Assembly: GCF_024267655.1 (NCBI RefSeq)
Contig: NZ_CP100595.1
Span: 1,178,001-1,242,000, forward strand
Direction of reading: 5' to 3'
Source of the DNA: Arcobacter roscoffensis
GTDB taxonomy: Bacteria; Campylobacterota; Campylobacteria; Campylobacterales; Arcobacteraceae
Length of the DNA stretch: 64,000 nt
Shown here: positions 1-64,000 of the stretch, one piece after another
How positions within the stretch are numbered: position 1 is the stretch's first letter
Layout of the letters: the number at the start of each line of letters is the position of its first letter
Translations under genes and position numbers: made by a program
The notes under the pieces: generated by a model
Told to the model about the DNA's origin: nothing
The model's database searches: none
The model's input: only the letters and a program-made list of their open reading frames with translations

Positions 1-1
1 G

Positions 2-3000
2 ACATTAAAAGTTAAAACAAATCCAGATGCTACAAGCGCGAGTGGGACATTTGATATATGGTTTGAAGGAGATAGTAAGCAAACAGTAGCATATTCAACA
101 GATATGAGTGTGTTAGCAAGTAATATTCAAACAGCATTAGAAGCAACAAGTACGATGGGTGCAGGAAATGTACAAGTAGAGTATGATGCAGCAAATTCAA
201 ATGAGACACAAATAAATTTCCTAATAAAAGCGATAGGAACATTAGAGAAGACAGATGTAAGTGATAAGTTCTATACAGATGATAGTAATCTAAACCTAGC
301 AAGTACAAAATTGTACTATGAAGTAGAAGGGTATAGTGATACAGCAGAAGAGCAAAAGTTAGTATTTAACTCAGAGACAGAATATAGTTATACATTAACA
401 TATAATGGACAAACAACAAGTGCGATATTATCAAGTGCAACAATAACAGAGATACAAGCTATTATAGATACAGAGTTAACAAGTGATATAAAAGTAAGTA
501 ACTTTAATGGAACAGAATTAGTATTAAGCTTTGAAGGAAGTTTAGCAGGGACAGATGTAGAGACAATAGTAGCAAATGTAGAAGCTAAGACAAGTGAAGC
601 AAGTATAGAAGTAAGTCAAGCAGGGTCAACAACAGTAATTGCAGGGAAAGAGGCAAGTGCAATAGTAGTTGATTATAAAGCGATGAATGAGGTATCTGCA
701 ACAACAGATGATGATTTCAAAGTATTATCAGGAACAGGTAAATACTTTACTTTAGATATGGATGGAAGTGTAGGAGAGTACTTAAAAGTAAGTGGACACT
801 TCGATGTAAATGTATATAATTTCTTTAGTACAAGCGGTAACTTTGCATTAGAGAAGACAACAGATACAGTAAGCCTAGATAGTGGAGAGAATGTAAATGT
901 AGATTTACTAACAATAGGAGCAGATTCAGTAGATGCGTTTGTTGGAGTAAATGGAGGAAGCAGTGATGCAATAGGGATCCAAGCCACAAATACAAACTTT
1001 GCATTAGCAATATTAAATGATAAAACAGTAGGAAGTAATTCTCAATGGATATCATTACAAGCAACAGTAGGGACAGCTGGATTTGTAGGGATAGATGGAT
1101 TAAGCCTAAGCGCAAGTAACCTAGATGTACAAATAAATAGAAGTAGTGAAACAGGGTCAGATGCAAGATATGTAGATTATGCAATAAATAATCTAGAAGT
1201 AGCAACAGGAACAGACACAAGCTTTAACTTAACAATGGATGGAAGCCAAAAAGAGTTAACACAAATTAGTGGAGCTATGGATATAAACATCTTTAACTTC
1301 TTTAGTGTAAATGGAGAGTTTGCATTAAAGAAATATACAGACTATGATATAAAAACAGTAGATAAAGATGATAGTACAAATACAACAACAATAGAAGAAG
1401 TAGATGTATTAACACTAGGAGCATTAGGAGCAAACGCATTCATAGGAATGAATGGAGGAAGTGATGAAGCCCTAGGACTAAGCGCAGCAGGTGTAAACTT
1501 TGCCTTAGCAATAATCAATAATAAATCAAATAAAAATGAAAGTTTCACATCCCTACAAGCAACAACAAATAATGTAAGCTTCGTAGGAATAGAAGACTTA
1601 ACAGTAAGCGCAACAGACTTAGCATTAAATATCAACCAAGCGTCAAATACAAATAAAGTAGTAGACTATAAAACAATGGAAGATAATGGTGATGCCTTTG
1701 ATGTACTAGTAGGAACAAACCAAACAGTAACATTAGATATGGATGGAAGTAGAGGAGAACTACTAGAAGCATCAGGACACCTAGAATTAAACCTATTTAA
1801 CTTTATTGGATTAGAAGGAAACTTCGGATTTGAGAAATCAGTAAGAGAAGTAACACTAAACTCAGGTGAAAGTATAAAAGTAGATTACCTAGGATTAGGT
1901 GGAGAGAATGTAAGTGCATTCGCAGGATTAAATTATAAACAAGCAGATGCAGTAGGATTAAGCTTAGGAGATATGGACTTCGGATTAGCTTTAATGAGTG
2001 ATAAGAAAGATAATACAAGAAAGTTCACATCATTACAAGCGACAGCATCAAGTGCAGGACTAATCGGAGTAGATGGATTAGTAATAGAAGCTAGTGACTT
2101 AGAAGTATATGTAAATCAAGGTATCAAAGTAGATGAGATACCAGATGAGACAATAAAAGAGAATACAATTTTAAAAGTAAGCATCACAGAAGATATAAGA
2201 GGTGATGTAGTAATAACAAAAGATGGCTCAAATGAAATACTAAATATAGATGGAAGTGAAACAAATGAGACATTATTAGCAGAATTAAAAGCAGCATTTG
2301 TAAGTTTAGCAGGAACAGACGCCGTAAATGTAGAAGTAAGTGGCGATAAAGTAAATGGATATAAAGTAGAGTTTGTAGGAGCACTAGAAGGTGTAAATGT
2401 AGAAGGGTTTACAGTTTCAACAACAGCACCAAGTGCAAGTGTAAGTATATCGACGATAGAAGAGGCGAAAGCGGGAGTAGATGAGATAACAAGATTAACA
2501 ATCGATACTCCTAGAGTTGTTACTGCGCCAATAGACACAGAAATATCTACAATAACAAATACTTCAAGTGGAACAAATGAAATTCAAACAATAACTTTCC
2601 ATGACCCATATGATGCAGGGACATATACATTATCAAATGGTGTAAGTTCAGTTAGTGTTAAATTTGTAGGAAGTCAAACTTTAACAAATCAAACAAATAT
2701 ACAAAAAGCATTAGTAACACTATATGGTGGAACAACAGCAGACTATAAAGTTAAGTTTGATTCAAGTTCAAGTGGAAGTCATAAGTATTATATTACCTTC
2801 CAAGGAACAAAAGCAAATAGTAATATTACAGAATTAAATGCAACACCAGATTCTAATATGAAAGCAATTTCTGTTTCTACATATAAAGAAGGAACAGGAG
2901 CTCTTAGTGAAACACAAGAGTTTAAAGTTTCAACAACAGCAACTGGAAACTATACTTTATCTTTAGATTATAATGGAAATACATATACTACAAGTGCATT

Positions 3001-6000
3001 AGACTTTAATGCAACAGCAAATGAAATTCAAACAGCATTAACAAATGCGATTTCTTCAATAAGTGGAGCAACTGTTTCTGTAGTAGATTCAGTATCAGGT
3101 AAAGAAGATACATATGAAGTTACATTTGCAGGTACATTATCAGGAGTAGATTTAGCACTTTTATCAATAAAAACAAATCCAGATGCTACAAGCGCGAGTG
3201 GGACATTTGATATATGGTTTGAAGGAGATAGTAAGCAAACAGTAGCATATTCAACAGATATGAGTGTGTTAGCAAGTAATATTCAAACAGCATTAGAAGC
3301 AACAAGTACGATGGGTGCAGGAAATGTACAAGTAGAGTATGATGCAGCAAATTCAAATGAGACACAAATAAATTTCCTAATAAAAGCGATAGGAACATTA
3401 GAGAAGACAGATGTAAGTGATAAGTTCTATACAGATGATAGTAATCTAAACCTAGCAAGTACAAAATTGTACTATGAAGTAGAAGGGTATAGTGATACAG
3501 CAGAAGAGCAAAAGTTAGTATTTAACTCAGAGACAGAATATAGTTATACATTAACATATAATGGACAAACAACAAGTGCGATATTATCAAGTGCAACAAT
3601 AACAGAGATACAAGCTATTATAGATACAGAGTTAACAAGTGATATAAAAGTAAGTAACTTTAATGGAACAGAATTAGTATTAAGCTTTGAAGGAAGTTTA
3701 GCAGGGACAGATGTAGAGACAATAGTAGCAAATGTAGAAGCTAAGACAAGTGAAGCAAGTATAGAAGTAAGTCAAGCAGGGTCAACAACAGTAATTGCAG
3801 GGAAAGAGGCAAGTGCAATAGTAGTTGATTATAAAGCGATGAATGAGGTATCTGCAACAACAGATGATGATTTCAAAGTATTATCAGGAACAGGTAAATA
3901 CTTTACTTTAGATATGGATGGAAGTGTAGGAGAGTACTTAAAAGTTGCTGGTAATTTAGAAATTGATGTATTTGGTGCAGTAAAACTTGATGGTGGCTTT
4001 GCTCTAGAAAAGTACACTAAATCTGATGTTCTTTTATCTGATAACACTACAGTAAATACTGATATGCTTACTTTTGGTATTAGTGATGCTAATGGATTAG
4101 TAGGATATGACCAAGATACAGAAGATAAAACAGATGATGTTGGACTTATTTTAAGTGATGTTGATTTTGCAATGGCTATATTAAGTGATAAAACTGTTGC
4201 AAGTACTCAAAAATGGATTACTGCAAATGCAACAGTTGGATCTGTTTCATTTGGTGGGATTTCAGGCTTAGGTATGAGTGTATCTAACTTAAATATTTCT
4301 GTAAATAAAGAATCTGCTAATAAAACAGTTATTGATTATAAAGTTGATGAAAATGATACGACAGGAACTGAGCTTTCTGTTTTAACTGGAAGTGATAATA
4401 AATCAATTGACTTTAATATGGCTGGAAGTAAGGGTGATTTCCTAGAGGTAGCAGGACAAGCGACAATAGACTTGTTTGGAGTAGTAAAAGTAGATGGAGG
4501 GTTTGCAGTAAGTAAGTCTGCGAATCAAACAGTATACTTAGCAAAAGATGGAGTTGAGCAAACAGGTGCAGTAGATACAGAGTTAATGACGATAGGATTA
4601 ACAGGGGCAAATGCACTAGTAGGATATGACCAAGGGACAGATACAAGTACAGATGATGTAGGATTATTACTGCAAGATGTAGATTTAGCAGTAGCAATGA
4701 TAAAAGAGAAATCAGGTACAAGAAGCTGGACATCAGTACAAGCTAGTGTAGGGAGTGTAAGTTTCCAAGGAGTACCTGGACTTACAATGTCAGTAGATAA
4801 GACAAATGTATTAGTAAATAAACAAGCAGCAGATTCAACAGTAGTAAACTATTTAACAAGTGATACAGATACAGTAGGAACAGACTTAAGTGTAGCAGTA
4901 GGAACAGATGAGAATAGTGTTACACAATATGTAGATTTCAATTTAGATGGAAGTAAAGGTGATTTCTTAGAGGTAGCAGGACAAGCGACAATAGACTTGT
5001 TTGGAGTAGTAAAAGTAGATGGAGGGTTTGCAGTAAGTAAGTCTGCGAATCAAACAGTATACTTAGCAAAAGATGGAGTTGAGCAAACAGGTGCAGTAGA
5101 TACAGAGTTAATGACAATAGGATTAACAGGGGCAAATGCACTAGTAGGATATGACCAAGGGACAGATACAAGTACAGATGATGTAGGATTATTGTTGCAA
5201 GATGTAGATTTAGCAGTAGCAATGATAAAAGAGAAATCTGGTACAAGAAGCTGGACATCAGTACAAGCTAGTGTAGGGAGTGTAAGTTTCCAAGGAGTAC
5301 CTGGACTTACAATGTCAGTAGATAAGACAAATGTATTAGTAAATAAACAAGCAGCAGATTCAACAGTAGTAAACTATTTAACAAGTGATACAGATACGTT
5401 AGGAACAGACTTAAGTGTAGCAGTAGGAACAGATGATAATAGTGTTACACAATATGTAGATTTCAATTTAGCTGGAAGTAAGGGTGATTTCTTAGAGGTA
5501 GCAGGACAAGCGACAATAGACTTGTTTGGAGTAGTAAAAGTAGATGGAGGGTTTGCAGTAAGTAAGCAAGCAAACCAAACAGTAGATGTTTACAATAAAA
5601 CTACATCTAAAAATACATCTGTTAATACTGAATTATTAACATTAGGTCTTTATGGAGTTGATGCTTTAGCGGGTTATGATCAAGGTACTGAAACTAAAGA
5701 AGATGATGTTGGTATAGAGTTTAGTGATGTTAATTTAGCAGTTGGAATCTTCAAAGATAAATCAAGTAGCAGAACTTGGACAGCAGCATTAGGTAGTGGT
5801 GGTGCAGTCTTAAAAGGAATTGATGGATTAACTGCTTCAATTAATAGTTCTGATATTTTACTAAATAATGCAGCTAGTGATGATACTGTAATAGATTTTG
5901 CTAATATGAAATCTGATGGAAATACTTTCAATGTTGCAACAGGAACAAATGATAGTGGTGTTACACAATATGTAGAGTTTGATATAGATGGTAAAAAAGG

Positions 6001-9000
6001 CTCTCAATTATCAGTTGCTGGTGATATAACTTTACAAATTGCTGACTTTGTTTATATTGATGGTGGATTCGCATTTAGCAAATCAAGTATTCAAACTACA
6101 CTAACAGGAAAAACAACTTCATTTGATGCGAATGTTATGACCTTTGGATTAAGTGATATGGACCTTTTTGCTGGTGTGAATTACAACACTAGTGAAGCAA
6201 TTGGTATTGAGGCAACAGGTCTTAACTTAGCTCTTGCAATTATTTCTGAAAAGAAAACATCAGGAAGAGAATGGATAGCTTTAAAAGGTAATGTATCAAC
6301 AGCAACATTTAAAGAAAATATTGATGCCTTTGATATGAGTGTTAGTGATATTAATGTTGAGTTTAATATTGCAAGTAGTGTTGATGATTCAACAGTTGAC
6401 TTTAGTAAGACTGTATTAGAAGTTGCTACTGGACCTAGTTCAAGTTATACATTTACTACAACTGCACAAAGTGTTGCAATTTCTGGTAAGTTAAGTTTAG
6501 ACATTGATGGTTTTGTTTCATTAGAAGGTGGCTTCTCTTACGAAAAATCTCAAAAAGTAATGAAATTATCTGATGGTTCTGATGTAACTGTAGATGTATT
6601 AGCATTTGGTGGTTCAAATATTACTGCATTTGCTGGTGTAAATGGAATAGGTTTTGATTTAAAAGATGTAACTTTTGGATTAGCTTTATTAAATGATGTT
6701 AATACAAATAGAAACTGGACATCTTTAATTGCTAATGCAAGTAGTGTTAAATTTGAGGGTGTTGATGGTTTGACATTAAGTGCTACTGATTTGGATGTGA
6801 CAATTAACACTGCAAGTTCTGGTGTTGCTATTGATTATGCAAATAGTTCAAGTAGTGTGAAAATTGGAACATTAGATTTAAGTATGTCTGGACAAACTCT
6901 ACTTGTTTCAGGTGCTATTGAAATAAATATCTTTGACTTTGTTCAAATAGATGCACAATTAGACTTCTCTAAAAAGTCTGATACAGTTTCTGTTTATGAT
7001 AATGGTACAACACAAGATGTAGAAGTTGAAATGTTAACTATGGCTGCATTTAATGTTAATGCATTTGCTGGTATGGGAAGTGTTGGATTTGAGTTAAAAG
7101 AAGCTGATTTTGCACTTGCAATTATGAGTGAAAAAGTTCAGTCAGGAACAGCTAGATCTTGGACATCATTACAAGCAAATGTAGGTTCTATTGGATTTGT
7201 AGGTGTAGATGGATTAGGTATTTCAGGTAATGATATAACGATCGAATATAATAAAACGGCTCTTGATGGAAGTGCAGTTGACACTAGTGTAAATAGTTTA
7301 GTAGTGGTATCTCCATTTGATGAGTCTCAAACTGTATCTATTTCTATTGATGGAAGTGAAGGGTCATATGCCCAGATAGAAGGTAGTTTAAAATTAAGTT
7401 TATTTGGTTTCTATGAAAATGATGTTTTCTATACTTTAAGACAATACTTAGAAACAGTTCAACTTTCAGATGGTACAACTACTTCTGTAGCTATGTATAA
7501 ATTTGCAAAAAGTGGAATTAGTGCAAAAGCAGGAATAGGTGATGTTGGATTTGCAATAGATGATGTTGATATTGGATTTGCCTTATACACAGATGGAACT
7601 AGAGGTTGGATTTCTGGAAAAGCTACTGCAAATGAAGTGAGTTTTGGTGGTATTGATGGTGTAGATATTGCAGCAACAAGTGTTGATCTTACTATAAATT
7701 CTGCTTGGGATGGAGTTGCTATTGATTATAGCGCTAAAGAAGTTAAAATTTCAGACACTATTACTTTAGATACTTCTATTACAGGTGAAGTGTATAAGAT
7801 TCAAGGTGATTTAGATGTAAATATCTTTAACTTTTTCACTGTAAATGGAAACTTTGCATTTGAAAAGTCTGTACAAGAAGTAACTTTAGTTGATGGAACA
7901 GAGCTTAGTACAAATGCTATGACATTATCAGGTACAAATGTAAATGCTTTTGCAGGTTTAGCCTTTGATGACTATAAAGTTGGTTTTGAATTAACAGGTG
8001 TTAATTTTGCTCTTGCTATGTTAGAAAGTAGAGCTAACTCAGCTCACAACTGGACATCTTTAAAAGCTACTGCATTAAATGCTGAGTTTGTAGGTGTTGA
8101 TGGTTTAGAAATTGGTGTAGAAAATCTTGATATTTCATTAAATATGGCAGCTCCAAATATCTCAGGAGTAAACTATTCAGCTTCAAATTTAAATGTTGGT
8201 GTTGTATCTTTAGATATGGCTGAAGAAAATGTAATGAAACTTGAAGGTCTAATGGATATTAATCTATTTGGTCTTTATGAAAAAGAAGATGAATTTGCTT
8301 TAGTTAAAGAGTTCCAAACTGTAACATTTGATGATGGTTCAACTGGTATGGTTGATATTCTTACACTGGGTGCTAAAATTGATAGTGCATTTGCTGGTGT
8401 AAATGAGGGAACTGACGATGAATTTGGATTTGGACTTAATGATGTAGGGTTTGGATTAGCTGTTGCTCTAGATAGTTTTAACCCAAGTAATTATTGGATT
8501 ACTGCTCAAGCAAAGGCTGAGGAAGTTACATTCAAAACAGCTGGTGCCTTTGATATGGAAGTTCAAGGTTTAGAAGTAATAATTAATACAAAATCTAATA
8601 GTGGAAGAGTAATTGACTACTCAACTAATAATCTTGAAATTAAAGAAGGTGCATCAGGTGGTGGAGTTTCTACTAGTGATGAAGTTGCATTTGTTTTAGA
8701 TGCAAAAGGTATTGAAACTTATGGTATTGATATTGAATATGCAGAGCTTACTGTAGGTGATTTTGTACAAATTGTGGGTGGATTATCTATTCAAAAGGGT
8801 GCAGATATTGAAGTTGATGTATCTACAAACTTAAAACTTATTGACTTACCATTCTTAGCTCCAAACGAGTTAAAAGCAGTATTATTAAATGCTTTAACAT
8901 TAGACTTAGGGCTTGATGATGCACTAGATTTAATGAATAGTTTTACAAGTGCTGAATCAATACTTGAATTTGCTATTGATAATTTCCATAGATTAGACTT

Positions 9001-12000
9001 CTCAACTATTAAAAATGTAAAAGTTTCTACATTAACAGTTGGTGGAAATGACGTAAATGTGTTTGCAGGACTAGGACCATACTTCCAAGATACAAATAAT
9101 GATGGAAGAATGACTTCTGAGGATGAAGTAAATGAATCTGCTATGGGATTTGCAATAGAAAATACTAATGTAGGTTTAGGTTTATTTAGTCAAGTTACTA
9201 AACTTGGTGAGCTTAAATATTTAAAACAATTTACTTCATTAAAAGTAACAGCTGAAAGTGTTGGACTAGTTGGATTTGATTTCTTAGACTTAACTGCAAA
9301 AGATATAAATATCGCAGTTAATACAGGTGGAACTTGGGGAACAGGTTATTTACAGAAAAAATCAGTTATCGATTGGGAATCTACATATTCAAGTTCAGAA
9401 GATGCAGGATTTAAATTACCAACTGGTGGAGAATCGTTTTTAACTTTAGACTATGATGGTCAAGATAGAATGGCCGTAGAAATTGGTCAAGCTTTATTAA
9501 GAATTGATGAGTTCTTATATCTTCAAGGTTCATTTGCATTTGAAAAAGGGCCAATTGAAGAAGTTTCAATAAATACAGGACTTGGTGATATTGGTGCTGC
9601 TGCTGGATTAATTCCAGGAATTAACGGTATTATTGATGATGTCTTAGGTGTAGGTGGTCTTGGAATAAATGAAGATTACTCAATCTTAAGTGGAGTAGAA
9701 GTATCTACTATGACAATTGGTGCTTCAAATATTCAAGCCTTTGTAGGTATTGGTGGACCATATAAACAAGACTTTGATTGGACAGTTGATAGTGATGGTG
9801 ATGGAAATAAATATAATGACTTCTATTACAATGCAGGAGCTACTGGAGTTGTAATTGATGATCTTGATTTTGGTATGGGTATATTTAGCACTCAAACACC
9901 AATATTAAAAGACTTCTTAGATAAATTCTATTCTGTTAATATCACTGCTAATAAAATAGGTCTAGTTGGTCTTGGGGAAGATATTAATAGTAATGGAAAG
10001 ATTGATAAAAAAATCAATACATATAAATATGATGACAATGGTGATTTAGTACTAGAAACAATAAGTGAAGATTCAAATGGAAATGATCTATTAGATGCAA
10101 CTGTTGTTTTAGAAGGTAGAGAAATTGCTGTTAGATTTAATAATGGTCCAAAATGGGGTGGAGTTTTAGGCCCTGCTTCAATTAACTTCAAAGAATCATT
10201 TGCAGATTTTACTGAAGATTCAAATGGAAATGGTATTCTAGATGAGGGTGAAGATTTAAATCTAGATGGAAAAATAAATGAAGATGCATTCGCTATAAAT
10301 ACTGGTGGAGAGCCTGTTTATTTAGATTATGAAAACAATCTTATTGAAGTTGAAGTTGGAGTTGCTCAACTTCAAGTATCTGAGTTCCTTTACTTAAGAG
10401 GTGGCTTTAAGTTTACTATGTCAAATGTTGAACAAGTTGTTGTAAACACTGGTGATTTAGCTCCTTTAGTTCAAGGCTTTAAAGCTGCAACTGGAACTGA
10501 TGATGGTTTAGAAGATGATCAAATCAGAATGAATGTTGATAGAATTTCAATTGCTGCAACAAATCTTTATGGATTTGCAGGAGTTGGTGGTGCACCATGG
10601 CAAGACTTAAATAATGATGGTGAGATTGTTGGTGATGAAGAAAAATGGGCTAATAGTGAGTCTATGGGAGTTAGTTTAGTAGATGCAGATATTGCCTTTG
10701 CTATTATGACTCCAAGTTTAGCTCAAATTCCAGGAGCTGGAAACTTTGTACCAAAATTTGTTTCATTAAAAGTTGGAATTGATTATGCTGGATTAATTGG
10801 TGTTGATGATTATGTTGAAGCAAACTTACAAGATGTACAAGTAAATATTAATACTTTATATGTTCCTCAGTCAATGTTACCTGGACCAGCATACGCTGCA
10901 TATGCAGTAGCATTAGCAGCAGGTGCTTTACCAAATATAGATTATAAAGCTTCATACAAAGGTGAAGATACTAATAACAATGGTATTTTAGATGAAGGCG
11001 AAGATACAAACTTAGATGGAGAGTTAAACAGAGGACTTGAAATGTCTAGTGGTTTAAGTGCTTTCTATCTTGATTTTGATACAGAAGTTATTGAAATTAA
11101 AGGTTATGGAGAACTTCAAATTATGGGTGTACTTCAAGTAAGTGCAGGTGTAGTTATAAGTAAAAAAGTTCAAGATGTAACTTTTATAGATGTTGTAGGA
11201 GGACATGAAGCTGTTGGTTCAGCTGTAACTTTAAACTTTGGAATTATAGAAGCTTATGGATATATAGGTCAACCTGTACAAGGTGGATACTGGATTGATG
11301 CCAATAATGACGGTCAAATTACAAATGAAGATGGTGGTGCAAGAGCAACTGGTGTTGTGGGTATTGCTGTTGAAGATTTAAATCTTGGTATGTCTGTTAT
11401 GAGACAAACTACTGCCATTGTTGATTGGAATGTAGATACAGGGTCTGAAGCAGGAGATATTGCAGCAGATGCTGCTTTAAATATTGCAGGAAAAGCAAAT
11501 ATTTATATGGGTATGGTTGCAAGTCTTGGAAGTATAGAGTTAGTTGGTATTCCAGGTGTTGAACTAAAAGCTGAAAGCTTTAGTTTCCTTGTAAATCAAG
11601 CATACAATCCATTATTAATAGTGGATTTCTCTAGATCTGGTGAATTAGATGAAGATACAGGTATTAGAGGTGATTATGCTCTTGAAGTAAATGAAAACTT
11701 AAGATTAAGCTTTGGAGAGTTAGATGACTTAATGTTAAGTATTTCAGGTGCAGCTACAATGAGAGTATATGATCCAAACTCAAATACAAATTTTGTAAGT
11801 GTTACAGCTGCTTTATCTATGGAAGTTAGTGCAAGTGGTGGAATTGAGCTATTCTTTGATGGACAAGTAAACATTGCAAGTGGAATTATTGAAGCAGATG
11901 CTTCAGGATTATTTGTACTTAATGATAAAGGTGTAATAAGTAAATTTGATTTAGGAACTGGTTTTGGTATTGATGGAGTATTTAGATTAGATGCTGAACT

Positions 12001-15000
12001 TCAATTCTTAATGAATACTACAGGTGAAGACTTTACTTATAATGTTCCTTCACAACTTCAAGAAACAGTAGGTTATGAAACAATAGAGGTTTCAAATACA
12101 CCTCCTGGAAAAACTGAACCAGTTGATGCTTATATTTCTTTATCAGGAAAAGGTAATTTAGATTTATTAAATATAGTAGATTTAAAAGGTGAGTTTGACA
12201 TCTTAATTAGCATGGACGATGGTGGCTCAAGTTTACTTACTGAAATGAATATTGGAGCATTACTAATTATAGAAGGTTTAAGTGAAATTGGAGTAGCTGG
12301 AACTTTAGGATTAGGAACTGAGGGATTATATGGTTCATTAATGGTTGGAAATCCATTTGGTGGAGGTTCAACGATTATAGATGCTGGAGTATTTACAATT
12401 TCAGGTGGATTTATTTTCCAAATTAATACTACATCTTCAACTCAACAAGTAAAAGGTTTAGAATTAGATGCTGATGGTAATCTAACAGGTGAGTTTATAA
12501 ATCTTGATTTAGATCCAACTTCATTATTTATAGCAGGTAGTGCAGAAATTGTAATTGCTGATACTGTAACAATGTATGGTGCTATGGAACTTCTAATTAA
12601 TGAGCAAGGTTTTGAGGCAGAAGCGCAATTAACTTTAGAATTAGGGAATCTTGGAAACTTAAATGTTGAAGGTGCTATTGCTATTTTAAATACAGATGAA
12701 GGTCCAGTATTTGCTATGAGAGTTGCAACTGATGTTGAACTTGGAATTGATGTTATTGGAATTCAAGCAGGTGCTGTATTAGAAATAAACACAAGTAGCT
12801 CAAATGAATATGCAGGAGTAAAAGCTAATACGCTATTTAATTTAGAGCTTAATGGGGCACTTAAAATATTAGCATTTGATGTTGATTTTGCTGGAAGTGT
12901 TAGTATAGTTGATAGTGTATTTGAGATTAGAATAGATAGGGCAAACTTAAACTTCTTTAATTTTGTTGATATTAATATTAGTGGATTTATTAGAAGTGAT
13001 GGAAACTTCATGATTAAAGGTGGAGTTGACTTTAGTATAGGTCTTGGACCATTACAACTTAATGCTGGTATGTCTATTACTTTAGGAAATAAAATTTTTG
13101 CAGCATCTGCTTATGGTTCATTAGATGTTCATATTGATTTAGGTTTATTTGAAATTAATACTACATTAGCTGGTTTTAGTGGAGAGATTGAATTAACACC
13201 ATCAACTGCATATTTAAGAGCTACAGCTACTGTTGCTGGTATTAGTGTTAGTGGTGATGTATTATGGACATGGGGAATTCCAGATCCTATTTTAGCTACG
13301 AAAAGTGGAGATACTTTATACTTAAATATTGGTGATAGATGGGATAAAAGAGAAGTAGACCCTAATGATCCTCACTATAAAGATGTAACAAATGAAATGT
13401 ATACAATTACTGAGAAAAAAGATGGTACAGTAGTTGTTGAAGCATTAGGATTTAAAGAAGAATATAGTGGTATTAATAAAATCGTTGCAGATGGTGGTTC
13501 TGGGAATGATACATTCTTTATTGATAATAGTGTTACAAAATTATTAGAACTTAAAGGTGGAGAAGGAAATGATGAATTCTTAACTTTTGGTGGTAAGAGT
13601 GGAAGTAAATTCTATGGTGGTGCTGGAAGAGACTCTTTTGTAAATAGTATTGATAAAGCTTACTTCTATGGAGAAGGTGGAAATGACGAATTTTATGGAA
13701 GTGAAGTTGTAGAATATGTTTTCATGGGAAGTGGAAAAAATATAGCGAATACTTCTGGTGGAGATGATGTTATTTATATTGAAAGTGCTGATGATACAGT
13801 AAATGCAGGAAGTGGAAATGATACAATTTACTCAACTACAAATGGTGGAAGTTTAGATCTAATTGCTGGTAATGGTATTGATAAAATTATTTTTGATACA
13901 GTAGCTTCAGATAGTATCTTTGAGTTAGGTAATGAATCTATAAACTATGGATATAGAACTACTACATTTGATGATTCTTTAGAGTATATTTATATTAAAG
14001 ATACTTCAGATTTAACAGTTATTGAAACAACAGATGACCATACTATAAGTAAAACATCAATTGAGCTTAAGTCATCAGGAAAAATTGACATTGCAAATCA
14101 AAATGTTAATATGAATAGTGGAAGTTTAATTTTAGAATCTTCATCTGATATTATTGATATTAGAAATACAACATTTAATATGCCAAATGGAAGTTTAATT
14201 TTAGATGCTTATGGAATTTATGGAACTTTAAATAGTACACTTGAAAACTTAACGATTATAAATAAAGCAACTACTTCTGAATATGCAAATATTGTTATAA
14301 ATGAAACAGACTCATTAAACATACTACGTGATAATAGAGTAAATGGTGGATTATATACGATAAATGGTGTAATTGATATTACATTAAATAGCAAGGATGC
14401 TTTATTGCATCTTCAAAGTGGAGTTATTTCAACTGAAAATTCTGGCAATGATATCACAATAACAGCAGATGATGTTGACTTTGATAGTGGTAGAGATAAA
14501 GTAAAATCTTTAGGTGAATTACATGTTGTATCAAAATCATTAGATCAAGATTATAGACTTGGTGGAGCTGGTGGTTCTAGATATGGTAACGACTTCTCTT
14601 TAGGTGCACCAAATGGATATTTAGACTTCTCTATGAAAGATTTTGATGCTCTTGTAGATGGTTTTTCTTATATTTATATTGGACATAAATCAGATGATAC
14701 TTTAATGATGATAGGTGACCTTGAGAATAAGGTAGTTTCTGGTAGAGATTTTAGATCTAAATTAACAGACTTAGTTAAATTTACTGCAAATAGAATTAAT
14801 ATTGTTGGTGATGTTCAATCAGAAACTATTATTAATTTTGAATCTGATTTATTTGATGTTCAAAAAGCAAATATTAATACTCCATTAAGTGGACCTGATT
14901 CAGGTATTACGGGTGAAGAGATTAATATAGTTGCAAATGAACAAATGTTAGTAGGGGGATGGATTAAAGCTAATACTTTAATTGATATTGACATTTTAAA

Positions 15001-18000
15001 TACAGTAAATGGAAATACTTTAGTTGGTTATGGAAGTGAAGCAAATTCATTTACAGCAGATCAAGGTAGTGCAATAGTTACTTTAAGTGATAATGCAACT
15101 ATAAATATTGATACTTTAGGATCTATTTACAGTGCAACTGCAATCGAGGTGTTTGGTACAGATTCTATAATAAATATGACAAGTGCTTCAGGGCTTACTA
15201 TACTTGAAGGTGCAGTTGTTGCAGCAAGAGCAGATAACTCTTCTATTAACCTTACAGGTGAAGATTATTTACATATAAATAGTGGAGGTGCTGTAACTGC
15301 TGGTGCTAAGTTTGAGTATGTTGAATCAACTCCAATAGCAATTGCAACTGGTATCAATACTTCAATGAATTTAACAACAAGTGGTGAGATGTTATTAGCT
15401 GGTTCTATTACAGCAAATGGTGCAATGAATTTAGTAGGTGGTGGCTCATTTAGTGATTATGAAGATTACTTCGACACAATCCCTGGAGAAAAAATTGCTT
15501 CAACATCTATAACGGAAGCTATTTTAGAAAAATTAAATGCACAAGATAAATCATTAGATTCAGCAATTCTAGAATTATTTGCAAGTGAAAATTTAATTAT
15601 AAGTGATAACTTAACTATTACAGCAATAGAAAATTATAAGACTTTTGCAGATTTAGATGAAGCTACTCAAAAAATGATTATTGCTGATTTAGGGTATACT
15701 TTAGTTGATATTGAAGGTGAAGATAAAACATTCTATTTCAATCCAAATAGTAATAATCCTGTTATAACAGAGTTTATTTCAGGAAATATATACACTAGTT
15801 CTCAATTAATTGAAATGGGATATACAAAAGCAACAAATACTATTTTCTATAACCCAGAAACAGGTGAGCTTAAAACTTCATTCTTTGAAGGTGATATTGT
15901 TGATTATGATAATTCTTTAATTGATTGGACAGGGGTAGGAACTCCAGCTACAAATGCTTCATTTAGTGATTTAACATATGAACAGCAAGAAAGAGTTGCT
16001 AATACTCTTGGTTATGAACAAGAAGTAATTGAAAATACTCCTACAGCTATATTTAATGTAATTACTGGGTATAACAAAGATAGTGAAGGTAATGCAAGTG
16101 ACCCAATCTATAAAGAAAAAAGAGAATATGTAGATTATAGAAATGTAAGAGTTGACTGGTCTGAGTTAGGAGTTGAACAGCCTGATGAGGATACATTCTT
16201 TGAAAACTATACATCTGAGCAAAAACAAGTAATTGCAAATGCTTTAGACTTTGAATTATCTAGTGTTGAATATACAAAACAAAGAGATCCTAAATACTTT
16301 AACTATGATGCACAAGCAGGTAAAAAAATAGTTGAAGAATTTACTCAAGGTACATGGGCTGATTACAAAAATGAATATGTATATTGGGGAGAAAGTTCAT
16401 CAACGCCTACAGGTAACTTCTCATCATTAAGTTTAGAACAACAAAAAGTTCTTGCTCATTCTTTAGGGTTTGATGTTTATGAAACAGGAACATATTATAA
16501 TCTTGAAGCAAATGATTCTTTAAAATTCCAAGAATCAAGAGAAACTGGAAGTCAAGCAAATTATATGTTCTCTCAAATTGATTTTGGTGGTGTAGAAACT
16601 CCAGATGAAGGAACTACTTTTGAACAATTATCAATTGCTCAGAAAAATATTGTTTTAGAAGAGTTAGGTTATTCTGAATTTACAGGAAAAATTTATATTA
16701 GCACTACTGAAGGTACACCTACTTTTGCTACTTCATTTACTGAGGGAGTTGATTATACAATTGAAGATATTACTTGGGATACTGATGAAAATGGTAATGA
16801 AAAAGCACCTGCAAAAGATGCTATTTTTGAAGTTTTATCAAAAGATCAACAAACAAAAGTATTAGAATTTTTAGAGTATAAATTATATAGTGGAGTAACA
16901 TATTATAATGTAGATTTAAATAAATATACTCTAACACTAGTTGAAGGTATTGATTATGAAAACTCTAAAGTTTCTTGGAGTGATGTAGAAATACCTTCTT
17001 CAGATATTACATTTGATGAAATGAGTGGAGAACAACAAAGTGCAATTTTAAGTTCACTAGGTTATAAGGAGTATTCTGCTCCTCAATATTATAATGTGAA
17101 TGCTTCTAGTGAAGATAAATACATTGTTCAAAGTTTTATAGAAGGTATTGATTATAATAATAGTGATTACAACTTAGGAAATAGTGCTAATAGATGGCTT
17201 GTTACTGATGAAACTAATAATACTCAATATATGTTATATGCAACTGATACTGATGGAAATGGTGAATTTGAAGAGATTCAAATCCAAGATCCACATGAGT
17301 TAGTAGGACAAAGAGGTTATGGATTCTTATTAACAGGTACAATTACTGTACTTGAAGATAATAAAGACTTAGTAATTTCTAGTAATAATGATACTGTAAT
17401 CAGAGGTAATATTAATCTTTACGGAGAAAATTCTACATTAACAGTTCAATCAGATAGTTGGGTTTACTGGGAAGGTGAAGCTGATGTTACAGGTGATATT
17501 ACTTTACTTGGTGGTATTGATTTAGATGATAAAGTAACAGTTGAAGATAGTGCAAAAGATACATCTCTTTATATTCATGCTACATCAACATTAAATTCAA
17601 AAGATGCAGCAACTACAATTACTCTTTCTGGTGGTAAAGATGTTGATATTTATGGAAGAGTTGTTGCAGGTGGTGCTATTGGAAGTACAGGTGTTACTTA
17701 TAATGAAGGTGATTCAGTTGTAAATATTTTAGCTGGTGAACAGGTATATATCGATACTGCAATTGCTGCAAGTAAGGCAATTAATATTACAACAACACAA
17801 GAAACAAATAGTGAAGATGATAATAAATCTCTTATTTTAACTTCATCTTCTGGATTAACTGTTGCGGGTATTACATCAGATTTAAGTGGTGGAAACATTA
17901 ATATTAATACAGTTGATGATATTGAAGCAATAGGTATGATTCTTTCAGGTGGATTTGTTACTCAAACATTTGATGAAAGTGGAAACCTTCAGTCTGAAAC

Positions 18001-21000
18001 ATTTAATTGGAATGAAGAAAATTCTTACGTTTCAATTACAAGTTTAGGAAAAGTTTCAATTGCAGGTGAAGTGTTAGATATTAATAATGAAGCTGTTGAA
18101 ATTGGTGGTGTTATTAGAGCTAAATCAGGAATTACAATAAATGCAGGTATTTCTAGTGATGGCATTGGTATTTATTTACCAGGAAGTGCAAAACTAATTA
18201 CTTATGATACTAATAGTGTTATTGATTTAAGTTCATCTGGTGATGCTGTTTTAACTGGACTTATTATTGCTGGTGGTGAGTTAGTTGACTATAGAGACTC
18301 AGAGGGTAAATACCTTGGAAGTGAAGTTGAGTTAAAAGATGATAATACTTCTAAAATATATATTTCTTCTGATAAACAAATTACATTAGGTAGAGATTTA
18401 ACAGCAGGTAGTTTAATTGATGTGAGAGGTGGTGCAGGTAGTGATAGAGCAGATGATACTGTTCTTGGTGAAGAAGGTTACTACTTTAATAGACAAGACC
18501 AAGGTATTGTAATTGGAGCAAATGTTCACTTAACAACACTTTCTGAAGACTCAGAAATCAACTTAAGTTCAAGTGGTGACTTAGCAGTTCTTGCTAGTGT
18601 TTGGAACGAAGAAATTACAGCTGATAAATTTGCAGAATCTGCTTATGGAAAATTAAGTGAAGATGTTACTTTAAAAATAGAGTTTGATAATGGAGTTGAA
18701 AAAATCACTAAAGATGTTGTTATTTCAGCAGCAGACACTTCATCAAATAATGGTTTAGGTGATTTAATTACAGATATTCAAAATGCATTAGATGCAGTTG
18801 GTTTTGCTGATATTACAGCAAGACTTACTGATGGTAAAATCATGTTAACTAGTGATTATGCCTTTGTATTAATGGCATCTTCATCAAGCGCAAAACTTCT
18901 TGGATTTAATCTTAATGAAAATAGAAACTCTAAAGGTTCTATCTCAATTGATGCAACACAAAAAGGAAGTGTAGTTAATCTAGGTAAAGAAGGAGCTATT
19001 AATGGTTCTATTTATCTATCTAATTATGTAGCTGGTCATGATGCTGTGAATTTCTACAGTGGAAATGAACCAACAGATGGTGGAAATCAAAACTTCTACT
19101 TTGGTGTTGGTGGAACTATTGAAACACATAAAGGTGATATTGAGCTTAATCCAGGAGATAATGGTACTTTATTAGGGGATTTAAAAGCTTTAGGTGATGG
19201 AGCGAATATTATAATTCACTCATCTGATACTTTAGATATAAAAGGAAGTTTAACTGCTCAACAAAATATCATCATTTATGCAGGAAGTGAGCAAAAAGAA
19301 GGTACTACAAGTATTCAAACTTATGGAACAAGTTCTATAAATACATTAGATGCAAATGGTTCAATTATTTTCGCTGGATACAATGATGTAGTAATAGATA
19401 GTGTTCTTGGAAAAGATAAAGATGGTAATGTAAATGCTAACTTAGATTCAATTCAAATTGTATCAGTATATGGAGATGTTACATTAGCTAAAACTAGTGG
19501 ATGGATTGAGACAGGCGCTCAAATTAACTTTAAAGCTGGTGGAGATATTTCTGTTGATGGTGTTATTAAAAGTTCAAGAGTAACTGAGTCTTTATATGAT
19601 GATGAAGTATCTTTTGTAGCAGATAAGGGTGTTAACTTAAGTGGAACATTAGAACTTGATGGCTCTTTAAAAATTCAAACTGGTGAAGATATCGTTCTTG
19701 AAGGTACAAGAATGGGTATTGATAATACTGATCAACATCTAAAACTTTATTCTCAAAGAGATATTTACTTAGGTACTATCAATCCAGTTGTTGGTGAAGA
19801 AGCAAACGGTGCAGTTGTAATCTATGCTGATAAATATGTTGATATGAAAGCAGCAGGAGATATAGTTCTTGCAAATGATGCTCATATTATGACAAGTGGA
19901 GAGAATAGTGAAGTAAAAGTAACTGCTAAGAACTTAACAGTTGCTGGTTCTATTAGAGCTGGAGCTACATTTGATGAAGATACAAATTCTACTTCTTTAA
20001 CTAAACAAGGTGGTGTGATTACTATCAAAGTTGATGAGTTATTAACTGTTGGTGGAAATGGTATGACATTTGATGAAAATCAACTTATATCTGGAACAAC
20101 TCAAAGAGGTGGTGTTATTGAAGCTGCCAATGATATTACAATTAAAACAGGTTCAAATGATAATGGATCTGGTGTTAGTATTATTAATTCAAGTACAGTA
20201 AGAGTTGACTCTACCGTAGATGGAGCATTTGCAGATACTACAGATGGAAGTATTTATATTTTCTCTGAGGGAATGATAAATGTTGAAGGTATTATTAGTG
20301 CACTAGATGATGGTGCTGATATAACTTTAAAAAGTGAAGACTTAATCTATGTAAATAGTATGATTAATGCTGATGATAGTATCGTTATAGAAGGTGGTAG
20401 TGGTGCTAGTGGTTCAGGTGTATTTGTAGAAAAGCTATTATTTACTGATTATGAATATGACACTACTAGTGGTTTAATTACTAATAAAGACTACTTAAGT
20501 GGTGGTATTATAAAAACAGGTGATAATGGAACTATAGATATCTCTTCTGATGATGATATTATTATCAAAGGTGTAGTTGGTGAGCTTGATGCAAATGCAA
20601 ATGCTGTAACTAAATCCGTAACTTTAACAACTCTTTCATCTGATATTACTGTTCAAGGTCAAGCAAATACTTACTCAACTACTTTAAGTGATGGAAGTAC
20701 TTATGAAGGTGTTGAATATAACTATGCAAGAGTTGATGCAAAAGATTTAATAGATGTTTACGCTAAAAATATTAATGTTCTTCAAAACTCTTTAGTTTCT
20801 GCAAGAAGTGATATAAGTAGAGTTGAGTTAGAAGCTGTTAAAACAGTATTTATCAGTTCTGCAATTGACCCAGACCAAGGTGGTATTGTAAAAGCAAAAG
20901 ATTTGATGCATATTAAAGCTAATGATATTAGAGTTGATGGTTTTGTAGGTTCAAGAAGTGATGATGGTGATGATAATGATTACATGGGAGACAACAATGA

Positions 21001-24000
21001 CGATGGTGTAGCAGATTTAGATACATCAAAAGATAGAGTTACTGTTGTTCAAGATGATGGAAGTACAATTGTTTTATCAAAATCTAGTGTATTAGGAAAT
21101 GATACAGCAACACCAGAAAACTTATATATTTCAGCACAAAATAGTGTACTTGTAAAAGGATATATCAGTGCTAATGATATTAGTTTACTATCTGGTATTG
21201 ATTTAGAAGAGTACACAATGAGTGAAATTGAAGCAGGAACAGCAAGCGATGCTACACCTGATATAGAAATAACACTTGATGATTTAAAAGACGGAACAAT
21301 TACTATTAGTAATCAAGGTATTGTAAATGCAGTAGAAGATATTGAAATGTTTGCAGGAGGAGATGTAACATTAAATGCAGATACTTCTTTAGATGGAGGT
21401 CCTGCAACAATTCTTATTCCTTATATTTATAGTTATACAAAAGATGTAGAGTATGTAACTGGATACCAAGAAGTAGCAATTGGTCAAATAGAAGTTCCTA
21501 AAATCACTTGGGTTTCAACAGAAGTAACTGAGCAAACAGGAACAAAAGAAGTACCTGTTGGTAACTATTACTATACTATGGATATTGAGCTAACTCAAAT
21601 TGGTTATTATAATCCAAATGCAGAAGAGAGTGAAAAGTTTAAAGAAGTTCTTATTGAAGGTCTTGATTATAACAACAAAGATGTTAATTGGGCTAATGCT
21701 GGAAATGAAGCAATGCCAAGTAGAACAGCAGAAACTGTTGTATATAATTATGATGATTACGATAAGTCAGACTATTTAGCAAAATATAAATCATTTACTC
21801 AATTAAATGATGCACAGAAACAAGCAGTTTTAAACTATTTAGGGTATAAGACTTTATATAGCTTTGGTTATAGTGCAACAGATCCTGATACAGATGTAGT
21901 TAAAAGTGATAAGGTTCTTAAAAATCAAGTTGTAAATGGTACAGCAAGTACACAAATAGTTACTCCTGATTGGGCTTCAAATGATGAACAAGTTTACGCA
22001 ATTGATGTTGCAGGACTTAGAGATAAGCTTATAGTAATGCCAGAAGGTGCGCATGAAGATATCTTAAGAGTTGTATCACAAGGTGAGGCAAGATATCTTT
22101 CAGGTAATGATACGAATACAGATTTCCATAGCGGTTCAGAAGCAAATCAAACTTATACATGGAAAACAGCAAGTGAGTTAGCAGCTTCAGTTGATTATTT
22201 CTATAAGTCTGACAATAATCATACAGGTTCTACTTTAATAAGTGGAGATTACTACTATGAAACAATTGCAAAATCTGTTTATAGTAATTTTACTGAATGG
22301 GAAAAATTTGGTGCAAGCACACCTGTATTATTTAAAGATGGAAGTACAGTTTTAACAGAAGCACCTGACGGAGAGTACTTCTTTAACGCTGATACTGAAA
22401 AGTTATATTATTTAGATACAACAAATGATAAATTTGTATTAGTTTCTGATACAACAGAGACTATTTCTTTAACAGATGTTAATGGTGGACTTGTTGCTGA
22501 TGGTGGATTAGATATTAATTGGGATAGATTTGAAGGAAGTGTAACAATTGATGGTGAAACATTAGCTAAATTTACTAAAGCTGAAAAGATTGCAACTTTA
22601 GAGTCTGTAGGCTTTATGTTAAAAGAAATCTCACTTGATGAGTTCGATACATATTCAATTCAAAAGCAAGAAGCAACTAGACTTGGTTTTAGTGCTGTAA
22701 TTGATTATAAAGACTTTGATAAGTTATCTTCTGCTCAGCAAGAAGCAGTAGCTGCAAAATATGGATATACAAAAGGCTTCTATGATACTAGTGGTGGAAG
22801 TGTATCTATTGGTGAATGGGTAGGTAAATATAAAGATGAATCAAATGTTTATTATGATCAAACATCATCAACTTTTGATGAAACAACAAATAGTTTAAAA
22901 ACAACAAATGGACATACAGGAGCAAGTGATACTTTCTCTCATAGTAAATGGAATGGAATTGATGCAACTATAACTGATAATGATTCTGGTCTAAATGCTT
23001 GGGATACTGGTTATACGACATCAGGTGCTAAATGGACAGCTGATTATATAGATAATACAGGTACTAGATATTTTGATATAAAAGATAATGATGCTATTTT
23101 CTATAACTTTGCTTACGAAGGTGTTGAAAATATAAATTATGACCCTTATTGGTCTTGGAGTGGAAGTAATGCAAGTGCAGAAGGTACAGACTCTTGGAAC
23201 ACAGGTAAAAGAGATAGTCAAAATATAGTTTCTTATGCTGATTATATAAGTGCATTAGATAAAACAAATGGTAATACTCAGTCATTAGAATATGTGACTA
23301 GTAAAACACAATATAATGTTGTAGTAGGTAAGTTCGCATATTGGGATTCATGGGATACAATTTTCTTATTAATTATTGATGATGATGATGGTTCTAAACA
23401 CACTGGTGGAGATGGAGGTATTAAGAGTGGATATGACTTTAATAATACATATAAGAATTTCTCTTATAAAGCATTAGGTTCAAATACTTATGCTTATGAA
23501 ACTAATGACACGTATAAAGATAGAATAATTGACTGGGCAAATGATGATGATGGTGGACCTTGGGAGAAACACTGGAGAAATGTTGGTTATGGAAACTTTA
23601 TTAATAGCTATTCTGAATTAAATACGATAGCAAATGCTTATGATGAAGTTGATTTTAGGTTAGATTATTTATCAAATAGTGAATGGAGTGGTAATAATAA
23701 CTCTTCTAAAGGTGACTTACCAATTTGGGGTGCTGATGAAGATGGTGCATTAGTTGAACTTGTAGGTAGAGATAGAATTTGGGTAAATGTAAAACAAGAC
23801 CAGTATGATTATACTTATGAGTGGACTTCAAAATACCATGATATGTATGACACGCGAATCAAACTAAATTATCAAATGGCAACACAAAGTCAAACAGTTT
23901 ATGACTTTAGACCTATATATGAAACTAAAAATGTACAAAAAGAGCATATTGATTGGGAAACTCAAACAGTTTACGAAACTCAAGCAATTATGGGAACTCA

Positions 24001-27000
24001 AGAAGAAGTTGTAACTGAGACTAGATATGAAGAAGGTGTTGGTCTTGGTGGAGACTATAGTGATAGTTTATTTGCTGATAATCTATTTATTAAAACTAAA
24101 TCAGATACTAATATCTTTGGTAATATTTATGGTATTGATACGATTGATATTTATGCAAAAAATTCTATTGATATCAAAGGTAAAATGGCTGATGGTGATA
24201 CAAATGAAACTATTTCAAAACTTGATGCTGATAACTCTATAAGACTTGTTTCTGATGATACTATATCTATTAGTGACTCAGCAAAAATTATAGGTACAAA
24301 TAGCGTTGTTATTGAAGCTAAAAATAGTTTAATCCTAGGTTCTGAGGCCATAGCAAATGAACATGCAGCAATGGATGTAAATGATACAATTTCAGGCTAT
24401 ACAAAAGGTCAAATTGAAATTGAATCTACAAATGTAACTTTAAAATCTGGTTCAGATATGGTTTTAAGTGGAACAATAACTGCTTCTAATCAATTAACAT
24501 TAAGTGCAGGTGATGACACTGTAAATAGTGTAAATGATGGTGGAATTACTGGAGATTATGAACTTGAATTAGATGCTAAAAATATCTCTATTTCAACAGG
24601 TACATTTGGTGGAAATGTTAATTTTGTTGGTTCAAAAATAAATGCTACGAATTCAATTACTATGAATGTTCAAGCAGGTCAAGTAAATCAAAGTATTGGT
24701 GCAATAAGTACTGATTTATTAACAGCAGATGCTGAAACAAAAATAAGTTTTGCAAATGCAAGTGTAAATAGTGTAGATTTAAGCTTAAATGATAAAGGTA
24801 ATATCTCTCTTATTAACGATAAGGATCTTGAGATTATTGATGTAGAAGCTAAAAATGGTTCTATTGATATAACTGCAACAGGTGATATTGAAATTCTAAA
24901 AGCTAGTACATTAGGTGTTAGTGATGTAAATGATATGACGGTTACAGCTAATAGTTTTACTATCTATACATATAAAAATTCTGATGGTGTTGAAAGTGAT
25001 TACTTATCTTCTCAATCTGATAGTAATTTAGAATTAGTTTCAACAAGAACTGAAGGTGGTAATGTATATTTAGGTTCTATTTCATTAGGAACGAGAGGTG
25101 ATTTTTCTGTAAATGCAAGTGCAGCTATCTTAAAATCAACTAATCTTGATGATAGTGCAGTAGATAATATTTTTGTAAATGCCGATGAAGTTATTTTAAC
25201 TTCAGTTGGAAATATTGTTATAGATACAAAGGCTAATAGTTTATCTGCAAATGTAAATGCAAAAGGTAATTTAACAGTTAATCAATCAGTAAAAGATAAA
25301 TTGCTATTAAAAGATGTAAGTTTATCAAATGGTAATATTTTAGTAAATAGTGATGCGATTGTTGAACTTGGAAGTGTAAATGTTAAAACAGATACAAATG
25401 TCGAAACTGAAGCAATATTTGACATAGATGGAAGTAAGATTTCAGATGCAGTAAAAACTGATAATTTAATTACTATAAATGCAAATAGTGATATTTTAAT
25501 CCAAAAAGTTTGGTTTGGAAATGATGAATCAGAACAAGTAGTTAATAATATTAGTGGAGATATTGTATTAAATTCTGGTGGTATCATTAAAGAAAGCTTT
25601 GGTGATGATGAAGCAGATATTATTGCTGATACAATTGATTTTACTGCTGTAACTGGAGTAATTGAACTTGAAACAACACTAAATAAAATTACAAATATTA
25701 CTACTACGTCAGGTAATGTGATTTTAACAGAAGTAGATAGAGTTGCTGATACTACAAAAGGTCTTGAAATTGGAAATATTTCAATTACTGCAACAACAGA
25801 TACTATTGTAGATATTACATCTCAAAATGACTTATTAGTAAGAGCAGATTCTCTAATCAAAGGTGCAAGTATTATTCTTGAAAGTACTGAAGGAAGCATT
25901 AGTGTTGAAACTCCAGAATCATATGTGGAAAACGATACTTCAACAGACAGCTTAGTTTACACAGAAGGTGTAAGTTTCACAGCATTTGATACTATTGATT
26001 TATATAGATTCTTTAATGCTCCTGAGTTTATTATTTATAAAGCAGGTGATCATTTTGAGTTTGGAACAGTAAGTGATCCAGAATCAGCAGACTTTAATAA
26101 ATCAACATTAGTACCAGAAAATATTGAATCAGATACTGTAATTTTAAATTCAGGTGTAACAATTTCTATTGATGGAACAATTACAGCTAAAGATAGATTA
26201 GAGTTAGTTTCTAAACAAAATATTAATATTTCAGGTGATATCTTAGCTAAAGACTTAAATATTAGTGAAGTATATATTAAAGCTACAGGTGAAAATACTA
26301 TTAAGTCTATTGTTGATTCATCAGGTTCAGGTGTTGCGAATGTTTCTGGAACAATAAAAGAAACACCATCAGGTTTTGTAAATATTAATACAGCAGGTAT
26401 TGAAGCAATTAATTTTGAAATTAGAGCTTTAAATGATATCTTTATTCAATTTGATGATAACTTTACATTAACTGGATTTGTTGGTGGACTTACTGGATTT
26501 GACAGTGCTAGAAATATTGATATTATTGTAAAAGATACACTATTACCAAATGATATAAGTAATAGTTTAACTGTTCAAGGTGGTATTGTAAGTGCACAAG
26601 ATATTTTAAGACTTGAAGCTGATGATATTAGTAGTGATGACAGTTCGGTATTTATTGCTACAGACTTAATCGCTGTTGCAAAAGGTGGAATGTTACTAAA
26701 TACTTTAGTTAAAACAGTAGATGCAGTATCTTCTAATGTAGGAAGTATCATAATAAATGAGGCTGATAATTTAGTAGTTAAAAATGTTTATGCTAATAAT
26801 GGAAAAATAGATATTACTGCAGGTGGTAATTTAGATGTTTATAGTGCAATTACAGCTGTAGATTCAGGAGATGCAAGTGCTATTAATGCTTCAAGAATTT
26901 CACAAATTGATGATACTGCATTATCTGCTTTAAAAACAGCATACACTACAGCATACTCAAGTGCAAATTATGAAACAGCAATGGAAAAAGCTCTTGAAAT

Positions 27001-30000
27001 AGCACAAATAGGTAAATTAATTACAAGTGCAGTTGATCTTTATGAAGGAATATCTGTTTTAAAAGAGGCTATAACATTATACAACGAAGCAAATGCAGCT
27101 AAAACAGAATTAGATACAGCAAAATCTGATTTATCTAGTTTCCAAACAAGTAGTACTGAGAAAAGTACATTAGATACTGCCAAATCTAATTTAACAACAA
27201 TAGAGGGTGAACTTACTCCATTAGAAACAGCTTATAATAATGCTCTAGCTGACTTTAATTCAGCAGAAGAATTACAAACAGCAGTAATTACTAATATTAT
27301 TAATGATAGAGTTACTTACTATAAATCAGAGTACGGATTAACTGATTTACAAGCTTTAAAACTTGTAAAAACAGAATTTGATTTAGAAAAACAAAATGCA
27401 CAGGATGAAGTAAATATTGCATTAACAAATTGGGAAGCAGATGAAAATAATACATCGTTAAGAGATATTCATATTGAAAAAGATAAGATATTAGATAGAA
27501 AAGCTTTATTCTCTAATGTTGCAGATAGTTTATTATCTGCGTTAAATTTAGGAGATGGTAGTTATTCAACGTTAATTTCAAATGCAAGTTCTTATACTAT
27601 ACCAGCATCTTACAGTACTAAAGTTTCAACATATGATACAGATTTTGCAGCTTATAAAACTGCAAATACTAATTTTGAGAATGCCTTAAGTGCTTATGAT
27701 ACATCATCTTTAAATACATATAAAACTAATATAGATTCATATGATTTAAATATAGATACATATAAAGCTGATACAGAAACTTATTATACAGATGCAAAAG
27801 CATTATATTCTGGAAGTGCTTCAGCTGTTGGAACTGCTAAAACAGCAGCAGATGATGCATTATCTGCTGCAAATACTGCATTAAGTGCAGTTACAACGGC
27901 ACTTTCAAACATTAATAGTAGTACAATTACATCGGCTAAAACAGCTTTAGATACAGCTACTGCAAAAATTTCAATGGCAAATGCAGATTCATCTGTAAGT
28001 GAGGTAGTAGATTACTTTGATGCAATCTCTGCATTAGAAACAGCACAAGCTGCCTATACTGCATTATCTTCATCTGCTACAGAAACGCAAATAAATACAG
28101 CATTAGATAATATAGAAACAGCACAAACAAATGTAATTACAGCATTGGCTGATTATAAAGCGGCAGTTACTGAGTACGAAACAGCATTATCTAATTATAT
28201 TACAGCAGCTAAAAACTATAATACAAGTATTCAAACTTACCATGATAAAGTAGATACTTACTATACAGCTGTAAATACATTTAATTCTAAAGTAGATGCT
28301 TATAAAACTGCAATTGAAGCTGATGGAACTAATATTTCAAGTTTAGGAAATATCCCTTCTCTTAGTTCATCAAGTATTACTAGAGTTACTGCAACTTTAG
28401 ATAATAGTACTTTATCTACAGCTGCGACTACTTTAAATACAAGTGAATATTCATTAGTTGATGATTTAAGAGTGAACACTTTAGCAAAATTTGATACTAT
28501 GAGTACAGCTAGTGAAACATATAATAATAAACTTGCAGAAAAAGAAACAGCACAAGAAGCTGTAAATACAGCACAAGATGCATATGATGCAAAAGAAGAT
28601 ACTTATAGTTCTATAGTTACTCAAAAGCAAGAAGCTTTATATGCTATTTTAAGTTTAGAAGGTGTTGATAAAACAGAAGCAAAAGTTACAACAAAATTAG
28701 CTGAGTTACAGACAAATATTAGTACAGAAGCTTCTAATATGAATACTGATTATACAAGTTTTATTGCAAATGTTGATTCAGGATTAACTTCTGCATCTAA
28801 TGTTTCTGATGGCTTATCAGGTGAAGATTATAAATCACAGTTTAGTGGTAATGATATTTTCTTAAGTTCAGCTGGTAATTTAAAAGTTGATTATGTTGAG
28901 TCAGGTGCAAATGCAGGTGCAGAGAAAGCAAATACTTCAATTGTATTAAACTCAGCAGGAATAATAAGTGAGCTTATTAATAACTCTAAAAATATTGCAA
29001 TGACAGCTACTCCATCAGATGCTGAAGATTTAGCGATCTTTAATAAAGAACAACAAGCTGTTGATGTATTTGGTTCTCAAGTATTTATTAAAAACCTTTC
29101 AACTTCATATGTTAGTTTAAGTGGAGCAGGAAATACTAACAATAGAGGAACATCTCTTGTAGATATAGAGATTGCTAATACTCAACCAAATGGAGTTAGT
29201 GTTGATGCTACAACAATTGAAAAAGATACAGCAGGTTATACGGCAAAAACATATACAGGAGATAAAGTATTAATTATTCCAGAAGTTGTAACAACAACTG
29301 TGGATATTACAACTAATGAAACATTAACTGTTGCTAAATTTAGTAGTGATGGAAAAAATGATTTAGCCTTTACTGCTGGTGAAGATTTAGTAATTGTTTC
29401 AGATTTAACTGTAGATGCAGATAAAAAAGTTACTTTAGATGCTTCAACTGGTGGAATTACTCTTGGAGGAACAATTACTGCTGGTACTTTAGATGTTACT
29501 GTTCAAGATGACTTCTCAGTTATTAGTAAAGTAGATACATTAGTTTTAGATGTAGTAGGAAGTGGAGATGTAACTATTGAGCAAATAGGTAATTTAACAG
29601 TTTCTAGCTTAGATATGAATGGTGGAGATTTAGATATTGTTATTGATGGAGATATTACACTTAACTTTACAAGTGATGCTTCAATTGGAGATATTAATAT
29701 TACTGCAACAGGTTCTGTAATTGTTACTGGTTTAACTGATTCTGCTAACGTTACAATAAGTTCAGGTGGAAGTGTTGATTTAACACTAGAAGCAGATACT
29801 TTAGATATTGAAGCTAATGGTGAGGTTACTATAAATGAAACTGATGATGTAACTGTAAATAGATTAGAACAAAATAGTACAGACTCGAACTTAACACTTA
29901 CAGCTGGTGGAAGTGTTGTATACAATGATAATATTGAAGCTACTAATGATGCTGTTATTAGTATGAATGTTGGAACATTAACTCTTAATAATTCAATTGA

Positions 30001-33000
30001 GAGTGAAAATGGTGCTATTAGTCTAATCGCTTCAAGTGGTATGAGCTTTAGTGGACAAGGTGATATTACAAATACAGCTGGAAATGTAAGTCTTAACAGT
30101 GGTAGTGGTGTTCTTGAAATGAATGCAGAAACTGTATTTAATAGTGGTAGTGGAATTTTATCATTAACTTCTGGCTCTGATATGAGTATAGGTAAACTTC
30201 AAAGTCAGTTTAGTGATGATGGCGGTTCTCAAGCAGCTATTGTTGTAAATAGTGGTGGTTATGTTTATGATAGTGAAGATAGTACTATTGATATTATTGC
30301 TGTAAATGAAACTGTTGAAATTAACGCTGCTGATGGTATTGGTGGTGGAGAATTTGAAGCTATCGAAACTAATGTAAAAGAGTTAATCTTAACAAATAGT
30401 ACAACAGGAGATGTTTTAATCTCTGAATTAGATGATATTGAAATCAGTAAGATTACTCAAGATGGTTCAGGTGTAATTACTTTAGAAACTGTTGATGGTT
30501 CTATTACTGTACAAAAAGATGGAATTAGTTCTACAAGTGGAGATATAACTTTATACGCAGGAGGAAATGATACAACTAATTTCTTTACATTAAATGCTGA
30601 TATTAATACAACAGGTGGAAGTGTAAGTATTACAACGGAGCAAGGAGATGTGACACTTAAAGAAGACATTTTTGTAAATGGTTTAGGTGATATTTTAATA
30701 GCTGCAAATAATGGAGCTATTTTAAATGATATTACATCTTTAGATTGGGTTATGGAAAATAATCCAGCAAATGATAATTATGACTTCAATAAAGACCTTG
30801 TTTGGGTGTTTAAAAACTTCAAATTTGATATTGATAAAAACACAGGTGAAATAGTTGTTGCAAATGCTACACCTTATGAAGAACAACAATATTTTGCAAA
30901 TGGAACAGTTCTTAAAGGTATTGTAGGTGCTTATATTCAAACAACTGAAGGAAAGATAACTTTAGAAGCTAAAGAAAATATTGGTGGTAGAAGTATAGAT
31001 GATCCATTTGTTGGTATTGAAACACAAGAAGAACAAGCAAAAAGAGAACTTCTAGAAAAAATTGCATTAACTGTATTAGTTGATGCTGAAAAATTAACTA
31101 TGTATAGTGCAAATAGAGATGAAATCTTTGTAACGGCTATGGATAGTGTAGAAGTAGTAAAAAGTGAAAAAGCAGGTTCAAAAGCAGGTGCTACAAATGT
31201 AACTACTTTAGCTTATAATGCTGAACAAACAATTACAGATGCAGTTGATGCAAGTGGTGAAGATATTGAAATTATTTCATCTGATATTAATATTGATGAG
31301 TCAGTAAGAAGTGCAGGTGGTGTATTAAATATTTCAACTATTAATCCATATGCAAATATTGCAATTGGAGATTATATTACAGATCCTGTTTTACTTGAAG
31401 CCTTACAGTTGGATAAATCAGAAATTGCAAACCTTGAAAATGGTTTTGAAGAGATTATTATTGGTAGTGAAACAAGTGCAAATAAAATCTACTTTGGTGA
31501 TAAAGATGAAGATGGTACTGTAGAAACTATTACATTCCAAGATGATTTAGTAATTATGAATCCTCAAATTGGTGGTGAGATTTTTGTAAATAGAGATTTA
31601 GTTATCAATGATGATTCAAGCTTAAAAATCTATGGTTCAGGATTTACAACTACAGTTAGTTCAGATATGACAGTTGATTCTTCTGTTTATATCAATGACT
31701 CTATTAAAATAGACGGTAGCGAACAAGTAGATAATACAGTAGTTATTACTTCAGTTGATTCTCATATTACATTAGGAGATCATGTGTCTCATACTTTAGA
31801 CGGTGATGGTATAACAGGTGATGATAAACTTATCGTAGATGCTGAACTTGATGTAAATATTACAGGTAAAGTTGGAAGTGATGATGCCTTAGAGTACTTA
31901 GAAGTAAATGGTAGAGATATTGACTTTTATAAAGAAGTAGTTGTAAATGGTGACTTAAAAATTGATGCATCAGGAGATGTATCATTTAGAGAAGATATTT
32001 TAATTTATGGTGATTTATATATTGAAAATGCAGATAGCATTGACTTTAAAGGTACAGTTACTGTAACAGGAGATATTTTCTTAGAAGGAAATAGTGTTGA
32101 CTTTGCAGGTGTTGTAAAATCAACTAATAATGGAACATTAACTATTAGACCAGCAGATAAGACTTTTGACATTGAAGTTTCTAGTATGATGGATAATTCA
32201 GTAAATCCTGATGAGGTTTTAGAGCTTACTTATACTGAAATGTCATTAATTAAAGATGGTTTTGATTCTATTAAAATAGGTTATAACCTTGGTGATAGAG
32301 CAGACTTTGGACTAGGAGATATTTTCCTTGGACAAAAGAATGCAAATTCATATACATTCTTAGATACTGCATATTTATATGCTAATAAGATTATTGTTGA
32401 AGATGGTATTACTAGTGATTATACACTTAAAACTTTAGAAGATTTACATCTTGAAGCATATAGTAATGTAGAAATTTATAACCAAATTACAGCTGGAACT
32501 AGTGAATCAGCACAGAATGTAAGTATTTATTCTCAAACTGGAAAAATTGTTCAGTTAGATTATGAAAACTTTGGACATGATGGAGAACTTGGTGAGTCTG
32601 AGTATATTAAAGCAAATACTTTAAGTTTATACGCACAATCTGGAATGGATTTACAAGCATTACTAGTTGATAATCTTTCTGTTGAAAATAGTGGTGATGG
32701 TAATATCATCCTTAATATTGTAGATAATGATATAAATATCTCAAATGGTGCAAGTGGTATTCAAGATGTAAACATCATCAAAGTATCTCAGTCAAATGAA
32801 ACTGGTACAGGTAATACTACAATTACTACTGAAAATGGTGATATTACAGTTCTTGATAATGCAACTACTGTTTCAAGTGCTTTAGGTGATGTAACTGGTT
32901 TAGGTATTGATATAAAAGGAAGTGGTACTTTAAATATCACAGCTAAAGATACAGGAGTAAATACTGATCTTAATATCAATAATACAATCACAGCAGTTGG

Positions 33001-36000
33001 AGGAGAGTTTAACTTAATTGCTGATGGAAATATAAATATTAACGCAAATATTTCAAATACATTAGCTCAAGGAAGTGGTGCAATTACTATCACTTCTAAT
33101 AAAGCAGATGTTGTGATGCAAGATGGAACAAAAGTTAGTTCTATGGATGCAATTAATAATGATGGTTCTATTAGTATTACAGCTGATAATGATATTAAAT
33201 TATCAATTCTTGAAGCTGATGGTTCTGTAACATTAACAGCAGGAGCGAGCGTACTAGATAACTTAAGTGGTGAAACATCAAATATCTTAGGTGGAACAAC
33301 TTCCTTAACAATAACAGCACAGACAGGAATAGGAACAAATAGTGATGATATAGATACAACAGTAGCAAATATTACACTAACAAATAGTACAAGTGGTGAT
33401 ATATATTTACAAGAAACAGATACATTAGAAATAAAAGGTATCACACAAAATAGTAGTGATGGTGTAATCAATATTGTTGTTGATTCAGGAGATATTACAC
33501 AAAGTGGAAATATTACATCAGTAAATGGAGATATAAGTGTAATAGCTACATCTGGAAGTATCATAATGAATGATATAAAAGAAACAAACTCAACTTCAGG
33601 AAATATTACATATGACGCAAGTTCAAATGTAGAAGTAGCAATAATAAATACAACAGGAAATGTATCAGTAATAGCAGGATTAGCAATAAGTGATAACTTA
33701 AGTAGTGAAAATGCAAATATTACAGCAAATGAAGCAGCATTAAGCGCAACAACAGGAATAGGAACAAATAGTGAAGAAATAGATACAGATGTATCAACAA
33801 TCTCTTTAACAAATATAACAAGTGGAGATATATTCCTAGAAGAAGATGATGACTTAATAATCTCTTCAATTGATTCACAAGGTTCAAATGGTGATGTAGT
33901 AATCGTAACAGAAGAAGGTTCAATTACAACAACAGGAACAATAACAACAAATACAAGCTCAAATGGAGATATATTACTTCAAGCAATAGGAACAGAATCT
34001 GATATCACAATAGGAGCAGCCTTATTAAGTACAACTGGAAATATATCACTAAATGCAGGAAGAAGTGTAAACTTAAATGCAAATGTAACAACATCAACAA
34101 GTAGTAAAACAATAGATGTATTAGCAAATACAAATATCACAATGGCAGATGGAACAACTCTAGAAACTAATGATGGAAATATCATCATAGAAGCAACTGC
34201 AGGAAGTGTAACAACAGAGATAGTAAATGCAGGAACAGCAGATGTAGCTGTTTATGCAGGAACAACACTAAGTGATATAGATGAAAATTCAGAAATCATA
34301 GCAAATGACTTATTATTAAAAACAGGATTATCAATAGGTGAAGGAAGTAATCACTTAAATACAACAGTAGATGTAGTAACAGTAAATAGTGGATCAGATG
34401 TATATATCACAGAAGCAAATGCAGTAGAAGTAAACAGTGTAGATGTAGAGGTAAATAGAGTAGCTAGTAATGGTGTGGCTACTCTTACAACAAGTCATGC
34501 AACACAAAGTGATATAACAACAGGCGGAAGCTTAGTTATAGAATCAGGTGCGATGAGTGTAAGTGAGAGTATAGTTGCCCAAGATAATGTACTGTTAAAA
34601 TCAAATGATACAATGACACTAGATGCAAACTTAACATCAAATAGTGGAAATATTACATTAGATGCAACAAATGATATAGTATTAAACGCAGATGTAAAAG
34701 CAGTAGTAGCAAATAAAACAATAGAATTAAAATCAGGAAATGATATCACTATGGCAACAGATACATTAGTATCTGTAGAAAATGGTGGAAATATTTTATT
34801 AGATGCAAATAATGATGTAACAATAGAAACAATAGATGCAAAAACATCAAGTGTTTCAATCACTGCCGGTGGAAACTTAATAGATACAGATGATCAAATA
34901 GATATTATAGCTTCTAGCTTATTGTTAGATATTACAGGTGCTGTAGGAAGTGTAAATAATCACTTAGAAACAAATATAGATACATTAAGTGCAAAAGCAG
35001 GAAATGGTTTATTTATAACTGAAACTAATACAGTTTCAATAGATTCAGTAGATGTAAATGTAAATAGTGTAAATAATGATGGAACGATTACATCAACAAC
35101 AAATGGAGCACAAGAAAACTTAGTATCAACAGATAAAATGATTTTAGTAAGTACACAAGGTGATATTGATGTTACAGAAGGTGCAGTAGTATCTTCAAAT
35201 AGTGATACACTTATTAAAGCAACAAATGGAAATGTAGTATTAAGTAGTGATTTAAATACATTAGGAAACTTAAGTATCCAAGCTTCAAATAGCTTCACTC
35301 AAAATGCAAATGTAATAGCAACTGGAACAGTAGATGTAAAAGCTGTAACAATCACAATGGGAAGTACAACTTCAACAGATGCAACAGCTTCAAATATTAG
35401 ATATAACGCTACAGGAGTATTAACACTAGGTGAATTAGTAACTACAAGTGATGTATCGTTAAAAGCAGGTTCAATAGTAGATTCAAATGCAGATACAAAT
35501 AATATCACAGCAGATGAGTTAAGAGTTGAAACTACAGGTTCAATAGGTGAGAGTACAAACTTAATAGAAACAGATGTAGCAAAACTAAGCTCAAACTCAG
35601 ATAGCTTATTTGTAGTAGAAGCAAATGACTTATTAATTACACAAACATCGGCAGTAGAAGTACAAAGAGTAGATGAAGTAGGAAACTTATCATTAGTAAC
35701 AGACTTAGCACAAAGTGATGTAATCGCAAATAATGATATAGAGATAAAAGCAGAAGGTACAATAACAGTAGATGTAAATGCAGGTGATGTAATATCAACA
35801 AATGGAAGTATTGCTTTAGAAGCAGGAACAAATATTGTTCAAAATGGATTAGTACAAGCAAATACTACAGTATCAATGGAAGCAAAAGCAGGAGATATTA
35901 CAATGGGTGAAGACTCAAGAGTAATAGCAAATGCAGATGTAAGCTTAGAAGCGAATGGTTCGATTATAACAGAGATAATAAGTACATCAGGTAATGTAAG

Positions 36001-39000
36001 TTTAGTAGCAAGTACAGGAAGTGTAAGTGATATTGATGCTAACTCTAAGATTTCAGCAAATGGATTAAATGTACAAGCAACTACAAATATAGGATCTGTA
36101 GCAAATGTATTAAATACAGAAGTATCAAAAATAGCTATGGATGCAGGAAGTGATATTTATGTAAGTGAAGTTGATTCTCTTGAAGTAGCAGAAGTAACAG
36201 TTTCTATTGATAGTCAAAATACTGTAAACTCTGGTATCAATAGTGTTGGAACTTTAGTTCTTAATACAGCAGATTCTATAACAACAAATGCAGATATCGT
36301 ATCAACAAATGCAGATATTAACCTAGAAGCAGGAACATATATCGCTCAAAATGCTTTAGTTCAAGCAAATAGTACAGTTTCAATGAATGCACAAGATGGA
36401 AATATTACTATGGACGATAACTCAAGTACAGTATCAAATGCTGATATAAGTTTAGTAGCTAAAGATTCAATAGTAACACAGTTAATTAGTACATCAGCAA
36501 ATGTAAGTTTAGTAGCAAGTACAGGAAGTGTAAGTGATATAGATGAAAACTCAAAAGTTCAAGCAAGTACTTTAAGTATTCAATCAGGAACAAATATTGG
36601 TGAAGCTAATAATCACTTCAATACACAAGTATCTACTATAACTACTGTTTCACAAGATGATACATTTATTGATGAAGTTGATGCTATTATTATCTCAGAT
36701 ATAACAAGTGCAGGAAGCTTAGTGTTAGAATCAGGTGCGATGAGTGTAAGTGAGAGTATAGTTGCCCAAGATAATGTACTGTTAAAATCAAATGATACAA
36801 TGACACTAGATGCAAACTTAACATCAAATAGTGGAAATATTACATTAGATGCAACAAATGATATAGTATTAAACGCAGATGTAAAAGCAGTAGTAGCAAA
36901 TAAAACAATAGAATTAAAATCAGGAAATGATATCACTATGGCAACAGATACATTAGTATCTGTAGAAAATGGTGGAAATATTTTATTAGATGCAAATAAT
37001 GATGTAACAATAGAAACAATAGATGCAAAAACATCAAGTGTTTCAATCACTGCCGGTGGAAACTTAATAGATACAGATGATCAAATAGATATTATAGCTT
37101 CTAGCTTATTGTTAGATATTACAGGTGCTGTAGGAAGTGTAAATAATCACTTAGAAACAAATATAGATACATTAAGTGCAAAAGCAGGAAATGGTTTATT
37201 TATAACTGAAACTAATACAGTTTCAATAGATTCAGTAGATGTAAATGTAAATAGTGTAAATAATGATGGAACGATTACATCAACAACAAATGGAGCACAA
37301 GAAAACTTAGTATCAACAGATAAAATGATTTTAGTAAGTACACAAGGTGATATTGATGTTACAGAAGGTGCAGTAGTATCTTCAAATAGTGATACACTTA
37401 TTAAAGCAACAAATGGAAATGTAGTATTAAGTAGTGATTTAAATACATTAGGAAACTTAAGTATCCAAGCTTCAAATAGCTTCACTCAAAATGCAAATGT
37501 AATAGCAACTGGAACAGTAGATGTAAAAGCTGTAACAATCACAATGGGAAGTACAACTTCAACAGATGCAACAGCTTCAAATATTAGATATAACGCTACA
37601 GGAGTATTAACACTAGGTGAATTAGTAACTACAAGTGATGTATCGTTAAAAGCAGGTTCAATAGTAGATTCAAATGCAGATACAAATAATATCACAGCAG
37701 ATGAGTTAAGAGTTGAAACTACAGGTTCAATAGGTGAGAGTACAAACTTAATAGAAACAGATGTAGCAAAACTAAGCTCAAACTCAGATAGCTTATTTGT
37801 AGTAGAAGCAAATGACTTATTAATTACACAAACATCGGCAGTAGAAGTACAAAGAGTAGATGAAGTAGGAAACTTATCATTAGTAACAGACTTAGCACAA
37901 AGTGATGTAATCGCAAATAATGATATAGAGATAAAAGCAGAAGGTACAATAACAGTAGATGTAAATGCAGGTGATGTAATATCAACAAATGGAAGTATTG
38001 CTTTAGAAGCAGGAACAAATATTGTTCAAAATGGATTAGTACAAGCAAATACTACAGTATCAATGGAAGCAAAAGCAGGAGATATTACAATGGGTGAAGA
38101 CTCAAGAGTAATAGCAAATGCAGATGTAAGCTTAGAAGCGAATGATTCGATTATAACAGAGATAATAAGTACATCAGGTAATGTAAGTTTAGTAGCAAGT
38201 GCAGGAAGTGTAAGTGATATTGATGCTAACTCTAAAGTTACAGCTACAAACTTAACAGTAGATGCAAGTCAAATTGGACAAAGTGATAATCACTTAAATA
38301 CGGATGTAAATGTATTAAATGCTACATTATCAAGTGATACAATGTATTTATCAGAAGTAGATGATATGGTAGTAAACACAGATAAGTTACTAGGAAGCAT
38401 CCAAGCGACAACATTAACAGTAAATGCAAATGAAATAGGTGAAAGTAATAATCACCTAAATACAGATGTAAATACAATGAATGTAACAGTAGAAAATGAC
38501 ACAGTATACTTAACAGAAAAAGACGCAATCACAATAAATATAGATAAATTACTAGGTGAAATAAAAGCAACAGAGCTAACAGTAAATGCAAATGAAATAG
38601 GAGAAAATACAAATCACCTAAATACAGATGTAAATACAATGAATGTTACAGTAGCAAATGATACAGTATACCTAACAGAAAAAGATGCAATCATAATAAC
38701 TATCGATAAATTATTAGGTGAAATAAAAGCAACAACATTAACAATAAATGCAAATGAAATAGGTGAAATAACAAATCACCTAAATACAGATGTAAATATA
38801 ATAAATGTAAACGCTTCAAATAATACAGTGTACCTAAGTGAAAAAGACTCTATCATTGTAAATAGTACTTCTTTATTCGGAACAATAGAAGCAAGTGATT
38901 TAACAATAAGCGCAAATAGTGTAGGTTCTACAGTAAATTACCTAAATACAAATGTAGATACACTAAATGCTCAAATAACTAATGATATTTACCTAATAGA

Positions 39001-40078: not shown

Positions 40079-40086
40079 TAAAAGTA
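38395..40086 (+). repeat. 1692-bp direct repeat shared by both giant genes, copy 1
   Basis: Bases 38395-40086 recur at 48772-50463 with a constant offset of 10,377. The repeat covers the last ~560 codons, the stop codon and 8 bases beyond it. The two encoded C-termini match residue for residue, and all nucleotide stretches I compared also match. Identity ends at 40087 (G) against 50464 (A). Confidence 0.93.
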
Positions 40087-40096
40087 GGGAAATAGT

Positions 40097-43000
40097 ATGA
40101 AATTTAATAGTAGAGTTATAAAAAGAAGAGAAAAACTTTTGAAGCAGAAGAAGTTAAAACAAATGGAACAAACTGAGTCACTTTATAATATAGAACCTTT
40201 AGAGAGTAGAACACTACTCTCTGCTGATCCAGTTTTAGGTGGGGCACAAGCTGTACTCCTTTTGAATAATGACCAAAACACTTATTCTCAAACAAGCTAT
40301 GAAACTATTAAAAATACTTTAGATGATAGTGATGGAAGTAGAACAGAATTATTAAAAGACAATACTCGACTTGAGGCATTAGATTCAAATAATAATAAAA
40401 CAGTTGTTTTAGACATTAAAGAGATGTTAAATGCAGATGGTACTTTAGAAACTATTCTTTTTATAGACCCACTAGATTTAAATGACCATATTTATTTAGG
40501 AACAGATGGAACTACTAATACTTCTGCTGGAATTCATTTAAATGCACAATTGTTTGAAGATATTAAAAATGAGTTTGATACGATAGTTGTAGGAAGTGTA
40601 GCAGGCTCAAATGACTTTACTGTTTTAGGATCAGGTGATGGCACAGCAAACTTAGAATTAGATGATAATCTGTATATCGTATCGAACCCAAATAACTCTA
40701 CAACAAATATTACTTCAAAACTCTCTTTTTTAAATGGAAATAATTTAACTACTTTTGTTGCTGATGTGATGACAAATAAAAATACTACTTATGCAGCTCC
40801 TATTATTGTTTCAGGTGATGAAGTATATTTTAATTCAGATGGGTATTATGATTCAAGTGAAGAAGGTATTCAATTTGATGATACTATAAATGGAAGTACT
40901 TCAAATGATAAATTAGCTATTTTAGCATCAGGAAATATGACCTTTAAAGATAAAATTGGTGATACAAATCCTTTAGAGCATTTATCTATTACTGGAAATA
41001 ATATGAACTTTGATCTTGAAGTTATAACAGATGGTGATTTTGTAATAACTTCAACTAATGGAAATATATTATTTAATGATAGTGTTACAGTAAATGGAAA
41101 TCTTTATATAGAAGGTGCAAATACTATTATCTTCCAAAATACTCTTGATGTTACTGGTAATATTTATTTAGAAGGTAATGAAATAGATTTTGCTAACTAT
41201 GTAAATAAAGATGTTACTTTTGATGCAAATAGAACTATCACATTAAAACCTACTGATAAGAGTGTAAATATAGAGGTTTCTTCACCAAGTAAAGTAGGTG
41301 CTGATTATGAAGATATTAACTCTCTTAATTTAAGTAGTACAGAATTAGGGTATTTATCTGAAAAGTTTGGAAAGATTATCATAGGTCATGAAGATGGTAT
41401 GGATAGTTATAATGATACTACTAGTACAGGTCATGCTTCAAGCGGATTAGGGGATATTATCTTAGGACAAATTGGTTTATTTGGTTCTACTTTTAATGAT
41501 GATGTTTATCTTTTTGGAAATAATATTATAGTTGATGATAATCAAAACTCTTCAGCTATTTTATCTGTAAAAGATAGTATTTATTTTGAAGCCTATAATA
41601 ATATCGAAATATATAATAAAGTTACTACTTCAAATGATATTTCTTTTTATTCAGTTGAGGGAAGTATTTCTCAAAAAGACTATAATGAAGTTGATAATGA
41701 TAATAGAACAGGAGAATATGAGTTTTTAGATGCTGATAACTTAACAGCTGTTGCTAAAACAGGAATAGATTTATCTTCTATATTTGTCAATAATATTGAT
41801 ATTAAAAATACAGGAAATGGAGATATTAATATCAACATTGTTGATTTAAAAGATGATAAAGGAACATCTGATACTTCTGATGATACAGATATTGTAAATG
41901 GATATACTTATAAAAAAGATGTAAATGTAACAGCTTTAGAACAAACAGATGAAAATGGTACAGGAACTACTACTCTTACAACTGAAAATGGAACTATCAC
42001 AGTTTTATCTAGTGCCAATAGTGGGAGAGGAATTACTATAAATAGTAGTGAAACTACTACAATTGAATCAAAAGATAGAGATACTAGTGATAGTGATGAT
42101 TTTGATATTTTAGTAAATAATAATATTCAAACAAATGATAGGAATTTATATTTAGTAGCTGATAAATCAATTACTGTAGCTGATGGTATTTATACTAACT
42201 CTTCAAATGGTGGAGATATAGCTTATACTGCTGGTTTAGATATAGCTGTTTCTATTATAACAACCTCTTCAAATGTAACATTAACAGCAGGAGGGAGCGT
42301 CCTAGATAACTTAAGTGGTGAAACATCAAATATCTTAGGAACAACAACTTCATTAACAATAACAGCAGAAGCAGGAATAGGAACAAGTAGTGATGATATA
42401 GATACAACAGTAGCAAATATCACATTAACAAATGGTACAAGTGGTGATATATACCTACAAGAAACAGATATATTAGAAATAAAAGGTATCACTCAAAGTG
42501 GATCAGGCGTAATTGATATTGTTGTTGATTCAGGTGATATAAATCAAACAGGTAATGTAACTTCAACTAGTGGCGATATTTCTATTGAAGCTACGTCTGG
42601 AAATATTACTATGACTGCTCAGAAATATACAACTTCAACTTCTGGAAATATTACATATGATGCAAACTTAAATGTAAATATTTCAATTTTAAGCACAAGT
42701 TCTAATATAACAGTTACTTCTGGAGATGCGATAACTGATACCCTTGTAAGTGAAGATGCAAATATCATAGCAGATGAAGTAACGTTAAGTGCAGTAAATG
42801 GAATAGGTACAAGTGAAGATAATGATATAGATACAAGTGTATCAACAATTTCATTAAGTAACACTACAAGTGGGGATATATTTATTCAAGAAGATAATGA
42901 TTTAATAATCTCTTCAATTAATTCACAAGGTTCAAATGCAGATGTAGTTGTAACTACAGAAAATGGTTCAATAGAAACAACAAATTCTATTACTGATTCA

Positions 43001-46000
43001 GTGACAGGTGATATATTACTTCAAGCAATAGGAGCTACTTCAGATATCACAATAGGAGCAGCCTTATTAAGTACAACTGGAAATATATCACTAAATGCAG
43101 GAAGAAGTGTAAATCTAAATTCTAATGTGACAACTAATGGAAATAGTAAAACAGTAGATATATTGGCAAATGATTCAATAACAATGATAGATGGAACTAC
43201 TATCCAAACTAATAATGGTAATATCATTTTAGATGCAACTGCAGGAAGTGTAACAATAGACAGCGTAAATGCAGGAACAGCAGATATAGCTACTTATGCA
43301 GGGACTAGTATTTCTGATATAGATGAGAGTTCTTTAATTACAGCAAATGATTTATTATTAAAATCAGGAAGCACAATAGGAACAGGAATAAACCACTTAA
43401 ATACAACAGTAGATAACTTAACTGTAAATAGTGGAGATAATACATTTTTAACAGAATCAACAGATATAAATATAGATAGTGTTGATGTGGAAATAAATAG
43501 AGTAGATTCTACAGGAGTAGCGACACCTACTACAAGTCATGCAACACAAAGTGATATAAATTCAAGTGGAGCATTGGTACTACAAACACAAGATGGAAGT
43601 ATCACAACTATAGTAAATGATGGAGATATAATAACAGGTGGGAATACACTGTTAAAAACATCAGAAATAGCAGAGGGAAGTAGTAGCGATTCAGATATTA
43701 CACTAGGTGGAAGTATAAGTATCACAAATGGAAATATAAGTATTTCATCAAGTGATAATGTAAATATCAATAATAATATCATTTCAAATACAATAAATAA
43801 AACAATAGATGTTTTAGCAAGTAGTAATATAACAATGATAGATGGAACAAGTGTTACAAGTAGTGATGGAAATATCAGCTTTGAAGCAAATACTGGAAAT
43901 GTAATAAGTGAAACTATTAACGCTGGAACTGGTGCAGTAGCAATAAAAACAGCAGGAACAATAAATGATATAGATTCTTCTTCTTTAATTACAGCACAAA
44001 GCTTACTAATAGATGCTCTAGGAAAAGTAGGAACAACTACTAATCATATAAATACAAATATCACAACATTAAGCGCAAATGCAGGAGCAGGTTTATATAT
44101 CACAGAAAATGATGGTGTTTCAATTGATAGTGTAGATGTAGAGGTAAATAGAGTTGCAAATACAGCAATAGCAACAGAAACAACAAATGATGCACAAGAA
44201 AAACTAATCTCAACAGAAAAACTAGTATTAGTTGCAACTTTAGGAAATATAGAGGTAACAAGTAATAGTTCAAATGATGTAAGCTCAAATGGTGATACTT
44301 TAATTAGTGCATTAGATGGAGCTGTTACATTAAGTGATGATTTAATAACAGGAACTGGAAACTTAAGTATCTTAGCAAATACAACATTTGCACAAAATTC
44401 AAATATTACAACTGCTGGAACTGTAGATGTAGAAGCAAATACTTCAATTACAATGGTAGATGTAATTACTAATGCAAATGATTCAAATATTAGATACTCA
44501 ACAAGTGGTGAAATAAGTTTAGCTCAATTAACAACAAGTGCAGATGTTTCAATCATAGCAGGTTCAGTAAGTGATAGTAATGCAGATACAAATAATATCA
44601 CAGCAGATGAGTTAAGATTAGAAGTTATAGGTTCAACAGGTGTTGGAACAAATCATATAGAAACAGATGTAAATACTCTAAGTTCAAATGGTGGAAGCTT
44701 ATTTGTAACAGAAGCAAATGATATAACAATAAACCAAACAAGCCAAATAGTAGTTCAAAGAGTTGGAAGTGATACAACACTAACAACAACAAACACAACA
44801 GATACAACACAAAGTGATATAAATTCAAGTGGAGCATTGGTACTACAAACACAAGATGGAAGTATCACAACTATAGTAAATGATGGAGATATAATAACAG
44901 GTGGGAATACACTGTTAAAAACATCAGAAATAGCAGAGGGAAGTAGTAGCGATTCAGATATTACACTAGGTGGAAGTATAAGTATCACAAATGGAAATAT
45001 AAGTATTTCATCAAGTGATAATGTAAATATCAATAATAATATCATTTCAAATACAATAAATAAAACAATAGATGTTTTAGTAAGTAGTAATATAACAATG
45101 ATAGATGGAACATCTGTTACAAGTACAGATGGGAATATCAGCTTTGAAGCAAATACTGGAAATGTAATAAGTGAAACTATTAACGCTGGAACTGGTGCAG
45201 TAGCAATAAAAACAGCAGGAACAATAAATGATATAGATTCTTCTTCTTTAATTACAGCACAAAGCTTACTAATAGATGCTCTAGGAAAAGTAGGAACAAC
45301 TACTAATCATATAAATACAAATATCACAACATTAAGCGCAAATGCAGGAGCAGGTTTATATATCACAGAAAATGATGGTGTTTCAATTGATAGTGTAGAT
45401 GTAGAGGTAAATAGAGTTGCAAATACAGCAATAGCAACAGAAACAACAAATGATGCACAAGAAAAACTAATCTCAACAGAAAAACTAGTATTAGTTGCAA
45501 CTTTAGGAAATATAGAGGTAACAAGTAATAGTTCAAATGATGTAAGCTCAAATGGTGATACTTTAATTAGTGCATTAGATGGAGCTGTTACATTAAGTGA
45601 TGATTTAATAACAGGAACTGGAAACTTAAGTATCTTAGCAAATACAACATTTGCACAAAATTCAAATATTACAACTGCTGGAACTGTAGATGTAGAAGCA
45701 AATACTTCAATTACAATGGTAGATGTAATTACTAATGCAAATGATTCAAATATTAGATACTCAACAAGTGGTGAAATAAGTTTAGCTCAATTAACAACAA
45801 GTGCAGATGTTTCAATCATAGCAGGTTCAGTAAGTGATAGTAATGCAGATACAAATAATATCACAGCAGATGAGTTAAGATTAGAAGTTATAGGTTCAAC
45901 AGGTGCTGGAATAAATCATATAGAAACAGATGTAAATACTCTAAGTTCAAATGGTGGAAGCTTATTTGTAACAGAAGCAAATGATATAACAATAAACCAA

Positions 46001-49000
46001 ACAAGCCAAATAGTAGTTCAAAGAGTTGGAAGTGATATAACACTAACAACAACAAACACAACAGATGCAACACAAAGTGATATAAATTCAAGTGGAGCAT
46101 TGGTACTACAAACACAAGATGGAAGTATCACAACAGTAGTAAATGATGGAGATATAATAACAGGTGGGAATACACTGTTAAAAACATCAGAAATAGCTGA
46201 GGGAACAAGTAGTGATTCAGATATAACATTAGGTGGAAGTATAAGTATCACAAATGGAAATATAAGTATTTCATCAAGTGATAATGTAAATGTAAATAAT
46301 AATATCATTTCAAATACAATAAGTAAAACAATAGATGTTTTAGCAAGTAGTAATATAACAATGATAGATGGAACAAGTGTTACAGGTAGTGATGGAAATA
46401 TCAGCTTTGAAGCAAATACTGGAAATGTAATAAGTGAAACTATTAATGCAGGAACTGGTGATGTGATAATAAATGCAGGAGATAAAATATCAAATATAGA
46501 TAATAACTCTTTAATTACAGCAGATAAATTATTATTAAATACAGGAAACTCTATAGGAAGTTCTTCAAATCATATAAATACAACTATAAATTCATTAAGT
46601 GCAAAAGCAGATACTAATGATGTAGATACAACAGATGATAATGATATTTTTGTTACAAATACACAAGCTTTAATTATTGATAGTATTACTATAGATATAA
46701 ATAGAGTTGATACTAGTGCAACCATAGATACAGATACTACAGGAACAACACAAGAAGATATCTCAACTAGTGATAACGGAAATATTGTAATAAAAGCAAG
46801 TGATATTACACTTGAGGGTGGAAGTGATACTATAGGATTAAATACACTTGGAACAGGAAATGTAAAACTAAATGCAACTTCTGGAAATATTACATTAAAT
46901 GATAATGTAAATGCTGGAAGTGGTGACATAACAGTTTTAGCTGGTACAAGTATCATCCAATCAGGAGATATTTTAACTACAGATGGAACAGTGGAACTAG
47001 AAGCAACTGCTGGTTCAATTAGTATGGGTGATGGTGTAAAAACAAGTTCAAATGAAAACATAAGATATGAAGCATCTACAAGCTTGTCTCTTGGATTGAT
47101 AACTACAAGTAAAAATGTATCGCTAGTTGCAGGAACTATAACTGATAGTGCAGGCTTAGACACAAGTGATACAACAGTAGATATCCAAGCAAAAGAGCTA
47201 AGAGTTGAAACTACTGATTTATCAGGTGGATTGGGAATTGGTGCTAACCATATAGAAACTACAGTTGAAGTAATAAGTGTAAAAACTGGAACAAGTGGAG
47301 CATTTATAAGTGAGACTGATGATGTTTTAGTTGATGAAGTTGAAGATACAGAAGATTCATCAGATGGAATAAGTGTAAATAGAGTACTAGATACAGCAGT
47401 AGTAACAGCTTCAATAATAACTGATGCAAGTCAAAGTGATATAGTAACTAGTGGAGATTTAGTACTACAAACATTAGACGGAAGTATTACAACAGTATCA
47501 GATAGTGGAGATATAAGTACTGGTGGAAACACACTTTTAAAAACTATAGATGAAGATGATAAAGAGGATAATATTAATATTAACTCTAATATAACTTCAT
47601 TAAGTAATATCTCAATTGTCTCAGCTCAAAACTTCAACTTAGCAGCAAATGCAAAAGTTGAATCTACGGGTGTAAACTCTACAATAGATATTTTTATAAG
47701 TAGTGTTGATGGAGATGTATCCCTAGAAGATACAAGTTCTATTGTTTCAAATGATTCAAATATTAGAGTAAAAGCAGATGATATTAAGCTTTCATCAATA
47801 GATGCTGGAACTGCTTCGATTTCTCTTTATGCACTTGGAAATATACTTGATAATGGAGATACAACTACAGATTTAGTTTCAAAAAATTTAAGAGTTTTTG
47901 CACAAAATGGTGGAGCAGGAAATGACACTACAACAATAAATAGCTTAGATATTGATGCTGATAATATCACTGCAAATATAGGTGTAAATGGTATTTATAT
48001 AGAAGACTTAGATGATTTAACAGTTACATATATTGATGATATTAATGTAAATAATGTAAACTCACAAGCTTTAGTTTTATCTCAAAGAACAGATGAAATC
48101 CAAGAAGATATTAAAACTAAAGATAGTGGTGTTATTTCGATTACTACAGATAGTACTTTAACTATCAAAGAAGGAGAGTTAGTAAACCCTTCAACAAATG
48201 CAAATACAGATGATGGCTTAGGAATAAGTGGAAGTGATAATATAGTATTAAACTCTACAAGTGGAAATATTGATATTCAAAGTGGTATTACATCGTCATC
48301 TGGAGATATTACAATAAATGCTCAAACATCTATTTCTCAAACTGGGAAAATAGAAGTACAAGGTTTAAATAACTTACTTAAAGTTACAACACAAACTGGA
48401 AGTATTGTGATGAATGATGACTCTATTATAAAAGCAGTTGATTCAACTACTCAAATAGAGCTAAATTCAGCTGCAAATATTGAAGTAGAAACAATTGAAA
48501 GTTTAGGGCAAGTAAGTATAACTGCAGGAGGGAACTTAACTGATATAGACTTAACTGGTGATAGTGAAGTAGATATTACAGCAGTAGATTTAATCTTGAA
48601 TGTTACTAATGAAATAGGTTCATTAGATAATAACATCGAAACAGATATTACTACAATTGAATCTACTTCAAGTAACTTATACTTAGATGAAACAGATGAT
48701 TTATTTGTAAATAGTATCACAGGAACACAAGTAAATTTAACAGCAAATAAAATAACAGATGGAACAAATACAAGCATCCAAGCGACAACATTAACAGTAA
48801 ATGCAAATGAAATAGGTGAAAGTAATAATCACCTAAATACAGATGTAAATACAATGAATGTAACAGTAGAAAATGACACAGTATACTTAACAGAAAAAGA
48901 CGCAATCACAATAAATATAGATAAATTACTAGGTGAAATAAAAGCAACAGAGCTAACAGTAAATGCAAATGAAATAGGAGAAAATACAAATCACCTAAAT

Positions 49001-50455
49001 ACAGATGTAAATACAATGAATGTTACAGTAGCAAATGATACAGTATACCTAACAGAAAAAGATGCAATCATAATAACTATCGATAAATTATTAGGTGAAA
49101 TAAAAGCAACAACATTAACAATAAATGCAAATGAAATAGGTGAAATAACAAATCACCTAAATACAGATGTAAATATAATAAATGTAAACGCTTCAAATAA
49201 TACAGTGTACCTAAGTGAAAAAGACTCTATCATTGTAAATAGTACTTCTTTATTCGGAACAATAGAAGCAAGTGATTTAACAATAAGCGCAAATAGTGTA
49301 GGTTCTACAGTAAATTACCTAAATACAAATGTAGATACACTAAATGCTCAAATAACTAATGATATTTACCTAATAGAAAATGATGATTTAAAAATAGATA
49401 CAGTAGATGCAATAAATATGTATGTAATCGCAAACTCAAATATAGAGAATAAAGATGTAAACTCATTAGTAAAAACAGATAAATTAATAATAGATGCTCT
49501 AAATGTAAACCTGAATACAGAAATAAAAACAATAAAAGCAAATGTAGTAAATGATATAACAATAAATGAAAAAGATAACCTACTAGGAACAATCATAGCA
49601 GAAGACTTAATCCTAGATGTAGCCTTCTCAACACTTCTAACAGATGTAGAGACAATGACACTTAACTCAAGTGACTCAATATATGTAACACAAATAGATG
49701 ATGTAATAGTAAAAGACTCAAATGCAATAAATATCCTAGCAATAGAAAGCTCAAATGGAGATCTATACTTAGATAAATTAACAGCAGAAACAGTAACAGT
49801 AAAAGTATCAGAAGATAAAAGAATACTAGATAATAATGATGAGTTAACAAATGTAGAGTCAGAAAACCTAAATATGCTAGGAAAAGGTGCATACACAGAA
49901 GGAAACTTAATAAACCCAGAAACAATAGAAACAATGGGACAAAAAGCTATAGAAATAGACACAACAAAGTTATATCTAGGGAATCATGATACAGCTAAAA
50001 TAAAAAATAATACAATAAATGATACAATGTACGGATTATTAATAGAAAGAGATAACTACTCGATGCAATATGTAGCTCAATCAGAATTTGAAAGAGAATT
50101 AACAGAGATAAATACGGAACTTTCAACAGGTATGGAAGATATTGTAATGTGGGAATTTGAAGCAGCAATAAATTATCAAAGTTTAAATCAATCAAGTAAT
50201 GTAAATAGTGCATATAATGAATATGTAGTAAGAAATACACAGATAACACAGAATGATAATATCAGAGCATTAAGAAGCTTTGAAGTACAGACTGTAAGTA
50301 CAGTAGCGGAGCATACAGTAATAATGCCAAGTGTAGAATATAGTACGTATACAAGTTCAATAGGATTTATAGATATAGAAAGAACAAGTAATAATATCTT
50401 GTTTGACTATGATGATGAAGAGTATGAGTTATGGACAGAAGATTTAGTTTTATAA
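40097..50455 (+). CDS. Giant LEPR-XLL-type repetitive protein, paralogue of the upstream giant
   Basis: Complete 3452-residue protein. The ATG follows AGGGA (40086-40090) by 6 bases and lies 18 bases after the previous stop. Residues 1-31 are very basic and have no Sec signal peptide. Residues 32-45 read IEPLESRTLLSADP, matching the LEPR-XLL motif known from the N-termini of very large bacterial repeat proteins. The rest is beta-helix-like repeats (GNI-x-L-x-A, SVSDID, TVNANEIGE types). From about 40.9 kb it is colinear with the upstream giant from about 31.8 kb, and its last ~560 residues are the same as that protein's. A 421-residue unit is present twice plus a third partial copy (43.5-46.45 kb). 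It has no RTX block or coiled-coil island, so it is a short version of its neighbour. Probably a secreted adhesin and a substrate of the export genes downstream; function is inferred. Confidence 0.92.
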   Translation: MKFNSRVIKRREKLLKQKKLKQMEQTESLYNIEPLESRTLLSADPVLGGAQAVLLLNNDQNTYSQTSYETIKNTLDDSDGSRTELLKDNTRLEALDSNNNKTVVLDIKEMLNADGTLETILFIDPLDLNDHIYLGTDGTTNTSAGIHLNAQLFEDIKNEFDTIVVGSVAGSNDFTVLGSGDGTANLELDDNLYIVSNPNNSTTNITSKLSFLNGNNLTTFVADVMTNKNTTYAAPIIVSGDEVYFNSDGYYDSSEEGIQFDDTINGSTSNDKLAILASGNMTFKDKIGDTNPLEHLSITGNNMNFDLEVITDGDFVITSTNGNILFNDSVTVNGNLYIEGANTIIFQNTLDVTGNIYLEGNEIDFANYVNKDVTFDANRTITLKPTDKSVNIEVSSPSKVGADYEDINSLNLSSTELGYLSEKFGKIIIGHEDGMDSYNDTTSTGHASSGLGDIILGQIGLFGSTFNDDVYLFGNNIIVDDNQNSSAILSVKDSIYFEAYNNIEIYNKVTTSNDISFYSVEGSISQKDYNEVDNDNRTGEYEFLDADNLTAVAKTGIDLSSIFVNNIDIKNTGNGDININIVDLKDDKGTSDTSDDTDIVNGYTYKKDVNVTALEQTDENGTGTTTLTTENGTITVLSSANSGRGITINSSETTTIESKDRDTSDSDDFDILVNNNIQTNDRNLYLVADKSITVADGIYTNSSNGGDIAYTAGLDIAVSIITTSSNVTLTAGGSVLDNLSGETSNILGTTTSLTITAEAGIGTSSDDIDTTVANITLTNGTSGDIYLQETDILEIKGITQSGSGVIDIVVDSGDINQTGNVTSTSGDISIEATSGNITMTAQKYTTSTSGNITYDANLNVNISILSTSSNITVTSGDAITDTLVSEDANIIADEVTLSAVNGIGTSEDNDIDTSVSTISLSNTTSGDIFIQEDNDLIISSINSQGSNADVVVTTENGSIETTNSITDSVTGDILLQAIGATSDITIGAALLSTTGNISLNAGRSVNLNSNVTTNGNSKTVDILANDSITMIDGTTIQTNNGNIILDATAGSVTIDSVNAGTADIATYAGTSISDIDESSLITANDLLLKSGSTIGTGINHLNTTVDNLTVNSGDNTFLTESTDINIDSVDVEINRVDSTGVATPTTSHATQSDINSSGALVLQTQDGSITTIVNDGDIITGGNTLLKTSEIAEGSSSDSDITLGGSISITNGNISISSSDNVNINNNIISNTINKTIDVLASSNITMIDGTSVTSSDGNISFEANTGNVISETINAGTGAVAIKTAGTINDIDSSSLITAQSLLIDALGKVGTTTNHINTNITTLSANAGAGLYITENDGVSIDSVDVEVNRVANTAIATETTNDAQEKLISTEKLVLVATLGNIEVTSNSSNDVSSNGDTLISALDGAVTLSDDLITGTGNLSILANTTFAQNSNITTAGTVDVEANTSITMVDVITNANDSNIRYSTSGEISLAQLTTSADVSIIAGSVSDSNADTNNITADELRLEVIGSTGVGTNHIETDVNTLSSNGGSLFVTEANDITINQTSQIVVQRVGSDTTLTTTNTTDTTQSDINSSGALVLQTQDGSITTIVNDGDIITGGNTLLKTSEIAEGSSSDSDITLGGSISITNGNISISSSDNVNINNNIISNTINKTIDVLVSSNITMIDGTSVTSTDGNISFEANTGNVISETINAGTGAVAIKTAGTINDIDSSSLITAQSLLIDALGKVGTTTNHINTNITTLSANAGAGLYITENDGVSIDSVDVEVNRVANTAIATETTNDAQEKLISTEKLVLVATLGNIEVTSNSSNDVSSNGDTLISALDGAVTLSDDLITGTGNLSILANTTFAQNSNITTAGTVDVEANTSITMVDVITNANDSNIRYSTSGEISLAQLTTSADVSIIAGSVSDSNADTNNITADELRLEVIGSTGAGINHIETDVNTLSSNGGSLFVTEANDITINQTSQIVVQRVGSDITLTTTNTTDATQSDINSSGALVLQTQDGSITTVVNDGDIITGGNTLLKTSEIAEGTSSDSDITLGGSISITNGNISISSSDNVNVNNNIISNTISKTIDVLASSNITMIDGTSVTGSDGNISFEANTGNVISETINAGTGDVIINAGDKISNIDNNSLITADKLLLNTGNSIGSSSNHINTTINSLSAKADTNDVDTTDDNDIFVTNTQALIIDSITIDINRVDTSATIDTDTTGTTQEDISTSDNGNIVIKASDITLEGGSDTIGLNTLGTGNVKLNATSGNITLNDNVNAGSGDITVLAGTSIIQSGDILTTDGTVELEATAGSISMGDGVKTSSNENIRYEASTSLSLGLITTSKNVSLVAGTITDSAGLDTSDTTVDIQAKELRVETTDLSGGLGIGANHIETTVEVISVKTGTSGAFISETDDVLVDEVEDTEDSSDGISVNRVLDTAVVTASIITDASQSDIVTSGDLVLQTLDGSITTVSDSGDISTGGNTLLKTIDEDDKEDNININSNITSLSNISIVSAQNFNLAANAKVESTGVNSTIDIFISSVDGDVSLEDTSSIVSNDSNIRVKADDIKLSSIDAGTASISLYALGNILDNGDTTTDLVSKNLRVFAQNGGAGNDTTTINSLDIDADNITANIGVNGIYIEDLDDLTVTYIDDINVNNVNSQALVLSQRTDEIQEDIKTKDSGVISITTDSTLTIKEGELVNPSTNANTDDGLGISGSDNIVLNSTSGNIDIQSGITSSSGDITINAQTSISQTGKIEVQGLNNLLKVTTQTGSIVMNDDSIIKAVDSTTQIELNSAANIEVETIESLGQVSITAGGNLTDIDLTGDSEVDITAVDLILNVTNEIGSLDNNIETDITTIESTSSNLYLDETDDLFVNSITGTQVNLTANKITDGTNTSIQATTLTVNANEIGESNNHLNTDVNTMNVTVENDTVYLTEKDAITINIDKLLGEIKATELTVNANEIGENTNHLNTDVNTMNVTVANDTVYLTEKDAIIITIDKLLGEIKATTLTINANEIGEITNHLNTDVNIINVNASNNTVYLSEKDSIIVNSTSLFGTIEASDLTISANSVGSTVNYLNTNVDTLNAQITNDIYLIENDDLKIDTVDAINMYVIANSNIENKDVNSLVKTDKLIIDALNVNLNTEIKTIKANVVNDITINEKDNLLGTIIAEDLILDVAFSTLLTDVETMTLNSSDSIYVTQIDDVIVKDSNAINILAIESSNGDLYLDKLTAETVTVKVSEDKRILDNNDELTNVESENLNMLGKGAYTEGNLINPETIETMGQKAIEIDTTKLYLGNHDTAKIKNNTINDTMYGLLIERDNYSMQYVAQSEFERELTEINTELSTGMEDIVMWEFEAAINYQSLNQSSNVNSAYNEYVVRNTQITQNDNIRALRSFEVQTVSTVAEHTVIMPSVEYSTYTSSIGFIDIERTSNNILFDYDDEEYELWTEDLVL
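42280..43540 (+). repeat. Diverged copy of the 33.24-34.50 kb segment of the first giant gene
   Basis: The encoded sequence from 'NVTLTAGGSVLDNLSGETSNIL' onward aligns along its length with the first giant from about 33.23 kb ('SVTLTAGASVLDNLSG...'). Shared blocks include TSLTITA, TSGDIYLQETD, ITIGAALLSTTGNISLNAGR and SVDVEVNRV-like text. Differences are spread throughout, unlike the near-identical repeats. Confidence 0.85.
43548..46455 (+). repeat. 1263-bp (421-residue) tandem repeats in the second giant gene
   Basis: The 'AAAGTGATATAAATTCAAGTGGAGC' landmark lies at 43548, 44811 and 46074, exactly 1263 bases apart. There are two full units and a partial third, which ends near 46455 at 'SETINAGTGD'. 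The copies differ at scattered single bases only (for example GCAAGTAGT against GTAAGTAGT near 43816/45079). Confidence 0.93.
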
Positions 50456-50463
50456 TAAAAGTA
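48772..50463 (+). repeat. 1692-bp direct repeat shared by both giant genes, copy 2
   Basis: Second copy of 38395-40086, forming the 3' end of the second giant gene. It begins in the middle of a codon context 'AC(A) AGC ATC CAA', where the unrelated upstream sequences of the two genes join the common tail. Confidence 0.93.
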
Positions 50464-50505
50464 AAAAAGAAAATAAAAATTATCTAAATATTAAAAGGAA
50501 TTAAA

Positions 50506-52632
50506 ATGTTAAAAGTAAAACACCTAGTATTATCAACATCTACAATTATTTTTTTAAGTGCTTGTGGTGGAGGAGGTGGTGCAACTACAACTACTGTTTC
50601 AACACCAATCACAAAAGTATCAGGAACAGTTACAGATGGACCTATTAAAAATGCATTAGTATATATAGATGAAAACTTAAATGGACAATTAGATTATATT
50701 GATAATAATACTAATAGTACTTTAGATTTTGGAGTTGATAGTGTAACTGAGTATTATACTTTTACTGATGAAAATGGTAGATATACTATACAAGGTATTT
50801 TAGATAATAATAAAGAGTATATGGTTGTAGTTGAAGGTTCGTCAGCTTATAATACAGAAGACTCAGAGGATAATGCAAGTGATGGTACAAATCTTACATT
50901 TAAAATGTTTAACATTCTAAAAACAACAACTGCAAGTTCTACAAATAAATTTACAGGTGGTCAATATAGTGTAAATCATAATGCTAATCTTTTTAAATCA
51001 ACACTTAAAACTTTAGATGAAAAAACTTTTAATGCTATAAGTGATTCTAACTCATATACAGGAGTTAAAGAATTTATAAATGATCCCTCTACTGATAATA
51101 CAGATTTATTTCAAAAGTATATAAAAAGTACAGCAACAACACCTATAAATGCACAAGTTACAACACTTCAAGGTGAAGTAACACAATATTTAGATAAACA
51201 AAACAATGAACAACAGCCAACTGTTACAAATAATCTTTTAGGTTTAGGAAGTGATAGTTTACTTGCTACTTCATCATCTACAAGTAATTCTTTACTTGAC
51301 AGTTCTTTAACACAAAAATCAACTATTGGAACTAATTATACCTTCTCAAAGAAGGTAGATTCATCTACATTATATGAAGAGACTAATTCAGGCTCTTACA
51401 GTTATATTACAAAGTATGATAATATCTTACAAATTCCAGATTTTGAAATTTTACAAAACCAAGGTTACTCTTTCGTAAGTGGGGCAGATATTAAAACTAA
51501 CAATACTACAGGTGATGTATTGGATATTTTAAATAACTTATTAGAAGAAGTAAGTTTTACTGATCAAACAGCAGTAGTTTTATATCAATATAATGGAACT
51601 TCATGGAATCAAGTAGGTACTACATTTGATATTGTATCAAATGAAATAGATTCTACTATTAAAGCTTCAATGACATTAAATCCATTTATTATTCTTGAAA
51701 ATAAAACTAGTAATCAAACTACTAAAACTTTAGATGTAAGTGAGTTTAGCTCTTATTCTAATCCATTAGTAGTTGTAAAAAACACTAAAGGTGAGATTAT
51801 TGATTATGTTGAAGTTACTGGAAATAGTGTAAATATAAATTATGATGATTCTGAAAATGTTGGTTCTATTGTTGTTTTAAGTGAAGATTTTAAAGAAACA
51901 ACAAGCAGTGAGAGTTTAGCTGTATCACTAAAAGTAACTAAAGACCAAAGTGGAGACTTATCTTTAGGAGAATTACCAATTACTAAAAGACTTGTTACAG
52001 GGGATTCTTTATTAGACATTAAAAGTGGAAATAACATTTATGAAATTTATGGTGCTCAAAATATGATTAGAACAGATATTGCTTATGAAGTAGTAAGTGA
52101 TTATAATTCTGATACTAGTAGTTATAGTTCTTATTCAGCAACTGATCTTGGGGATAATATCGTAAGCGTAGTATTTAGTAAATCTTTTGAAAATGAAACT
52201 ACTTTAAGTGATAGTTCAGAGCAAAGTGAAACTAGTAATTATGAAGGTCTTGTAGTATTTAATCAAAGTACAAGTAAACTGCTTTCTGCTAAATATTACC
52301 AAGATATTACTTTAAAAAATAGTGTATCTGGAATTAATAAATTAAGTGGATATATTACTATGAAAGATACGTCATCAGGTACAGCACTTGAATTTGAAAA
52401 AGGAAACTATGAGTTTTCAATCAATGATAGTAGTGTAGGTACTTATACTATTTTAACTACAAGTACTTGTAATCCAGTAGTTACAGATGATGATAATATA
52501 GAAAATGATAGTGCTATTATAAAAGGTGAAATTGAAGTTACTAATGCTACAACTGCAAAAGCAGCAGGTAATGCACAGGTTGATAATACAATCACAACAG
52601 CAGTTGTTACAACAACAAATAAGTGTCAATAA
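50506..52632 (+). CDS. Large lipoprotein with an N-terminal carboxypeptidase-regulatory-like domain
   Basis: 708 residues, 50 bases after the second giant gene. AAGGA (50495-50499) precedes the ATG by 6 bases. Residues 1-20 form a lipoprotein signal ending in LSAC (Cys20 is lipidated), followed by GGGGG and a Thr-rich linker. Residues ~38-105 (VSGTVTDGPIKNALVYID ... DENGRYTIQGIL) look like a carboxypeptidase-regulatory-like Ig-type beta domain with an acidic N/D-rich loop. The remaining ~600 residues are Ser/Thr/Asn-rich and beta-like; I recognise no domain there. Its place between the giant proteins and the export genes suggests a cell-surface or periplasmic partner, such as an anchor or assembly factor, but the sequence does not show this directly. 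The C-terminus contains Cys in 'STCNPV' and 'NKCQ', possibly a disulfide. Confidence 0.88.
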   Translation: MLKVKHLVLSTSTIIFLSACGGGGGATTTTVSTPITKVSGTVTDGPIKNALVYIDENLNGQLDYIDNNTNSTLDFGVDSVTEYYTFTDENGRYTIQGILDNNKEYMVVVEGSSAYNTEDSEDNASDGTNLTFKMFNILKTTTASSTNKFTGGQYSVNHNANLFKSTLKTLDEKTFNAISDSNSYTGVKEFINDPSTDNTDLFQKYIKSTATTPINAQVTTLQGEVTQYLDKQNNEQQPTVTNNLLGLGSDSLLATSSSTSNSLLDSSLTQKSTIGTNYTFSKKVDSSTLYEETNSGSYSYITKYDNILQIPDFEILQNQGYSFVSGADIKTNNTTGDVLDILNNLLEEVSFTDQTAVVLYQYNGTSWNQVGTTFDIVSNEIDSTIKASMTLNPFIILENKTSNQTTKTLDVSEFSSYSNPLVVVKNTKGEIIDYVEVTGNSVNINYDDSENVGSIVVLSEDFKETTSSESLAVSLKVTKDQSGDLSLGELPITKRLVTGDSLLDIKSGNNIYEIYGAQNMIRTDIAYEVVSDYNSDTSSYSSYSATDLGDNIVSVVFSKSFENETTLSDSSEQSETSNYEGLVVFNQSTSKLLSAKYYQDITLKNSVSGINKLSGYITMKDTSSGTALEFEKGNYEFSINDSSVGTYTILTTSTCNPVVTDDDNIENDSAIIKGEIEVTNATTAKAAGNAQVDNTITTAVVTTTNKCQ

Positions 52633-52636
52633 ATAG

Positions 52637-53128
52637 ATGACAAAAGAGATTTTTAGAGTATTTAGATTTTTTTCTTTTGTATTTATAGTATTGTTTTTTA
52701 GTGCTTGTGGAGGTGGTGGTGGCACTAGCTCCTCAAGTGTAGATACAAATATGCAAAAGATAGATGGAAAATGGGACCCATATTTTAGTGATAAAAGATT
52801 TTTAGCCAATCAAAATGGTGACTTTGTAGGTCAAGCTACTTGGTATGAAGAAAAACTAAAAGATGATGGTTCTGTAGATGCAGACGCTGAAGGTGAAATG
52901 ACTTTTATTTTTAATTCTAAAGGTGAAGTATATTTAAGTATTGAAATTTTAGAACCTATAAAAGTAGGAGAATATGACATAGATAGTCAAGGAAGAGAAT
53001 TAACAATTAGTTCATTGAAAGTTATTTATGAATTAGTTGAAAACGCAGGACAAAATTGTGTAAAAGTTAGTAAGCTAACAAATGGTAATTTTGACTCATA
53101 TTATAACTTATGTCAAAAATTTAATTAG
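52637..53128 (+). CDS. Small lipoprotein of unknown function
   Basis: 163 residues, starting 4 bases after the previous stop with no strong ribosome site, so translation is probably coupled. The signal has charged residues, then FFSFVFIVLFFSAC with lipidated Cys24, then GGGGG and a Ser-rich linker, like the preceding lipoprotein. The mature part begins 'QKIDGKWDP' and holds short alternating hydrophobic strands with acidic turns (GEMTFIFNSKGEVYLSIE), suggesting a small beta-barrel or lipocalin-like fold, which is only a guess. Two cysteines near the end (NCVKV and NLCQ) may pair. It is probably exported to the outer membrane and works with the neighbouring secretion genes. I do not recognise a family. 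Confidence 0.8.
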   Translation: MTKEIFRVFRFFSFVFIVLFFSACGGGGGTSSSSVDTNMQKIDGKWDPYFSDKRFLANQNGDFVGQATWYEEKLKDDGSVDADAEGEMTFIFNSKGEVYLSIEILEPIKVGEYDIDSQGRELTISSLKVIYELVENAGQNCVKVSKLTNGNFDSYYNLCQKFN

Positions 53129-53144
53129 AGTATTAAGGGGAGTG

Positions 53145-54701
53145 ATGAAAAAAGTTATAACAATATGTTGTATAGGACTTCTATCATCAGTTTGGGCTTC
53201 AAATGAGCCTAAAACTATTGATGTGGATATAAAAAGTATGATTGTGGAAGTTGTAAAGAGAAATTCAAATATCATCTTTGATAGAATGCAAGATCAGATT
53301 ATTGAATCTCAAATTAAACTAGAAGAATCTGGTTTTGATCCTACTTTTTATGTAAATATTACAAAACAAAGAACAGATGTACCAAATGGTGTTGATGAAA
53401 AATCAACAAGAGGCTATTTAAACGACTATGAAGAAAATCTCCAATCCCAAGAAATGGGAATAAAAGGTGTCACTTCAATTGGTTCACAATGGAGTCTATC
53501 TCTTACAAGTTCTGCAAAACAAAGTAATTTAATCAATAAATATCAAAGTGATTATGATACAGAGTTTAGAAAAGGAATAAAGCTAAGTCTTGTTCAGCCC
53601 TTACTTAAAGGTTTTGGTGAACATGGAGCTATGGGAAAAGTAAATTTAGCTAAGGCTGAAAGAAAAATATACTCTAAAAAATCTCAAAAAAATATTTCAG
53701 ATGTTATGGGCGGTACAATTCAAAGTTATTGGAAATACTACTCTGCTAAACAGTTAAAAGAAAGCTATAAAAGCTCACTAGATTTTAATGAAAAAATCAC
53801 AAAACTACTTGAAAAGAAATTTGAAGCTGGTGAAATACCTTATTCAGAAGTTTTAGAAGCAAAAAGTTCAGGTCTTATTAGACAAGCTCAACTAAAAAAA
53901 ATAGATAGTGAAATCAAAAAATACAAAAATGATTTTTTCTCACTTTTAAATGTATCTACTTATAATACTCAAGATATTGATTTTAATCTATTAGAAAATC
54001 CAAGTATTGATGAAAATGAAAAAGTACTGAGCTTACAAGCATACTTTGAAAAAGCACTTGAAATTTGGCCAGAATTTCAAATAGCAAAAAATAAACTTGA
54101 AAAAGAGTTATTACAGATTAAAATCACTGAAAATTATGTAAAACCACAGTTAGATTTAATCACTAGTGCATCAAGTGGTACTTTAACAAATACTTTTAAA
54201 GATAGAGTTTATGATGATGAACATATATCTTGGAGTGTAGGATTACAATATTCAGGTTCTTTATATAATAATCAAGCAATAAATGCTTTAAGAATCGCAA
54301 AATTAAAAGTAAATCAAATCAAACTAGAACTTGATACTTTAAAAAAAGGCTTATACAACGCTATTGATACAAAACTTGAATCATACAATAACTCAAAAGA
54401 AGAAGTTGAGTTTTATAAAGATAGTTTAGAAATCAAAAAAAGATTATTAGCTGATACAAAAAAAGCCTTTAATTTTGGAGAAAAAAGTATAAAAGATGTT
54501 ATTGTTCAAGAAGATGATTTGATTGAATATCAGAATAAATTTTTTAATAGACTAATAGACTTTAAGTTATCAAAAGCATCTTTAGATAAAGCTATTGGAG
54601 AGTTATTTAATAAATACTTATCAATGGAAGAAATCGAAAGATTAAAAGTTTCAAATGTTAGAAATGAATTATCAAAAGAAAGTTTTGGAGTTATAAGATA
54701 A
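53145..54701 (+). CDS. TolC-family outer-membrane efflux/secretion channel
   Basis: 518 residues. I place the start at 53145: it has a strong ribosome site (AAGGGGAG, 53135-53142) and gives a clean signal peptide, MKKVITICCIGLLSSVWA then SNEP. An in-frame ATG at 53082 would overlap the previous gene and ruin the signal. The mature protein has the two-part TolC pattern: long amphipathic helices with A/K/E heptads (around ELKKIDSEIKKYKNDF and the LEKELLQIKITENYVKPQLDL transition), strands such as ISWSVGLQYSGSLY, and a second helical hairpin ending near FNRLIDFKLSKASLDKAIGEL. The family forms trimeric channels through the outer membrane and periplasm. It is 16 bases after the lipoprotein gene and abuts the adaptor gene, so it is likely the exit duct for the giant proteins. 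Confidence 0.9.
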   Translation: MKKVITICCIGLLSSVWASNEPKTIDVDIKSMIVEVVKRNSNIIFDRMQDQIIESQIKLEESGFDPTFYVNITKQRTDVPNGVDEKSTRGYLNDYEENLQSQEMGIKGVTSIGSQWSLSLTSSAKQSNLINKYQSDYDTEFRKGIKLSLVQPLLKGFGEHGAMGKVNLAKAERKIYSKKSQKNISDVMGGTIQSYWKYYSAKQLKESYKSSLDFNEKITKLLEKKFEAGEIPYSEVLEAKSSGLIRQAQLKKIDSEIKKYKNDFFSLLNVSTYNTQDIDFNLLENPSIDENEKVLSLQAYFEKALEIWPEFQIAKNKLEKELLQIKITENYVKPQLDLITSASSGTLTNTFKDRVYDDEHISWSVGLQYSGSLYNNQAINALRIAKLKVNQIKLELDTLKKGLYNAIDTKLESYNNSKEEVEFYKDSLEIKKRLLADTKKAFNFGEKSIKDVIVQEDDLIEYQNKFFNRLIDFKLSKASLDKAIGELFNKYLSMEEIERLKVSNVRNELSKESFGVIR

Positions 54702-55505
54702 ATGAAAAGATTAATATATATGGCTTGTATTTGTACTACATTTTTACAAGCTCAGGAGTTATTAGCTCCTTTAACAGGAATAGTTAAACCTATTTATGAA
54801 GGTAAAATTGGTATTTCAACAGAAGGTAAGGTTGATAAGGTTTATTTAAAAGAGGGTGATAGTGTAAAAAAAGGTCAGGTTATTTTATCTTTAGATAGTA
54901 ACTTACAAAAACTAGAAACGCAAAGACGAAATCTTCTATTAAAAGATAAAACTCAATTAAACTCACTAAAAAAGAATATTGTTGTAATTGAAGATATTTT
55001 AAATAAAAAACAAAAACTTTACAATGAAACAAAATCAATTAGTTTAAATGAACTAAATCAATTAAAAATGCAATACACAAATACAAAAGCAGAATTAAGT
55101 TCACTAATTATAAATGAAAAAAAAGAGTATATAGAGTATCAAATTTCTAAAAATGTATTGGATTATTATAAACTAAAATCACCTGTAAGTGGTGTGATTA
55201 CAAAAATTGAACCTAAAATTGGTGAATGGGTTCAAGTAGGGAAAGAAATAGTTCAAATTATTGATATTGATACTTGTTTTGTTGAAGTTGATTTAACAAC
55301 AAGCGATTTACAGCAATTATCTGTAAACTCAAAAGTAGATGTGGAAATTTCAAATGGAAAGGAAACATTTATTAAAGAGGGAACTGTATCATTTATTTCA
55401 GCTATGGCTGATAGTTCAAGTGGATTAATTAGAGCAAAGATAGACTTTGATAATAAAGATAAAAAAGCTATTCCTGGATTAACTGCAAATGTTATTTTAA
55501 AGTAG
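54702..55505 (+). CDS. Periplasmic adaptor protein, HlyD/RND-MFP type (short)
   Basis: 267 residues; the ATG directly follows the TAA of the channel gene, with GGAG 11 bases upstream inside that gene. MKRLIYMACICTTFLQA is a signal peptide, so the protein is probably periplasmic rather than anchored. Residues ~25-70 (EGKVDKVYLKEGDSVKKGQVILSLD) form the first half of a lipoyl domain, ~70-155 a coiled-coil hairpin, and ~158-190 (LKSPVSGVITKIEPKIGEWVQVG) the second half. A beta-barrel part follows, ending 'IPGLTANVILK'. Adaptors of this family join an inner-membrane pump to TolC. It lacks a membrane anchor and is short for the family, so it probably works together with the two larger HlyD-like proteins downstream. 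Confidence 0.88.
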   Translation: MKRLIYMACICTTFLQAQELLAPLTGIVKPIYEGKIGISTEGKVDKVYLKEGDSVKKGQVILSLDSNLQKLETQRRNLLLKDKTQLNSLKKNIVVIEDILNKKQKLYNETKSISLNELNQLKMQYTNTKAELSSLIINEKKEYIEYQISKNVLDYYKLKSPVSGVITKIEPKIGEWVQVGKEIVQIIDIDTCFVEVDLTTSDLQQLSVNSKVDVEISNGKETFIKEGTVSFISAMADSSSGLIRAKIDFDNKDKKAIPGLTANVILK

Positions 55506-55511
55506 AGCTGA

Positions 55512-57392
55512 ATGGAAGTTAGTAAGAGTAAAAAAACAGACACAATTGAGATATTAAATAGTTTAACAAATTTGAGAAACTCTTCTTTAGAAGAAGAAGA
55601 GTTTTGGTTTGAGTATTTAGAATCTATATCTTTACTTACAAAAAGTAATCTAAGCTTTATTGTAAAAAAAGATGAAGAGCTTACTCTTTTTCAAGAGTAT
55701 GATGATGCTTCAATAGATGATATAAGTAAAGATAGTATTTATAATAATATAAGTTCATTAGTTCAAAGGTCTTCACAAAATACTTATGCTTATGAAAAAT
55801 CAAATTTTCAAAATAGACATATAGTAGCTATTAAAATAGATAGTATAGAAGAAAAAAGTGAATTTTTTCTTTGTTTTTTAATAGAAAACAATAACAAAAA
55901 TGAGTTTACAAATGTAATATTAAGAGCTATCTTATGTAAAGATGTTCCTTTTGCATATTTTAATAATAAGAATAAATCAAAAGCAGTTGAAGTATACCAA
56001 TCAAATGATATGAATGACATAGATGAACAGGAAGAAAATGATTTAACTTCAGTTGTTGAACTTATAAACTATATTGTAAGTGAAAATAAATTTAAACTAT
56101 CAATTATGAAACTAGTAGATGAACTATGTACTAGATACAACGCAAATAGAGTATCAATTGGTTGGGAATTTAATCAATATGTAACTCCTAAAGCCATAAG
56201 TCATGTGGAGGATTTTTTAAAATCAAGTTACAGTTCAAAGGCTTTAGAAGCTATTTATGAAGAAGCTTATGAACAAGATAGTGAAATATTTTATCCTGAG
56301 GATAAAGATAGTGATTTAATTACAAATGCTCATAAAATATATCTAAAAGATAACAAGCTTTTAAATTTATATACCTTTCCTATTAGACTTGAAGATGAGA
56401 TCATAGGTGTTATTAGTTTAGAGTTTAAAGAGAGTGAGTTGTCATTTTCTAGTTTAGAAACTATTAGATTAGCTCTAAATTTAATTGCACCAATTTTAAA
56501 TAATATTTATACTCATGATCAAAATATTTTTAAAAAATCTTTAGTTAAAACTGAAAAAATGTCTAAAAACTTTTTTGGACCACAAAAAAGTTTATTGAAG
56601 TTATCAACTATTTTAGTATCAATTCTTTTTTTATGGATTATATTTGGAAAACTTGAATATAAAGTTGAGTCTGTAACTAATCTTCAAACAGATAATATAT
56701 CTTATGTTTCAGCACCTTTTGATGGAATAGTGCAAGAAGTTTTTGTAGACTCAGGAGATGATGTTGAAAAAGGAAAAAAACTTTTAGCTTTTGATGACAA
56801 AGAAATGATTTTAAAAAAATTAGAGATTAATGCTGATCTTATTAGATACGATACAGAAGCAGAAAAGGCTAGATCTCAAAGAAAACTTGCAGATATGCAA
56901 ATCGCACTTGCAAAAAAAGAGCAATCAGAAGCAAACCTAAAAAAGCTAAATTACTTTCTGGAAAAAGCAGAGCTTAAATCACCTTTTGATGGTATTATCA
57001 TCGAAGGAGATAAAGAAAAACTACTTGGAAGTCCTTTCTCAAAAGGTGATATTTTAATTCAAATAGCTAAACCTACTGATTTATATGCAAAACTAAAGGT
57101 TCAAGAAGAGTATATTGATGAAATAAAAGTAGGTCAAATAGCTGAACTTAACCTTTTAAGTAGACCACATGAATACTTTAATGTAAAAGTAGAAAAGATA
57201 ATTCCAATGGCAAATGTTGATGATGAAAATGGAAATGTTTTTACAATTAAAGTAGTTTTTTTAGATGAAGTAAAACCTTGGATGAGACCTGGTATGAGTG
57301 GTATTGCAAAGATTAAAATTGAGCAAAGACCTGTTTATTGGATATTAACTCATAAAATCTCTGACTTTTTACATATGCATGTATGGTGGTAA
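55512..57392 (+). CDS. GAF-domain/HlyD fusion: membrane-anchored adaptor with a cytoplasmic sensor-like half
   Basis: 626 residues, 6 bases after the previous gene. Residues 1-355 are soluble and have no signal; 190-335 resemble a GAF domain (IMKLVDELCTRYNANRVSIGW ... TFPIRLEDEIIGVISLEF), and 20-150 may be a second, decayed one. One membrane helix spans 361-379. The rest is an HlyD-type adaptor: lipoyl half (400-430, APFDGIVQEVFVDSGDDVEKGKKLL), short coiled coil (432-485), second lipoyl half (487-520) and a beta-barrel (525-603, ending 'RPGMSGIAKIKI'), then a tail ending HMHVWW. So the N-terminal half faces the cytoplasm and the adaptor half the periplasm. The GAF half could sense a small ligand or dock the SecA-like ATPase; neither is shown. 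An unusual fusion within an export operon. Confidence 0.85.
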   Translation: MEVSKSKKTDTIEILNSLTNLRNSSLEEEEFWFEYLESISLLTKSNLSFIVKKDEELTLFQEYDDASIDDISKDSIYNNISSLVQRSSQNTYAYEKSNFQNRHIVAIKIDSIEEKSEFFLCFLIENNNKNEFTNVILRAILCKDVPFAYFNNKNKSKAVEVYQSNDMNDIDEQEENDLTSVVELINYIVSENKFKLSIMKLVDELCTRYNANRVSIGWEFNQYVTPKAISHVEDFLKSSYSSKALEAIYEEAYEQDSEIFYPEDKDSDLITNAHKIYLKDNKLLNLYTFPIRLEDEIIGVISLEFKESELSFSSLETIRLALNLIAPILNNIYTHDQNIFKKSLVKTEKMSKNFFGPQKSLLKLSTILVSILFLWIIFGKLEYKVESVTNLQTDNISYVSAPFDGIVQEVFVDSGDDVEKGKKLLAFDDKEMILKKLEINADLIRYDTEAEKARSQRKLADMQIALAKKEQSEANLKKLNYFLEKAELKSPFDGIIIEGDKEKLLGSPFSKGDILIQIAKPTDLYAKLKVQEEYIDEIKVGQIAELNLLSRPHEYFNVKVEKIIPMANVDDENGNVFTIKVVFLDEVKPWMRPGMSGIAKIKIEQRPVYWILTHKISDFLHMHVWW

Positions 57393-57397
57393 GATAG

Positions 57398-59548
57398 ATG
57401 CAAGGTAGTGTTTTTAGTGAACAGTGGTTTAAAGTTGCAAAACTTAATGTATCACTTAATAGTTCAAGTTATATAAAAAAACAGTTTTATAGAGGTCAGA
57501 AATGGTATGTAATTGAAGATAGTTTTAACAATCAATTTTTTAGAGTTAGAGAAGAGGCTTATAGATTTTTAGCTAGACTTGACTCTTCTAAAACTGTTGA
57601 AGAGATTTGGGAAGAGTCTTTAAAAGATGAGTCCTCTCACACTCCAACTCAAGATGAAGTTATATCATTACTAACAAGTCTACACCATAAAAATCTTTTA
57701 TATTTTAAAAATAAAGCAAATACTGAACAACTTTTAAATAGAGCAGAACTAAAGCATAATAAAAAGATGAAAACTAAAGTTTTTTCTTTTTTATATTTTA
57801 AAGTACCATTATTTGACCCAGATAGATTTCTTGATAAAACAAGACCTTTTACTGAAATAGTTTTTTCAAAAATAGGTGCTATTGTATGGTTTATAGTAAT
57901 TGCACTGGGAATAAAATACTCTATTGAAAACTTTTCATCTTTATATGATCAAACACAAGGAATGTTATCTCCTAATAAGCTTTTCTTACTTTATATTTCA
58001 ATCATAATATTAAAAACCTTACATGAATTTGGTCATTCAATGATGGTTAAAAAATTTGGTGGAAAAGTAAATGAAATGGGTGTAATGATACTTGTTTTTA
58101 CACCAATACCATATATGGATGCTACGCAAAGCTGGCTTTTTAGATCAAAATATCAAAGAGCGCTAGTTGGTGCTGCTGGTATGATAGTAGAGCTTTTTAT
58201 AGCAGCAATTGCAGCTATTGTTTGGGCAAATACAGGTGATGGTATAGTTAATAGTATTGCTTTTAATATGATGATTATAGGGTCTGTTTCAAGTATCTTT
58301 TTTAACGGTAACCCTTTATTAAGGTTTGATTCATACTTTATTTTATCTGACCTTTTAGAAATACCAAATCTTTACGAAAACTCTAAAAAACAATGGTATT
58401 ATTTAGTTGAAAAGTATATTTTTAAACTGGAATATGTAGTAAATCCAAGTCAGTCTTTAAGGGAAGCATTTTGGTTATGTACTTATTCTGTTTTAAGTTT
58501 TTTCTATAGACTCTTTGTTGCTTTTTTAATTGCTCTTTTTGTAGCAGATCAATGGTTTTTTCTTGGTGTTTTAGTAGTTTTAATATCTTTGTATATGTGG
58601 ATTTTGAAACCTTGGTATGAATTTTTTAAGTACTTATTTACTAGTAATAAGTTACAAAAAACAAGATTAAAAGCAATATCAATAACGACTTTTGTAATAG
58701 CTACAATATTTATAATAATTGCAGTGATACCATTTCCTTTTTCATTAAAAGCAAACGGTATTGTAATGACTGATAACTATCAAAATATATTTTTAAAAAC
58801 TGATGGATATTTAAATAAAATACATGTAAAAAATGGTGAGTTTGTCAACCAAGGTGATGTCTTACTAAGTTTTGTAAATAAAGAGTTAGATTTTGAAATA
58901 CAAAGTGTAGATGCTTCAATAAAAGAAACAAAAGCTTATATGGTAAAAGCAAGAACAAGTGCAAAAGCTGATATGAATGCTATTAACAATCAAATAAATT
59001 TATTAAAAGACAAATTAAAATATTTGGAAGAGAAAAAAGATAAACTTTTTATAAAAGCAGATAAAAGTGGATATTTTATTCATCAAGAGATAAAAAATAA
59101 AGAAAATACTTGGTTTCAAATGGGACAAAAAATTGGAATGATACTTCCTAATAAGAAGACGCATTTTCAAGCAGTAATTCCTCAAGAAGAGTCTTTTAAT
59201 ATCTTTACTAATCAAGTTTACAATGGAAGTTTAAAACTTCATGGTTTAAATGAATACAAAATTAGTGTTAGTGAAATTAGAGTTATTCCATATCAAAAGC
59301 AAGAGCTTCCGTCTGCTGCACTTGGTTGGCTTGGTGGTGGTGATATTGCTGTATCACAAAAAGATAATTCAGGTACAAAAACAAAAGAGAGTTTTTTTGA
59401 GGTTAAAGCAAATATTACAAATAAACAAAAGTTTGTTTTACAACATGGAAGATCAGGTGTTCTAAAAATAAAACTAGAGCCAAAAACTTTAGTTGAAAGA
59501 ATAGTAACAAATGCTAAACAGATTTTACAAAAACATTATAAGATTTAA
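57398..59548 (+). CDS. PqqD-like/M50 metalloprotease/HlyD-arm membrane protein
   Basis: 716 residues, 5 bases after the previous stop. Residues ~30-103 resemble a PqqD-like winged helix (RiPP recognition element; YVIEDSFNNQFFRVREEAYRFL ... TVEEIW ... VISLLTSLHHKNLL). A multi-pass part runs ~155-450, with the zinc motif HEFGH at 209-213 and the NGNPLLRFDSYF motif at 303-314 supplying the third ligand Asp311; this is the site-2 protease (M50) arrangement of the YydH-like peptide metalloprotease family. A last membrane helix (~428-447) leads to a HlyD-like periplasmic arm (453-500 lipoyl half, coiled coil 505-550, then 'KADKSGYF' and a barrel). The zinc residues are intact, so it may be an active protease. 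In place of an ABC protein, it could be the inner-membrane core that receives the giant substrates. Domains are seen; the role is inferred. Confidence 0.87.
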   Translation: MQGSVFSEQWFKVAKLNVSLNSSSYIKKQFYRGQKWYVIEDSFNNQFFRVREEAYRFLARLDSSKTVEEIWEESLKDESSHTPTQDEVISLLTSLHHKNLLYFKNKANTEQLLNRAELKHNKKMKTKVFSFLYFKVPLFDPDRFLDKTRPFTEIVFSKIGAIVWFIVIALGIKYSIENFSSLYDQTQGMLSPNKLFLLYISIIILKTLHEFGHSMMVKKFGGKVNEMGVMILVFTPIPYMDATQSWLFRSKYQRALVGAAGMIVELFIAAIAAIVWANTGDGIVNSIAFNMMIIGSVSSIFFNGNPLLRFDSYFILSDLLEIPNLYENSKKQWYYLVEKYIFKLEYVVNPSQSLREAFWLCTYSVLSFFYRLFVAFLIALFVADQWFFLGVLVVLISLYMWILKPWYEFFKYLFTSNKLQKTRLKAISITTFVIATIFIIIAVIPFPFSLKANGIVMTDNYQNIFLKTDGYLNKIHVKNGEFVNQGDVLLSFVNKELDFEIQSVDASIKETKAYMVKARTSAKADMNAINNQINLLKDKLKYLEEKKDKLFIKADKSGYFIHQEIKNKENTWFQMGQKIGMILPNKKTHFQAVIPQEESFNIFTNQVYNGSLKLHGLNEYKISVSEIRVIPYQKQELPSAALGWLGGGDIAVSQKDNSGTKTKESFFEVKANITNKQKFVLQHGRSGVLKIKLEPKTLVERIVTNAKQILQKHYKI

Positions 59549-59555
59549 GTAGTCT

Positions 59556-61511
59556 ATGAAAAAAGCTAGAAAAAACATAATAAAAATAAAAGAAAAAGAG
59601 TTACATGAAGGCTTAGATTATTACTATAATCTAATTCTTGGTAAGATAAATAAATTTAAATATAGACCTTCAAACTTAAAAAAAGATGCTTTATTTGTAC
59701 ATAAAACTTCTTTAGAGTTTCAAAAATTAGCTCAAGAAGAATTAGATAAAAAAATAGAATTAATTCAGACTCTTTTTAGATTAAACAAACAAAAAGAAAA
59801 AGATGTTTTAGAAGCCTTTGCTTTGTGTGTAGAGGCTTGTTTTAGAATCACAGCTAAAAGAGCCTATGTTGTACAGATAATGGGAGCAATTGCTTTATAT
59901 AAGAAGTTTATTATCGAGATGTCTACAGGTGAGGGTAAAACTCTAACTGCGGCTATTGCTGCTGGGGTTTTAGGTTGGCTTGGTAAACCTATACATATTT
60001 TTACTTCAAATGATTATCTAGCTGCAAGAGATGCTGAACTTTTTGAAGAGTTCTATAATAGTATTGGATTAACATGTTGTTCAATTACTTCTTCAAATTC
60101 TCCTGAGGAAAGAAAAAAACTTTATGAATCAAATATAGTTTATACAACAGGGAAAGAGGTTTTAGCAGATTTTCTAAAAGATAGAATGAAAGAAGATTCT
60201 TCTTTTGATTTTAATAAATACTTAATTGATAAAGTAAGTGGAAAACTAAATGAAAATGATTATGCATTAAGAGGTTTAGAAATAGCGATAATTGATGAGG
60301 CTGATAGTGTTTTAGCCGATGATGCTGTTACTCCTTTGATTATTTCTGCTACGGCTGAAAATAAGGTTTTACAAAAGTCAGTTGTTGATGCTTATAAAAT
60401 AGCTTCATTATTAAAAAAAGATGAAGATTATAAAATTAGTGAAAAGTTTAATGACATAACTCTTACAAAAAGTGGTATCAAAATAGTTGAAGAAAATAGT
60501 TTTGAACTAAACGAGATATGGAAAGTTAAACATAGAAGAGAGTATCTTGTAAAGCAAGCTTTAACAGCAAGAGAATTATATCTTTTAAATAAACACTACA
60601 TTATAAAAGAAGGTAAAGTTGTAATCGTTGATGAAAAGACTGGTAGAATTATGGAACACCGATCGTGGGGAAATGGACTACATCAGGCTATTGAAGTAAA
60701 AGAAGGCTTAGGGATTACAGATCCAACTACTACTTTTGCAAAAATGAGTTTTCAAAGGTTCTTTAGATTATATACTCATTTATGTGGGATGAGTGGAACT
60801 TTAAAAAATCTTGATAATGAATTTTGGCAAATTTATGAAATATCTATACTAAAAATACCTACACGAGTTCCTTCAAAAATGATTATTAAAAAAGATGAAT
60901 TCTTTTTAGATGAAAATAAAAAAAATACTAAGATAATAGAATATATAAATTCATTAAATAAAAAAGGAATTCCTGTATTAATAGGTGTTACTTCTATTAA
61001 AGATAGTGAAAACTTAGCTAAAGAACTTAAAAAAATAGGTTTACAAAGTAAAACTTTAAATGCCTTACATGACGAAGATGAGGCAAATATTATTTCTCAA
61101 GCAGGACAAAAAGGTTCAATTACGATTGCTACAAATATGGCTGGTCGTGGAACAGATATTGATATAAGTGAAGAAATAAACTCTTTAGGTGGTCTCCATG
61201 TAATCACAACTCAAAGGGATAAATCAAGAAGAATTGATTTACAGTTTTTTGGAAGATGTGCTAGACAAGGAGAGAATGGAGTGGCTGTTGCTTTTTTAAG
61301 TTTAGATGACTTAATTATAAAACATTATTTACCAGCTTGGTTAAGAGAGTTTTTCTTAAAAAACTTTAATTCAAAACTAATAAAAAAAATAGCTTGGTTA
61401 TTTTATGTTTTTTATCAAAAAAAGATAGAAAAGGATATTTCAAATATTAGAAATAAAACACTACTTCAAGAGTTTAATTTAAAAAATTCTATGTCTTATA
61501 CTTTAGACTAA
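59556..61511 (+). CDS. SecA-like ATPase lacking the helical scaffold and C-terminal regions
   Basis: 651 residues (typical SecA is 800-900), 7 bases after the previous gene. Walker A is EMSTGEGKT at 121-129, the Walker B motif is IIDEAD at 245-250 (DEVD in most SecA), and the cross-linking part is recognisable (IVDEKTGRIMEHRSWGNGLHQA, 357-378). Motor domain 2 has TNMAGRGTDI (526-535) and FGRCARQG (565-572, arginine finger). Homology stops near LSLDDLIIKHYL (581-592); the helical scaffold with its two-helix finger, the wing and the zinc-binding tail are missing. Only ~60 residues follow, hydrophobic then basic. This is a paralogue, not the housekeeping SecA. Operon position points to energising export by the M50/HlyD/TolC proteins. 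Substrate and partner are inferred. Confidence 0.9.
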   Translation: MKKARKNIIKIKEKELHEGLDYYYNLILGKINKFKYRPSNLKKDALFVHKTSLEFQKLAQEELDKKIELIQTLFRLNKQKEKDVLEAFALCVEACFRITAKRAYVVQIMGAIALYKKFIIEMSTGEGKTLTAAIAAGVLGWLGKPIHIFTSNDYLAARDAELFEEFYNSIGLTCCSITSSNSPEERKKLYESNIVYTTGKEVLADFLKDRMKEDSSFDFNKYLIDKVSGKLNENDYALRGLEIAIIDEADSVLADDAVTPLIISATAENKVLQKSVVDAYKIASLLKKDEDYKISEKFNDITLTKSGIKIVEENSFELNEIWKVKHRREYLVKQALTARELYLLNKHYIIKEGKVVIVDEKTGRIMEHRSWGNGLHQAIEVKEGLGITDPTTTFAKMSFQRFFRLYTHLCGMSGTLKNLDNEFWQIYEISILKIPTRVPSKMIIKKDEFFLDENKKNTKIIEYINSLNKKGIPVLIGVTSIKDSENLAKELKKIGLQSKTLNALHDEDEANIISQAGQKGSITIATNMAGRGTDIDISEEINSLGGLHVITTQRDKSRRIDLQFFGRCARQGENGVAVAFLSLDDLIIKHYLPAWLREFFLKNFNSKLIKKIAWLFYVFYQKKIEKDISNIRNKTLLQEFNLKNSMSYTLD

Positions 61512-61647
61512 TAAAATTTATATTATTAAATAGAAATATTATAAGTATAAAACATATTAAAATATTATTTATTTTAAAACTTCCTAATTTTATAAATCTA
61601 TAGAAATTATTTATACGTTATACTTCTTCAAAAAATTTGGAGAGTTT
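61512..61647 (+). promoter_or_regulatory. AT-rich intergenic region, likely end of operon and promoter of the endonuclease gene
   Basis: These 136 bases are nearly all A/T. TATACT at 61619-61624 is a plausible -10 box, 24 bases before the ATG; no clear -35 is seen, which is common in this phylum. I see no strong GC hairpin with a T-tract for termination of the upstream genes. Confidence 0.35.
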
Positions 61648-62382
61648 ATGAGAATAGTTTTTATTTTTATTATGTCTTTTGCATTTATCTATGCAAATAC
61701 TACTATTGATTCTTTTAGTAAGTCAAAAAAGCTTCTAAAGAAAATATACAAAGGTAATCAAATTACTTTTTATGCAGAATGTAAGTACAACTACAAAGAT
61801 AAATCAAATATGATTGATAGAAGTTCATGTGGTTATACTCCAAGAAATGAGTACACTAAAAAAGGTAATCAAAACAAAAGAGCTAGAAGAATAGAATGGG
61901 AACATGTAATTCCTGCTCAGAACTTTGGTAGACAGTTTTCTTGTTGGTATGAGGGTGATTCGCAATGTATAAAGCAAAATGGAAAGTCTTACAAAGGAAG
62001 AAAGTGCTGCACTAAAGTAAATCAAAAGTACAAGTATATGCAAGCTGATTTACATAATCTTGTACCTGCAGTTGGTGAACTAAATGCCGATAGATCAAAC
62101 TTTAGATTTTCACAAATCGAAGGTGAAAGAAGATGGTATGGAAAAGATGTGGATTTTGAGGTGGACTTTAAAAGAAGAGTTGTTGAGCCTAGAGATGAGA
62201 TAAAAGGAAATATCGCTAGAACATACTTCTATTTTGAAAAGACTTATGGTATGAAAATCTCACAAAAAGATAAGAAGATATTAGAAGTTTGGAACAGACT
62301 TGACCCAGTAGATAAGTGGGAAAGTCAAAGAAACAAACTAATAGAGAAAATTCAAGGCAATAAAAATGAGCTCATTGATTAA
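61648..62382 (+). CDS. Secreted endonuclease I family nuclease
   Basis: 244 residues. GGAGAG (61639-61644) precedes the ATG by 3 bases. The signal peptide is MRIVFIFIMSFAFIYA, so the enzyme goes to the periplasm or outside. The endonuclease I (EndA/Dns) signature is clear: RIEWEHVIPA at 81-90, with His86 the expected general base, and DLHNLVPAVGELNADRSN at 134-151, which supplies the metal-binding Asn and neighbours. Six cysteines in the mature protein (45, 61, 99, 107, 120, 121) may form disulfides, and 'KCC' is unusual. These enzymes cut single- and double-stranded DNA non-specifically. The AT-rich gap before it and its unrelated function separate it from the export operon, though degrading extracellular DNA could tie in with surface adhesins. 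Confident in family, not in biological role. Confidence 0.92.
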   Translation: MRIVFIFIMSFAFIYANTTIDSFSKSKKLLKKIYKGNQITFYAECKYNYKDKSNMIDRSSCGYTPRNEYTKKGNQNKRARRIEWEHVIPAQNFGRQFSCWYEGDSQCIKQNGKSYKGRKCCTKVNQKYKYMQADLHNLVPAVGELNADRSNFRFSQIEGERRWYGKDVDFEVDFKRRVVEPRDEIKGNIARTYFYFEKTYGMKISQKDKKILEVWNRLDPVDKWESQRNKLIEKIQGNKNELID

Positions 62383-62465
62383 TATACAAATGAACTCACT
62401 TTAGATATTATACGAAAAAATAGTCTTATAAATTAGCAGTAAATTCACAGGAGTTTAAAAATACT
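62383..62465 (+). promoter_or_regulatory. Short intergenic region before the methyltransferase gene
   Basis: An 83-base AT-rich gap with TATTAT at 62406-62411 and TATAAA at 62427-62432 as possible -10 boxes. AGGAG at 62450-62454 is 11 bases before the ATG, a longer spacing than usual. No terminator hairpin is visible. Confidence 0.3.
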
Positions 62466-63641
62466 ATGGAAAGCATAACTCAATCAATACAAAATATAGT
62501 AGATGAAGAAGCGATAATACACTCAGTTTTAAGCGGTATTCAAAAAAATGCCCAAAAAACTTTCAACAAAGTTACAATAAAAAAAGTAATCATTCAAAAT
62601 GAAGAAAAATACCAATTTGAATATTTTTATGATAAAAATGTGGAACATAAAAACCTAAATAATGATGAAACAAAAGAAGAGTTATCAAAGCTTATTGAAA
62701 CATATTTTAAGCAAGCTATTATTCATACAAGCTCTTGGGATTATCATATTTTAGTAAACAAAAAAGGCGAAGCTAAAATAAACAAAAAGCAAGCCACAAG
62801 AAAGTTTGAAGAGATTAGTCACAATAGAAAGAAAAAGTATATTATAAATGAGGGTGAAAAATCAGCTTTTTTAATAGAGCTTGGAATTATGACAAAAGAA
62901 GGAAAGGTAATCAAAGCTAAATATGATAAGTTTAAACAAATAAATCGTTATTTAGAGTTGGTTTCTGATTGTATTCCATATTTAGATAAAAACAAAACTA
63001 TTAGAATTATTGATTTTGGTTGTGGAAAGGCATATTTAACTTTTGCTCTTTATGATTATCTTGTATTAAAGATGGGTTACAATGTAGAGATTGTAGGGCT
63101 TGACTTAAAAGAAAATGTTATTAAGTTTTGTTCAAACCTAGCAAAAAAACTAAACTATGATGACTTAAGATTTGAACAAGGTGATATAAAAGGCTTCAAG
63201 CAGTACGGTGAGGTTGATATGGTTATTTCACTTCATGCTTGTAATACTGCTACTGATGAAGCACTAGCTCAAGCTGTAAAGTGGGATGCAAAGGTTATTT
63301 TAGCAGTGCCATGTTGTCAGCATGAATTACTAAAGAAAATCAAAAATGAGAAAATGGCTCCTATTATGAAGTATGGAATCATCAAAGAAAAAGTAGCATC
63401 ACTACTTACTGATGGTTTAAGAGCAAATGTTTTAGAGATTATGGGATATAGAACACAGGTTTTAGAGTTCATAGATATGGAACATACTCCTAAAAACATA
63501 ATGATCAGAGCTTTCTTTGAAGATACAAAAAATATAAGTAAAGTAGTAAATGAATACAAAGAGTTTAAAACCCAATGGCAAATCTCACCATATATAGAAC
63601 AAGCATTTGGTGAAAAGCTAATAAATAGACTAGAAAAATAA
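62466..63641 (+). CDS. Class I SAM-dependent methyltransferase (Methyltransf_32-like)
   Basis: 391 residues. The C-terminal half holds a Rossmann methyltransferase: motif I IIDFGCGKAYLTFAL (181-195) binds S-adenosylmethionine, EIVGLDLKENVI (208-219) is motif II, FEQGDIKGF (236-244) motif III, and SLHACNTATDEAL (255-267) with AVPCCQHEL (280-288) contain conserved Cys residues of the Methyltransf_32 type. The N-terminal ~160 residues (FEYFYDKNVEHKNL, HNRKKKYIINEGEKSAFLIELGIM) are a basic helical domain often seen fused to this fold, perhaps binding RNA. The substrate cannot be read from the sequence; RNA or protein are both possible. It ends 18 bases before the next gene, so the two may be co-transcribed. 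Confidence 0.88.
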   Translation: MESITQSIQNIVDEEAIIHSVLSGIQKNAQKTFNKVTIKKVIIQNEEKYQFEYFYDKNVEHKNLNNDETKEELSKLIETYFKQAIIHTSSWDYHILVNKKGEAKINKKQATRKFEEISHNRKKKYIINEGEKSAFLIELGIMTKEGKVIKAKYDKFKQINRYLELVSDCIPYLDKNKTIRIIDFGCGKAYLTFALYDYLVLKMGYNVEIVGLDLKENVIKFCSNLAKKLNYDDLRFEQGDIKGFKQYGEVDMVISLHACNTATDEALAQAVKWDAKVILAVPCCQHELLKKIKNEKMAPIMKYGIIKEKVASLLTDGLRANVLEIMGYRTQVLEFIDMEHTPKNIMIRAFFEDTKNISKVVNEYKEFKTQWQISPYIEQAFGEKLINRLEK

Positions 63642-63659
63642 TAAGTTTTAGGAGAGAAT

Positions 63660-64000
63660 ATGGAAGAAGTTTGGCAACTAAAAGTAACTGATAGTTTAAA
63701 TCAAATGTTACGAATTAGAAATGATATTGATATAAACAGTACTTTAGAAAGCTTTAGTCATTTAGTAACTATAAAACACAAGTATCATGCAAGTGATGAT
63801 ATTATGTTTCCTGATCCTGCTTGTTTGGCTTTTTTTACTGCTTTTGAGCAAAATCATCTAAAAGCTTTAGAAGAAAGTGATAGTTTAAAACTAGTAGCTG
63901 TTGATATTCATGAAGGAATAATGCAGTATTTTCTTCTTACAAATGATGCTATGAAAACTATAAATGACTCTATTTCATTTTTGAAATCAAACTCTTTATA
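63660..64000 (+). CDS. Unrecognised small protein (3' partial)
   Basis: An ATG at 63660 follows GGAGAG (63651-63656) by 3 bases, and the frame stays open to the right edge for 113 codons (MEEVWQLKVTDSLNQMLRIR...). The visible part is soluble, mixed alpha/beta and acidic, with no signal peptide or membrane segment (FSHLVTIKHKYHA, LKLVAVDIHEGIMQYFL). I do not recognise the family. Its close spacing to the methyltransferase gene suggests a shared transcript. Confidence 0.75.
   Translation, partial: MEEVWQLKVTDSLNQMLRIRNDIDINSTLESFSHLVTIKHKYHASDDIMFPDPACLAFFTAFEQNHLKALEESDSLKLVAVDIHEGIMQYFLLTNDAMKTINDSISFLKSNSL

Follow-up and report, generated by a model that had tools for sequence, protein, structure and literature searches.

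A PqqD-like/M50/HlyD fusion protein as a candidate inner-membrane hub for the export of LEPR-tagged giant proteins

A compact operon with two giant genes

The window analyzed here, i.e., the whole stretch of 64,000 nucleotides, carries a compact operon on the + strand in the order giant 1, giant 2, TolC, adaptor, GAF-HlyD, fusion protein, and SecA-like ATPase. Giant 1, a proposed substrate, lies partly inside the window (1..40078, +), as its 16,201-aa frame starts upstream at ~G000:C1:1169500. The second proposed substrate, giant 2, follows at 40097..50455 (+) and comprises 3,452 aa. Both giants resemble repetitive surface proteins and carry a LEPR-XLL tag, which in giant 2 (…NIEPLESRTLLSADP; 40187..40237, +) scores 19.7 bits and in giant 1 (EIEPLEQRTLLSADP) reaches the better score of 28 bits. 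The last 560 residues of the two proteins (C-termini at 40078 and 50455) are identical, a sequence feature pointing to a recent duplication or gene conversion. Two lipoprotein-like genes in the same direction (50506-52632 and 52637-53128) lie between the giants and TolC; neither gave an informative family match.

The remainder of the operon comprises, by profile matches, a TolC-family outer-membrane channel (OEP; 53082..54701, +), of which the true start is likely at an internal MKKVIT (about 53145), and a periplasmic adaptor of the RND_mfp family (267 aa; 54702..55505, +). These are followed by a 626-aa HlyD adaptor with a weak N-terminal GAF match (55512..57392, +; E 0.02-0.06), the fusion protein (57398..59548, +), and a 651-aa SecA-like ATPase (59556..61511, +). 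The latter has the architecture NBD1-PPXD-NBD2 with Walker A and helicase motifs, and is without most of the helical scaffold (HSD) with its two-helix finger, the helical wing (HWD), and the C-terminal linker; the match to SecA stops at residue 591 (equivalent to residue 549 of Bacillus subtilis SecA), after which 60 residues remain. No ABC transporter was detected in the operon with Pfam. The gene downstream of the operon (61648-62382) encodes a member of the endonuclease I family, of which the N-terminus is signal-like.

The operon has the composition of the SecA_DEAD/M50/GAF-HlyD locus described by Kamneva, Poudel & Ward 2015 (PMC4452313). According to that paper, this locus contains a SecA_DEAD protein, M50-HlyD, GAF-HlyD, a HlyD adaptor, and sometimes OEP, is without an ABC transporter, and has a role that is 'completely unknown'; Methylobacterium extorquens AM1 (META1p2399-2402) is among its carriers. 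The genome has a second operon (L004, G000:C1:203021-213586) with genes for TolC, an adaptor, a 1,469-aa DUF4347-cadherin protein (beginning with MKRNPLISALEPRVLFDGAA), and HlyD, as well as for a paralogue with 25-26% identity to the fusion protein in the window; a SecA-like gene is absent from this second operon.

Domain structure of the fusion protein

The ORF of the fusion protein is complete at exactly 57398-59548 (+) and encodes 716 aa. The initial annotation had placed a PqqD-like recognition domain, an M50 protease, and a HlyD arm on this one polypeptide, and profiles, structural models, and the ORF itself all bear this out. Seven transmembrane helices are predicted within residues 158-443 from hydropathy and from an AlphaFold2 model built from 73 sequences (mean pLDDT 86.4). 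From the helix count, the protein is modelled as N-in/C-out with the PqqD-like domain (RRE) on the cytosolic side of the membrane and the arm on the periplasmic side, which agrees with recognition inside and hand-over outside. The HlyD/MexA-type adaptor arm (residues 445-703; 58730..59506, +) resembles the structures of MacA, MexA, and AcrA with Z 12-15, and contains Biotin_lipoyl/HlyD pieces according to Pfam. As Foldseek with the whole 716-aa model returned matches to the adaptor arm only, the RRE domain was modelled separately (pLDDT 85.8).

The RRE domain spans residues 6-105 (57413..57712, +), with β3 (46-50) and α3 (85-97) forming the putative leader groove. PF05402 scores the window protein alone at 16.2 bits, below the cut-off of 23.4, and matches 47 of 72 homologous domains, with a best E of 3.9e-8; a profile of the domain gave only two PqqD entries, both weak, as sequence matches in the PDB. 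In structural searches, the top Foldseek matches were the leader-bound RREs TbiB1 and lasso B1 (E 0.006-0.03, prob 0.99-1.00). VIA-align placed PqqD (5sxy) at Z 7.8 and gave Z 8-9 for winged-helix segments from other enzymes, so the fold similarity by itself is modest. Taken with the profile matches of the homologues, the modelled domain has a PqqD/RRE fold.

The pattern of conservation resembles that of known RREs, in which the leader sits as a strand between β3 and α3 and these two elements are better conserved than the remaining domain (PMC7470986, PMC12710340). Among type I homologues (defined below), the mean column entropy is low in the N-terminal stretch (1.13 bits), β3 (1.24 bits), and α3 (1.33 bits), and high in β1 (1.88 bits), α1 (1.64 bits), and α2 (2.15 bits); the structured core outside the N-terminal stretch, β3, and α3 ranges over 1.46-2.15 bits, which makes the β3/α3 groove one of the most conserved parts of the domain. 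The fusion protein thus shares with RRE/PqqD proteins both the fold and the conserved groove, and differs from them in that the domain is fused to a membrane protease-adaptor and that the ligand proposed for it is not a RiPP precursor but the secretion tag carried by giant proteins.

The M50/site-2-protease-like membrane core occupies residues 158-443 (57869..58726, +) according to Pfam and helix prediction; PF02163 (Peptidase_M50) scores 32.3 bits, above the cut-off of 27.2. Among the structural matches listed, there was no solved M50 structure, and the assignment of the core fold is based on sequence and motif. The zinc motif HEFGH (residues 209-213; 58022..58036, +) and the distal ligand D311, followed by S312 (58328..58333, +), lie within this core. 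H209, E210, H213, and D311 are unchanged in 79/79 type I homologues, of which the identity to the window protein is ~26-41%, and at position 312, 70 of them have G, 7 have A, and 2 have S. In type II, HExxH and Asp are kept in 9/9 members with both motifs readable; a tenth keeps HExxH, and its Asp motif was unmatched by the search pattern. The zinc ligands reported earlier for this protein are therefore intact, and the DS in place of the usual DG is real and judged harmless. Homologues with inactive zinc sites, named beforehand as an argument against the initial reading, were not found among the 79 type I proteins or, for HExxH, among the type II proteins checked. These invariant residues suggest that the core is proteolytically active.

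They also bear on a reading in which the M50 fold does not cut at all and instead serves as a conduit in place of an ABC permease, for which the SecA-like ATPase would provide the motor. Kamneva et al. 2015 proposed SecA as ATPase and M50 as pore (PMC4452313), and a locus without an ABC transporter and with an adjacent SecA-like gene fits such an arrangement. A pure pore would need neither HExxH nor the distal Asp, and their retention in 79/79 type I proteins, together with HExxH in the type II proteins checked, at ~30% identity makes a non-proteolytic pore improbable.

The closest NCBIfam match of the fusion protein is the daptide metalloprotease NF041824, with which the PqqD-like domain and M50 core align over residues 33-398. 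It may be argued from this match and from the presence of a PqqD-like domain that a small modified peptide is what the fusion protein trims and exports, with the giants as chance neighbors. The score of 155.7 bits is far below the family cut-off of 300, the fusion protein has a HlyD arm, neither daptide genes nor a modification enzyme were found among the annotated neighbors, and the LEPR tag co-occurs with the machinery genome-wide even where the two are unlinked. Membership in a daptide/RiPP system was rejected on the basis of the score and the absent modification genes, and such a peptide-maturation role is considered extremely improbable; the substrates proposed here are giant proteins. 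A defence-system reading was likewise rejected: PADLOC gave no match for the fusion protein or GAF-HlyD, and the SecA-like protein matched only DinG helicase, and weakly.

Distribution of the locus and its pairing with the LEPR tag

In a tree of 33 fusion proteins, two groups, here referred to as type I and type II, fall on opposite sides with a support of 100/100. A scan of genome contigs gave 80 type I loci, in Desulfuromonadales, Verrucomicrobiota and other PVC lines, Fibrobacter, Nitrospirota, Gemmatimonadota, Spirochaetota, and alpha-, beta-, and gammaproteobacteria. Plasmid records add loci of both types, and those of type II include Escherichia and Citrobacter. Of the type I loci with enough room for a SecA-like gene, 68/72 contain one, and the GAF-HlyD partner is present in 75/81 type I loci with room upstream. 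An ABC ATPase ORF was found in the examined stretch around the locus in 2/94 cases, ~5 kb away. A small DUF3467 gene recurs in type I cassettes upstream of GAF-HlyD (e.g., L010, L011, and L014). In public annotation, the SecA-like genes of L010 (14222-16138), L012 (15074-17098), and L011 (14130-16115) are labelled as prepilin peptidase or DEAD/DEAH helicase, which is probably a misannotation.

The LEPR-XLL profile (NF012209; cut-off 17 bits, near the N-terminus) was used to search for tagged proteins. In the 3.15-Mb genome that contains the window, a search at E up to 10 returned exactly three matches, i.e., giant 1 (28 bits), giant 2 (19.7 bits), and, from the second operon, the DUF4347 protein (20 bits); all three are above the cut-off and are encoded beside the two M50-HlyD operons. 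Matches above the cut-off, mostly in very long frames, were found in 42/50 sampled type I genomes and in 0/14 controls, and many of the LEPR giants are unlinked to the machinery. The other 8/50 type I genomes gave no match at this threshold, which may be due to MAG gaps or to drift of the tag.

The association was also assessed within single phyla. Across 195 Verrucomicrobiota genomes, LEPR was found in 13/15 genomes with a type I protein (including G527, counted from two contig fragments) versus 1/180 without (Fisher p 2e-17, with genomes treated as independent though related). In the same sample, 26 genomes with only other M50-HlyD homologues gave no LEPR match, and several genomes where no type I match was obtained (L153, L158) are type II with LEDRILFD tags. 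For 298 Campylobacterota genomes, real ORFs with LEPR were found in 3/4 genomes with the machinery versus 0/294 without, after two weak matches in 37- and 22-residue frames had been discarded (p 9e-7, again with related genomes treated as independent).

The form of the tag differs between the two groups. Among N-termini encoded beside the machinery, those of type I loci have the pattern LExR.LL[SAN][AGV] and those of type II loci have LExR.[LVM][FY]D[GA], and the tag form tracks the machinery clade in 31/31 cases; the chance of such a perfect split is 2e-8 if kinship is ignored, and one ancient divergence would suffice to produce it. The earlier suggestion that the giants carry a matching leader in their LEPR-XLL N-terminus is strongly supported by linkage, genome co-occurrence, and class-matched motif variants. 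Inheritance of the tag with the machinery across many phyla suggests, from sequence comparisons, that the tagged proteins are what this orphan export machine carries.

A basic region precedes the tag (mean net charge +3.6), which would also suit an ordinary Sec-type signal, with the co-occurrence reflecting joint inheritance of surface-protein islands and no recognition by the fusion protein. Most tagged N-termini are without a Sec h-region, the tag form matches the machinery clade in all 31 cases, co-occurrence holds for unlinked giants too, and the type I tag is absent from genomes of the same phylum in which all M50-HlyD homologues are of other kinds; a Sec-type explanation is very improbable.

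A putative route for giant surface proteins

It is considered somewhat probable that giant surface proteins with an N-terminal LExR tag have a dedicated secretion route, ABC-less and type-I-like, in which the fusion protein acts as the inner-membrane hub. The cytosolic RRE would bind the tag ([FY].[LI]E.LE.R.LLSAD) as a β-strand in the β3/α3 groove, and the truncated SecA-like ATPase encoded next door would feed the unfolded giant to the membrane. The M50 core, presumed active and open toward the cytosol, may then cut at or near the tag and help the chain across the membrane, after which the HlyD arm, GAF-HlyD, and the small adaptor would dock to TolC in a putative assembly that carries the chain out. 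The type II clade apparently does the same job without the SecA-like gene, using the tag form LExR.[LM]FD[GA]A.

A motor role for the SecA-like protein cannot be universal, since type II and the type I loci L014 and L079 are without the gene at the locus. Where the gene is missing from the locus, an unlinked copy exists in G308 and a copy broken over contigs in G541, and G335 has housekeeping SecA only; in seven genomes with type II and without type I, only the long housekeeping SecA was found.

The LEPR region has a median best 11-residue hydropathy of 1.5 and is without an S2P-like transmembrane substrate helix; this weak hydrophobicity would make intramembrane cleavage there unusual, and it leaves room both for the pore described above and for a retention role. 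LapG releases LapA-type adhesins by proteolysis, and the LapA/LapG system shares with the present one a giant adhesin, a TolC route, and possible N-terminal proteolysis, with an intramembrane M50 protease here versus the cysteine protease LapG. By analogy, the RRE/M50 part might hold the tag at the inner membrane while the giant is threaded through TolC as an anchored adhesin, to be cut by M50 when GAF-HlyD senses a signal. The invariant protease site, the likeness of the substrates to repetitive surface proteins, and the fusion of a GAF-type sensor to an adaptor at the locus (also in PMC4452313) are in line with this. Under such retention, the remainder of the chain would have to carry its own export signal, which was not found, RREs usually recruit and do not anchor, and the GAF similarity is weak (E 0.02-0.06), so that anchoring followed by release is regarded as unlikely.

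With the hub role in secretion as the preferred reading, the proposed system resembles canonical type I secretion (HlyB-HlyD-TolC) in its TolC channel, HlyD-type adaptors, and very large substrates. It differs from it in that the membrane protein is an M50 protease fused to an adaptor, without a linked ABC transporter, in the presence of a SecA-like ATPase, and in the position of the proposed signal, which is N-terminal here versus C-terminal. Its logic of leader recognition and cleavage is similar to that of bacteriocin ABC exporters with a C39 peptidase. There is an even chance that it represents a separate class of double-membrane secretion, in which an N-terminal LExR tag is recognized by an RRE that shares one polypeptide with an intramembrane protease and an adaptor arm, with a trimmed SecA motor in one clade and another source in the second. 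Proteins that rank among the largest in bacteria would leave the cell by this route in many phyla, and the tag variant and the machinery clade would have diverged together.

PMC4452313 names no substrate, LEPR, giants, or PqqD/RRE domain, its title does not include the Campylobacterota, and, as far as the available text goes, it has no account of a type II cassette without SecA. LEPR-XLL is mentioned in passing in earlier literature, and no description of its link to the machinery was found in the literature searched, which had preprints and most subscription journals outside its scope. The LEPR-XLL tag, identified here by sequence comparison, is thus a candidate for the link missing from the 2015 description, and the pairing gives that locus a candidate cargo, i.e., LEPR giants with frames up to ~20,000 residues. 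It also supplies a signal peptide and an enzyme that can both be tested, and two natural classes between which parts could be swapped. If true, RRE domains, known from peptide natural products, would be extended to protein secretion. The gene set is widespread and appears to export enormous surface proteins.

In the Verrucomicrobiota sample, the fusion proteins of L157 and L159 form a third branch beside type I; no tagged giant was seen near either locus, and this branch is possibly another class with another signal. Among plasmid records, 18 from Escherichia and 8 from Citrobacter match the fusion protein. An IncF plasmid of Escherichia coli (L017, NZ_CP081687.1) carries a complete type II cassette, similar to those on other Escherichia/Citrobacter plasmids, with a ~4,460-aa Ig-like protein tagged LESRQLFDGAA.
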